Of a stretch of DNA of 64,000 bases, positions 1-64,000 are shown piece after piece (the first letter of the stretch is position 1; each line of letters opens with the position of its first letter). The position numbers and the translations under genes are program-made. Where the stretch lies: the NCBI RefSeq assembly GCF_964355755.1, contig NC_092675.1, forward strand, positions 2,576,312 through 2,640,311, read 5' to 3'. Source of the stretch: Antedon mediterranea (taxonomy: Eukaryota > Echinodermata > Crinoidea > Comatulida > Antedonidae). The notes under the pieces were generated by a model that was not told the DNA's origin, did not search any database, and saw only the letters and a list, made by a program, of their open reading frames with translations.

Positions 1-1387
1 CAAACTTACCAGCCACCATCGAAAAGAGGGAATGTTTTATAATGCTCTTAAGATTGTTGCTCCTGTAAAATATTCTTATTTATAACATAAAGATCAAGCA
101 AATATTCAACTTTTAAGAAGAAAGATTTCTTTGAACCAATTGAAGTAGTAAAGATAGACTATTATTATTTAATGTTCAATCATATAGGCCTACATGCTTC
201 TCAAGGGTCACGTTAAATATGCATATTTACTAGGCCTACAGGGAGGCAGGCAGGCAGGCATACAGCACCAACCAATATTTTTTTAGAAAGATCTGTAAGC
301 GTACTATATGACCAAACCAAATATAAAAAGAAGACAATTTGTTTTAATATTCGTGTACATTTATTTCCAAAAACAACTATTATAATAAACAATCACAATA
401 TACACATATTTCACAAAACACTTGAGACTTCAATCTAATTCTATTACGATATTCAACATGATAAATGATATAAAGCTGAAATTAAAGAAATCAACTTCGA
501 TTCTAAAGCAAAACAAACTTTACGGTCCATTTAAAAAAAAATCAAACGAAATTATTGACGGGCTGAATTTCACCAAACCAAAACGAGATAACCTATTTCT
601 ACCATACATACGACATCTACTAATACACTAAAGCTCTGTCTACACTATCAAACTAGTTGATAAAAAAAAGTGCCCAAATGGTAGTGATATGACATCATCA
701 TGCCCATATGGGACCACATTAATTTTTGTAGACACATAAAGTTTGAAATTGTAGACAGAGCTTGTTGGTAACAATACACTATACAACGGGACAATAAAGT
801 ACGTTTACCTCAATCCAAAAGAAACTTACGACACAAATCAAAATATGTAATTATCAATCAAAAAATAAAAAAAAAATACTGATGAACCCTGTTGAGGTTA
901 ATAAAATACATCAGTTTACACAATAAATATTTTAAAATACACATAGGCCTACACTACACACACACTATTCACACGAAACATCAATGGTCTATAGACACGG
1001 AACACAAAGGTCTATACACACGGAACATCAAAAGAAATTACAATAGAAATATATGCATCAAACTCCTCAGCCTATATAGGACCTGTTTAGACAATAAACG
1101 AACGACGATAAATAAATACATACACATATTTTCCCTACAGAAAACCGTAAAGAGATCAGAAAAGTGAAACTATTATTTTCAAGGAAGAAAGTATAAATGG
1201 TTTTCCTATAGTTCTAGGATGAAAACTTTTCTTCTTTTTTTTCTGCAGACAAAATGTATATTTATCTGTTTACCGTCGATCGTCTTGTATAAACAAGCCT
1301 TTAAAATTTCACCAGTTAAAATACGCGGCATCAATCAATATAAACATGAATTAACAAAGTGTGAATGAGAGAAATAATAGTATTAAT
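1..1387. other. 3' flank of cyclophilin gene; no gene recognised
   Basis: AT-rich DNA downstream of the minus-strand cyclophilin stop codon; part of it should be that gene's 3' UTR. It holds a short GGCA microsatellite at about 241-260, one MITE at 631-763 and, at 1201-1240, a stretch beginning CCTATAGTTCTAGGATGAAA that recurs at 49507-49530 inside another inverted-repeat element. The small open frames here are low-complexity and were not accepted as genes. Confidence 0.6.
631..763. mobile_element. MITE, family A (AAGCTCTGTCTACACTATCA ends)
   Basis: Short element with inverted ends: left AAGCTCTGTCTACACTATCA, right matching in reverse with GTAGACAGAGCTT. The interior carries the family hallmark GGTAGTGATATGACATCATC. 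At least seven related copies or fragments lie elsewhere in the window (13404, 15873, 47094, 48005, 48549, 57427, 58577). No coding capacity. Confidence 0.85.
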
Positions 1388-2760
1388 CTAAGGGCTTTCT
1401 GTATTCTCTGTGTCTGTTTTGTTGGTCAAGTCTAGGCCTTCTGGGTGAGGCAAGTGGTATGGCTCCTTAACGGCGATGACACCGCAATCTGAAACTCGGA
1501 TGATTCTATCTGGGTAGGCATATTCATTAGTTTCTTCATCAACGATCTCATCAATAACATCCTGGGGAGAACAATTAAAGAAATAATAATTAATAACATG
1601 GCTAACATGCGTGAAAATATGAATTCCAAGTTTAGAAACTGTACAAGATTTCCAAGTAACACATGAGATGTAACATTGGCGGATCCGGGAAATTGAAAAT
1701 ATGAATATCTGGGATAAGCTTACCGGTTTGAAAGCTGATATTAACTCAATCTTTATCATTGATTGTATTGTTGTTACTAATCTGTAACTATTTATTTCTA
1801 CTTCATTTACAATTTTCGTACATCATGAGCAATACAAAGTTTAAAAAAAATGTGCGATGAGAAATCTTTAAAAAATGTGTTTTTTAACAAAATATTATTC
1901 ATCATCATATAAAAACAATTATGTAAACTCAAACCTACCATTCCTTCAATAACTTTTCCAAATACAACGTGTTTGCCATCAAGCCATTTAGCACTGTTCA
2001 ATAAGATGAAGAATTGTGAGTTGTTTGTGTCTGTTCCAGCGTTAGCCATTGATACCCATCCTGGTCCCCAATGCCTCAAGTTGAAGTTCTCGTCGGCGAA
2101 ATATTCTCCGTAGATGCTTCGTCCTGTAAATGATAGATTCAAATGTTTATATTATATTCAATATATTGATTATTAAGTTTAAAATATCATGCGACCATGT
2201 GATTAAAGACATCTTTCTGATGAGTGTATTAGATTAACAAATTTGAACCAATCAAAATTACCTCCTGTGCCGTCTCCGCTTGTGATGTCACCCATCTGGA
2301 GTACGAAGTCCGGTACAACACGGTGGATGATTGTGTTCTTGTAGCTCATACTTTTCTGAAATTAAAAACATTATAAAATTGAATTACCTAGATGTACAGA
2401 AATAAACGTGGTGAAATCGAGTCAAAGACATCGAAGATTACAAGCGATCAAGGCTTTAGTAAGATAGCAGTTGAAATTAATACTCACATCATTTCTCCAT
2501 CCTCCTCTTGCTAAGGCAGCAAAGTTCTGTACTGTAACTGGGCATGTCTCACCGAAAAGTGCAATAACGAATCGGCCAATTGGCTCGTCATCAATCTCAA
2601 TATCAAAGAACACTTTCTTGGTTACAAGTAAATCGTTGGTTCTGTCGCGGTCTGTATCTTCCCATGGTTTATGTTTTCTTGCTTTACGTTTCTTAGCATC
2701 CACAGAAAGGAATGATGCCACCAGGCAGAGAATTACGCAAATGTAAAGTGTTAACTTCAT
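1388..2760 (-). CDS. Secreted cyclophilin-type peptidyl-prolyl isomerase (cyclophilin B-like)
   Basis: Four coding exons read on the minus strand: 2760-2488, 2355-2262, 2123-1939 and 1561-1388, all with GT/AG borders and consistent phase, giving 241 aa. Residues 1-22 are a hydrophobic signal peptide ending SVDA, followed by a basic KKRKARK stretch, so the product should enter the ER as cyclophilin B does. The cyclophilin domain runs from about residue 45 to 225. Visible family motifs are IIHRVVPDF (catalytic Arg retained), [20 protein letters not shown] and the active-site Trp in [12 protein letters not shown]. The usual QGGDFT is replaced by QMGDIT, so it is probably a divergent paralogue rather than strict PPIB. 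No KDEL-type tail is present; the C-terminus is acidic and polar. Role: cis-trans isomerisation of Xaa-Pro bonds during folding in the secretory pathway. The ATG follows a clean acceptor by 3 nt. Confidence 0.92.
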
Positions 2761-2984
2761 GATCTATGAAAAAAAAAATAATGTTAACGATGTCAACAAG
2801 GTCTTCGACTTTGTGGTTTTAATTGCACATTTAAACATTCTAACATTTAGTTTCGAAAAGTTATGCAAACTAGAAAGGATAATTTCTGACGCAAGCGTTT
2901 TCCACAATTTTCATCCTGTTGATGGAGTAGGCCTGCCTACTCACTGCTTCCTTGGGCTCGAATCTAACCCTAGCCACCATTGCA

Positions 2985-3085
2985 AGCTCGGTGGTCTAGA
3001 GGTATGGACGTTAGGCTAGCCCGTGGGTTCGAGTCGACCCACCCGAGACAGTTTTTACGACAGAGTATGACAACAAATCTGACCA
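2985..3085 (+). mobile_element. tRNA-derived SINE head (family S1)
   Basis: Contains an A-box-like GCTCGGTGGTCTAGAGG and a B-box GGGTTCGAGTC at tRNA spacing, followed by CCCACCCGAGACAG. A diverged copy with the same CCCACCCGAGA junction lies at 31700-31790. It does not fold as an intact tRNA gene, so a SINE head is the better reading. Confidence 0.6.
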
Positions 3086-3183
3086 AACTAGAAATATTGA
3101 TACAAATTACAACTACGGCGGTAGGCCAAGTAATATAATAGTGAAACTATAGTAAAGTAACTGACTGCTGACTGATTTTGTAG

Positions 3184-3990
3184 ATATTTATTGCAAGTTG
3201 GAAAAAATGCACCAAATGCCGCTGTTACTTCTGAGTTAGGTAGATTACCACTTTCTGTGGATTGTTTAGTTACAGTTATAAGATTTTGGTTACATATTAT
3301 TACTTTAGATCATGACAGATTCATTTTTAAGTGTTATGAGTTTCAACTTAGAAAAGTTAACCGTAATGAGAATTGTTGGGCACAACAGGTCAAACACTTA
3401 CTCTTTTCTACTGGTTTTGGTTATATATGGTTACAACAATATGTTAATAGTAAAGGTTTATTTTTGAGAGAATTTAAGTTGCGCTTATGTGATATTGAAA
3501 AACAAAAATGCATTCAAAAATTTAGTTTACATAATAAGTTAAGGCTCTTTTCTCTTTATAAAAAAGAAATATGTTTAAGTTATCACTTGACCAACATCAT
3601 TAATTTTAAACAAAGAAGATTATTAACTAAGTTACGTTTAGGGATATTAGAGCTAGAAATTGAAAAGGGCAGATGGGAGGGTGTAGAAAGATATAAGAGA
3701 ACGTGTAAATTATGTAAAAAGAACATTGTTGAGGATGAATATCATTTTATTTTGCAATGCACATTTTACAATGATTTAAGAAAAAGTTTTATTCCAAGAT
3801 TTATTCGTGTTTTTCCTTCTATTAATAAGCTTTGTTTATTACTTTCCAACACAAATTTTACTTATAATTTAGGAAAATACGTCTACTTTGCCTTTGAAAG
3901 AAGAAACCATTATCTTAAGTTATAGTTAATTTTTATTTGTTTGTATTAGGGCCAAAGGCCAATATACTTTGAACCAATAAATTCCCTGAA
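3184..3990 (+). pseudogene. Non-LTR retrotransposon ORF2 C-terminal fragment
   Basis: An open frame of about 244 codons (to the stop at 3923-3925) without a proper ATG start matches the carboxy-terminal part of LINE reverse-transcriptase polyproteins. It has the ELGRLPLSVD segment typical of the region after the RT domain and a terminal zinc-knuckle-like motif, CKLCKKNIVEDEYHFILQC (CxxC...H...C). The RT catalytic core is absent, so the copy is 5'-truncated, the usual result of target-primed insertion. A 3' UTR follows (GGGCCAAAGGCC, then AATAAA near 3977). It lies inside the cyclophilin 5' UTR intron in antisense orientation. The intact frame suggests a fairly young insertion. Confidence 0.85.
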
Positions 3991-4177
3991 AAGGGAAAGA
4001 AGTATGAAGTATGACTGCAAAAGACGTTTCTAAACTGAAATGCACTATCTGAAAAATAATGGTTAGTCTAAATAACAAGAAGAAAATAAAATCGCTTTGG
4101 TATACTTACGATATAGCCTATGTTACTTCAATCAGTTCTGATTCAAAATGTGATGCCAATACAATTTCATAGCCGGT

Positions 4178-4187
4178 ATTTATATAG
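4178..4187 (-). promoter_or_regulatory. TATA-like box upstream of cyclophilin first exon
   Basis: Minus-strand TATATAAATA about 30-35 nt upstream of the inferred start of the noncoding exon that ends at the 4110 donor. Position and sequence fit a core promoter; expression is inferred only. Confidence 0.45.
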
Positions 4188-4997
4188 TAGATCGTGACTC
4201 GCTGTCCAACGACGGCTCTAAAAGCTGTCGCATTTGCCAACACGACATACTACACGTAATGTAAGGCCTAGATGTGTACATATCGTGGGGATTTGTGTCA
4301 TGTATAAGCAGACCTTTGTAACAAAATCTATAATTACAAACGGGATAATGAATCCCTTTTGTTATGCTTAGAGTTTATTGTTTGAAGGTGAAATTGTAGA
4401 TTGAAACTAGACCTAGTCATATTATTTCTTTTCATCTAAGAAAATAGACTATATTTATGTACATGAAAAATGTTAAAATATTAGTAGTAGTTGTAATTTT
4501 CGTAATTGTACGACAGACTAAAAACCACTTTATTTTCTATATATGTTTTGAGAAACAAACCTTCTTCAACACTTCTTAATAACGAAACAATTTGAACAGT
4601 TACTGGAAAAAACGTATCTACCATGATGAAATGTGTATTTTTGTTGCGAAAACCACATTAAGAAAAGTAGTTGTTTGCAGTAGTTGAATTTAATATTCAT
4701 TATACATATTATATATATTTTCTTTAATTGAAGAGGCCTAGAGTGAACATTTATTTTTTTCCTAAAAATTGAATGCCTTCTTCCAATATGGATTGATTGT
4801 TGGATTTCGTTAGGAAGGTAATGACGAACGTTAAATCGGCCAAATTTCGTCTATCGTTACTTTTTACGTTTCCCTATGAATACAATTATGAATATGATAC
4901 GTTTATGAACATTTGAGACGCGAAAAAACAACTTATTATAGTACAGTAACTTTAGTATTATCATTGGCGGTGTGTATTACGTAACAAACCAAACCAT

Positions 4998-5310
4998 TTT
5001 TATACTAGGACGATAACGATCGACGATAACGATCAACGATAACGATCAACGATAACGATCAACGATAACGATCGACGATAACTAGATAACAGTGCATTTT
5101 TCATACATACACACAATAAAGAAATCGTGATTGATCACTTTGCCATGTTATATTTACCCACAAAAAAAGCTAGTATGAAAACCTTTCAAATATCTTTCGT
5201 TTTATCATGCAGATAGTCTGGTCTCTATTGTTTTGTGTAAGAAAAATTTAAAATCTCTTTGTCGTCGTTCGTTATATCGTTCGTATTAATAAAAGAAACG
5301 GGCCTTTACC
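4998..5310. mobile_element. TIR element with internal 13-bp tandem array (family D)
   Basis: The left end TTATACTAGGACGATAAC matches the end of the element at 48952-49613. Just inside, at about 5013-5085, the unit ACGATAACGATCA is repeated about five times. The right side carries related TCGTTCGT/ATCGTTCG motifs in inverse. It looks like a small nonautonomous element whose subterminal repeats have expanded. Confidence 0.5.
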
Positions 5311-5446
5311 GCTTTTAGATTTACATTTTCCAATTCTAAAAACAGAAATATGAAGCGGTGTTAGATTTTAAAAAGAAATTTCTGAGAAATACGAACAGCG
5401 GTTGACGGCAAGCAATGTTATATAAATAATGTTAAACTAGAAGCAT

Positions 5447-5600
5447 GGGGAAACCGGTTAGATCAAGACACAACTTTGCGCTGATTACTAGCTGCATTAT
5501 GAGAGTATATCTCCATACTCTATGGTTTGATCCAAAGAAATGAGGGGTAATAATGTTCTTAGAGGTTTAACAACATTAGGCGCTATATAAATCAGGATAT
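5447..5600 (+). mobile_element. SINE family S2, 3' half
   Basis: Matches the downstream half of the tRNA-derived SINE seen whole at 19807-20084 (minus): GATCAAGACACAACTTTGCG near the start, GAGGTTTAACAACATTAGGC near the end, then TATAAATC and an ATT microsatellite tail. The tRNA-like head is missing (5' truncation). Confidence 0.7.
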
Positions 5601-6170
5601 TATTATTATTAATATTACGACGAAAATGTTCAATATTTCGGCGACAACAGACTCATCTACTACTCGGCTTTGTTTTCGTCAAGGGGTATCCCTGAGTTTC
5701 ATTACCCATTGTCTAAAATGATTATTTACAGGTCCTTAGAACGTGGCAGGTAACACATTGCCTATCTTGTCTACGTATCATCTCGTGGCAAACTCGAAAC
5801 AATTATTACGAGTCATTGTGTGAAGTAACAAATGATTACCAATTGGGGATATAATTTATTAGTTTAAAATAACTAATTAAGGTTAGTAATTACTGATCAC
5901 TGGTTTAATAGGCAACAACATGTTGCAAGCGCACACGTGTTATAAGGATAACACGCACTGTTATGTAACATAAAAAATACAACATTCAATGATGACGTGA
6001 GGGGCCGAGTTGACGTAGGGCCGAGTTGACTAGGGGCCGACTTGACTTCAGCCGAGACGGTTTAAGGGCCGAGTTGGATCGAATTCTTTTGATATCACTT
6101 GGATCTTTCTTCAAAGACAAATTACTGTAAAAAGGACTGGTAATAAATCAAAAAGCTAAAAGTAGTGGAG

Positions 6171-6240
6171 CTGTATCTTGGTGGTTTAGTGTGCTTCGGT
6201 CCTGCTAGTGCCAGAGTTTATAACTCACGATTCTCCCTAC
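6171..6240 (+). mobile_element. Possible tRNA-like SINE head
   Basis: GCTGTATCTTGGTGGTTTAG resembles an A box, and CCAGAGTTTATAACTC lies where a degenerate B box would be. No second copy of this sequence was clearly found in the window, so the call is weak. Confidence 0.25.
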
Positions 6241-6857
6241 TCCACTCCGTAAGCCTCAAATGAAGACTTTGGATTTGTCCGACGAAAATGAGAAAAGGAT
6301 AAACAAATATTTAGTCATATCAGTTGAGTTGCAGTACGTGTGTTGATCTACCGATTGTTTTCATTGCAATATTAACCTTTCAAGTAAGTATTTACGCACA
6401 CCGAACCATCAATGTTACATTCTATACTTGGAAATACTTTAGTGTATTTTTCGTTTAAAAAAAAGAATCTTAGAAGAAAGCAAGCAAACAAAATTATTCT
6501 CAGACATACTAGCGTAAAGATTTGCTTTTATTCCACAAAATACAACCTAACATACGATACAATATTTTGTAGTAAATACACATTAACTTATTCAAAATAC
6601 ATAAATATAAGTTTTAGGTATAACTAAGTTCATTGAAGGCTGATTTATATTTAAATTCACAAGTTTGCACCATTTATTATAATATATACTAGCACAGGTA
6701 ATGTATAACATGTATTTTTTTAAACCAAATAGCGGACACGGCAAACATGTGACCAGTAATTACTGTATGAACGCAATGTAATAAACGTTTACTAAATATA
6801 ATAACGAAATAGCAAAACGATTCTACAGCCGAAATAATAGAGTATACCCCTTCCTTT

Positions 6858-7433
6858 GGGACACCCCTATTCAGTGGACACCCTGTTAAGAAGGTCACTT
6901 TACAATGGAACGAACAAGGACCAACACTACGGCCAATCAGGGACACCCCTATTCAGTGGACACCCTGTTAAGAAGGTCACTTTACAATGGAACGAACAAG
7001 GACCAACACTACGGCCAATCAGGGACACCCCTATTCAGTGGACACCCTGTTAAGAAGGTCACTTTACAATGGAACGAACAAGGACCAACACTACGGCCAA
7101 TCAGGGACACCCCTATTCAGTGGACACCCTGTTAAGAAGGTCACTTTACAATGGAACGAACAAGGACCAACACTACGGCCAATCAGGGACACCCCTATTC
7201 AGTGGACACCCTGTTAAGAAGGTCACTTTACAATGGAACGAACAAGGACCAACACTACGGCCAATCAGGGACACCCCTATTCAGTGGACACCCTGTTAAG
7301 AAGGTCACTTTACAATGGAACGAACAAGGACCAACACTACGGCCAATCAGGGACACCCCTATTCAGTGGACACCCTGTTAAGAAGGTCACTTTACAATGG
7401 AACGAACAAGGACCAACACTACGGCCAATCAGG
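6858..7433. repeat. 82-bp tandem array, 7 apparently identical units
   Basis: The unit starts GGGACACCCCTATTCAGTGG and includes AAGGTCACTTTACAATGG; the repeat distance is exactly 82 bp (ATGGAACG recurs at 6905, 6987, 7069, 7151, 7233 and on). Units look identical by eye, pointing to recent expansion or homogenisation. The open frames crossing it exist only because 82 is not a multiple of 3 and the unit lacks stops in most frames; they are not genes. Confidence 0.95.
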
Positions 7434-7689
7434 GACAGCCTTATAAAGTGGACACTTTGTGGGTCGCGATGGTGTCCCCTTAATAATAGGTAATCACATC
7501 ACTTAGAAAATATCTAATCTTACATCTCCTTGCTTTCAACATACATGGTTTACAAAACACTATTAGCATAACTTAGAACTAAATACATTTTAAAGCAAGA
7601 TCTAAGTATCTTTTCAGATTTGTTTTTAAATAATTGAAGAATAAGCAACACAATATGCATTGAAGAATACCAAAATAAATGAATGAATA

Positions 7690-8155
7690 AGAAATATAAG
7701 TTGAGAAATGAGGTAATGAGAAATAAGGTAATGATGAATAAGCTATGAGAATGAAGAATAAGTTCATGAGGAATAAGGTAATGATGAATAGGTTCATGAG
7801 GAATAAGGTAATAAGGAATAAGGTAATGAGAAATAAGGTAATGATGAATAAACTATGAGAATGAAGAATAAGTTCATGAGGAATAAGGTAATGATGAATA
7901 GGTTCATGAGGAATATGGTAATGAGGAATAGGTAATGAGAAATAAGGTAATGATGAATAAGTTCATGAGGAATAAGGTTTTGAGAAATAAGGTAATGATG
8001 AATAAGTTCATGAGGAATAAGGTAATAAGAAATAAGGCAATGAGGAATAAGGTAATGCGAAATAAGGTAATGATGAATAAGTTCATGAGGAATAAGGTAA
8101 TGAGAAATTAGGTAATGAGAAATAAGGTAATGATAAATAAGTTCATGAGGAATAA
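7690..8155. repeat. Degenerate minisatellite, GAATAAGGTAATGA-like unit
   Basis: About 30 imperfect units built from GAATAAGGTAATGA and GAATAAGTTCATGAG variants. There are almost no stop codons on the minus strand, so long Leu/Ile/His-rich frames appear there; their composition is explained fully by the repeat. Confidence 0.9.
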
Positions 8156-10298
8156 GCATATTTTATTTATTGGATGAAACCACTAATGCTTGTCAAACAC
8201 TATGCTGTTATTGCAACTTTTAATAGGCCTATAAAATAAAAATTCATATTACACTATGTTGCTACTATGCTAAAGCAGGCTTTGGGAATGTTATTTAAAT
8301 ATTTGTAAGTTTTGTTATATGTTATTTTATATAATTAACATTATAAAATCAAAATTTTTAAAAATGCATTACCTACTTTAAGTTATTCTTACTTGTATAC
8401 AAGTTTATAACTTAAGTTTGCACATTTACTTTTGTGCATTTTTGTCAACTTATGTTTATATGTCAGGTCAACATTTATAAAGCAATTAATGTTTAAAATA
8501 TGTTAATTTGCTAATGCTATTGAGCTTATAAAAGAGCATACATTTTATAATTATCTGTCAAAAACCCTAATAACATAATTCAAGAATCAACTTTTCTTTT
8601 TAATTTCTTTTTTGCATTCTATAAATTTACCACTAAAAAAAATAATATGTGTTTTAACAGAAATGGATGCACCCGTCATTAAATTATTAATCAAACAATG
8701 TTTAGGGTTCATAAATATTGATCATATATATAAATTGTTTTTAATAATATTTAGTTTTGATTTTAAAAATATAGTTTATTTTAATTAATTAAATTGACAT
8801 ACTCTATAATAAGCAATTTGTTAAATAGCAATCACAAAATGGAGAGAGATATTACTTATCTAAAATTTAGAATTTTGGGTTAAAAGACATTTTGTTTGCA
8901 CTTGGCACACATTATTAAGTCTCAGATAGGGTTAGTAAAGAATCGGTTTTATTAAACAATCCTTTCTATAAATGAAAAATAAATTGAACATAACTTTACA
9001 CAAATAATTTGGAAAAGGTTATATTAAATAAATACAAAGAAAAAAAAACATGGCAAACATAAGCCAAAAAAAAAAGAAAGAAAATAATACAGTATATACA
9101 AATATGATGAAAAGGCACCTGAGAAATACAGTAAGTAAAAGTAGGTTTCCTTGGTCCAGTCAATGAAGATATCCAAAATTGATTTAGCCTGCTGCTGGAA
9201 TTTCTACATACAGTACATGTTTTGGATTTCAAAATCTAGCATTTTCTAGTGCAGTTACTCTGCATGCATGTTCTAATCTCTCCTATGTTTGTATATAAAT
9301 TGGAAAGATTCACAATATATCTGGGGAAGCAGGTTAATAATGAATTTACTAAACAATTCTTCATACTGTATATAGCTTTATACTCTAAACCCAGTATCAT
9401 AGACAAAGTCTGTGATACAGTGCCACATTTGCATCACATGTAAGTCTGTATCATGTCACATGTAATGCTGCATTTACCCTAACTTAAAACCCTAAAACTA
9501 ATTCCATGATATAAAATTCACATGTGAAGCTGTATCATAAGTCTAACCTTAACATAATACAGATGCCACATGTGATACACATGGGACACTGTATTACAGA
9601 ATGTGCCTATGATACTGGCCATAGAATGCTATATGTGAAGATACAGTACAGAGAATTACATGAAATCATACACATTAGTTATTCTATTGATACATCTCTG
9701 CAAGAACATTACCGTATTTAAACGTACTACCAAAGGGGTGTAACAAAAACATACTAATAATGACACTATAAACAAAATACTGTATTACGCAAATAAATTA
9801 ATAATTCCTGATAGAGGACAATGACCTCATCACATTGCACTACACAAGATGTCACTGGCCGTGACATCTTCTACATTTGTAATGATCTGGTGACACCATA
9901 TAAAGATGGTCACTAACATCATCTACATCATTGCCATCAAATGGCAGCTACTGCACGTTGCCTTCTAAATATAAAAAACTTTTCTTGAAAAATAGATTAG
10001 CAATAGGGTTCTGACGAACTAATTTTAGTTTTAAGTACCAACCTTACAATGTATTTAAAAACCTAAACATTTAAATATTTTTGTATTAGTAATGCAATAA
10101 CATCAAATCACTAAACAATACACATCATATACAACATTCACTTTGTTTTGTGTTTCTCAGAGCAACTATTAACTGTCCTTGCCTTGAACAGATAGAGAAT
10201 GTTATACTGAACTTTAAAGCACTTATACAGTGAGAACATTCAGTTATATAGCATAATAAAAATAATGATAAAAATAACATTAGTATGATAATCTGCAT

Positions 10299-10528
10299 AA
10301 AGCTCGGTTCCCACAAGCAACGTAACGCAATCTACGCAATGCAAGAAAATGCCCTTCCAATAGTCGTGTTTGCCCTCGCCTGTTTGAAATCAAACCTGCG
10401 ATATTCGCAGCACTGTTGCGTCGTCGGTTCCCACTTGTGATTATGCAATACTGCACTTTGCGCCAATATGTTGTTGCGTTGAGTCGATACGTTTTTGCGT
10501 TGCATTGCTAGTGGAAACCACTCTTTAA
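10299..10528. mobile_element. MITE family B, long variant (AAGCTYGGTTCCCAC ends)
   Basis: Begins AAAGCTCGGTTCCCAC and ends GTGGAAACCACTCTTTA. The interior is rich in TTGCGTTG/CGCAATGC motifs, including CAGCACTGTTGCGTCGTCGG. The same interior occurs in inverse orientation at 22770-23055. No coding capacity. Confidence 0.7.
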
Positions 10529-11524
10529 CTGTTCACACAGTTTTCGATTTGTGACGAACGATGACCAATGAGTATGTAGTGTTTTATGCAATGTGTGCAT
10601 GCTGGGATATTAGGATGTTTCCTTGCCCCTTTTACCTCGACAGAGCATTGATAATTTCTAGGACCAGGCAACCGCCGACGACACATTGATTGGCCTAGGT
10701 AAGTCGTCGATCGTCGCAAATCAAAAGCTCAACTGAACTGCTGTAAGCATGAAAGGTTTTCAATTGCTACAGATTGGAATAGCTACCTATGAATAGATTC
10801 ATCCTATTCTATAAAAAAACATTGGCAAGATCATTGAGTTTAAGCTAAACAACCAAAAACTTACAAATTAGTGAAATGGTCAAGTTAATCAAGGTAAAAT
10901 ACATAAAAGGCAGGCTTTGTACGGATACATGACTAGCTTTGGCTACTAGATTAGTAGAAAACATCCAAATATACTGCTCAGACTGTAATCTGTATCTTAC
11001 CTACAGTATAGCTCACTGGTAAGAAAATGACAACACTTTCTATCAGTTGAATCTCAAGAAAATGATAATTAACATTTGTAGCTTCAGCTACTCATGGTAG
11101 ATTTGCTAGTGTCCATTAAACATATACCAAGTGGTTTTTACTAATCCACTGTTTGTTCAGACACTATCTATAGCACTAATCAACTCTAATGTACCAAACT
11201 ATTACAACCATTGGCCTATTCCTTAACTTAATACATTCAAGGTTTACCAAGGCATAACAATGTCTACAAAATATATAAAATACATAGTTTTGACCATAAC
11301 AAACTGGCTCCATACATTATCATAAGAATTGACTTTAAACTTGATGTACAGCGCCTAGACCATGGAAGATAAAATGCCTAGATTATGAAAGTCTAAATAC
11401 AGTATCTACTGTACATGGCTGTTTGTCATACAACCGAAAAACTTGTGAGCATGTGCATATGTTGGATACGCTCTAATAATTCCATAGTCTAGGGGCTGTA
11501 CAGTACAATTAAAAGCTTCCTATT

Positions 11525-11640
11525 AAGCTTGATTCCCACGCAAAACAGTAAATTGACCAATCACAATTTGATGGACCATCCAAACTGTTGCTTGTGATTG
11601 GTCAACTCACTTTTTTGCATTGCAGTGAGAACCAAGCTTT
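11525..11640. mobile_element. MITE family B, short variant
   Basis: Near-palindromic 116 bp: left end AAGCTTGATTCCCACGC, right end in inverse GAGAACCAAGCTTT. The interior contains TTGACCAATCACAATTTGAT and the inverse TGTGATTGGTCAACTC. Confidence 0.8.
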
Positions 11641-12204
11641 ATCACTAAATTCTCTTTTGCAACTCTTTTTCTTTTCTGTTAGCACTTTAAATTTGGAATG
11701 CTACAAAATTTTCTTACACAACAAAACATGTAAAATATTCTCTCTTTTTAAATATTTACAATAGAAACTAAATATGGCACCGTTCAAGATAATGACATCA
11801 TATAACAATTAGTTTTGATTGGTCAAAATAGAATAAATATTTATGAAATGTATGGTAAAAGTAGTTCATGAAACATGAAGACATAATTTGTTAATTAAAA
11901 CGATCAGATGAAGATGAAATAATGTAATAAAATTTATCCCAATATTACTTTCGTTTGAGCTGAAGCACCCAAAATAAATATCATAATAGGACTCACTTTT
12001 GAATTATCATTAAAACTATGTTGTAAATTTTTAAAAAAGGTTACTTAACACAATAGCAAAGCACCTAGGTTGATGATTAAAGATGAAGTACAAGTTATCT
12101 TGTCTCTTGGTTAAAGGCCATATTAGGTAATATTGAGATTATAAATTAACCTTGAATAAATTATTTTAAATGTTAAGAAAGTACCTCGACGTTTTCATCA
12201 GGTA

Positions 12205-15200
12205 TCAACATCTTACATTTGAGTTTGCATTACTTTCTATCACTTGCGATGAATTTGTTTCATTCTGTAAAATAAAAGTACACACAAAAAATTGTTTAAA
12301 AACCATTTAGCCATCAGCGAGGGCAGTATCACTTTTTTTCTTAATAAAGCCCAGCGCTACACTGAATTAAGCGCTACACTGAATTAAGCGATACACTGAA
12401 TTAAACGCTACACTGAATTAAGCGCTACACTGAATTAAGCGCTACACTGAATTAAGCGCTACACTGAATTAAGCGCTAAACTGAATTAAGCGCTAAACTG
12501 AATTAAGCGCTACACTGAATTAAGCGCTACACTGAATTAAGCGCTACACTGAATTAAGCGCTACACTGAATTAAGCGCTACACTGAATTAAGCGCTACAC
12601 TGAATTAAGCGCTACACTGAATTAAGCGCTACACTGAATGAATATGTACTACTGTAATAACAATTTGTGAGTTTTAAATTGTTCGATATAGATGAAATTT
12701 ATCCAAAATAAATTGAGCATATAATATAAATTGGAAACTTGCTACATTCTGTAGGGTTCAAAGGGTTTCTTCCTTTGCTTCACTATGCATTTTTCCATTT
12801 ATTGATTAATAGTCCTAAGTAGTTACATATTAACAGAAGAGGAAATTTCAGATATGATATCATAAAAGAAAATCTCAAATAAAAACACAGAACGCGGACA
12901 ATTTTAAATGTTTAGTTTTTCTCTTTTTAAAATTTTATCAGTATTTTTTTTCTTTAGGTTTTGCCAAGGGTAACCATTCACTATCCTTCTTGAAGGTGAC
13001 AGGTAATAATGTTGTTCACAAGACAAGCATACACAAAATTTAGTCTTTGGGAGTGAAGTTGTAAATTGGCATATATATGACAGGACTTGAACCCAGGACC
13101 CTTGGATTGGTAGCCAAGCATCATAACCACCAAGCCACAACTCCACTCCAATTGATTTAGTACATACCACTGAATATGATGGCGGTGGATTACGATATTC
13201 ATAGTTCCATACATAGGAGTACATAGGGGTATAAGCTGTTACCCCTATCATATCCCCTGGTTCATCATCTTGAATATCCACTGACCCAAAAACACACTCA
13301 GCATAACTTGGAGGTGCTGTAAAAAAAACCACAAAAATAGATGTTTAGAATTTCAAATTTGTACAAATTGGTAAACTATACATTATTTGTAATCTTACAT
13401 TTAAAAGCTGTTTACAATATCAAACTTTATGTGACAAAAAAAATGTGATGTGGCCATAGGTATATGATGTCATAGCACTACCATATTTGGGAATATCACT
13501 ACCATACTTGGGCACATCACACTCTTTTTTGGCAAACTAGATTGATAATGATAGTGTAGAAGGAGCTTTAGATAAATGTGATGCTTGGTTATAGAAAGTG
13601 GTTTGATATATGATGTGGTTTAATAGCTTAAGGAAATCAGACACAAAGAATGTTCAGAGTTTAGGAAATAAAGCATAATTAATCAGAACATTTTAATCAA
13701 TGATGTTTAATGTTAATGTTTATGATTGAAGTTAGTAGCATAATGAAAGACAAGGCCCATCCACTCCATAGTGATTATCAAAAGAACTGGACGGCGATTG
13801 AGGACTGCTCGATGTAGAACACATTAACTTTTTCAAATGTATGAGTGGTTTAACAACAATATTGGCATGGGTTGGAGGCTGACTCACTCCTTGTGGTGGA
13901 ATTCTTCTCAGTTATTGACTATAAGCCATAGGTTCAGTGAACACAGTTTGCCCGTGTGGACTTACAAGAACTTAGTTCATCATTTGAGAAGCAAATGCAT
14001 TCGAATTCGAGAACACTTCCATTAATTATTTGATTCTATCAGGCTTTTTAATCAACTCAGTTACGTCATTTTTCTGTCAGTAATTTTGTAATGATTCTGA
14101 ATAACCTATCATAATTATTTTGACCAATAATTAATTTTGAGGAATTGTATATGAATTTCCTTTTGGAAAAATGAAGTACAATATTTTACCTTCTTGAGTA
14201 CAAATATTACGGAATGTGGCAGGATTGAATCCCAATCCATTTGATTCAGTAGCCATACTAAAGTTGAAGCTATCAACCGCCAACGGGTCAATTGGTGAGT
14301 ATGGCGGCGCCCTCAACGGAACAGTACCAATTACTATAGGAAGGTTTATGTACAAGTTGGTCGCACCAGTAATATCAAGACAAATCTAAAAAAAAAAATA
14401 TGATTTAGTAAAAATATAAATTGAATATAATAATATATATTATTATTATTTTCCCACAACTAATTTCTATACAGAAGAATAACTATCTAAGCTTGGTTCC
14501 CACTATACAGTAGAATAACTATCTAAGCTTGGTTCCCACTATACAGTAGAATAACTATCTAAGCTTAGTTCCCACTATACAGTAGAATAACTATTTAAGC
14601 TTGGTTCCCACTATACAGTAGAATAACTATCTAAGCTTGGTTCCCACTATACAGTAGAATAACTATTTAAGCTTGGTTCCCACTATACAGTAGAATAACT
14701 ATCTAAGCTTGGTTCCCACTATACAGTAGAATAACTATTTAAGCTTGGTTCCCACTATACAGTAGAATAACTATCTAAGCTTGGTTCCCACTATACAGTA
14801 GAATAACTATCTAAGCTTGGTTCCCACTATACAGTAGAATAACTATCTAACCTTGGTTCCCACTATACAGTAGAATAACTATCTAACCTTGGTTCCCACT
14901 ATACAGTAGAATAACTATTTAAGCTTGGTTCCCACTATACAGTAGAATAACTATCTAAGCTTGGTTCCCACTATACAGTAGAATAACTATTTAAGCTTGG
15001 TTCCCACTATACAGTACAATAACTATCTAAGCTTGGTTCCCACTATACAGTAGAATAACTATTTAAGCTTGGTTCCCACTATACAGTAGAATAACTATTT
15101 AAGCTTGGTTCCCACTATACAGTAGAATAACTATCTAAGCTTGGTTCCCACTATACAGTAGAATAACTATCTAAGCTTGGTTCCCACTATACAGTAGAAT

Positions 15201-18200
15201 AACTATTTAAGCTTGGTTCCCACTATACAGTAGAATAACTATTTAACCTTGGTTCCCACTAGAGATGCAACACAAGGACATCAATAAATCAAATCTGACA
15301 TAAATTCAATGCAAGGGATTTAGATGCAATGTAAGTGATTTGACCAATGACAAGCGATGGATTATTTGAACTTTCGCGTGTCATTGGTCAAATCACTTTA
15401 CATTGCATCTACATTCTTGTGCTGGGTCTCTAGTGGGAACCAAGCTTAAGACTGAGACTCCTTCGGAATCCAACAGTGTCCCTTAAATAGAGGTTTTCAT
15501 CTGAATAGTATATAAAGAGTATTTTCACATTATTTAAAAATAAAAAGCTGAAATACTTACACTAAGAAAATACTCAAGCTTGATAATACTACAGTTGGTC
15601 AACGTTGGCGTGATCGCTGGAATTTTTAACAATTTATTACTCCAACTATCTGAAGAGCGCCCTCTAATGGCCTTGCCTTGTATACAGGCAACCGCACTAC
15701 GTACAGACCTCGATTTTCCGTCAGCATAGAACATTGTTCTTTGGTAGAGGGTCGCCTTCGGTTTCATTCTCCTTGCTGAGCCATTTTCATATTCTCCTGT
15801 AATAGCTATTGATTCTCCTGTACAACAGAATAAAGTACTCATTTCCAATTATTGCTACAATACTGAATGTTTAAAGGTCTTTCTACACTATCAAACTTTA
15901 TGTGACAAAAACAGTTACCCATATAATATATTTTTACATATTTATTGAAAAAAAACAAATTCATAGTAATCTATTCACCTGGACAATAACCTTTACGGTC
16001 AGTCTTCACTGACATGCTAATTTGTCCGGCTGCACACAGACCACAGCAAACGGTCTTTTCTTTTGTTCCTACAAGTGGCGTCTGAAATTTAAGATCAATT
16101 AACTTAATTAGTATTGACAATAAATATTTAATAGGGCCTTTTCAAAAGCACTGCAGACAATAGTAAAATTTGGCAACTTTTATTGATGATCATTCGAGAA
16201 CAATTTATGAAAAAAAAAAAGAGATCCTTTATTTGAAATAAAACCATAAGAATGTAATAAACATCCAAGTTCCCAGCTTGAAGGACCAATCATATGCAGG
16301 GCAAAACAAGACAACAATACAAAACGTATACCTACAAGTAATAATGGAGTGTTAATATCAATGTGGTCTATAACGGTAAAGGCCAGCTTGGTACGACTGT
16401 TGAAACCCCATTGTTTGTCCACCTCAGCCTTTAACCAATAACGGATCCTGCCATACTTGCCTTCAAAAGACGTAGCAACCCTCCTAGAAAAGAAAAAAAA
16501 TGTAAAAAATTACTTTTTCTGCATTCTTGTAAATTAACCCTTGAAAAATAAATTACTTGCAATTTCTTGGAAGCAGTTTATCAAGTTAAAAAAAAAACAT
16601 AATGATTTCATACAGTTACAAGGAGTTATCCGCTGAATGCGGATAACTAAAAAAAAATTAAAAATTCTCTGGTTAGAACTCCAAAAAATCCTTAATGGAT
16701 TTATTATATCATGCAATAATTTGACCTTGATGTAAAAGACTTCTTAATGATGTTTTTTTTTTCAAACCAGAATGAGTTATTGCTATATTGAAATAGCATC
16801 AAAATTCTTAATTACTACAGTTAGTTGTTTTGAATGTATAGTAATTACAGTATACTCGACGTGTATTTGCGCCATTGGAATAATTACCCTTCGTCATAGT
16901 ATTTTTATGGAAAGGTCTACTTAAAGACTGACCAAAAAACAACATAATTATGCATATTTCATAGGGTTGCTTAGTATTACTACATTTATTGTACATGGCT
17001 TGCCCGCCACAAGTATCGATTGGAGTAATCCAATTGATGTACAACTTCTAGGGCTCTTGTTTCTTCTTTTTAATTAATTAATTATTAATTATTTATTTTC
17101 AATACTTTATTTTTGTCAAATGTAAGAAGAAATAAATGTTACTTGGAATGAAAGTGTACAATATAATTAAAACAAATAAAAATAATTTGGCATTGGTATA
17201 AACTGGCGTTATGCATCAGTATTTTGATATACCAAAAACATTTGTATGGGTTAGCAGAAGCTTATACCCTTTTCGCAAAATGTAACGACTTGTAACCAAG
17301 TTTGCATAGTGTGAAGACAATTTTCTGGAAAACCCCCGAGATTTCACAGAGTCCCCTGTGAAATACACACCAACAAGAGGCCTGTGTTTTTATTCCGAGA
17401 TTTTCCTAGTTCTTACTGCATATGCGTGTATTACCCTGGTATTCACCAATCATATTAATCAAATAGCGCGCAACTATTCTCTCCTCCAGATGTTTCACAA
17501 GGTTTGAGTATGCGTGTGTGAAAACATGTAATAAGTCGGGAGATCATGCAGATGTGAAAAGGGTATTAGTTCCAAAAATATTTCCATACATGTACAGTAA
17601 ACAATGTTGAACAACAATTCAATTAATGTTAATTGTTATTTTTGTGTATATTTCAACATGTTATTGTACACAATAGAGAGGCCTCTGAAAGGGTTCTGTT
17701 TACCCACAGCGTGTAGACTGTTATTGTAAAGTAGCAAGCCATCTCATTTAAATAAATATTAACAATATAATTATAATGGCCTTTCTTTTAAAATACTGTA
17801 TGTTATTGTCAACTACCTGTATACATTGTATAAAATCTGTGTTAATTGCAGATATAATAAGCAGCCAGAAAAAATATTATGCAATATTGATGCAGGACAT
17901 TGTTAAACTTCTTTCACCAGATTGTTTATCATTGCAATATATAATAATTACAAATCAAGGACATACTGTAAGTGTGTGGCTATGTCTTTAGTCGAGCGTA
18001 AATCCAGTTTTCATGTAATTTTTTAATTTTCCAATGTCAATGAAAACCAGAATTACCAAGACATCCTTATCATAATGTGACATTACAAAATGGCATTTTT
18101 AACTAAAAATAATAATTTTTTTCAGGAGAAAAGAAATGATGACGATGGTAAGTGGGCGTGTCTCACTTGAGGGCGTCCTGGGGGCGGACTGATCCATTAT

Positions 18201-21200
18201 CTGACAGGAGTTCGGGAAAATTAATGTTATTAATGTTCTTCTTTTCGTAATGTTTACCTCTCGTTGGAGAGAGAGGCTTATGTTGGTTTATCCAGGTAAG
18301 CTAAGCACGATATAGACTATACTTTATTAAACTAAAAAGTCAACCAGTAATATCATAATACATTTAGCTTTTTTATTTAACATAAAAAAGGATTAAATCA
18401 TTTAAAATTAAATAATTATCATAATCAGAGTCAAAACTTTACATTTTATTTGTGGCAATAACAATAATTTATTAATTTTGAATAAAAATAATTAATTTAT
18501 GCTACAGCATACTGCACAATACTCATTAAATGTCAACAATCAATTATATTCAAAACAATGCAAATCGTAACAATGTATACACATATAAATTGCATAAATT
18601 GATATAATTTTAGGTTTGATTACAATGCAGAAAAAAATGCTTCCTTATGTAATAAAATACGAAGGGTTTTTGTCTTACCATCGATCTGCACTCTAAGTCC
18701 AATAATTCACAAGATTCCTAAAATCATTCCTGAAAATGTTATTTCCTTTAAACGTGAACTTAAACAATTTATTTCCAGTTAATATTGTTCGTACTATGTA
18801 TATATATATATATATATATTTTATCTGTCAACGATTTTAACTTTTATATGAATTTTATATAATCATTGTACATTTTTAAGCCTTTAATTAATATATTTTA
18901 TGATGTCATTTGAATATTTCATATTTTAAGTGTTGTACTGTATGTTTGTTTTATCGAGGGCCCTGAATGATCAGTTCTATTAGGAACTGGATAGGCTACC
19001 CTCAGTAAATATGGTAATAAATAAATAAAATAAATAAAAATAAATGAATTTGGAATGATAAATGATGAGACATACATTTATTTGTAATCAAAGTCATGGC
19101 ATTGGAAGACTCATTATTTTGGCTTGACAAAAAGAAAATTTTTATTTCAAAATCAATAATAGGATATTAGAAATCAGTTTAATTGCCATTACTGTACTTT
19201 CAGTTTGTCTGGCATCTCTATTTTATCTCATCTTTCTACTGTAACAACTCACATCACTGTAACATTTTTCTTTGTATTGCTTACATGAACATTTGTTATT
19301 TTCTTTGTTAAAAGAGCTTAATTAATCAATTAATTAATGCCATGAATTGAAAAAATACATAAACCAATAGTAGTGTTGGTAATATGAGTGCCGCTTAAAT
19401 ACATGGATAAACCGATATAGGCCTCTAACCCTCAAAGGAGAAAACATAACTTGAAACACTCATCCAAGATAATGAAATTCTCTCAAGTGGGTGACCCTGC
19501 TTTTTCTTTCAAGACATCCAACTGTTAGCATCAAACTTCAAGGGCAAGATAACAACATACTGTACTATGCTTGTGATATCATGAATTATTAATAATATGA
19601 ATTAAAAAATCACAATAATTAATATATATAATTAGTGCTGTACATACCCATATGGAATTTGAAAACTGAAGATAAATTCATGACGACCAACTCCTAAGAC
19701 TGGGTTGCTACCAGATTCATTCTCATCTGAAAATATTATTATCAACAAAAATAATATCAATACCTTTAATTAATGCCAATCTTGATGTATTTCATGTAAA
19801 ATAATACCCGGGATTTATATAGCGCCTAATGTTGTGAAACCTCTAAGCGCTGAACCTTATTACCTCGGTCATTTTTGCATCAAACATGTATGGAAACATA
19901 CTCCCATAATGCAGCTAGTAATCAGCGCAAAGTTGTGTCTTGATCTAACTAGGTACCCATTTATACACCTGGGTGGAGAGAGGCAAACGTAAGTAAAGTA
20001 TCTTGCCTAAGGATAAAAGCAATGCGGCAGAGTTGGATTCGAACCGCGATTTCACGATCAGTAGTCCAACACACTGCGCCACATACCCTTACAAAACATG
20101 GGCCTACTGTATAAACGTTTTTCGCACTATGTGTTTACTTCACTGCATGTATGAAATGCCTTTAATATACTGTACAGTACCACCGATATTAGTTTTAATG
20201 CATGAAATTAGCTGCAATTTTGTAATATTGTTTTATATATTTAGGTACAGTATATTTATTCATAAAAAGACATCAAATACAACGGCAGCCAAAAGGCTGA
20301 AAAGTAGTATTATACAATATTTGATAAAAATATATAAATACAATCAATACCACCAATGCAAATAATTTAATAGTTTATTCAGGAATGTCATACAATTAGT
20401 ACCTACAATAATGCCTGCCATTTAATCCAAGCTTTCACATAGGCCTAATACGGGATAATGAAAGTTGAACTTTCATACTGTAACATGTTATTACTGCAAC
20501 AATTATAAAATATTATACAAATAATGAATGTTTATGAGTGTAATGGTACAAATAATGGCACGAGGTGAATGATGAAAGGTTATATTTCAATTTATTTAGG
20601 TGTTAACTGTTAATAATCACTATCAATTATGTCTCCCATACTGTAGTTACATAAGCCATGGAGGAAATATATATATATATATTCCTCCATGCATAAGCCA
20701 TACAGTTATATATATTTTCCTCCATGCATAAGCCAGCTCCAGAAAAAAAATCTGGTATTGACAAAATGATAATTTGAAAAAATGACTAATGGTATTGAAT
20801 AATGGACACTCCTACTGTACTATCCTACTGGTACTCTATCACAGTATTATATTAGACAAAGAAATGACAATTATTGTGTGGTCAATTTGGCTGCGATTTT
20901 GCAAATTAGTATGTAAGATAGAATTTCAAAACTAAGAAGCGTGGAATAATTAGAGCAATTAGCACTAACTACCGTCGTTGTAATGTTTTATTTAGCCAAC
21001 TCACTGAAAGCATGGCAGTTAATTGGTTGACATACTGCTTCTACTAGGGCTGCACTTCTTTGGCCCAGTAACCTCGTTGCACTAAACATACTGTATACAT
21101 ACAACAGGCCTTGTTTTTTTAAAATTATAGGTGTTCTACAAATTGCACTCCTCAATACATTCAGGGGTGCTGTACTGTAGGTGTGCTGTTTGTATTTTGG

Positions 21201-24200
21201 TGTTTAGATAGAAGTATACACAGTACATTACATATGTATTGTTTTACTATTTTATTTTATTTTAGGCTGGTTGTTTGATTGTTTGCTATCATATCCATCT
21301 ACTACACACATGGGTTTAATAAAAAAAAATTACCGCAACTAAACTAAACTAAACTATTTGAACTGCCTGGGGTATTGTATGGTTGGTAGTTTGGGGTTGG
21401 GGGAGGGGGGGGGGGAGGGTGTGGCACGAGGTAACTGGGATTATCGAAATGACTATAAATATAACTTGAAACTGAAAGGTGTGAAAACATTAAATTTAAA
21501 AACTGGGAGATGGGGGAAGTTGTTCGTATCTTTAGTGATATAACAAAACTGTATGGGATACAAGCTGAAATTTGTAAATATAAAGAAAAGAGATGCTAAT
21601 GTACACATATTTGTGCCAATTATTATTCAAAACAATTTCTAATCTAATGTCTAACTCATTCATTAAAGAACAGAAACATTAATGTAATATAAGAATGTCA
21701 GATTGATTGATTGATTTAATCTATTGTACTAAAAGAGTATTAAAACAACTTACTGTACAAGCAACAAATGTTCATTTTAAAACGTAATATTCCATGAGGT
21801 ACTAATATTTGATTAAATTATGCTAATAGTACTGAAGGAATACAGTTGAAAATTAGAAAGCATGAAATGTATTCATGAAAACCTATACCAAATACACATT
21901 CAACCAGAATCCTTCGGGAAAAACATAACAATGAGGTACGAGAAAGGTTTTGAAATTAGAATCACAAAAAGGATATGTTGAATGTTGATAATGGGGTAAA
22001 GCTAATTAATTTAATGCTTCAACTATATATCACTCCAAATCACCTAACTAACGATGTATTTCAAAGGCTCTGTGAAATCTCGGGAGAAAAACACACCAAC
22101 TAGAGGCCTGTTAAGTTGTTCTGAGATGTCTCGAGTTTGTACTGCGCATGTGCTTTGTCCTGGTATCTAACTGACCAATCACAGTACATCTGAGCGTGAC
22201 GTTTTTTGTTACTAATTTTTAAAGTTGTTCTAACAATAATCAAATAGCGCCCCCAAACATACAATGACAATTACTTCTACCGAGATTTCACAAGGTTTGC
22301 AAATGCGTGTATGAAAACATTAAAAAAGTCTGGAGATCAAAATATGTAACAAGTTGTAACAATTTGTGCAGTGTGAAAAGGGATATCTCCATATAATTAT
22401 AAGCAAAGACAGTTTTAGAACCTGGGTTATATGAAATTCTTATAATAAAGTTAATACACATAAATAAATAATGGCACAAAATGACAAGGTCAAAGTTCAT
22501 GAAATCACAAAGCAATGAGTTTCGACGGATAATTAAATATTGATTGAAAACAGGTGAATTGACTGGTATCCTGCCTTAAATATGGATGTTGATGTCATGA
22601 TTGTCTAATAATTGAGTAATTTATTTGCTTAGAAAGTCTAGCCTTAAATGAGATGTTGAATGTTGATCCTTACAAATTGCACTCCTCTCAACACATGCAG
22701 TGGTACTGTAGGTGTGCAGTTTGTATTTTGGTGTGTAGAAGTTAAAGGTTTTGTAAATGGCACTTCTGAAACGTGGTTCCCACTAGAACGCAACGCAGCG
22801 ACGCGAAGTGCTGTATTGTGTAATCACAAGTGGGAACCGACGACGCAACAGTGCTGCAAACATCGAAACTACGGGAAATCAAATTAGTTTGATTTTACTC
22901 GACGCAAGGCAAAAGAACTCTGGAAAACATAGTACAGCGCATAGCCAAATACACGGGGTGAACCACATCAAAGTCTACGTCAACTAAGCTTTGCTTTCAC
23001 GCAGGTGGGGGCAAACACAATTGTTGGAAGGGTGTTCTAGTGGGAATCATGCTTTAATAAGGGATATTTTACAAGTGTGTATGGTGAGTGATCGTACTTC
23101 CCCGTCTCACAAAAATAAATTATTAGGCCTATAGCACTAATGAAAAATTATAAATTTTACTGAATTTAATTTTACTGAAAAAATACCTAAGAAAGAATGT
23201 GCAAGAGAGTACTACTACTGTACACCGAGTTATTAAGTAGTGTTTGTGTGACACTGCACATTTTTTCTGGTGAATTTTCAAAACATACCTTTACCAAATA
23301 AAACCTTCTTCTGTGAGAAATACTCCTCCTCTGCATCATAGAATTTAGTATAAGATCCCGTTTGATGGCCACCTCCTCGAGATTCGCTCCAATGTACCTA
23401 GAGTAGTTTGATAATTGACATAAAATACTGTGTTTATGGATTAGATAATTTAATATAATAAATAAATCAAAAATTTACTGTAGGCCTAGGCCTATGTTTT
23501 GAGTAGATTTAAAGTTTTTTGAAGAATCATACATCTTGCATTCAATGCTGTTCCGGAGATTGGATGAAAATTTGGGAGGTTCGAGAGGAAGTTTTTTTTG
23601 GACAGTGCCTTAACGTCATGGCCTAATCAAAATGAACACTATAAATCTGTCCTTTGTGGCGCACAATGAATTTTGGAAGTACTCAAAATGATTGAATGGC
23701 AGGCCAATATGCACTGTGCTGTGACACTGTGTGTGACCATTGAAAATACCCCCGATTTAATGTAAATAAAATACTAGATTATTCATGTATTCAGTAACAT
23801 GACTATCGACTTCTACAATGTAGTATTTGTTTGTGTTGAACAAGACCTAGGCCTAGCTAGCCGTACAAACTCAGATAAAATCCGAGTCTGGCTAGCTTCT
23901 TTCTAACTAAAGTTCCTGTGTCACACTGTGTGTGATTTCTTTTTTAATTTGCGAGGAAGAAGGAAAGGGAATCATTTTTTCAGAAGGTTAATATAATAAG
24001 TAAAGATTTTTTGGATTACTCTACAGTAGTACTACTATACTGTGAATAGAGATATAGGCCTAGGCTATATATATATCAGGGAAAAATTGTGTTTTGTATA
24101 GCTTTTTGCTATGCTACACTGGCGAAATTATTCCCTGTATATATATTTTAAATAGGCCTAGGCTAGGCCTATGGACCGGTACCTTTGCGAGACCGCGCAT

Positions 24201-24329
24201 GCAGATACGGATTCCCCTCAACTTGAGGTCACCTCGTAAATCCACAACAACATGGCCTGACACAAACTCGCCAGCTGAGTAGACGGATTTATTATGATCA
24301 AGTGAAATGTGGAAGTCTCTAATCTTCAT
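12205..24329 (-). CDS. Arrestin domain-containing protein (ARRDC2/3/4 type, alpha-arrestin)
   Basis: Nine coding exons on the minus strand: 24329-24183, 23397-23289, 19726-19648, 16483-16336, 16081-15979, 15817-15561, 14385-14190, 13316-13168 and 12264-12205. Phases agree throughout; the product is about 415 aa, the usual ARRDC length. The arrestin N domain begins MKIRDFHISLDHNKSVY and includes GEFVSGHVVV and RGLAKVHWSES. The arrestin C domain includes GLCAAGQISMSVKTDRKGYC, then INLPIVIGTVP. The tail holds two PPxY motifs (PPSY in exon 8, and again in PPPSYS) that in this family bind WW domains of NEDD4-type ubiquitin ligases, plus RAPPYSP. Expected role: a membrane-associated adaptor that directs ubiquitination and trafficking of receptors or transporters. 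The start was set at the first ATG of exon 1; a GTG 6 nt upstream is not used. The exon 1 donor (AAG|GTACCG) is the weakest junction, and the last exon (19 codons) is less certain than the rest. Confidence 0.9.
12353..12639. repeat. 17-bp tandem array, about 17 units
   Basis: Unit AGCGCTACACTGAATTA with few variants (GCGATACAC, AAACGC, GCTAAAC). It lies in the last intron of the ARRDC-type gene, about 90 bp upstream of the last exon in transcription order. Each unit contains the palindrome AGCGCT. Confidence 0.95.
13060..13148 (-). mobile_element. tRNA-derived SINE head (family S3)
   Basis: On the minus strand, GTGGCTTGGTGGTTATGATG (A box) and GGGTTCAAGTCC (B box) at tRNA spacing. The following sequence stays open in the frame of exon 8 of the ARRDC-type gene, so a retained-intron transcript would carry a SINE-encoded tail. 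It is not an intact tRNA gene. Confidence 0.6.
13404..13570. mobile_element. MITE family A, diverged copy
   Basis: Left AAAGCTGTTTACAATATCAA, right inverse GTGTAGAAGGAGCTTTA, interior GTGACAAAAAAAATGTGATG and CACTACCATACTTGGGCACA. Lies in intron 7 of the ARRDC-type gene. Confidence 0.75.
14468..15261. repeat. 36-bp tandem array, about 22 units, derived from a MITE end
   Basis: The unit contains TAAGCTTGGTTCCCACTA followed by TACAGTAGAATAACTATC; units vary mainly at TCTAAGC/TTTAAGC and AAGCTTGG/AACCTTGG. AAGCTTGGTTCCCACTA is the terminal sequence of MITE family B, and the array runs straight into the rest of such an element at 15262. It lies in intron 6 of the ARRDC-type gene. Confidence 0.95.
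15245..15448. mobile_element. MITE family B member adjoining the 36-bp array
   Basis: The left end AACCTTGGTTCCCACTAGAG is continuous with the last unit of the tandem array. The right end is the inverse CTAGTGGGAACCAAGCTTA at about 15430-15448. The interior contains GTGATTTGACCAATGACAAG and the inverse TGTCATTGGTCAAATCACTT. Confidence 0.85.
15873..15960. mobile_element. MITE family A, one end only
   Basis: AAAGGTCTTTCTACACTATC then AAACTTTATGTGACAAAAAC matches the left end of family A; the right half is not present. Intron 5 of the ARRDC-type gene. Confidence 0.6.
16622..16648. repeat. Short perfect inverted repeat
   Basis: AGTTATCCGC and its inverse GCGGATAACT flank a 5-nt loop (TGAAT), inside intron 3 of the ARRDC-type gene. 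It would form a small stable stem in either strand; no function assigned. Confidence 0.6.
17263..17567. mobile_element. MITE family C (TATACCCTTTTCGCA ends)
   Basis: Left end TATACCCTTTTCGCAAAATG, right end inverse GATGTGAAAAGGGTATTA. The interior includes CCGAGATTTCACAG, CACCAACAAGAGGCCTGTG, ACTGCATATGCGTG and AATCAAATAGCGC. A second, left-truncated copy is at 22068-22385. Confidence 0.75.
18612..19035 (+). pseudogene. Non-LTR retrotransposon 3' end relic
   Basis: A short coding-like stretch ending about 18780 reads IIPENVISFKRELKQFIS before a stop, typical of the LINE C-terminal NSFKRxLK tail. A 3' UTR (CAGTTCTATTAGGAACTGGA, GGCTACCCTCAGTAAATATG) and an AATAAATA-type microsatellite end at about 19040 follow. 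Upstream frames are broken. Lies in intron 3 of the ARRDC-type gene. Confidence 0.6.
19807..20084 (-). mobile_element. tRNA-derived SINE, family S2, full-length copy
   Basis: On the minus strand: ATGTGGCGCAGTGTGTTGG (A box), CGGTTCGAATCC (B box), then a body with ATCCTTAGGCAAGATAC, CACCCAGGTGTATAAATGGG and GAGGTTTCACAACATTAGGC, ending near CGCTATATAAATCCCGGG. The plus-strand copy at 47773 and the 3' fragment at 5447 belong to the same family. Lies immediately downstream in coordinates of exon 3 of the ARRDC-type gene, in intron 2. Confidence 0.85.
22068..22385. mobile_element. MITE family C, left-truncated copy
   Basis: Shares CCGAGATTTCACAAGGTTTG, CACCAACTAGAGGCCTGTTA and AATCAAATAGCGC with the copy at 17263 and ends in TGTGAAAAGGGATA. 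The left TIR is not clear. Confidence 0.65.
22770..23055. mobile_element. MITE family B, long variant, opposite orientation
   Basis: Starts ACGTGGTTCCCACTAGAACG and ends TAGTGGGAATCATGCTTTA. The interior AAGTGGGAACCGACGACGCA is the inverse of the interior at 10299-10528. Intron 2 of the ARRDC-type gene. Confidence 0.7.
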
Positions 24330-24834
24330 CTTCACAGGTCCTTTTAACGTCTTTTACGTAAAATATACACAAATTCATTATGCTTCTTTCCAAAAGTGAG
24401 GCACACATCCAGTCATTAAACACATTATTTCCAGTCAATGTTGACAAAAAACCCACACAACATCCATACAAATTTTTAGCCTCCACACTCTATATTGTGT
24501 GTGTGACCTTTTCCGGAAATAAATTAAAGTATTGTTTATTATGATACCCATAATGCTTTTCAAGCGAGCGAAAATCAGCTGTTGCTTAGTCTGGGTTCCA
24601 GACGGAGTTTTGTCTTAATATTAGTAAAAAGATAAATATTTTGGCACATATGGCGTTTCATACGTATACTACTCGATTTTGGACAAAAATCGCGGTCGAA
24701 ATAAAAACAAATAAATTAAAAAAAAAGATAATACAGACTTGGGGCAAGTCTAGCTGCTGCTATGCCGCTCTAAACACAATACAAGAAAAGTTTTCTATTA
24801 CCGTATTATTTGAATTACCTTGAATTACCTTGAA
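24330..24834. other. 5' flank of the ARRDC-type gene
   Basis: Sequence upstream (minus strand) of the ARRDC start codon. No clear TATA box or spliced 5' UTR junction could be fixed. The open frame at 24641-24823 shows no recognisable similarity. Confidence 0.35.
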
Positions 24835-25400
24835 ATTAAGGCTAAAGCAAATTGCTTATTCGCCTCTCTGGAATTACAAATCTCTTACATACGGCTGAAA
24901 CTTCTGGTGATGGTTTTTCCAGTGTTCTTTCAAATTAGACTTAAACTGATTTTGACTAGTCTACAACAACTCTCGGCAAAGCGTTCCAATCGTTAACTAC
25001 TCTTGCTCCAAAATTATTTGATCCCCATTTAGTTTTGACCCCCATTTAGTTTTGACCCGCGGCTTTAATAGTTTGAAAGAATGACCTCTAGTATAATGGA
25101 TAGTTGACATATTAAAAAAGGTTTCAATGTCCAATTTATCGAATCCTTTCAGTATTTTAAATACTTGGATCAGAGAAGCTCTCTTTCTTCTATAAACTAA
25201 CGTAGGAAGATCAAGTATTTTTAGCCTTGAATAAAGGCGTTGCTTTGAATAAACTCCCACTAGAATAATGTAAACGCTCCTTACATACAACTCAATATTT
25301 CAAAGATAGTTTTTACTAATAGTTTTATGTATTTTATTGATACTTTTTAATGTTTTATATATAAGGAAAACAAATTTTATGTTCGGCTTGTTGTGTTCAT
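24835..25400 (-). pseudogene. Non-LTR retrotransposon RT C-terminal relic
   Basis: On the minus strand the frame from 25290 reads LKILDLPTLVYRRKRASLIQ, then TRGHSFKLLKPR. This is the conserved post-RT region of LINE ORF2 proteins (LPTLEYRRxRGD, TRGHxxKL). Past a stop codon the same frame continues RVVNDWNALPRVVVD and then another stop, so it is a decayed copy. A tandem TTCAAGGTAA tail lies near 24815-24835. RT catalytic motifs are absent (5' truncation). Confidence 0.8.
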
Positions 25401-25823
25401 GACAATAAAGATTTCTTATCTTACCACCTGCATGCATACACAAATAGAGGCCTATTATTATTAATTATGCATTACATTGTAGACCTACAAATTACAAGCA
25501 TTTTGATAAAATTGTTACTGTATTTGAGCAATTCTATTAATATTAATAATTGTTTTGTATTTTTTCATATCTCTAAGAGGTATATATATGATTATACAGT
25601 ACAATGTTACGGCCATGGAAGACACCCAAACAATTAACAAAAAGCTTTAAAATTAAAACAATTCGTAATATGTTGATGCGGTTTTATTTAGATTTTGTTT
25701 ACATTTTGGGTTGTTTTAGGCCTTACATTTTTGTTTCAATGTAGGCCTAGACCGGGCTTATTTACTCAATCGGCAATTTAAATCGAAATTTAATTTAGTT
25801 GAGATTCATAACAATAAAGGCAC
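25401..25823. other. Intergenic AT-rich DNA
   Basis: No gene or repeat family recognised between the LINE relic and the composite transposon stack, apart from scattered TAGGCCTA motifs. Confidence 0.4.
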
Positions 25824-25946
25824 TGTCACGATAAATATGGTCCGGGGCCAAAATCGGTCCGGCCGGACCAGTTTTGGCTCTGTCACGATAAATATGGTCC
25901 GGGGCCAAAATCGGTCCGGCCGGACCAGTTTTGGCTCTAAAATTGT

Positions 25947-27716
25947 GGGTGTGTAGAAAGCGACGACCTCGAATTGGACGACCCCAACGACCCGGGCGAC
26001 CTCGAATTGAACGACCTCGAATTGAACGACCCATAACACGAAACCGACGACCCCTATAGCCTAGCCTAGCCTAGGCCTAAGTGTGGTATAACATCCCGAA
26101 GCCGAACATAGACAAAGATCTTTAAACTATACCTTATTATATAATACTCGCAAGCAAGCAATTGATTTTTTTTGAATGAAAAATTACAGAAATATCGCCA
26201 TTTGATACTGATTGTGTCGACACGAACAAACGAAAATATATGGAACGCCAAGAGTGCATAATTAAAACTGCATTCGACATATTAAAAATAAATTAAAAAG
26301 AAATAAATATTATACAATACATGGTTAAACCATGGACGTATAATTACATCTCGTCTTCTTATAACGAACACTATAGGCCTACCAAGCAGCGTAACATGTG
26401 CATGGGGGGGTATGACCGGTTGGGCCGCCGACAAATTGAGCCGCCGGTAATTTCTATGAAACGGCCAGTGCGTCTTTTACGACATTTCGCGTAGTGATAG
26501 AGTGGTGTCCTAGTAGGCCCTACATAAGTTCATGGTCTTTAGGTTTATTGTGTCATGAAAATAAATAATAATTACATACTACAATTTTGTTGGTTTGAAA
26601 CAGCAAAGGAAAGTAGTCATATTTAATAATTTAATTGTTTTTAATCTTTCAAGGTAAAAATGCAGTGCACTCCATAATATTTTTCTCGCGTGTACGCCTA
26701 CCACGTAAAATCACGTTGTCTCTCAGGACTAATAGAGTATTGATATTCTTCGAATGAGGTTAAATAATTATTATTTTTTATTTACTATCTTTTAATATCA
26801 TATTTTATTGAATTTTACAATGTTAATACACAAAATATTTTACTAAAAAACGGTGATTTTATGCAATTATTTTACTTCAACTGCCGCCTGAGGGGGCAAC
26901 ATGTTTACGTCATTTTTGGCTAAAAACGATCATTTTCGGTCATGTTTTAGGCCTTATATTTTGGAATCTACAAGTCAGATATTCATAATTATTTCTCTTT
27001 AATTATAATATTTAATAATATATACTAAAAACCGTGATATATAAACTTTGGAATATACATAGTTATATCTAATAATTAATATAAATAGAACTTCTATTAA
27101 ATAGAAACGAGCACCGGCGAAAGTAAGCATTTGGCGTTTCATAGAAAATAACGTTTTTGGCGGCGCCTCAACTTGTCGGCGGCTCAACTTGGCCTAATCC
27201 TGCATGGGGAGGGCCATAAGAAAGCTTTACATTTCACACATGCATTGTATACGGTCAAACCATGGAGGTATAAAAATATTTTTACCAAACCATGGAGCTG
27301 GTCAAACCAGGGAGTTGGTCAAACCATATACCTCCATGGTCAAACCTTACCTGCCGCTGAAAAAGGGCCTGGTTTGCCATGTTTATGATATTTCGTGTGC
27401 TAATCGAGTCGAATGCAGTTTTAATGATGCACTCTTGGCGTTCCATATCTGTTCGTTTGTTCGTGTCGACACATTCAGTATCAAATGGCGATACCGATAT
27501 TTCTGTATTTTTTCAATCAATTGCTTGCTTGCGAGTATTATATAATAAGGTATGTTCGGGATGTTATACCATACTTAGGCCTAGGCTAGGCTAGGCTAGG
27601 CTATTATAGGGGTCGTCGGTTTCGTGTTATGGGTCGTCCAATTCTAGGTCGTCCAATTCGAGGTCGCCCGGGTCGTTGGGGTCGTCCAATTCGAGGTCGT
27701 CGCTTTCTACACACCC
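25947..27716. mobile_element. Mutator-like nonautonomous element with ~320-bp TIRs
   Basis: Starts GGGTGTGTAGAAAGCGACGA and ends with the inverse TCGTCGCTTTCTACACACCC. The arms stay inverted over roughly 320 bp, including repeated CCTCGAATTGGACGACC motifs, TAGCCTAGCC runs and GTGTCGACACGAACAAACG. It is flanked by a direct 10-bp duplication CTAAAATTGT (25937-25946 and 27717-27726) that is single in the uninterrupted copy at about 33127. Long TIRs plus a 9-10 bp target duplication fit Mutator-like elements; that assignment is inferred, as no transposase is present. Confidence 0.8.
26408..27200. mobile_element. Innermost nested TIR element (GGCCGCC ends)
   Basis: Inside the Mutator-like element. 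Left end GGGTATGACCGGTTGGGCCG, then CCGACAAATTGAGCCGCC; right end the inverse, CTTGTCGGCGGCTCAACTTG then GCCTAATCC. Arms extend to TTTCTATGAAACG / CGTTTCATAGAAA. Flanked by TGCATGGGG on both sides (26399-26407 and 27201-27209). No coding capacity. Confidence 0.7.
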
Positions 27717-28571
27717 CTAAAATTGTGGCCAAAAGCAGTCCGCCACTGCCAAAATCGGTCCGGGTTTTTCTTCTGTCGATTTTAATTGAATTACTAGGCC
27801 TATGATGCTGTTTTAAGTTGTTTATGGCTAGAAAAATATCCCATGATATATATTAGTAAGTTATCTTGTCGGATAAATACTATAAATAAATGTATTTTAT
27901 CTAAAAACATGACTTAGGGGTTCACTCATATTTCGGCCTGCCACACACTCACACGAACGGGTATGAGACGCTGATATTGCCAGCTAGATTTTATTTATGA
28001 TTGAGGCCTTTTTCCTTCCTCAGCCTAATCAATATTGGATAATTGTTTTATAATAATTGTATTGAATTGATATATTGATTGATTAACCATAAATAATTAA
28101 TAAATTAAATTGTTTTTAACATCATGGGGAAACGAAGATGTTAAAGAAGAACAAAATGGATTAAAAACAGGCAGATACATATTGTATACAAAAGCCTAAC
28201 AATTAGTACTAATTATTGATGAGTTACTACTAATAATAATTAAAAAAACAGGCTTAATTTATAATATTAAAATAACAAATAAAACCCTGTAGTTTTCAAT
28301 ATAATGACTAATCATGGCATTTTTTTAATGATATATACATTATGACTCATTTTGCGCACCATATATTTGTAAGACCGGACCATATTTGGCGGCCAAAAAC
28401 AGTCCTACTGCCCGGACCGATTTTATCCAGGCCGGACCAGTTTTGGCGGCCAAAATTGGTCCGGCCGGACACGTTTTGGCAGCCATAAATGGTCCCCCGG
28501 ACTGATTTTGGCAGCCAAAACTGGTCCGCCGGACCGATTTTGGCGCGGCCCGGACTGATTTTGGTGTGACA

Positions 28572-29376
28572 GCTCTAAAATTGTGGCCAAAAGCAGTCCG
28601 CCACTGCCAAAATCGGTCCGGGCTTTCTTCTGTCGATTTTAATTGAATACCAGGCCTATGATGCTGTTTTAAGTTGTTTATGGCTAGAAAATTATCCCAT
28701 GATAAATACTATAAATAAATGTATTTATCTAAAAACATGACTTAGGTGTTCACTCATATCGGCCTGCCACACACTCATATGAACGGGTATGAGACGCTGA
28801 TATTGCCAGCTAGATTTTATTTATGATTGAGGCCTTTTTCCTTCCTCAGCCTAATCAATATTGGATAATTGTTTTATAATAATTGTATTGAATTGATATA
28901 TTGATTGATTAACCATAAATAATTAATAAAATTAAATTGTTTTTAACATCATGGGGAAACGAAGATGTTAAAAAAGAACAATATGGATTAAAAACAGGCA
29001 GAGATACATATTGTATACTAAAAGCCTAACAATTAGTTACTACTAATAGGCCTAATGATAATTAAAAAAACAGGCTTAATTTATAATATTAAAATAACAA
29101 ATAAAACCCGTTAGTTTTCAATATAATGACTAATACATTTTTTTTTAATGATATATACATTATGACTCATTTTGCGCACCATATATTTGTAAGACCGGAC
29201 CATATTTGGCGGCCAAAAACAGTCCTACTGCCCGGACCGATTTTATTCAGGCCGGACCAGTTTTGGCGGCCAAAATTGGTCCGGCCGGACAGGTTTTGGC
29301 AGCCATAAATGGTCCCCCGGACTGATTTTGGCAGCCAAAACTGGTCCGCCGGACCGATTTTGGCCCGGACTGATTA
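28572..29376. mobile_element. GGTCCGG-rich TIR element, copy 2 (left end missing)
   Basis: Directly abuts copy 1. It starts at the internal GCTCTAAAATTGTGGCC, follows the same 0.8-kb interior with small indels, and ends in the palindrome cluster at TTGGCCCGGACTGATT. It lacks both the left TGTCAC end and the final GGTGTGACA, so it looks like a tandem-duplication product rather than an independent insertion. Confidence 0.8.
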
Positions 29377-29436
29377 CAATTGAGTTTCATAAACTAATTT
29401 CTGAAACAATTCAAATAAGTGATAGTAATATAATAA

Positions 29437-29697
29437 TTCGATCAGAGTAGGCATACGAAGATGTTATTATTTCTCCCGTTGGCCTAACACTTCATTTGAC
29501 GTTCGATTAGAGTAGGCCTACGAAGATGTTATTATTTCTCTCCCGTTGGCCTAACACTTCATTTGACTTTCGATGCGAGTTAGGCATACGAAGATGTTAT
29601 TATTTCTCTCCCGTTGGACTAACACTTCATTTGACGTTCGATGCGAGTAGGCATACGAAGATGTTATTATTTCTCCCGTTGGCCTAACACTTCATTT
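29437..29697. repeat. ~66-bp tandem repeat overlapping a gene's 3' end, 4 units
   Basis: The unit begins TTCGATCAGAGTAGGC and contains ACGAAGATGTTATTATTTCT and TTGGCCTAACACTTCATTTG. The fourth unit (29637-29697) includes the stop codon and last nine codons of the sulfotransferase-like gene; the other three lie downstream of its stop. Confidence 0.9.
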
Positions 29698-30810
29698 CCT
29701 TTATGCATCATGTTCCGAAGAATTCTAGGAATGAATTCTTTTGGTTTTAGTGTTAAATCATAACATAGTTTGCTGAAATCAAATGATACAATCTGACTAC
29801 CGCCAATATTGCACTTATGGAGACGTGGTCTAACTCTTTTACACACTACGTCTTTAGTGGATATTACATCGGTAAAGTTAAGGTTGTAGTTGTACGAAAC
29901 TATTAGGTTGCCGCTCTTTCCACTTTTTTCTGAATCAAAACTGCTCAAACAAACATTTGAAAGAAACGATTTAATTTTACGAAAAGCATCAAGATCTGAT
30001 TGAAAATTCGGTCCATAATTTTTTACATGATCGTCAAAACGCCTCCTAAAATAGTCGTACAGTTTCATATCGAGTGCGTTCCAGTTACCGATCTTCAAAA
30101 CAAGATCTTTCGATAACGACACCTGCGAATATCTCTTCTTTTTAGGAAAGTATACAATATCCTCAAATCGCCAGCACATCATCTTCTTCAATATTATTAA
30201 CGATTCGTCAAACATTTCGGTTATCATAACGAAATCAAAATCTGTGTCTAATTTCTTAATTTTTGTAATGATATCATTTGCATTAAGAAGCGATGGATTA
30301 ATTCCCAAATCCCTAATTTGACAATTATGAGTAGCAAATTTCATTTTACTTTTTTTCCAGTTTAGGAATGGATGTTCCATCCACTCTCTTAATCTACTGG
30401 TTTTATTCCCTTTACGTCCTCCAATTGAAAAGTAATCAAAAGCTGATTCAAACTGTGTTACTGGGTTTCGCAATATAGTTACATACGTTGTGTTTTTCTT
30501 CATAAATGAATCAAATACGTCTCTGTTGAATCTGGCGTGTATACTAAATACATTATATTTATAATTAGTGTAATCTCCCTTGCGAATGCCCATTGGTGAA
30601 AATAGTCTTCTTACAACATTGGTGGTTATGCTTTTGTCTGAAAAACTTAAACCTGTAATTGGTACGACAACTTGTAGTTTGTTCTGGAGAGCAAAGTTCT
30701 GCATTATCCACCAAATTGTTGATCCACCTGTTTTATGGGTCTTCAAAAAGACGATGTTCTTCTTTGGTTCACATGTCTGTGCTCTATTGATCTGATTGGC
30801 ATTATAAGCC
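29667..30810 (-). CDS. Galactose-3-O-sulfotransferase-like protein, last coding exon
   Basis: One large exon of about 380 codons on the minus strand. The PAPS 5'-phosphosulfate-binding loop FLKTHKTGGSTI and the 3'-phosphate-binding region YVTILRNPVTQFESAFDYF are those of the GAL3ST (galactosylceramide/galactose 3-O-sulfotransferase) family. Such enzymes are Golgi type II membrane proteins that sulfate terminal galactose on glycolipids or glycans. The frame opens 5' through a strong acceptor (CTCTTTTGTAG|GGCTTATAAT). No in-frame ATG lies between that acceptor and the upstream stop near 30848, so the start codon and membrane anchor must be on an upstream exon that I could not identify. The C-terminus ends NEVLGQREK and lies inside a minisatellite. 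Substrate specificity cannot be read from the sequence. Confidence 0.85.
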
Positions 30811-31699
30811 CTACAAAAGAGTAACACAAACAAAATAAAATATTTTTAAATTTTGTATTAATATTTTTTTTGAGCAACCTGTTGTGTCAATGTCGTGATT
30901 AATTTACGCTACAAAGTATAATTTATTTATTAAATTTTACACTGAACATAGAAATATATTATATATAATATAGTCAAAGAACCAGCATAAAAACCGAAGA
31001 TATGCGTTCTTAGATATAAATAGTTTATTTCTATTGTTCAACGAAAATGTCTCTATAATGACTTTACATTGCGAATTTGTTAGTTTTCCCCTACTACGCT
31101 ATAAACAGAAGAAACAAAATCAGTATTACAGTAACAAATCTAGTTCAGAATGTGAATTCTTCCCTTTCTAATAAACAGAACGAAAATGTTTTGAAATTAG
31201 AAAAAATAAGAAAATAATTAATGTATATACTGACATTTGTTTGTTTGTTAATAAATCAACGTTCGTGCTTCGATGTGGAGCCTCTGTTGGTGATCGTTTC
31301 CACATTCCTAGTATCATTGGTAAGGGAGCTAGCAGTATCCCAATTACAACAACTAAACAAAAAACGTGCTACAAAAATACGAACAAAATTTAGTTACATC
31401 AGGGAGTTGTTATTAAACAACTCCCGGGTTACATTATTCAAAATATATTTTTTTGTTTGTGAAATATAAAACGCTTCACAGTTGGATTTGATTTATTTAG
31501 TTTAATGTGAAAATTATTCTAGATGAAATTAATGAAGAGAAAAGTTTCATTTTCAGTCAAACACCCCACTTTGTTCACATTAATATTTGTATTTAATATG
31601 ATTTAGTCCGATGTGATATACTCGTTCAAAGTAGGCCTAGTTATATATTATCATCCTGTTTATGTAAGTACCCTAACCCTATCAGAGAAAACTCAGTGA

Positions 31700-31790
31700 T
31701 ACTCAGGTAACTAGACTAGTGATCTGGAGGTCGACGGTTATAATCCCACCCGAGAATTATAACGTCAGTAGGACAAATTTGACCAAGAAA
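31700..31790 (+). mobile_element. SINE family S1, diverged copy
   Basis: CTCAGGTAACTAGACTAGTG, GGAGGTCGACGGTTATAATC and CCCACCCGAGAATTATAACG align with 2985-3085, including the shared tail ATTTGACCAA. The B box is degenerate. Confidence 0.5.
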
Positions 31791-32224
31791 TCTTATCGGT
31801 TAAAATGGAAATTTTGTCTTGACAAAATTAAGACAATAAAACTACAAAGGAAAATACATTCAATTTCTAAAAAATGCTATAGGAGAATGTTAATACTATA
31901 CTAATATTGTATCTTTATACGATGCTTCGTTATGTCCGGCCGAACTGTTCGCAATGACTGACCATCCCTCGTAAGCGATCTCCCATATTATGGTTTCAAT
32001 TAACTCTTTTGGCTACCAATTTACCTTTATAGACATTATTTTGTAAAAGTTTTGAAATCCCTCAAACGATGGATTTTGGTATATTTCTGAAATAAACAAA
32101 TGAATATTTAACACATTATCATCTGGAAGATTATATTAATTTTTTTGGCTTTGCCTGAAATGTATTCCGAAAAGTTCTAAGCTAGGTTAAAAGCGGTTAT
32201 GATTCAAATTTTCAGAATTATAGG

Positions 32225-32465
32225 CCTACATGGTCTTGCCAGTTTTAGAATCCAGCAAGTTTTTATATTTGTTGATTGTATGGAACTAGAGGTCATGAGT
32301 AAAAGCAAGTTTGGCTCACCAGGAAGTTTTCAGTTGTGGAATAGCCTACCATCTGGTCTAAAAGCTCCAAGCCTAAATCAATTTAAGTCACTGCTTAATG
32401 ATTATTGGATTTTCCCATTTATAAACACATCATCTCTAACAACAAAACTCAAATATTGTCGTTGA
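32225..32465 (+). pseudogene. Non-LTR retrotransposon C-terminal fragment
   Basis: The frame ends with LWNSLPSGLKAPSLNQFKSL, matching the LINE tail pattern (LWNSLPxxIKxAxSLxxFKxxL). Only this tail is present; no RT core. Short 5'-truncated relic. Confidence 0.7.
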
Positions 32466-32513
32466 AGTTATATTTTTAATATATTATAAACAATCATAAA
32501 AGTGAAGGGTCAC

Positions 32514-32669
32514 AGCTATTTAGCTTGTTAACCGACCCATTAACATCAAGCAACTACGGTAGTTCACATTCTATAGGTGTTTGCTTGTAGCTATTTAGCT
32601 TGTTAACCGACCCGTTAACATCAAGCAACTACGGTAGTTCACATTCTAGGTGTTTGCTTGTAGCTATTT
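32514..32669. repeat. 75-bp tandem duplication
   Basis: AGCTATTTAGCTTGTTAACC through GTTCACATTCTATAGGTGTT occurs twice in direct repeat, followed by the start of a third unit. The second unit lacks 3 nt. Confidence 0.9.
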
Positions 32670-32875
32670 AGGTGAGGACAAACTAAACCCACCTTTTATG
32701 ATGCTGCTGCTTTAAGTTGTTTAAGATTGCGTCAATTTCCAACTACGCCGTCCACAAATTAGGCCTATTTCAAAACTATATTATCTGAATGGTATCCTTC
32801 CCTTTCATTCTTTAATGTCATTTGTAATTTAGTAGGCCTAATACATACTGAGTGTACAAACTGGGCCATGTTTAC

Positions 32876-33070
32876 CAGGGCCTTAGCCAGGATCTGTCAA
32901 GAGGGGGGGGGGGGGTCGGACACTAAGTATTTGGGTCACTGCCCCGCGTCTGAGGCGAATTTTTTTTAATGACACCCCTTGATGGCCGGAAATGGTACTC
33001 TCACACATAACATTCTTGATAAATGGCACCTCTAATTGGCCGGAAAAAACACTCTCATGCAGCATGCTAC
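32876..33070. mobile_element. Element end of the CAGGG..TAGCCAGG type
   Basis: CAGGGCCTTAGCCAGGATCT followed by a G-run resembles terminal sequences common to hAT-like nonautonomous elements. The inverse form CCTGGCTACGGACCTG lies at about 41996-42011, and a further relative, CAGGGCCGGACCCAGG, at about 34219. The region also has two TGGCCGGAA-containing repeats. The family assignment is inferred from end sequence only. Confidence 0.4.
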
Positions 33071-33976
33071 TGTCACGATAAATATGGTCCGGGGCCAAAA
33101 TCGGTCCGGCCGGACCAGTTTTGGCTCTAAAATTGTGGCCAAAAGCAGTCCGCCACTGCCAAAATCGGTCCGGGTTTTTCTTCTGTCGATTTTAATTGAA
33201 TTACTAGGCCTATGATGCTGTTTTAAGTTGTTTATGGCTAGAAAAATATCCCATGATATATATTAGTAAGTTATCTTGTCGGATAAATACTATAAATAAA
33301 TGTATTTTATCTAAAAACATGACTTAGGTGTTCACTCATATTTCGGCCTGCCACACACTCACACGAACGGGTATGAGACGCTGATATTGCCAGCTAGATT
33401 TTATTTATGATTGAGGCCTTTTTCCTTCCTCAGCCTAATCAATATTGGATAATTGTTTTATAATAATTGTATTGAATTGATATATTGATTGATTAACCAT
33501 AAATAATTAATAAATTAAATTGTTTTTAACATCATGGGGAAACGAAGATGTTAAAAAAGAACAAAATGGATTAAAAACAGGCAGATACATATTGTATACA
33601 AAAGCCTAACAATTAGTACTAATTATTGATGAGTTACTACTAATAATAATTAAAAAAACAGGCTTAATTTATAATATTAAAATAACAAATAAAACCCTGT
33701 AGTTTTCAATATAATGACTAATCATGGCATTTTTTTAATGATATATACATTATGACTCATTTTGCGCACCATATATTTGTAAGACCGGACCATATTTGGC
33801 GGCCAAAAACAGTCCTACTGCCCGGACCGATTTTATCCAGGCCGGACCAGTTTTGGCGGCCAAAATTGGTCCGGCCGGACACGTTTTGGCAGCCATAAAT
33901 GGTCCCCCGGACTGATTTTGGCAGCCAAAACTGGTCCGCCGGACCGATTTTGGCCCGGACTGATTTTGGTGTGACA
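33071..33976. mobile_element. GGTCCGG-rich TIR element, intact copy
   Basis: 906 bp, starting TGTCACGATAAATATGGTCC and ending GACTGATTTTGGTGTGACA, flanked by CTAC on both sides (33067-33070 and 33977-33980), a likely 4-bp target duplication. Ends hold multiple GGTCCGGCCGGACC-like palindromes separated by TTTTGGC. The interior is AT-rich without coding capacity. It serves as the reference empty site for the Mutator-like insertion at 25947. Confidence 0.85.
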
Positions 33977-33980
33977 CTAC

Positions 33981-35532
33981 CATTGAACAAAACGATCGTA
34001 CTTTTTTCCTCCTCCTCACACACGTGGACTATAGGACGATAACATTTGTTGCCGTATGTTAGATGCGCGTGCTCTGTGTGCGGAACCACCGCCGATTGTT
34101 TGATCATTCACTCGGCATTTTGTTTGCGTTCAAGTTACAATCCCCCTCCACCCCCCCCCCCCCCCCCCAAAAAAAAGCACAATTTGGGTGAGAAGACAAA
34201 TCCAATGCTTATTACAGCCAGGGCCGGACCCAGGGGTGTTTCCCTTGTGGCCCGGGCAACACCCTTAATTTCTTACTAAATGTTGTTTCTGCCACTAAAT
34301 TAAAATTGAGTTCCATTTCATCGTATACAATATCCATCCGGACCCGGAACTTGATATGCTTAGTCATAAAGTAGTTACAGAGTTGAAGGGCATTTTATCA
34401 TTGTTAAATGATATTAGCCTAATTGTTAAAACGACCTTCACAACCAAAATCATTCTTTGTAATAAAATTTATTTTAAATAGAACGCTACAAAAATAATCC
34501 TCTGCTTCATCAGAGCATGAATACCTAATAACCAGACAAGAACGTATCTTTATTACGTTTTACTATCAATCCATTTTCATATCACGCAATCCATTTCTCA
34601 ACAATAGTATAATAATAGCATTTTGATTGAATAGTGAGGGATTAGTTACAGTTTGACTTTGAATAAACCATTGGTAATTTACTGAAAATCCAAAATGAAC
34701 TTGTGTTATAATACAAACAAAATTCTTCTGTCAAAGAAACGCTCTACTCATGAGAAATAGATGTCGGTCGATAAACTTCTGACGACGACTAAAACAACGA
34801 CACTCAGCTAAATGTTAGTGATTTTATTTCATCTCTGGCTTGTTACATTTTTCATGACACATTACCGGACTTTCCCCTCTTCTCGCAATGAACGACAGTA
34901 CAGATCTTCCCTATCTAGGCTGGTGTATGTAGGATACTACGTTATTCACAAATTACCCACGCATAGCAGTGTTACTAGAGCCATCACAGATTACCTCTAA
35001 TGGATCAATCATTCACACATGAATTAAAAAATTCATCGACAAACGAAATATAGCCTATATTCATTCCTTTTAAATATTAGGCATATTGCCAAGGCTAATA
35101 ATCGATTTGTCCATAATTATTGCGTTTTCCAAAATCTAAGGCCAATTTTTAGGCCAAATCATAATTGTGCGTATAGTTTTGTATTTCCGATGCGTGTAGT
35201 ACCCTATATATTATCTTCATTTCCGTACGTTCGTAAATTTAAGGCCGAATTTCCGTAGTAATTTATAGACGTTCCGAAATTTGAACCGTGTTATACCGGT
35301 AGCAGAGCAAAGTTTGCTTCTTTCTGCAAATGTCCTATCATTATTTTCTTTGTTTTATTTGGAGTGTGGTTTAAAACAACACTTTTGTAAAGTTTATAGT
35401 GGATAAATAAAAATGAATTTTTGGAAATTGTGGTTTTAACATCTGACTTTATTTAGCATTTTTAAATGAATTAAAATTCCAAATTATACAATTTAACCTT
35501 TTGCTCAATATATTTATAGCAACAGCTTCATA
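33981..35532. other. Intergenic, no gene recognised
   Basis: Contains a long C-run at about 34150-34168 followed by an A-run, and an element-end-like CAGGGCCGGACCCAGGGG near 34219. Open frames here lack similarity or splice context. Confidence 0.45.
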
Positions 35533-38500
35533 TAGGCGAGTTTATTGGAGTAGTGCGCCATCCATTGTGTTGTCCATAATAGGTGATTTTTTTTGGCGTA
35601 CTCGTACGTACGTAGTTTATTTCGCGAGTAGAAGTAATACTAATTTGCTTTCTAGCCTAGGCCTAGGCTAGTCCTGTTAGTTAGGCTACCTCTATAGGCC
35701 TACTAGTACTACTAGCCTAAGTCTAGTCCATTTGTTATTGTCCACTAATAATAATGAAATGTGAAATTTATTCAGCAACAAATAACTTAATTTGAACTTC
35801 ATTTTAGGTTTGATAGTACGGACAGACATTACGCAACTTACCATACTATTGCAAGTTTAAATAAATCACCAAACCCACACGTTCTTTTACAAAAATAAAA
35901 AATACTCCATATACTCTAATAATAATATTAATAATAAAGTTTTATTTTTTTAAGATAATGAAAATGTAAACTGTTATTTTTAATGCATTGGTGTTTCAAT
36001 GTAATTGTTGTATTTTTTTTTATTTGGACTTTATTTTGTTTTGTTAATAATAAAAATCAACTTTATCAATTTAATATTGAAAAAGACATCACAGTTCAGC
36101 ACTTCATTTCGTCATTTTAGGTCCTCCCCTATTTCAAAATTCTGGATCCACATAGCTCAATGACAAACCATCCCAGTCTAAAGTGGATCAACAGCAGCAC
36201 ATCTCATCCATTTATTATATTGTTTAATTAAATGAATACATTTTAATGTTTAATAATAATTAGAAATACGACAATAAATCAAGTTTACATACACGCAGTG
36301 TACAATCAACACCTTTGTTCTGTATTCAGAGAACAGTTTATTCAAAATCTAAATCACATTTAAAAAATACTGAATTATATTAATTTTAAAAGTGTAAAAA
36401 CATGGTTAAACTACAATTTAAAAAATAGCAAGGATAAATAAAATACACCATAATTATTATGTTTATTACTATAATTATTGATCGATGATTATGATCAAAA
36501 ATAATATGTTGAAGTGATGTACTTTTTCATTTCAGCAGCATACTGTATATGAGCAGAATATCAAACATCTGTATGCCTATAATAAAAAAAAGGAAGCATT
36601 TAAATACTATAATAATGTTTAAGTATTGTATAATGCAAGTAACTTCAATCTTAGTAATGCTGAGACAAATTTCCATGTTGTATGGTGGGACACAGTTATG
36701 TTTAAATATTTTATTGCATTTAAAAAAAGATATGTAGGATTGTTTTACTAAATTTAAGTTTATACCAGTTGTCAGTCAATTATTACCATACTCACTATAT
36801 GAAAACTGATATTAAATGTTTTAAAGACAAATGCTTTATTGAATGAATGCTTTAATAATATAACATTCAATTAAATTTTGAAATATTTTCTGCATGAATT
36901 TGTTAGTGGATTTATCTATTCTTTGTACTGTGATTGTAATGTTTATAATGAATGGAAAAAAAATATCTACTTTTAATTTCTTAGCAATTCAAATGAATAG
37001 AACATTTCAAATCAGAATGTTAAAAATTTATTGTCAGTTTTTCTACTACGGTACTGATAAAATTCAGTTTGTCTCTCTGAAAATGTTTGACTAAATTGTA
37101 TCCTTCTTTTCCGAAGATTACTTTTGCAAACAAATACTTTTTCTAAATAGGCTTCTTCTTGGGATTTTACAGTATCTTGGTCATATTGAAAAATGTCCTA
37201 AAAGATGTAGGCCTAGTGGGTTATATGTAAAGTATTTTTCTTCAATTGTAGGTTGGGCCTATCTGTTACTTACCCTAGTTAATGTCCATGCTACTGTACT
37301 ATAACATTGATCAGAAGATACACTGTACACAATCTTTAATACATGCAAAAAATATGGGAAAAATTGAGATTTAAATAGATGACATAATTAATAACATACA
37401 GTAACAATAGCTCTGGCTCTACTATACTGCCAACCTACTAACTGTCCGAACTGTCTGGATAAGACTCATTCATTCAAAAAATAATTAAAAAAACTAAAAT
37501 TTTAATAGGTCAATCTAGCAATCTAGATGTCTGTGATTTAAAGACAAACTACCAATAGGTCTAGTAGACTAGGCTAGTAGTAGCTGATTTCGGTCTTCAA
37601 AGTATAGTAGTGTGCGGTGGTGGCAGTGGTATTAGTAAAAGACTGTATAGTGAATAGTCCGCCAGACCTGACCTGCAGTTAGGCAGTATAGTTACGAGTA
37701 GTCTGTAAAATATTCATATTAAAATAATAAAAAAACAGATAATGATATAGGCCTAGTTGTTTGTAGTAGGAAACCTATCTACCTAATATGAGCCCACGTC
37801 ATTTGTATTCCTACTGTAGCAGGGAGGTTCCTACTGTAGCAGGGAGGTACCCCCTGCTGTAAGCTCACATTTCATTAGTGGACAATAACAAATGGACTCC
37901 AGCTATAGCCTAGGCCTAAGCTAGTAGTAGTACTGTAGTAGTAGGCCTGAGGTAGCCTAACTAAAACAGGACTAGCCTAGAGGCTAGAGAGACTTAAATA
38001 ATTATACTAATTAGGCCTCCTACTAGCTATGCCTAGGAGGTAGCCTCGAAGTCTGAAGAGAAAGCAAATTAGTATTAAATAATAATACTATTACTTCTAC
38101 TCGCGAAATAAACTACGCCGTGGTTAGGATTCCGGCACCGGAACTCAACTGCCAACCGTTAGGGAATCCGACACGCTATTGCGCATGCCCAGAGCGCCGG
38201 TAATCGGTGACTCAACAGCGATGGATCATTTCATAGCTCCGCCACGCGGCGAACTAGCGTAGATGCCTACTAAATAACGGGATCCACTAATAGTAAATAC
38301 TAGGCTAGGCCTACCAGCTAGACGTGACCAGTGGGCCTATTTATTTTGTAATTAAAAAGTGGTTGCTTCATTCATATATGAACTTCATATAGGGCCTAAT
38401 TATGAATTATATAATTACATGAGTTGACTAGTTTTATGATTTTTCAAGTACAAAATAAAAGATTTCATATAACGCATTATAATATAACTGTACATAACAT

Positions 38501-39033
38501 GCAATCACAAGTTAATTTATTGACGGCAGCCACCGCGTGGATATGTGAAAAAACTGTTCGGGAAGTCGGGGTCGCAACGCTAAATACAGCATTACGATTC
38601 TTACGTTAGATAGATATACCGATTCTTATTAATATCATAATTATTTTAACGCGTGGCGCCTGGCGTATTCGTATTTTAATTATTAATTCATGTATGGCCT
38701 AGGCCAAGTTTAATCCATCACTCTCTCGCTCGCGCAACGACTAACTAGGCTACAGCATGGAGGTATCCATGGCTACAGTAAATCCTAACACTCCGACCCT
38801 CAGCAGTGGTAGTGTGGTGTGCAGTGTGGCACAAGCTATAATATTCACTTCCCAGAGCTCTGAGCATGCGCAATAGCGTGTCGGATTCCCTAACGGTGGG
38901 CAGTTGAGTTCCGGTGCCGGAATCCTAACCACGGCGAATAACCTACACGTACGTACGAGTACGCCAACAAAATCACCTATTATGGACAACACAATGGATC
39001 ATGGATGGCGCACTACTCCAATAAACTCGCCTA
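35533..39033. mobile_element. 3.5-kb element with long TIRs, carrying a nested insertion
   Basis: Left end TAGGCGAGTTTATTGGAGTA, right end in inverse (TACTCCAATAAACTCGCCTA). Arms match in inverse for over 200 bp, including CATTGTGTTGTCCATAATAG, GTACTCGTACGTACG, TTTATTTCGCGAGTAGAAG and CATTTGTTATTGTCCACTAA. The right arm is split by an insertion at 38118-38934. The interior (about 35770-37860) is AT-rich; its open frames show no transposase I recognise, so it is probably nonautonomous. Confidence 0.8.
38118..38934. mobile_element. TIR element nested in the right arm of the 3.5-kb element
   Basis: Begins CCGTGGTTAGGATTCCGGCA and ends with the inverse TGCCGGAATCCTAACCACGG; the arms continue about 70 bp (GAATCCGACACGCTATTGCG and its inverse CGCAATAGCGTGTCGGATTC). 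The flanking bases (CGAAATAAACTACG left, CGAATAACCTACACG right) look like an imperfect target duplication of around 14 bp. Confidence 0.75.
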
Positions 39034-39190
39034 TTGTGTGGACAAAAAGTCACCTATTTTGGACAGCCAATTATGAAAGTCACCTATTATGGACAAACAA
39101 CAGGGCCCTCTAGTCCCTATTATGGACAGAAAGTAACCTATTAAGTATTATGGACAGAAAAGTAACCTATTATGGACAGATTTCACCAAC
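39034..39190. repeat. Degenerate CACCTATTATGGACA repeats
   Basis: Five or more variants of CACCTATTATGGACA occur just outside the right end of the 3.5-kb element. The same motif lies inside its TIRs (CCATAATAGGTGA), so these may be amplified subterminal repeats. Confidence 0.7.
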
Positions 39191-39299
39191 CCTATTGAAA
39201 TTTGTTGACTAACTTTATCCTGAATACCACACTTTAAAATTAGGACTTATAAGTACTTTCAGAAGGAGAAACACATAATAACAAATAAATAAATCCTTT

Positions 39300-39719
39300 A
39301 AATTGATGATTTTACAGACGTGTTTCTTTGTATACTGTAATGTAACTCCTCGAGCTCCCCATACTCAATGTTTTTGTTTCTATGGAGCGCCAAAAGAGCA
39401 ACAATAATAGTACAAGTATAAAAACAGAAAGAAAACGAAACAAAAAAACTTATCATAATTTTTAAGTTAAAATTTATTTGCCAGTATTTATTTCTTCGTA
39501 CTTGCATGATTATACTATTATCATTACAATTTTAATTTTACATTGTTCCCTCCACACTGTAGATGGACTCCACAGAGTTTTCAGCCCTCTATATATTTTT
39601 TGCTCTTTCGACGTTCCATAGAAACAAAAACATTGAACATGGGGTAGGCCTACTTCTAGTGTGCTGTAGGCTAGTCATTTTGTGTGCGAGAAAAACGTCT
39701 GTAAAATCATCAATTTAAA
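39300..39719. mobile_element. Foldback-type inverted repeat, ~115-bp arms
   Basis: Left AAATTGATGATTTTACAGAC through CAATGTTTTTGTTTCTATGG; right arm the inverse from CCATAGAAACAAAAACATTG to GTCTGTAAAATCATCAATTT. The spacer is about 190 bp. No coding capacity. Confidence 0.8.
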
Positions 39720-42598
39720 AATGTATTTGTTACTTTTTATGTGATTCTTTTTCATGAAAGTGCCAATTCTAAGGTGTGGTATTCAGAATAAATATTGGGA
39801 GTTAAAATACAAGGCAGGTGCGAAAGATAAATATTTGTAATCTTAGGTCTTAGCTTTCGTGATCTTAGGTCTTAGGGGGGGATAGGGAGTCTTAGCTTTC
39901 GTGGTCTTAGGTTTCGTGACACCCCAATGTAAATAGGTGGTATTGATGCAGTTGAGTAGGCCTACGTATCGGCTGGTGGTCTAGAAAAAAATAATCGAAT
40001 GCTATAGGCCTAATGTAAACTACAGTACATGGTACCATAGATATTATAGTGTAATCTTCTATGTATAAATTATGGTTAATTCTGACATAGGCGAGCACAA
40101 TGCAAAAACTTCGGTACAAATCCCCGCCTTGGATACCTACCTTATCTATCTGAGATGTACCGCGAAACGTAGATTTGATAACATAAGTGTTCACATCGAC
40201 GCTATTGTTCCACTTTTGTCTTTTACAACGACAAAATTTAGCGTTACCTATCGAAATTTGTGGATATCACAGGGTTATTTTCACACACTCGCGCTGTTGT
40301 TCAACTGGCTTCCGGGTCTGTCACTTCCGGCAAAATGGCCGTTGGTGTCGCCATTCAATATTAAATAAACAAATATTTTAGTGGTTCAACGACGTATCGC
40401 GAACTACTGAAATTAATTTGTTTTAGATATTCAGCTAATCAATTATATTGATTAAAGGCATTTACTTTACGTGAACTACAATTTGTTTTAGTAATTTAAC
40501 TTTTATTGAAGGCCTTTACTTTTATGTGAACTACAATGTGATTTTAGTGATTCAACTGAATCATGAACTACAATTTTTGTTTTAGATATTCAAATATCAA
40601 TTATAAAGGCCTTTACTTTACGTGGAAATACAATTTGTTTAGTAATTTAACTAATTATTTATGCTATTTATTAATCATTTTATCAAATTTAGGTGCGATT
40701 CAATGTATAGGAGGCCATGCCTACCAGGGAAACACCTTTACTGTTTATCGATTATTTCTGTTGCTTGCTCTATTTATAATTATAAATGGTGTCTCCGAAA
40801 TATAAGTAGGCTACGAAAGTTGTTATTTGATCATTTTGTTCCAAAATCAACAAGATGCTGTTGTCATGATATATTGTGTATACCAATGTTAAAGCCCCGC
40901 TCACTGTCACCCACGTTGATTTGGTACGGTCACGTTATAGAGACTGTTTCAGTGATTGATGACCCCTTATTAACGGTTTCCTCCTGTGTTTAACGTTCAG
41001 ATAATATATAATATATAATAATATAATATGTATATTATACATATACTGTTCTTTACAATTATATTATTTGCATGTATACCAATTGTTGTAATACCTATTG
41101 TTGAAAGTTTTTACATCATTACAGGGAGAATTAATGTACATTTTGTTTACAAATAAATCTATTGACTAACTTTTCTCCTTTACGTTCCTAACCACCGATT
41201 GCTGTCAAGTGTCCATACATCATTACTGACAGGGGACGTAATCAATCATAATTGGTATACATTTCGCATCTTACCAAACTTATTTTCAGTGCAGGTTCAA
41301 ATCTCACACACACATTCGGCGGAAGACCGAATATAATAATTAGCCTATATTGTTCTCTATTCGTACATTTTTTTAAACTCTAATTTGCTACATTATCCTG
41401 GAAGCGATATTTTTGGCGTACCTAATTTATGGACCACCATGAAACATCACAAAATAAACATACATTACTCATCAGTCATATGCATAGGTGTCACCTGGGC
41501 TTCAATTTCCAGAGGCGTTGGTCATAGGATCATTCGGGTACACCTACTAGAGGGTGCGCGAGCGAAGCATATAATCCTCTATGATGTAGATACACTATAC
41601 TTCATAGCCACACATTGTAGGTATAACCGCAGCGTTCCATTTTTTGATGTACGTCGGAAGGCTATATACTTTATGCATGCTGACTGCCAGATCGAAACAA
41701 TAGGTACGCGGTTGTCTAGCGCCGGGTGTCCTCGCTCGCGTCAATATCATGTTACATCCTGGGACCAAAAATTCGTATTATTTTTTAGATGAAAATCGGC
41801 AACCAATTCATTCATAAAGTATGAGTTATTCACGAACGAGTTTACGAATTTTTCAATTTACAAATAACCTTTTGTATTGTGGGGCACGTATTTGGAGGAT
41901 TTTCAGAGATGATGGTGGTGTGGTATTGGGGATGTGTCGGGGATGGGGGTTCGCAGTCGGTTAAGGGGGGGGGGAGGGGTCGCTGTAAAAAAAAACCTGG
42001 CTACGGACCTGTTTACAGTCCGTCTTTCAAAGTGTGAATAGAAAAACAAACACGTGACTTCAAAAAAGTTTGTAAATAATAAAATAATACTGTTCAGTAA
42101 AATCATATGTAGGCCTAATACTTAGTAGGCTACAATAGCAGCTTGAGACTCTTGTAGGATTTTATGATAGAATATATACTTAAAATGAAGTCATGGAATT
42201 TTCTCAGCGTCGTATTCAAATGTCAACTTGAATTTTAGTCGAAAATATTCACTAGGGCCTATTATACGTACTAATATTCCTTTACTTTACCTTGATGTAG
42301 GTAAGTTTATTTATTATACGACTTCATAATCTAATAAATACGGTATAAAAACTAACTTTAAAAAAATATGTCTTTAATCCGCCGATTGTCAAATTCCACA
42401 GTCAAATATATTATATTCTTACTTACAATTATGTTTAGGGCAGCAACAGAGCCATTGAAAGGGTTACGACATTGCGTTGCCGCATTATGTCGGAACGACT
42501 CTCTCCTACTCATGGATTAATCTTTAATCCATGTCTACTCTACTTTTTGGGGCAGCTAGCTGGGCAGCAACTTTAAATAGCGCCATCTATTTTCAATC
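39720..42598. other. Intergenic region upstream of EIF3J
   Basis: Holds short direct repeats of TCTTAGCTTTCGTG / GATCTTAGGTCTTAG at 39840-39920, degenerate ~75-bp repeats with AAGGCCTTTACTTTA and GTGAACTACAATTTG at 40420-40660, and an element-end-like G-run plus CCTGGCTACGGACCTG near 41960-42011. The open frame at 41385-41792 (135 codons) has no recognised similarity and no splice context; left unassigned. The last ~150 bp should contain the EIF3J promoter, with no clear TATA box. Confidence 0.45.
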
Positions 42599-45500
42599 AT
42601 GGCGGACTGGGGTGAGTACATGTGTTGTGATTGTTGAAAAAACATATTGTTAATTATTTTTAAAAACCTTTATATTATTCCTAGAACAAAATAATTGTAA
42701 TAATATTATATTTTAACATCTGTTTACAGATGATGAAGATTTTGATGTCGATGCTGGGTTTGCTGGCGACACCGGCAATAATGACAAGTGGGAAGGAGAG
42801 GACGAGGAAGACGTGAAGGTACGGTCGGCGGGTACGAACTTGTTCCGCCGGCGCTGGCGTTGCTCTTGTATGCTTTTTGGGTTGTTCCTGTTCCGCATTA
42901 GGGCCTAGGACTAACTAACTAAACTAGCTATAAACAGTATTTGTATTACTTTCAGTAAAGACACATGTTTTTCATGTAATTTGCTCCATAACCTGTGTTG
43001 TTGGTTGAAACGTGTATGTATTGTTTGTAGGTTTAGTTGGCCTATCATTTTACTAGGCCTAGTAGATAGAAGGCCTACTATTAGTATTATAATTACTATA
43101 ATTTATCGCCTTGGCTAAAGATACGGTACCGTATTCTAACTTCTGTTTACTAAAGGTACGGTAAAATTGCATTACATCATAACCAGCCAATGGAGTGCTG
43201 GTACTTGTGTGACGTCATCGTATAAGGACTTTGGATTTTTTCATATCGCGAAAACAGTGATCAACCGCATTTTCTTTTTGCTTCATTTATCGCTATTATC
43301 GCCGTCGTGTGTGACAAAAACTAAATGTAGCCTACGTCTGTTATTATTATTATTATTGAAAAGCCAAAACATGTTGATTTTAATTCTAGAATACAAAAAA
43401 CCGTTTCAAAAGAGGCCTAGACCTACTTACTACGTACTATAACCTCATTATATGAGTTTGTTTGTGTAGGGAAAGCGATGCCAGGCTGGGGCCAGCTGCA
43501 TGTGTGCGCTGATTTCTGTGACTCAGACCTGGGGCTACTGTCTAAAAATCATAGTATTTGAGGGCCCCTTTATTGTCCGCATTTGCTTGTTGTTTATGGT
43601 CACCATTGTAAACAAAGTTTAATAAAAAATATAGGCCTAAAGGCCATTTGGAATAAAACCCTCATCAGCGCACACACACCCATGCAGCCTGGCGCCGCCG
43701 ACAGGAATTCTCTACATACAACAGACGCGATATGAAAAAAAATCAAAAGTCCTTATACGATGACGTCACACACGTACCAGCACCCCATTGGCTGGTTATG
43801 ACGTAATGCAATTTTACCGTACCTTTAGTAAACAGAAGTTAGAATACGGTACCGTATCTTTAGCCACAGCGATAATTTATAGATAGGCCTAGTAGGTAGT
43901 AGGCCTTTATATCTAAATAGATAGGCTATGCTTAAATGTTATATAAGTTATGAAAGAATGAATCATACTATATACTATTAGTAGCAAGGCCTAGCAGGCT
44001 ACTGCTGTATGTTTACAATGAGTCATTCACAGAGTGAGTCATGTTTAATTTTATACCAAATGCATTCTTTTAAATACTATTTGTAATAAATTTGTTTTAC
44101 AATTACAAGTACTCAATTATGCATAGATCCTAAGCCTAAACAATATATATTAAAAACAAAGGTGTAGTATTGTATGTTGGCCCAAGGTTATCGAACTGGC
44201 CAATGATTGCCTTATATAATGCACTTGTCAATTGTATGACCCACTATACAACCCCCATAGGTGCTTCATTTGTCCGATGTGCATCATACCTTATAAATAC
44301 CATGACGCACACCTGCGTCAGTATTTATTTGTAAATGACGCACCCATGACGCACCGCTCCCGGGGGTCGTATAGTGGGTCATGCAATTGACAAGTGCATT
44401 ATATTATAAAGGTTTATTAATCATCTGCCAGTATGTTGGATAATGTTGATTTACACCCCCCCCCCCCCCTTCCCACATATATATAAGGAAATATTAATAT
44501 TATTAATGTTATTACATAGGATAATTGGGAAGATGATGAAGAAGAAAAGAAACCACCACAGACTGAAGAAAAAGGTAATGAAATTTTACATTTTGAAATA
44601 AAACACTTTCACAACAATTATTTCAAATATTAAGATTAATAAAATCATTTAGAGGTTTCATGAAATGATATAACCCCCAACCTACCCCATATTGGAAGAA
44701 TGTTTGTATTGCAGCAGTATTAGTAACCCCAGTCATTTGTCTGAATTAGGATTTCTGAAATTAATTTTTTTTAAATAAAAAGGGAGGGTGGGGTGCTACT
44801 TTTTCGTAATGCTATAATAAGAATTTTACTGATTTTCAATTACTTACATTTCAATCATTAACAAGTTAACTATTTGTAACAGAAGTAGTATTTTTCTATA
44901 TAAAATTGATTTTTTTTTTGATTTATGCACCTTTTTACCTTGAGAAACATACCTCAATTTACATAAATATAGTCAATTTTGATGTCAATTTCCTATCTTC
45001 TTAACACGTGAATATGTCCCATATTAAACAGTAGAATTATTTGTTTTTTAATCCATCCCTTTTGCATAATGACATCCAATTACCTCTTACAGATGCAAAA
45101 GCATTTCAAGTTCAAAAAAAGAAATCACTAGCAGAAAGGATACGAGAGAAAGAAGAGCAAAAGAAAAAAGAAGCTTTAGAAAAACAAAAATTGAAAGAAG
45201 TAATATTTTTAAAACAGACCACTTAGTAAAGGATATATGACACCATCATTTTGATATTCAAAGAGATGGTGTAATGGATTTAAAAAATGTATTTTTACTC
45301 GGGGTACCCGAGTCTAGGACTTACTCATTTTCTCCTCCTCCTCCATCTGGACACTATTGAGTAAAAAATGCGATTTATAAAGTACTACTCCTCCCTTATT
45401 CGTTGTAGTATTGAGCGGGGATTTGGCATGAATATACTACAGGGACATGTCCTCAAAGCTATAGAGCCGGATTTTTTAATTTCAAACCGGATGCAGCCAT

Positions 45501-48305
45501 ATCACGTCTCGAAGATGGTACCGTATAGCCGTATTTGGTAGCAAGGTTATTGATGTGTATGTGACGTTACATCCGGTCTTATGACGTCATTACAGCTTCT
45601 TTTGCTGTACCGCGAGTATCGCACATTCGTGCTTGTTTATCTATATATTATTTTCGTAAATATATCTTGCCTTTATGTTCACCCCTTTTTAAGCTTCCTA
45701 ACTAAAAATGTATCCTCTTTTATACCAAATATTCAACTTATAATATTATTGTTGCCTACATAGCTCACGTCTTTGTTTATCTTATACAAAAACGTATTGC
45801 ATTACATTGTTCAATTTGAAATGTTTCTATAATGTTGGAAAAAGAAGAAGAAAATTATGATAGCAGTACCAGTTTGTAGGACATTCATTGGGAAGATATC
45901 ATTCATTGGGAAGATAAAATGTTAAGAAAACTGAACAATGAAATTATATATAAAATATTTAACTTATTTATAAAATAATTAAATTATTTAACAGAATGAA
46001 GAAAAAGAATTAACACCGGCTGAGATCCAAGCTGAAAAGGCACGCCAACAACAAATTGTAGAGGAGGCCGATCTTATGTTAGCAAAAGAAATGTTTGGTA
46101 TGGTTATATCGTACTTTCTTGCCACCATTCAATGTAAAACAAGTTCACTCTTCCCTGGTAAAGCTATGTCAGAGTTCAAGACCTTACCTTCAGCGTCTTA
46201 CCTTATGATGCTTAAATAGTTCCATTGCCTCATCCTTTGGATGGGATGTAAAGCCGTTGGCCCTGTGTACACAAAGGCAATATACATTGTTTGTCTCCCA
46301 TCAGTGAGTTAATGATGGAATCTTGTTGTATTGGGATACTGTGGGCCTGTAGCAGATTAAATTATAGTGAAACTGTAGCTTGGTGGGTAGCATACCTGCC
46401 TTCTACTCCAACTATTTCTAATTCACTCTCAAATGGAACTATTTGTACTCCCCTCCCTAAGTGAGACTTCGTTTAAAATCAGTATTGTTTTTCTCTATGT
46501 AGCTTTTTGTTTTTTATTAAAATGATTCATAAAGATTTAACTAATTTTCCCCAAAGAAAAATATCTAATAATAATAATATTATAACGACACTTATTATTT
46601 ATACCATAAATTTAAATTTATTTGTTCTTTCTTTTAACAGGAATGTCAACCACTTCATCACAACCAACAATAGACACAATGAAACCAGATTCTAAAGAAG
46701 AATTTGCAGAATTTGCAAAACTATTAAAAGAAAAAATATTACAATTTGAAAAATCTCCTCATTATCCAGAGCTACTAGAAGATATATTTCCAGGTGTCAG
46801 TGCTGGATGTAAGTTAAATGTTTTTAGATATAACACTTTCTTTTTGTCATTTTTATTGTGTGTTTAGTCTACTTGCCCTTAAGCACTTACTCATAGTAAG
46901 CCCAACTCTCCTTCCTGCCTAAACAAACCTAGCAAACAACCATTATTCAGGGATACTATTTTACAATTTATACCAAGTTACTCCTAAGTTTTTACAGACA
47001 CTTTTTCCCTCAGTTTGCATCCATGCCACCTGCTGCCAGCAACATTAATTAAACACAGACTACCTTGTCTATAGCGTTTTCCCAAAGCTTTTTCTACACT
47101 ATCAAACCACAGTATTTGACAAAAAAAATGTGATGAGCCCAAATATAGTAGGTATATGACCAAATATGGTAGTGATATGACATCGTATTCATATATGGGT
47201 ACATCACATTTCTTTGTCACATAAAGTTTGATAGTGTAGACAGAGCTTAACATTTTTTGGATGGGCTTGAACACTTTGTGTAGACCTTACTCTTGATGTC
47301 TTTTACCAAAAAATTAAAATTATTTAATCGATAGCTAAATAGAGAATTATTTCAGTTTATAGTGTGCAATTAATATATCAGGCAATTACAAAATTGATTA
47401 GATGGTGATGTACCTCCATTGCTGTATCAATGTTGTTACTAAATATAAACGATGACCACACTGTTTAAATAATCATTTTGATGTTCCTATTACAGTGGAA
47501 GCTGAGGTTTTAAAAAAATTAGGTTCAAGTTTAACAGCTATTGGAAATGAAAAAAGTAAACTACAAAAGGTAGGAAGGTTTTCTGGTTTTATTTTAATAA
47601 TAACGGCAACAAAATAACTATAATGTCATCAGATATGCTGTTAATATATTCAAAATGAATTTACACTTCTGTATTACATCTCACATTTTAATGAGTTGCA
47701 AAATTGTTTTAGATTTTGATTTTAAAAAATTGTTTTTTTATTGAGTAAAAAGAAAATAATTTATGTGAAGGCATGTGGCGCAGTGTGTTGTACTTCTGAT
47801 CGAGAGATCGTGAGTTCGAATCCAAAACTTGTTGCATTGCTTGTATCCTTAGGCAAGATACGTTACTTTAGTTTACAACTATCCACCCAGGTGTACAAAT
47901 GGGTACCTAGTAAGGTCAAAACACAACTGCACTGCGCTGCCTGCAACATTATTGGAGTATGTTTCCATACATGTTTGATCCAAAAATGACCGGAGATAAT
48001 AATGTAAAGTTTGTGCCTAAATGTGGTAGTGATATGACATCATCATGTCTATATATGAGCACATCACATTTTTGTCACATCAAGTTTGATAGTGTAGACA
48101 GGGCTTTAGAGGCTTTGAGCATAAAGTAGTATTTAAGAACGACATATTATTATTGTTATTTTTTATTTTACTTTGAAACTTTTTTTTTATTCTACAGGCA
48201 GCAAAAGGAAAAAAGAAAAAGAAAGCGGCGTTAGTGGGAGGAGGAAAGTCAGGACGACGAGATGAATTTGATGATTATGGAGATGAATTTGACGATTTTA
48301 TGTAA
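42599..48305 (+). CDS. EIF3J: Eukaryotic translation initiation factor 3 subunit J
   Basis: Eight exons: 42599-42611, 42730-42818, 44520-44574, 45093-45199, 45995-46097, 46641-46808, 47496-47569 and 48198-48305. Phases are consistent and give 238 aa, close to the family length. The order of features matches EIF3J: an acidic N-terminus (DKWEGEDEEDVKDNWEDDEEE), a Lys/Glu-rich helix (SLAERIREKEEQKKKEA), TPAEIQAEKARQQQIVEEAD, the conserved EFAEFAKLLKEKILQFEKSP segment, a KKKKK basic stretch, and the acidic, aromatic C-terminus DEFDDYGDEFDDFM. EIF3J is the loosely held eIF3 subunit that contacts the 40S decoding centre and mRNA entry channel. Exon 1 encodes only four codons plus one base (MADW), in a good Kozak context (ATCATGG). 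Introns carry a large palindromic element, several MITEs and a SINE. Confidence 0.95.
43100..43885. mobile_element. Large inverted-repeat element in EIF3J intron 2
   Basis: Arms of about 145 bp: left GATACGGTACCGTATTCTAA through GTATAAGGACTTTGGATTTT to ATATCGCG; right the inverse, from CGCGATATG to TTAGAATACGGTACCGTATC. Includes GTGACGTCATCG in each arm. The spacer is about 490 bp without coding capacity. Confidence 0.85.
44214..44405. mobile_element. MITE family E (TATAATGCACTTGTCAATTG ends)
   Basis: About 40-bp inverted ends: left TATAATGCACTTGTCAATTG then TATGACCCACTATAC; right inverse GTATAGTGGGTCATGCAATT then GACAAGTGCATTATA. A TTATA sequence occurs at both flanks. Lies in EIF3J intron 2. 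Confidence 0.85.
46130..46460. mobile_element. Probable SINE-like interspersed repeat in EIF3J intron 5
   Basis: Contains TTGGATGGGATGTAAAGCCG then TTGGCCCTGTG, a phrase common in invertebrate SINE or LINE tails, and an A-box-like GTAGCTTGGTGGGTAGCA. No second copy was identified in the window, so boundaries are loose. Confidence 0.35.
47094..47250. mobile_element. MITE family A
   Basis: Left AAAGCTTTTTCTACACTATC, right inverse GATAGTGTAGACAGAGCTTA. The interior has two GGTAGT(G)ATATGAC motifs and GGGTACATCACATTT. EIF3J intron 6. Confidence 0.85.
47773..48004 (+). mobile_element. tRNA-derived SINE, family S2, 3'-truncated
   Basis: ATGTGGCGCAGTGTGTTGTA (A box) and GTGAGTTCGAATCC (B box), then the family body: ATCCTTAGGCAAGATACG, CACCCAGGTGTACAAATGGG, ACATGTTTGATCCAAAAATG. 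The copy stops at about 48004, where a family A MITE half begins. EIF3J intron 7. Confidence 0.85.
48005..48109. mobile_element. MITE family A, right part
   Basis: The GTGGTAGTGATATGACATCA interior and right end GTTTGATAGTGTAGACAGGG are present; the left TIR is missing or replaced by the SINE junction. EIF3J intron 7. Confidence 0.75.
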
Positions 48306-48548
48306 TTAATCGTAAAACTATTTTATTTAACTAATAATAAACTGTTATAATATAACCAGTTTACAAAACAAAATAAATAAAAAAAAAAATTAAAGTCAAT
48401 AAATAGTCATTCTACTAGTTTTTTTGGTTTTAAAAAGCATGTTATTTCTTCCATTAAGAGCCACCTTTTTTCTAAGTTCCAGTGGAGTAATATATTATGT
48501 TTAAGTTTCGTTAAACTCTGTATAGATCACATTGCAATGTATTAAACT

Positions 48549-48681
48549 AAAGCTCTGTTTATACTATCAAAGTTAATGTGATGTGCCCATATATGGACAT
48601 GATGATGTCATATCACTACCATATTTGGGCACATCACACTCTTTTTATCAAAACAGTTTGATAGTGTAGACAGAGCTTTAT
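48549..48681. mobile_element. MITE family A
   Basis: Left AAAGCTCTGTTTATACTATC, right inverse GATAGTGTAGACAGAGCTTT. The interior contains GTGATGTGCCCATATATGG and the inverse TTTGGGCACATCACAC. Confidence 0.9.
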
Positions 48682-48788
48682 ATTCAGTAAATTTATTATC
48701 ATGAATGTTCAAATTATCCACTCAGTGAAATATGTAATATAATATAAATGGAATTTGCTTGGCTCATTCCAAACAGTGTATTCAGATT

Positions 48789-48950
48789 AAGCTTTGTTTA
48801 TACTTAGACGCAATGCAAGGATGTAAGCCCACTGTAGGTAATTTGACCACTCACAACATGATGGGTCATCTAAACTGCTGTTTCTGATTGATCAACTCAT
48901 TTGCATTATGCCTATATCGTTGCATTGCGTTCAAGAGGGAACCAAGCTTT
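48789..48950. mobile_element. MITE family B, short variant
   Basis: Left AAGCTTTGTTTATACTTAGA, right inverse GAGGGAACCAAGCTTT, interior ATTTGACCACTCACAACATG / GATTGATCAACTCATTTGCA. Abuts the next element at 48952. Confidence 0.75.
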
Positions 48951-48951
48951 A

Positions 48952-49613
48952 GGGTCCATTTATACTAGGGCGATAACTAAAAAAAATATGTATTTTTCCT
49001 AGGATGGAATAACCTACCAACTGAAATTAAATATTCTCCAACAATTGCTTCATTCAAAGATAAAAATTGATCTCATTTTTTTCTTCACAAAACTGTTATT
49101 TTTTTTCTCTATTTATTTTGTATTTAAGACAGGACTACAATGCAAAATAGGTTTTCTTTTACCTGATTATGTAATCCTGTATAAAGGGTCTTTCACACCT
49201 GTTCGAATCGAACATCAATGTTTCGTTTTCACGCGGCTATGCGCCAATCGATATGTGCGTAGCCGCGTGAAAACGAAACATTGGCGTTCGATTGGATTTT
49301 CCGGCGCCGGAACCGTGCCGGAACAGGTGTGAAAGACCCTTAAAGATGTTAAATAAATTAATACCTAAATCACCATTTATGCTTTCATTTTATGATTAAA
49401 AAAAATAATGTTTTTTTTAGAATGGAAATTAATGAAGAACAATAACATGTGTGTCGTCATGATATCATTACTTTAACTTTAAATCATGGCAACTTTTGAA
49501 AGGCAGCCTATAGTTCTAGGATGAAAACTTTTTTGATTTCTTTTGTTTTATGTAGGATGAAGGCATGTTTATCTAGTCATCGTCAATTGTTATCGTCCTA
49601 GTGTAAATTGGCC
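48952..49613. mobile_element. TIR element family D, containing a LINE tail and a nested MITE
   Basis: Left end GGTCCATTTATACTAGGGCG then ATAAC; right end inverse GTTATCGTCCTAGTGTAAAT then TGGCC. Inside, about 49005-49070 reads GWNNLPTEIKYSPTIASFKD, a LINE C-terminal phrase, followed by a family F MITE at 49184-49341. The related end at 4998 confirms the family. Confidence 0.65.
49184..49341. mobile_element. Palindromic MITE family F (AAGGGTCTTTCACACCTGTT)
   Basis: Left AAGGGTCTTTCACACCTGTT, right inverse AACAGGTGTGAAAGACCCTT. The interior is itself inverted: TGTTTCGTTTTCACGCGGCT and AGCCGCGTGAAAACGAAACA. About 158 bp, nested in the element at 48952-49613. Confidence 0.9.
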
Positions 49614-50083
49614 TTTACAGATAGTTAAATTGACCTTAAATTGACCTTTAAATTGATCTTTAAATTGACCTTAAATTGATCTTTACAGATAGTTTACCCA
49701 TTTTGTTATCAATATTAGTCAAATAAAAATTATATTAAGTGGAAATTAAGATAGTTCTTAAAATTACATTTTATTTAATGAGAATTCATTTTCCTGACTA
49801 ACATTACACATTGTTTTTATGTTAATAAAAAATGCTAATTTACATAGTGTATGCTGGTATATATTTTAGCATAGTCAAAATGATTAAATGCTTCTGATGT
49901 CATGCTCAAATTGTGTGAATATGAATAATAATTCTGATCACACTTTGCGCCTCATACCAAAGAAGGACTGATTAATATAAAATATAAATAATAATATGGA
50001 CATTTATTTCCTCAAAAAAAAAGAGTATATTAACACAAACTATATACATGAGAAGGGCAGACAAACTGAGGAACAAATTATTC

Positions 50084-50110
50084 TGGTTATACTTTGCGCC
50101 TCATACCAAA
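50084..50110 (+). promoter_or_regulatory. Shared GGTTAYMCTTTGCG module upstream of KCTD-like copy 1
   Basis: ATTCTGGTTATACTTTGCGC, about 90 nt before the copy 1 ATG. A related ACACTTTGCGCCTCATACC lies 155 nt earlier (about 49941), and ATTCCGGTTACCCTTTGCGT lies near the start of copy 2. Recurrence at matching positions suggests a promoter or 5' UTR element; function is inferred. Confidence 0.45.
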
Positions 50111-50192
50111 AAACAATCCCGAAATGTCTGTGATGTCACAATGTGACGCGTTAAACTGTTAGTAATTTGAAAAATTTTATTAATCCCAAATC

Positions 50193-50663
50193 ATGACTTT
50201 ATGCGCTCCTTTTCGACCGGATTCATCTGAATTACTGAATCTAAATGTTGGTGGACATTTCTACACGACAACTCGTTCAACATTAACTCGTTATCCAGGT
50301 AGTATGTTGGGCAAAATGTTCAGTTATCCAGATAGTAGGCCTAGCATGTTCGGGGGGAAGTATGGCAGCCAACAACCAGCACGCCGAGACGATAATAATC
50401 GATACTATATCGATGGAGATGGCCCAACATTCAGACACATTTTGAATTATCTGCGTCGATCAAAACTCATCCTTCCCGATGATTTTAAAGAGTGGAATAT
50501 CCTGATTGCTGAGGCAGATTTCTACCAACTTACAGATTTAAGAACACTTATTATTACCCAAAGAAATAGACAAAAAGTAGTAGATGTGTCTAATTATATA
50601 GCAAGACATGATGGTTTCAACGAATGGAAGCTGGGGCGGTATCAAATCGTGCCTAGCTTTTAA
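50193..50663 (+). CDS. KCTD-like BTB/T1-domain protein, array copy 1
   Basis: Single-exon frame of 156 aa. BTB/T1 domain at about residues 12-125: it opens LLNLNVGGHFYTTTRSTLTR, continues RRDDNNRYYIDGDGPTFRHI and closes AEADFYQLTDLRTL. These are the hallmarks of the KCTD family (nearest in pattern to KCTD6/KCTD21), whose BTB domains form oligomeric rings and often act as cullin-3 substrate adaptors. A ~15-residue insertion (DSRPSMFGGKYGSQQ) lengthens the loop before ARRDD relative to the other copies. The tail after the BTB domain is short (about 30 residues, ending GRYQIVPSF) and lacks the C-terminal domain of copies 3 and 4. A role is not demonstrated; the T1 fold is also found in voltage-gated potassium channels, but no membrane segments are present. 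Confidence 0.85.
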   Translation: MTLCAPFRPDSSELLNLNVGGHFYTTTRSTLTRYPGSMLGKMFSYPDSRPSMFGGKYGSQQPARRDDNNRYYIDGDGPTFRHILNYLRRSKLILPDDFKEWNILIAEADFYQLTDLRTLIITQRNRQKVVDVSNYIARHDGFNEWKLGRYQIVPSF

Positions 50664-53209
50664 TATTAGAGAGAATTAAATACTCGACAATAATGTACTC
50701 TAGTCTTGATGAATTAGATCAACATCAATGGAGGCCTACTGACAAATCTGTGCTTTTCAGAATTCAAAAGTCGTTCTAATTAATTTTCTTTGTAAATAAT
50801 GAATAGCCCTACTATTTCAAGAAATAAATGGAATCTGTTTTCATTAATCAACGCTGTATCTACTAGTAGATATATTAATTGATGAGATTGTACCCATGGA
50901 CAAATGAACATTATATAATCAAGTACCTTTTCAAATTACAGGGGCAGTGACGTAATAGATGTTAATAATAAATATAATTTATTCATAGAAGTACTGATGA
51001 AAGATATCAATCTGTGGCGACAATAGAATGAACTCAAGACCTGGCTATCTTCGTCTTTTGAATAATAGAAAGTTTTGAAAATTTGTTAGGCTAGAAATGT
51101 ACGTTGTAAGATGTGTATATGTTTATTGAAAAATGGTTTTAGTTTTCTAAATTACTTTGTAATACTATAGATAGATGTTAAATATAATTTTAAACATATT
51201 TTGAGAGAAAAAAGGAGATAAAAACAATCGGGTGTTTTTTTTGTGGCAGACCATTTTTACCACCAGTTGAATTTATTGGATACAACATTTATGCCATAAT
51301 GTGTTACGTCATAATGTAATACTACTTGCCGCCATATTTAAGATATCAATATAATTAATAGGCCTAGTAGGCCTACATGCAGTTGCGTGCAGTTTCATTC
51401 TTGTGGTTGACCATCATCGCTAGCATGTTTCAAACTTAAAATAATTGAATATTTAATTGCATGAATGTTTACAATTAAAATACATATTGTTTCCTATCGA
51501 ATGAATGATTTAGAATAAATCCCTCTAATGCATTATTTGGCGTATTTGTGATTCGTTTAATGTGTGGGTTATGTGGATGACTGCTTTATTATAAATAATA
51601 AAAATGATGGCCATACTACATCTGATCTGCACCATTCGTCCTGATATTGATTATTACTTTATTTAGCACCGCCATCAACACGAGTTATTATATTCTTGAG
51701 ACTGGATTGTTGTCTTATTCATGGAGATACTGTATAGTACTGTTATAATCAAGCGTGTATCGCCACACCCAATTAAGTATGGAGCGCCATACAACTAAAC
51801 CGTACATTTCGTATAATTAATGTTCTAACGCCAATTCCATTGAATGATCGAGAAAGTCCATTTTATCTTAATCAAGCTGCTATTTTTTTAAACATAAGCA
51901 AGGGATCTAAGATTAAATTCGCAATGTCGTGTTAGGTTATAGAGTGCATCACTGACATGTATTATACGTATGAAACTCCATATGTGCCAAAATAGACGGA
52001 CTTGCAACGGACAAAAAGTCATTGCGTTAAACTCGATAGCGATAAACTGTTTGAAGAAATGGAATGGGTTTCACAATTATCAACACAGTGTCTACTACTA
52101 TCTAAAGATTGGATCTATGCAGACAGGTTGACTTTTATGAAATTTTAAATATCAGTTGACTTTCAGTAAGAAGGCCTATTACTTTGTTTAATGCCGGCCA
52201 ACTTATAGGCCAGTTGCGTATATATTTCAATAGTTCAGTAATATTTACATTTATTATATCATTTAAATGCTCACGTTTAAAGTAAATGTACTCCCTTAAT
52301 AAAAAATATCTAATTGCATTGTATTGTATGTGTGACGTATTGAAATGTGTGTCTGGGTTTACGTGGAGGCCCTCTGTTTTTATTTGTTGTAAATGTACTT
52401 TGACTATCATCATCATCATCTTTTTATATGAGACAGAACCTCGTGTGATAGTCGCACATGAGTTGGTCACATCTATGCAGCTGAAACACATGTTCACGTT
52501 ATACCTTGTCTGTAGATATGAACCTACTGACAGATATATCGTGTATTAAAGTATTTATTACATGAGCTATACTCGATTCTAGATGACTTGCAATAGTCAG
52601 TTAGACTCTATCTACAGCTGCAGAAACGGGTAATAGCTGTATTTCTTTCTTAGATGTTGTGTGGATGACGCTTAATAGTATTCCACATTTTCCTCTTTTT
52701 CTAAATGAAGACCTAATATTATAGATTTCTAATTTAAATAAGAGATACAATTCTTGAATCCCCCAGTGATGTTGAATCCACAGCCTCTTAGGAGGTGTGT
52801 TTACCTGCAGTATGTTTACCATGTTTAAGAAAAAATAAGCATGTCATGGTTATAGGCCTATGTGAAAGTTATTTTAAATTGTAGAAATATGGTTTTCTCA
52901 TTACTAGGCCATATTAAAGGAACTATTAAGTGTTTAGATACGATGTACATATCCTTAATGAAAGAGTGCTATTGTATTATTTCAATTATTGCTTTCCTTC
53001 TTTCCTGTATTTTATTGTAGCCTATGATAGTGATTTGACAGAATGATGTTCAATTACCTTACACAATGAGAAATGAAAAAAGTTATAGTAAATTATGATA
53101 GGCCTAGGCTACCTGGATCACAGGAAATTAGGGGTTAGGTCTAGGGCAAAATTAAAGTGTTTGCGTAGGAACATTAGGCCTAAAGGGAACGTGAAAAAGA
53201 AATTCTTTC
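50664..53209. other. Intergenic region between array copies 1 and 2
   Basis: AT-rich, with no coding sequence recognised. Open frames at 52135-52549 overlap on both strands without similarity. A possible polyadenylation signal for copy 1 is AATAAA at about 50822. Confidence 0.45.
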
Positions 53210-53352
53210 AAGGCTTGGTTAATTTCCCACTGGGACAAAGCAAGTACGTCGACGCTTGACCAATCATATGTGATGGATTATTCGAATGGCTTAATGTTGA
53301 TCAACTCGCTTACGTTACGCTTAGCCCTTTCGTTGCGTCTAGTAGAACTTAG
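53210..53352. mobile_element. MITE family B, diverged copy
   Basis: Left AAGGCTTGGTTAATTTCCCA; the interior has GCTTGACCAATCATATGTGA and the inverse GTTGATCAACTCGCTTACG; the right end CTAGTAGAACTTAGC is degraded. Confidence 0.5.
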
Positions 53353-53399
53353 CATAAGTCAAAAAGGCAATATTAATAAATGAAAAAACATTTTGAGTA

Positions 53400-53562
53400 T
53401 GTTAAGAAATGAATATGCTAAAATATGATTAGTCATAATATGTTAAGAAATGAATGTTTAAAAATGAATACGTTAAGAAAGGAATGTGTTAAGATATGAA
53501 TACGCCGAGATATGAATAAACGTTAAGAAATGAATACGTTAAGAAATGAGTGTGTCAAGAGT
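53400..53562. repeat. Degenerate minisatellite (ACGTTAAGAAATGAAT-like)
   Basis: About eight imperfect units of GTTAAGAAATGAATA; lies ~400 bp upstream of array copy 2. Confidence 0.8.
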
Positions 53563-53781
53563 GGTGGGAGTTCAATTTCAAGTTCATATAATTTATTCTC
53601 ACTGCAATGAGTGTATATACGAGCGATCATTTGACAATACTTTGTATGTACTGTACTGTGTACATGTATGTTTGTACTTTATATGTACGAATTTTTAACA
53701 TTGACAAAAGATATATGCACTGTATGCCTATACATTATCAAGATTTTAAAAAAAGGGAGGATGGGGTGCTAAAAAAAAGTA

Positions 53782-53866
53782 GTAGCTTATTTTTGTCATT
53801 GTGAAAACGTTGGAATTTTCCGAATATAAATAGCAGTCTCTGATAGATTCCGGTTACCCTTTGCGT
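53782..53866 (+). promoter_or_regulatory. Core promoter of array copy 2, shared with copy 3
   Basis: GTAGCTTATTTTTGTCATTG, then AACGTTGGAA, then TATAAATA (53825-53832), then ATTCCGGTTACCCTTTGCGT about 20 nt on. The first two blocks and the ATYCGGTTACC block recur in the same order upstream of copy 3 (55914-55981). The TATA box predicts a transcription start near 53857. Confidence 0.6.
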
Positions 53867-53971
53867 CTGCAGCGTCCTATATGTACCAATGAATTCGGTA
53901 AACAAGTACAGTATTGGCTTAGACAGCAGTTTCAGCATTTCAGTACATCATTGTTAATCTTAATCTTAATC

Positions 53972-54460
53972 ATGGCTTCACCACTTGCTGTAGGTGCTTT
54001 AACGTCTACCGTTGACGAACCGATGAATCTGGATGTTGGTGGAAGTTTCTACACGACACTTCGTTCAACTTTAATTCGCTATCCAAACAGTAAGCTGGCT
54101 TTAATGTTTAGCAAAGACGATGGTTTACCACCAGTCCGCGACGGTCGATATTTTATCGATAGAGACGGCCCAATATTCCAATACATTTTGAATTTTCTGA
54201 TTGATCAATCAAAACTCTCCCTTCCAGATGGTTTTAAACAATGGGATATCCTGATGGCTGAAGCGGATTTCTACCAACTTGCACAGTTAAAAACACTTAT
54301 AGCTGAAGAAAGAACAAAACGAGAAAGAGAAAAACCAATTGGAAAAAACTACAAACAAAGCGTCGACAATGACGGGAATGCGATAAACATAAATGGAAAT
54401 GTTTCGGGTGAAATGACATTCACAGGAAACAGCTTAGCAAAGCAGAATTGCGGAGATTAG
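53972..54460 (+). CDS. KCTD-like BTB/T1-domain protein, array copy 2
   Basis: 162 aa in one exon if translation starts at ATCATGGCTTCA (53972), which matches the start context of the other copies. The frame is open further upstream, but a TATA box at 53825 puts that stretch in the 5' UTR. BTB/T1 domain at about residues 20-115: MNLDVGGSFYTTLRSTLIRY, GRYFIDRDGPIFQYILNF, AEADFYQLAQLKTL. It is the most diverged copy: NLDVGGSF replaces NLNVGGHF, and the ARRDDNNRY loop is reduced to VRDGRY. The tail (about 45 residues) is highly charged (EERTKREREK), then Asn/Gly-rich (GNAININGNVSG), with no C-terminal domain. Possibly a truncated or regulatory paralogue; function not demonstrated. Confidence 0.82.
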   Translation: MASPLAVGALTSTVDEPMNLDVGGSFYTTLRSTLIRYPNSKLALMFSKDDGLPPVRDGRYFIDRDGPIFQYILNFLIDQSKLSLPDGFKQWDILMAEADFYQLAQLKTLIAEERTKREREKPIGKNYKQSVDNDGNAININGNVSGEMTFTGNSLAKQNCGD

Positions 54461-55913
54461 CAACTGGTTTTGATAACGAGAAACTGCTAACAAGTCATAA
54501 TGAAATATGTTTATATTAATTAAGATACTGTAGTAATATATAGCGAACTGATGAAACCACAATATGTCAAGGGAGAAACTGGCGATCTGAAATTCTGAAA
54601 ACGGAATTCTGTAACGGGGACTGTATATAGTAGTGGTCGAAACTATAGGCATCTTTTCCATATATTGATGATGATAATTTCAAGTTAAAGCAAGATATCT
54701 AGATGAACTTTTTAAATCAACTTGATTGTAACCTATGTTAACTATAGTACAATTCTGGAATTAAGTGTCTACTTGCAGTCTATTTGGAAAAGAGTGTATA
54801 GTGGGAGAACTTTTTAGTCAGGGGACAAGACACTGCAGATGGTTCTTTTCTCTGTATATCAGTGCCGATATAGAACCGTACGATATACCACCGGTAGCTA
54901 GAGTTAGAACTTAAACAGATTTAAAAGAATGGAGAAAGCTATCTACATCGCGTAAAACTCATCTGATCCATAACTGTTAGCGTTATATGTTTATTTTAGT
55001 CATGTTATGTATACTGAAGGCCTATGATTGTTGGCAATGCCCACTTGAGTATGGGGCTTGTAAGATTATAAGTTACGTGGCATATCCATGAATTACTAAA
55101 AGAATATTACTCGAGTATATACTACTGTATAATTGTATGTTATTGTACCGCTAGTGAACAATTATATAGTTACGGTCCTGCAGTAATTGCAGTTGAATAA
55201 GTTTGACATGATCCTTTGCCTACATTTACCAGTTTATAATTTTAGTATAAAATATAGAATCTCAGCAGACTGAAATTATGAATAAAAGCAAATCAGAATC
55301 TTTACAATAGTATCATTAAAAGAATGCAAAAAAAAAAAAATTATGAATCAGATATTTTAGTTGATATTTTTTGTATCTTGTTTAAAAAAATATGTTTATA
55401 CCAAATTTTATCAAGCATGTCATGGTCATATAGATGTTAGGTCAAATTACAGATAGGCCTATAGGCCTAAATGTGGTTTTGTCATTAAGACCTGGGAAAA
55501 TATTAAGGAACTATTAAGTTTTTTTATAGGGTCCTGAATGAATGTCGTTTGGAACATTGTGGTAGAAACCGAATTAATATAACTTTTACGAAAATAATGC
55601 ATATACAAACTCTATATAGAGTATGCAAGTACCTATAATAGGCCTACTATGCATATACAAACTCTATATAGAGTATGCAAGTACCTATAATAGGCCTACT
55701 TAATAAATAACTTAAAGGCTTATTTGTGGTGATATTTTCTCTCTATAGTATGTTCACCGCACAAAATTATTGAATGTAAAATTATCTTGGAAATAAACGA
55801 TAATTTGGTACGCTATCCAGAAAACACATGCTACCGCAGACCTTCGTCGACCATATTCTCACTCCAATATTTTAGCGTATGAACTGTTTATGAAGAGAGT
55901 TAATGTGAATATA
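54461..55913. other. Intergenic region between array copies 2 and 3
   Basis: No gene recognised. Contains a 52-bp direct duplication at 55597-55700 with internal palindrome ACTCTATATAGAGT. Confidence 0.5.
55597..55700. repeat. 52-bp tandem duplication
   Basis: ATGCATATACAAACTCTATA through TACCTATAATAGGCCTACT occurs twice back to back, apparently identical. Confidence 0.95.
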
Positions 55914-55981
55914 GTAGCTTATTTTTGTCACTGTAAATAACGTTGGAACATAAAAGGCCTAATCGGTATAATCCGGTTACC
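55914..55981 (+). promoter_or_regulatory. Promoter module of array copy 3, shared with copy 2
   Basis: GTAGCTTATTTTTGTCACTG, AACGTTGGAACATAAAAGG and ATCCGGTTACC follow the same order and spacing as at copy 2. The canonical TATA box is replaced by CATAAAAG. Confidence 0.55.
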
Positions 55982-56126
55982 AAAGACGGGACCAAAGTCC
56001 AAAGAACCCGGAATTGATTGCGAGTAGGCTACAGTCAAAACTATATAGTTTTCAAAACCTGTGACTAACTCAAGCACAAGAGCGTTCAGTAGTTTACGTT
56101 CAATCATTTTGATTTATCTCATAATC

Positions 56127-57131
56127 ATGGAGTCACCATCGATTTTATCGTCTGCCACTAACGAACTATTGAATCTAAATGTTGGTGGACATTTCTACAC
56201 GACAACTCGTTCAACTTTAACTCGTTATCCAAATAGTATGCTAGGCTTAATGTTTAGCAGCGACAGTAGCTTACCGCCAGCACGCCGAGACGATAACAAT
56301 CGATATTATATTGATGGAGACGGCCCAACATTTCGACACATTTTGAATTTCTTGCGTCGATCAAAACTCATCCTTCCCCATGAATTTAACGATTGGGATA
56401 TGCTGACGGCTGAGGCAGATTTCTACCAAATTCCAGAGTTGATTCAACTTATTGTTGAAAGAAGTAAACAAGTTGAGGTTCATTCTTCTGCCACTGACGA
56501 GTTATTGAATTTAAATATTGGTGGACATTTCTACACGACTACTCGTGCAACATTAACTCGTTATCCAAAAAGTAAGCTAGGCCTCATGTTTGGTGGGCAC
56601 TTACCAACAGCACGCCAAGACGATAGTAATCGATATTATATCGATCGAGACGGTCCGACATTCCGATACATTCTAAATTTCATGCGTCAATCAAAACTCG
56701 TCTTTCCACATGGTTTTAAAGATTGGGATATTCTGATTGCTGAGGCAGATTTCTATCAAATTCCGGATTTGGTTAAATTTGTTAGCGAAATAAGAAAGGC
56801 TAATAATAAATCGCTGTTGGAAGTTCAATTAGTTTACACAGCAGCATCTGTTGAGGCAAAGAAAGTTAACTATTGTTGGAAAGTTTATGGCCAACCTAAA
56901 TTCCTTGATCAATTGCCATCTACAGTAGATTTCAACGGACGTAAGGACTTGAGGATCCTGAAGAAAGAAGATATAGAATGCTCAGATTTTAATAGATCGC
57001 AATTGTTTGACGAGATAAGTAAAATCGGTTTTACATTAACTAATACAGTATCTACAAGCAGTAGCAATGTGAATCTTGGTGGATACTTTGACGGCAAAGA
57101 TAGGTGGATATTTATGAAAGACGACATGTAA
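56127..57131 (+). CDS. Double-BTB KCTD-like protein, array copy 3
   Basis: 334 aa in one exon from ATAATCATGG (56127). Two complete BTB/T1 domains lie in tandem: residues about 13-110 (LLNLNVGGHFYTTTRSTLTR ... AEADFYQIPELIQLI) and about 120-215 (LLNLNIGGHFYTTTRATLTR ... AEADFYQIPDLVKFV). A C-terminal domain of about 110 residues follows, with WKVYGQPKFLDQLPS, KEDIECSDFNRSQLFDEISK and the end KDRWIFMKDDM. KCTD proteins normally have one BTB domain, so the tandem arrangement is unusual. It could supply two subunits of a ring, or link two rings. The C-terminal domain resembles the position and general pattern (F..LF..I...GF...STSSS) of KCTD C-terminal domains, but I cannot name a family. An internal duplication of the BTB-coding part explains the structure. 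Confidence 0.87.
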   Translation: MESPSILSSATNELLNLNVGGHFYTTTRSTLTRYPNSMLGLMFSSDSSLPPARRDDNNRYYIDGDGPTFRHILNFLRRSKLILPHEFNDWDMLTAEADFYQIPELIQLIVERSKQVEVHSSATDELLNLNIGGHFYTTTRATLTRYPKSKLGLMFGGHLPTARQDDSNRYYIDRDGPTFRYILNFMRQSKLVFPHGFKDWDILIAEADFYQIPDLVKFVSEIRKANNKSLLEVQLVYTAASVEAKKVNYCWKVYGQPKFLDQLPSTVDFNGRKDLRILKKEDIECSDFNRSQLFDEISKIGFTLTNTVSTSSSNVNLGGYFDGKDRWIFMKDDM

Positions 57132-57960
57132 CAAGAAAGTTTTAAGTTTCTTTCTCAAAACAATTATAATTACCATAATGCATAAAAAACATTTGTTATG
57201 ATATTATGTTAAAATATGCATAAAATAAATAAGACAGTGAAAATACGATGCCTAATTTCACAAAATCTTTAGAAATTAAAATGCATTCGTTGTGACAAAA
57301 ATAGGAAATAATGAACTAAACATCATAACAATGTTTTGTTTCCTTTTTTTTTTTAGAAATAAGTTAACAATGTAACCCTGATCGCAGTAGACACATGCTC
57401 CTCAGTAGGCCGGCCTACTTTAATGTTAAGCTCTGTCTACACTATTAAACTAGTTTGACAAAAAAAGTGTGATGTGCCCAAATACGGTAATGATATATTT
57501 AAATATGGTAGTGATATGAAATCATCATGTCCATATGTGGGCACATCATATTGTTTGATTGTGTCTAATGGCCACAATGGAAATAAGTTTGACCTTTGGT
57601 TACTGTTTTGTGTTACCCTGAATTCCTTCTTTGTATTTTATATGTTGTGTTATTTTGTGAATTCGAATAAAGAAAGAAAAGAAAAGAAAGCTTTATTTTA
57701 TGCATTTAATATTTGTCTCATTTCATTCCTATTTTAGTTTGTGTTTATTGTTTCTGTTTATATTGTCTTTAAATACTGTAGGCCCACTAATATTGAATAA
57801 TATTATCTTTTACTTTTAAAATTACTAAATAATATATCATTGTTTAAATCATGTCTAATTGCAATGCGTGTATGGTGGGTGTTTGTATAATATGTTAAAA
57901 TAAATTTAATGAAAATCAAAGTTTAGCCTATATAAAATTGATATAATTATTTGGCCCACC
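57010..57960 (+). repeat. Segmental duplication, unit 1
   Basis: From the last codons of copy 3 through its 3' flank and a family A MITE to about 57960. It is repeated in order at 58225-59020, for example GCATTCGTTGTGA, AGACACATGCTCCTCA, TGTCTTTAAATACTGTAGGC and TTGCAATGCGTGT. Confidence 0.85.
57427..57570. mobile_element. MITE family A (in duplication unit 1)
   Basis: Left AAGCTCTGTCTACACTATTA, interior GTGATGTGCCCAAATACGG and ATGGTAGTGATATGAAATCA; the right end is degraded (ATATTGTTTGATTGTGTCTA). Confidence 0.8.
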
Positions 57961-58044
57961 ACTCTACACTATAAAAATGTTTGGGTACGAGTTGGTGGGT
58001 ACGAGTTGGCATGGGTACGGGTTGGCCTGTATTCCAATTTAGGC

Positions 58045-58175
58045 CTAACCCTGGTTACAGACAAGGGCGTATCTCCATACTTCGGTTTGGATTCAGTTTT
58101 TTCTTAGTTTCTACTGTATGATCAGCGCTTATAGCGAGGTTTCACAACATACAACGCTTTTTAAATCCAGGATAT
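58045..58175 (+). mobile_element. SINE family S2, 3' fragment, diverged
   Basis: GTATCTCCATACTTCGGTTT, GATCAGCGCTTATAGCGAGG and TTTCACAACATACAACGC resemble the 3' half of the S2 SINE, ending in a TAAATCCAGGATATTAT tail. Confidence 0.45.
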
Positions 58176-58224
58176 TATAATATTGATAATATTCTGCGTA
58201 TTTACCAGATATATACTACGACAC

Positions 58225-58365
58225 AATTGATTGACGAGATATGTAAAATCGGTTTTACATTAATTAATACAGTATCTCTACAAGCAGTAGTATTGCAAAT
58301 CTTGGTGGATACTTTGACGGCATGCATCAAAGATAGGTGGATATTTATGAAAGACGACATGTAAC
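58225..58365 (+). pseudogene. KCTD-like C-terminal fragment (relic of copy 3 duplicate)
   Basis: Matches the last ~45 codons of copies 3 and 4: LIDEICKIGFTLINTVS, then frame-disrupting changes (CTCTACAAGCAGTAG, a GCAT insertion), then DRWIFMKDDM and a stop. No BTB-coding sequence precedes it. It lies at the start of duplication unit 2, so it is a by-product of the segmental duplication rather than a separate gene. Confidence 0.85.
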
Positions 58366-58576
58366 AAGACAGTACTGTACTTTGTACTTTTATTATAAAA
58401 TATAAACTATTAATATAATGCATTCGTTGTGAAAAAAATATGAAATAATGAAATAAATATCATAATAATAACAATGTTTTTGTTTCCTTCTTTTTTTTAG
58501 AAATAAGATAACAATGTAACCTTCCTGATCTTATTAGACACATGCTCCTCATCAGGACCGGCCTACTTTTAATGTT

Positions 58577-58743
58577 AAGCTCTGTCTACACTATCAAACT
58601 AGTTTGACAAAAGGTGTGATCATCGTGCCCAAATACGGTAGTGATATACCCAAATATGGTAGTGATATGACATCATCATTTCCATATATGGGCACATCAC
58701 ATTTTTGATAATAAAGTTTGATGTGTAGACAGTTTAGGCTTTA
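58577..58743. mobile_element. MITE family A (in duplication unit 2)
   Basis: Left AAGCTCTGTCTACACTATCA, interior GGTAGTGATATGACATCATC, right GTTTGATGTGTAGACAG. Occupies the position homologous to the MITE at 57427, so the insertion predates the duplication. Confidence 0.85.
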
Positions 58744-59313
58744 TTTTATGCAATTAATAATTGTCGTTGCTCATTTTCATTCCAAATATTCATAGGGTAT
58801 GTGTTTTGCCGTTTATGTTGTCTTTAAATACTGTAGGCCTACTACTAATATTGAACCATCTTTTACTTGAAATTACTAAAATAAATATACCATTGTTTAA
58901 AACATATTTTTTGCGTATGTCTATTGCAATGCGTGTGTGGTTGGCGTTTGGGGAATATGTTAAAATAACGATATTTAATAAATTTACTGAAAATCAAAGT
59001 TTATATAAAATTGATATATTCATTCTACACCACCACATTAAAGATTACTATTTACAAATATCTTATTTTAATTTTTTTATAAAATATTATTCATGGAGGA
59101 GGGATAGTCATGAAAAATTCACATTAGATAATAATTTTAGCCATTCATCAGAGCAGGAGAAATAAGTTGAGACTCTATATGGTCGGAGGAAGTAGATAGA
59201 TATTCATAGAGGAAGTAGATGGATATTCATGGAGGAAGTGTAACCCGTTTCCTCTATAATATTTCCGCGTGATCTTAAACAAAGGAATCTGGGAAAAACC
59301 ATAATGTGACGAA

Positions 59314-59323
59314 TATATATAAT
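59314..59323 (+). promoter_or_regulatory. TATA-like box of array copy 4
   Basis: TATATATAAT about 35 nt upstream of the conserved 5' UTR exon (AAGTATCCAGTATCATCCAG), the same arrangement as at copy 5 (63268). Confidence 0.5.
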
Positions 59324-59349
59324 ATGTAGTATTGTTAGTTTGTGCTCTA

Positions 59350-59552
59350 ACGGCAAGTATCCAGTATCATCCAGTACAACCACAAGGTATAAGGTAGATA
59401 ATTTATTTATGGTTTTTGTTGTTGATAATGGATTATTGATTCAACTGGAATTTTATCTAATGTAATTATTGCCGTGTTATTGTATTGTAATGCAAGACGA
59501 GCATCATGATTTCCACTTTATCATAATCATAATCCTAATCATGTTTTCGTAG
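59350..59552 (+). other. 5' UTR exon and intron of array copy 4
   Basis: Noncoding exon AAGTATCCAGTATCATCCAG then TACAACCACAAG, with a donor at 59386|GTATAAG or 59393|GTAGAT. The intron ends GTTTTCGTAG at 59552, two bases before the ATG. Copy 5 has the same exon sequence (CAGTATCATCCAGTACAACC) and the same acceptor placement. Confidence 0.7.
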
Positions 59553-59554
59553 CC

Positions 59555-60226
59555 ATGGCTTCATCTTCTGCAACCGAATTGTTGAATCTAAATGTTGGTG
59601 GACATTTCTACACGACAACTCGTTCAACTTTAACTCGTTATCCAAAAAGTATGTTGGGCTTGATGTTTAGCAGCGGCAGTAGCTTACCGCCAGCACGCCG
59701 AGACGATAATAATCGATACTATATCGACGGAGATGGCCCAACATTTCGACACATTTTGAATTTTCTGCGTCGATCAAAACTTATCATTCCTCATGGCTTC
59801 AAAGATTGGAATATCCTGGCTGCAGAAGCAGATTTCTACCAAATTCCAGACTTAATTAGATGTATTAGCGAAAGAAGAAAAGGTACAAACCAATCCTTAT
59901 TGGAAGTTCAATATGTTTACACAGCTGGAACTAGCATTGAAAAAAGAAAAACAAATTTTATGTGGAGAGTCTATGGCGAATCTAAAATCCTTGACAAATT
60001 GTCATCTATAGTAAAATTTGATGACGGTTATGGTGATGACATGAGAATAATGCGTAAAGAAGATATGGTATGCTCAGATTTTACTAGGACACAATTGTTT
60101 GGGGAAATAAATAAAATCGGTTTTACTTTCATTAGCACAGTATCTACAAGCAGTAGTAATGCTCATTTTCCTGGAAACTTCGACGGCAAAGATAGGTGGA
60201 TATTTATGAAAGACGACAGTAACTAA
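59555..60226 (+). CDS. KCTD-like BTB/T1-domain protein, array copy 4
   Basis: 223 aa, coding in one exon that begins two bases before the ATG, after a 5' UTR intron. One BTB/T1 domain at about residues 7-105 (LLNLNVGGHFYTTTRSTLTR, RYYIDGDGPTFRHILNFLRR, AEADFYQIPDLIRCI). Then the same C-terminal domain as copy 3: SLLEVQYVYTAG, WRVYGESKILDKLSS, DFTRTQLFGEINKIGF, ending KDRWIFMKDDSN. Its length and one-BTB architecture are those expected of a KCTD6/21-type protein. Nucleotide blocks of the BTB region are identical to copies 1 and 3. A polyadenylation signal may be AATAAA at about 60321. Probable cytosolic oligomeric adaptor; cullin-3 binding is inferred from the family only. Confidence 0.9.
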   Translation: MASSSATELLNLNVGGHFYTTTRSTLTRYPKSMLGLMFSSGSSLPPARRDDNNRYYIDGDGPTFRHILNFLRRSKLIIPHGFKDWNILAAEADFYQIPDLIRCISERRKGTNQSLLEVQYVYTAGTSIEKRKTNFMWRVYGESKILDKLSSIVKFDDGYGDDMRIMRKEDMVCSDFTRTQLFGEINKIGFTFISTVSTSSSNAHFPGNFDGKDRWIFMKDDSN

Positions 60227-63100
60227 GAAGGGTCCAATAACGTATTTACCAGTTCATACTTTTATTAAAAATATAAAATATTAACAACTATAACATTACA
60301 CAATGTGGGTGTTTAACCAATAAAAATGATTCTATTTAGAATACCGTATACATACATACCCTGTTGATGTTGGATCAAATTATGGAAATGAAATATGTTT
60401 TCTCATTACTATATTATATGCCAATAATTAAGAATGCAATTTTTTAGATAATATTTGCCAAATCTTGTTTTAAAAATTCATAGAGTTGGCCAAGTGTTAC
60501 CAAATATATTTCTTTTTTCACCTATTGAAAATCTCTCGAAGAATAAGTACTGTCATTGACTAGTAATATAATAAAAGCATAATAATGCGATTATTATATA
60601 CAGTGGGTACAGTGATGCTATAAACACGTGTATAATCAGTTGATACAAACTATATAATACCGGTAAATTTATTGTGTTATACTTATAGAACTAAATAAAA
60701 CTTTAGAATTTAAAATAGCACCTATATTAAGTAGCGAATTAAACTCATTATCTTTGTAAATAATATCACATATTATTCCGACTTTATACAGTAATGATTT
60801 GCATAATATTATTCAATATACTGTCCAATAAACAGCTTTAAAACTAAAAAAAACTCTCAATAGGCCTATTTTGTTTTTCCTGAGGGCAGTAGAATACTTT
60901 TCATAATAAATGTTTCGAAGAGATGACCTGGTTTCATAAGGATGGAGCTAAACATAGTAGTAGGCTACATTTCGTGGTTCGGGAATCCTCAATATTGATT
61001 TGAACCATCAAGGTTTGGTATGTTAATCCCATGCAACAAAAGAATATACATGATTAGGCTGCAGGCCTATATAACAACATGAGATCATAATATAATATGT
61101 ATCTATCACTATCAGTGCTTCATAACAATGTCATTGGACGATAATAAAAACAAGTTTACTATAATAATGGTCACTTCAGTCTAATTATTAATTAGTATAT
61201 TACTATGATATAACAATCAATAAACTTATACCTGATCCATACACCATATTCATATTAGTAATCACGTTTTGGCCTACTACTAACTTCAAAATGCTTCTGC
61301 TGAAACAACGCTCACGCAGCCTATTCAGTATTAAATGCTTCTCCTGATATGCAAATACGCCCGCGAATACCACAACAATAGCAATGCGATATATTGCGCC
61401 ACCAATAATATAACAAAAAAAAACCATACAGAAAATTTATCAAGCTCAAAATTAATAGTACTACCAAGAAATAGTTCTATTGCATTATTGCATAATCACA
61501 TAATAAAGTACTAAAACACTCTCACACGCACTAACTTTTTGGGGCGATTTTTATGTACGAAAATTCCTATAGGTGTAGGTATGAATTTCGTTAAAGTTAA
61601 TGGGTTGAGTCTAGCTGATATTATGCATATTCTACTGTTCGTCTCTACACTCAATAAGCAAATACCACGTTCTGTGTCACATCCTATGTGTTATTCCTAG
61701 AATTGTTTTAACTGCTGTATCATCAGTCATTATCAATAGTTGTATTGTACAGAATATATGTACGTGTTTCCTTGAACACGGTAGGCCTAAGTGATTAACT
61801 GCACCTTTTATATTAAATAAATTAATCAACCGATCAAACATATGTATGTATATGTACAACAGGTTTATGTCCAGAGACAATAAACTGAGAAAATAACAAT
61901 TGACTAAACTGCTAAAACCTATATTATCTGAACCCAGAGAAGAGTGAAATTGTCACAATGTTGGAGACTGACATCAGATATTTGGAAGCATTATAAAATT
62001 AATATTATTTAAATACGGTTACGTATGTAACTTTTGACATCATAATGGTAAACAAAAGAAGTTAGTTAAAATACGACAAATATTACGACGACGTAACAAA
62101 CATCCGATAGGAAACTTTTTACTTGAATCTACAATACAACAGCTTCCACAATAAGTTATAAATATGAATTTATTTGAGCTTAAATATTAAATTGTTACCA
62201 TATTAATTTATAATGCTTCAAATACAGTATCTTCTTCTTGCCTCTTCTAAGCAAGTAAGCCGTTTGACTGAATTGTTACTACTGTACTTTAGTCAATTCC
62301 AATCGGAAGAGGGTTCGCACATATTAAAGGGTTAAATTCAGATAATTAATATTTAGGTTTTAGACATGAAACAGCCCGCACCTTATTGTTTCTGGACATT
62401 AAACAGTACGAGAATCGCCTTTAACATGTACTTGTTTTACCACATTTATTTCATTGATTGATTGATTCAATAAAAAAGGTACAGTTAACCACAGTGTTCA
62501 AGGAAAAGGTTTTCCGTACAATTCAACTATTGATAAATTGATTGATATTAAATGATGATGTAGCATTCTAGGAATAAAACATAGGATGTGACACAGAACA
62601 TCGGTATCAAATACATCTTTGTATTATTATTGTATAATTATTGAGCGTATAAACTAATTATTTTACTATAGAATATAATGCATAATCAGGTTGTGACATT
62701 TGACCCTTCCTATCCCTTCCTAAGTTTTAGAGTTTCCGATTAAAACTACGTCGTCTCTATACTTGTTCAATAGTTGGAGCCGGATAATGTCTGTTTACTG
62801 AAAAATTCCAAAAGAACGGTTTACTTCAAAAATCGGTTTCGATGGCGTGTCTCCATTTTTTCAAACCGATCGGAATCAATTTAAGTTTTTAAACCGTATT
62901 TTAGACCTGTTTCTCATAAATATCGTTCTCATGTAAAAAAAATGAATGTAGGCCTATTCGAGTCCCGTATTCATTCGTTAAAATTTGGTTTCGGAAACAA
63001 AAATACGTCGGAAACATGTATGACGTAAGAATGAGAAGTTTTAGTGGGCGTCTATATTTTTGAGATTTCTACAAAGGGTATTGTTTCTCTCTTTCTCGAA
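60227..63100. other. Intergenic region between array copies 4 and 5
   Basis: AT-rich, no gene recognised. Contains an inverted repeat (61655-62610). The hydrophobic minus-strand frame at 61203-61427 has no similarity or splice context and is not called. Confidence 0.45.
61655..62610. mobile_element. Inverted-repeat element, ~150-bp diverged arms
   Basis: Left arm: TTCTGTGTCACATCCTATG, TTATTCCTAGAAT, CCTTGAACACGG, TTAACTGCACCTTTT. Right arm in inverse: AAAAAGGTACAGTTAACCAC, GTTCAAGG, ATTCTAGGAATAA, CATAGGATGTGACACAGAA. The spacer is about 620 bp without coding capacity. Confidence 0.7.
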
Positions 63101-63108
63101 ACACCAAT

Positions 63109-63142
63109 GTGGCTGAGGTAGATTTCTACCAAATTCCGGATC
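63109..63142 (+). pseudogene. Isolated BTB-domain fragment
   Basis: GTGGCTGAGGTAGATTTCTA then CCAAATTCCGGATCAG encodes VAEVDFYQIPDQ, the AEADFYQIPDL motif that ends the array's BTB domains. Nothing recognisable flanks it, so it is a relic of a deleted or converted copy. Confidence 0.65.
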
Positions 63143-63267
63143 AGCTATATTACCACGAAACCTTCTCTAAGAAAACAGAATGTAGGAAAGTAGAACATGA
63201 CACATCAGTGATTTTAATCATTTAATATAATATCCAATGAGCTTATAGATTTCCCGATCTATAGGTG

Positions 63268-63275
63268 TATATAAG
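63268..63275 (+). promoter_or_regulatory. TATA-like box of array copy 5
   Basis: GTATATAAG about 27 nt upstream of the conserved 5' UTR exon start near 63295. Confidence 0.55.
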
Positions 63276-63293
63276 CTCATTCATATGTCTCAT

Positions 63294-63624
63294 AAGTACA
63301 GTATCATCCAGTACAACCGCTAGGTAGGTAGATAATTTAATTTATGATTTCATTTTTGGATTACAATTTTTTATTTTTCTAGTTTAATGGAATTTAAACA
63401 AGTTATATTATTATTTATTATTTATTTATTTATTTTATTCAGTTGTCAACCAACAGCGATGAAACCGCCACTAACAGGTTGAATCTAAACATTGTTTTCG
63501 TTAGGGCCTACTGTTTTAAATGTTTGCGTATAATAGGCCTATAATAATTCGACTTGTGGACGAATGAAGTTATCTTATATCTTATTTTCTCTTAACTTAA
63601 TCACAATATTCATGTTTTCACCAG
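63294..63624 (+). other. 5' UTR exon and intron of array copy 5
   Basis: Noncoding exon AAGTACAGTATCATCCAGTA then CAACCGCTAG, donor TAG|GTAGGT at 63323/63324; the intron ends TTTTCACCAG at 63624, two bases before the ATG. Exon and splice layout match copy 4. Confidence 0.7.
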
Positions 63625-63626
63625 CC

Positions 63627-64000
63627 ATGGCCCCACCTTCTGCCACTGAAGTACTGCATCTAAATGTTGGTGGACATTTCTACACGGCAACTCGTGCAAC
63701 ATTAACTCGTTATCCAGACAGCATGCTATACTCAATGTTCAATAAGAAGGGCAAGACTGTCGTTCAACCACCACCCCAAGACGATAATAATCGATATTGT
63801 ATCGATGGAGACGGCCCAACATTTCGACACATTTTAAATTTCTTGCGGCTATCAAAACTCATACTTCCTAAAGATTTTAACGATTGGGATATGCTGACGG
63901 CTGAAGCGTTATTCTACGAAATTCCAAAGTTGATTCAACTTATTGTTGAAAAACGGGAAAAAGATTCTTCTGAATTGTTGAATCTAAATGTAGGTGGACA
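63627..64000 (+). CDS. KCTD-like BTB/T1-domain protein, array copy 5 (3' end outside window)
   Basis: 124 codons visible from CCATGGCCCC. The first BTB/T1 domain spans about residues 7-108: VLHLNVGGHFYTATRATLTR, QDDNNRYCIDGDGPTFRHIL, then AEALFYEIPKLIQLIVEK, where the usual ADFYQIP is altered to ALFYEIP. After a very short linker (KREKDS) a second domain starts with ELLNLNVGG as the window ends, so this is a second double-BTB gene like copy 3. The loop before PPPQDD is longer (NKKGKTVVQ). The C-terminal part cannot be seen. Confidence 0.85.
   Translation, partial: MAPPSATEVLHLNVGGHFYTATRATLTRYPDSMLYSMFNKKGKTVVQPPPQDDNNRYCIDGDGPTFRHILNFLRLSKLILPKDFNDWDMLTAEALFYEIPKLIQLIVEKREKDSSELLNLNVGG

Follow-up and report, generated by a model that had tools for sequence, protein, structure and literature searches.

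A 64,000-base stretch of DNA (C6:2576312-2640311 of a 354-Mb animal genome; here, the window) ends in an array of five KCTD-like genes in which single-BTB members lie beside genes encoding two BTB domains and one C-terminal domain (CTD) in the same chain. On balance, and with moderate confidence, we favor the view that the array belongs to a lineage-specific KCTD expansion, that its double-BTB genes arose by internal BTB duplication, and that the encoded proteins act as oligomeric substrate adaptors.

The five copies lie head to tail on the + strand at 50193-64598, as delimited by stop-to-stop frames and Pfam matches, and each is a single uninterrupted, intronless coding exon (Table 1). BTB_2 (PF02214) scores far above the Pfam cut-off in all of them, with 63 bits (E 3e-17) in copy 1, the same values in copy 2, 60 bits (E 2e-16) in copy 4, and two stretches in copy 3 that together reach 128 bits (1.7e-37). 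Copy 3 also contains an internal repeat with a period of 330 bases and 83% match (TRF). Five BTB_2 genes with such scores and a 330-base repeat cannot be a product of chance. The preliminary description of this DNA, which reported five same-strand KCTD-like genes with single- and double-BTB layouts, is borne out for gene number, strand, and domain order, as is the diversity of the paralogues. Copy 5, interrupted there at position 64000, is completed as a double by the assembly DNA past the window, finishing 598 bases beyond its edge; no sixth copy occurs in the next 20 kb of assembly past copy 5, and a whole-genome protein search found no more copies near the array. The HMM check suggested earlier recovers BTB_2 in all five copies but not the CTD, which has no Pfam match. 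No other reliable Pfam domain is present in the copies, and the frames stop after the CTD, leaving no channel or Kelch segment, consistent with soluble KCTD proteins.

Table 1. Positions of the array genes, their parts, and related loci (window positions unless a contig is named)
Feature	Position	Strand	Description
Copy 1	50193..50663	+	156 aa; BTB with extended alpha2-beta3 loop; tail truncated
CTD remnant of copy 1	50815..50869	+	IGFTL.NTVSTSS stretch; 1-base deletion
Copy 2	53972..54460	+	162 aa; BTB, then unrelated tail
Copy 3	56127..57131	+	334 aa; BTB1-linker-BTB2-CTD
Copy 3 BTB1	56169..56459	+	
Copy 3 BTB2	56505..56789	+	Loop MFGG..PTAR, nearest that of the human KCTD6 reference
Copy 3 CTD	56802..57128	+	Also in copies 4 and 5 and in paralogues on C11/C5/C4
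Orphan CTD fragment	58206..58373	+	Frameshifted; tandem duplicate of copy 3 3' end
Copy 4	59555..60226	+	223 aa; BTB-CTD, the canonical KCTD layout
Copy 5	63627..64000, on to C6:2640909 (window-equivalent 64598)	+	324 aa; BTB1-BTB2-CTD
Second array	C11:17484673-17494593	-	Five related KCTD genes, one with two BTBs
Third group	C11:18615578-18620884		Two intact KCTD genes and e2, with three in-frame stops

Elsewhere, the window holds a single-exon galactose-3-O-sulfotransferase gene (29670-30845, - strand; PF06990, E 1e-49), a cyclophilin-type isomerase gene of several exons (1391-2763, - strand), an Arrestin_N exon (16183-16509, - strand; E 1e-11), and near-perfect tandem arrays detected by TRF at 6858-7455 (82 bases), 12353-12639 (17 bases), and 14467-15261 (36 bases).

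Traces of loss and local duplication lie between the genes. Copies 1 and 2 had been described as BTB-only, which holds for their coding frames, but copy 1 adjoins a decayed CTD remnant located ∼150 bases past its stop codon, at the expected CTD position. Local DNA alignment of this remnant with the CTD of copies 3 and 4 beats all 200 shuffles, and copy 1 looks like a truncated gene that lost its tail rather than one that is simply BTB-only. A weak CTD match at 52058-52099 was dropped in favor of the positional remnant, and a match 3' of copy 2 (55224-55260), which corresponds to AT-rich DNA past the copy 4 stop codon, was discarded. The orphan CTD fragment between copies 3 and 4 was overlooked in the earlier account; here, positions 57000-57140 match 58224-58373 at 89%, and the DNA further downstream is duplicated to about 59024.

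The array is one of several in the genome, which consists of 11 chromosome-sized contigs plus small ones. With copy 4 as the query, the whole-genome search returned 20 matches from 26 candidates, all of which were scored, and the clade comprises ∼15 genes in three arrays (one on C6 and two on C11) together with singletons on C5 and C4. In the second array, the CTD of one gene (d1) is frameshifted; the double (292 amino acids counted from ATG) lacks, in BTB1, seven residues (GCFYTTS) of the beta1-beta2 hairpin. Relatives in viral contigs amount to one weak fragment. Since a separate KCTD1/15-like gene is present on C8 and a KCTD8/12/16-like gene on C5, the expansion probably represents neither of these groups. 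The genome also has a CUL3 exon, which lies on C5 and has Cullin-3 as its top match (E 5e-24). Several repeated cullin exons occur at C5:3244897-3404653 and C1:30517910-30522798; the C5 exons that were examined are closest to Cullin-4, which suggests duplication of cullin-4.

Sequence comparison indicates that the array family is probably a canonical, KCTD6-like KCTD family (KCASH cluster), with human KCTD6 and KCTD21 represented by non-database reference sequences. In the BTB tree, built with these references and with a KCTD12-like branch unresolved, the clade is split from KCTD1 at 100/99 and falls on the KCTD6/KCTD21 side. A profile of the expansion CTD matches the KCTD6 reference at E 2.7e-5 (best of 1000 shuffles, 1e-3), and the same profile did not detect the KCTD21 reference. 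When the single-BTB members are combined into a profile, human KCTD1 matches over positions 9-202 at E 7e-33, a score to which the CTD contributes only ∼5 bits. For copies 3 and 4, AlphaFold with window-only alignments gave models (pLDDT 48 and 53) of no use for domain arrangement; Foldseek searches with them ranked KCTD1 first, with a TM score of ≤∼0.3 over the full chain.

The history of the doubles is recorded in their BTB domains. Among the four BTBs of copies 3 and 5, the 5' part groups gene-wise at 13/13 A/B sites and the 3' part groups domain-wise at 11/13, a switch that was matched by 0 of 20,000 permutations. Trees were built for half-domains whose boundaries were set after the site pattern had been seen, and they are therefore no independent test of it: in the 5'-half tree, BTB1 and BTB2 of copy 5 group together (94/88), and a grouping by position can be rejected (p 4e-4 and 1e-3), while in the 3'-half tree BTB1 joins BTB1 (84/89) and BTB2 joins BTB2 (83/75) across copies 3 and 5. 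The simplest reading of these sequences is a single doubling before copies 3 and 5 split, followed by conversion inside copy 5. This conversion homogenized the 5' half of both BTBs, including the alpha2-beta3 loop, which contacts Cul3 in other KCTDs (PMC10856315). The data reject (p 2e-7 and 3e-4) a single clade for the first BTBs of copy 3, copy 5, and the C11 double, so that doubling probably occurred at least twice, separately in the C6 and C11 arrays, with the caveat that conversion within arrays could mask a shared origin. Under the favored reading, genes with a single BTB and a CTD would have duplicated locally, the BTB segment (∼330 bases in copy 3) would have been duplicated in frame within the gene to give the BTB-BTB-CTD layout in two arrays, and the CTD would have been lost from some copies through frameshift or partial duplication.

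Not all copies are equally constrained. Lineage dN/dS values for the BTBs, derived from parsimony counts over ∼60 to 70 codons and consequently with wide intervals, are 0.43 for copy 1 (P(≥1) 0.013), 0.13 and 0.41 for BTB1 and BTB2 of copy 3, 0.17 for copy 4, and 0.21 and 0.16 for the C11 double; these four genes are under purifying selection. Copy 2 (1.48; CI, 0.78-3.55) is probably about neutral and decaying. Copy 5, in which constraint on the BTBs is undetectable (0.85 and 1.16), keeps an open frame and is fast-evolving. Over their full length, copies 3 and 5 give a pairwise dN/dS of 0.63 (CI, 0.45-0.87), and the CTD alone gives 0.87. The double frames of both genes (334 and 324 codons) are intact; in simulations of neutral drift, a 334-codon frame remained open in ∼1% of runs with 0.1 substitutions per site and in 0/500 with 0.3. 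The double arrangement seems to be maintained by selection where both BTBs are constrained.

The strongest alternative is birth-and-death evolution of the array, with unequal exchange generating the doubles only in passing and giving them no role of their own. In its favor, copy 2 is neutral, the BTBs of copy 5 are unconstrained, and degenerate pieces include the CTD remnant of copy 1, the orphan CTD fragment, the frameshifted tail of d1, and e2 with its three stops. Against it, copy 3 and the C11 double each have two constrained BTBs (0.13-0.41), and the double frames of copies 3 and 5 are open. We consider this explanation possible but on the unlikely side.

Assemblies of KCTD BTB domains are usually pentamers. 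The isolated KCTD6 BTB is reported to be tetrameric (PMC3838848), and both the oligomer number (four or five) and the mixing rules are debated, with no experimental structure of any KCTD hetero-oligomer (PMC13361646). The domains assemble by end-on packing of beta1-beta2 hairpins (PMC5664961), and Cul3 is contacted by the alpha2-beta3 loop and the alpha4-alpha5 hairpin of one subunit and by alpha1 of the next (PMC10856315). We infer cullin-3 binding, ring filling, and a client role for the array proteins. BTBs would pack side by side and carry cullin-3, and the fast-changing CTD would pick the client. A double chain would link two adjacent ring positions covalently, with one CTD per two BTBs, which would alter stoichiometry and client valency. 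Two doubles could form a four-BTB ring, and two doubles plus one single-BTB paralogue could form a five-BTB ring; by simple arithmetic, five-membered rings should not be closable by doubles alone, as each contributes two BTBs. Co-assembly of the array paralogues is plausible, given the established hetero-oligomers of KCTD6/11/21 (PMC13361646). A more demanding version appears improbable: the doubles would be covalently paired subunits that fix the ring, closing a four-BTB ring as two doubles or needing exactly one single-BTB paralogue for a five-BTB ring, the array would encode an obligate mixed cullin-3 adaptor having fewer client-binding CTDs than cullin sites, and conversion would match the two halves.

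Cullin competence was judged here solely from loop length and prolines. Long or stiff loops are associated with failure to bind Cul3 in KCTD8/16 and KCTD1/15 (PMC10856315). By these rules, BTB2 of copy 3, whose loop is nearly like that of the KCTD6 reference, appears able to bind cullin, as do the C11 genes. Copy 1 has a very long cullin-facing loop, the loops of copy 5 exceed that of copy 4 by two residues and contain PPP, and these two proteins may assemble without binding cullin-3. An alternative is that the doubles no longer act via cullin-3 and form a compact, non-ring scaffold for other partners, as in KCTD19, a known multi-BTB KCTD that is considered a monomer unable to bind Cul3 (PMC10856315). 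The copy 5 loops would fit such a protein, as would the loss of GCFYTTS in the C11 double, from the hairpin that packs against the ring neighbor (PMC5664961). The copy 3 BTB2 loop, with its resemblance to a Cul3 binder, does not, nor do the recent origin of the duplicates and their closeness to single-BTB paralogues, a situation unlike that of KCTD19; we judge a non-cullin scaffold somewhat less likely than simple birth and death. Selection of copies 1 and 2, which have no tail, as partners for co-assembly with the doubles is improbable, given the decayed CTD of copy 1 and the neutrality of copy 2, despite the constraint still acting on the copy 1 BTB and the existence of KCTD hetero-oligomers (PMC13361646), and the earlier picture of two clean BTB-only partners does not hold as stated.

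The doubles join two BTBs covalently in a natural protein that otherwise has the canonical BTB-CTD form, and they apparently arose twice. This makes them test objects: the assembly of a double would show the use of even versus odd rings and the effect of CTD number per ring. The array also offers a case of gene conversion spanning the loop that faces cullin in known KCTDs. A partial literature search found no description of tandem, double, or two-BTB KCTD genes of this sort. Multi-BTB KCTDs are already known (KCTD19), but the papers searched contained no BTB-BTB-CTD member of a canonical ring-forming cluster.

Like KCTD11 and KCTD21, the array genes have a single coding exon. The array clade further resembles KCTD6/KCTD21/KCTD11 in its BTB_2 sequence, TLTRYPDSML helix, and YxIDxDG core, and it resembles the KCTD6 reference in the tail motif GFT(I/L)..T..(n)..WTF. 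It differs from KCTD6/11/21 in the double BTB of three genes, the tandem arrays, several CTD-less copies, and divergent loops. A further hallmark of the KCASH subfamily is suppression of Hedgehog via HDAC1. KCTD6, 11, and 21 and KCNRG constitute cluster 2, and KCTD6, 11, and 21 bind Cul3 and form selected hetero-oligomers (PMC13361646, PMC10856315). KCTD1/KCTD15 provide the best solved-structure match over BTB and CTD, no KCTD6/KCTD21 structure being among the PDB matches, but a separate KCTD1/15-like gene lies on C8. The preliminary statement that known KCTD proteins carry one BTB is incorrect, as KCTD19 has three (PMC10856315, PMC13361646) and thereby shares with the doubles the possession of more than one BTB per chain. 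KCTD19, however, is a long chain with three diverged BTBs, whereas the array doubles, at 324-334 amino acids, combine one small CTD with two close BTBs that derive from a recent internal duplication.
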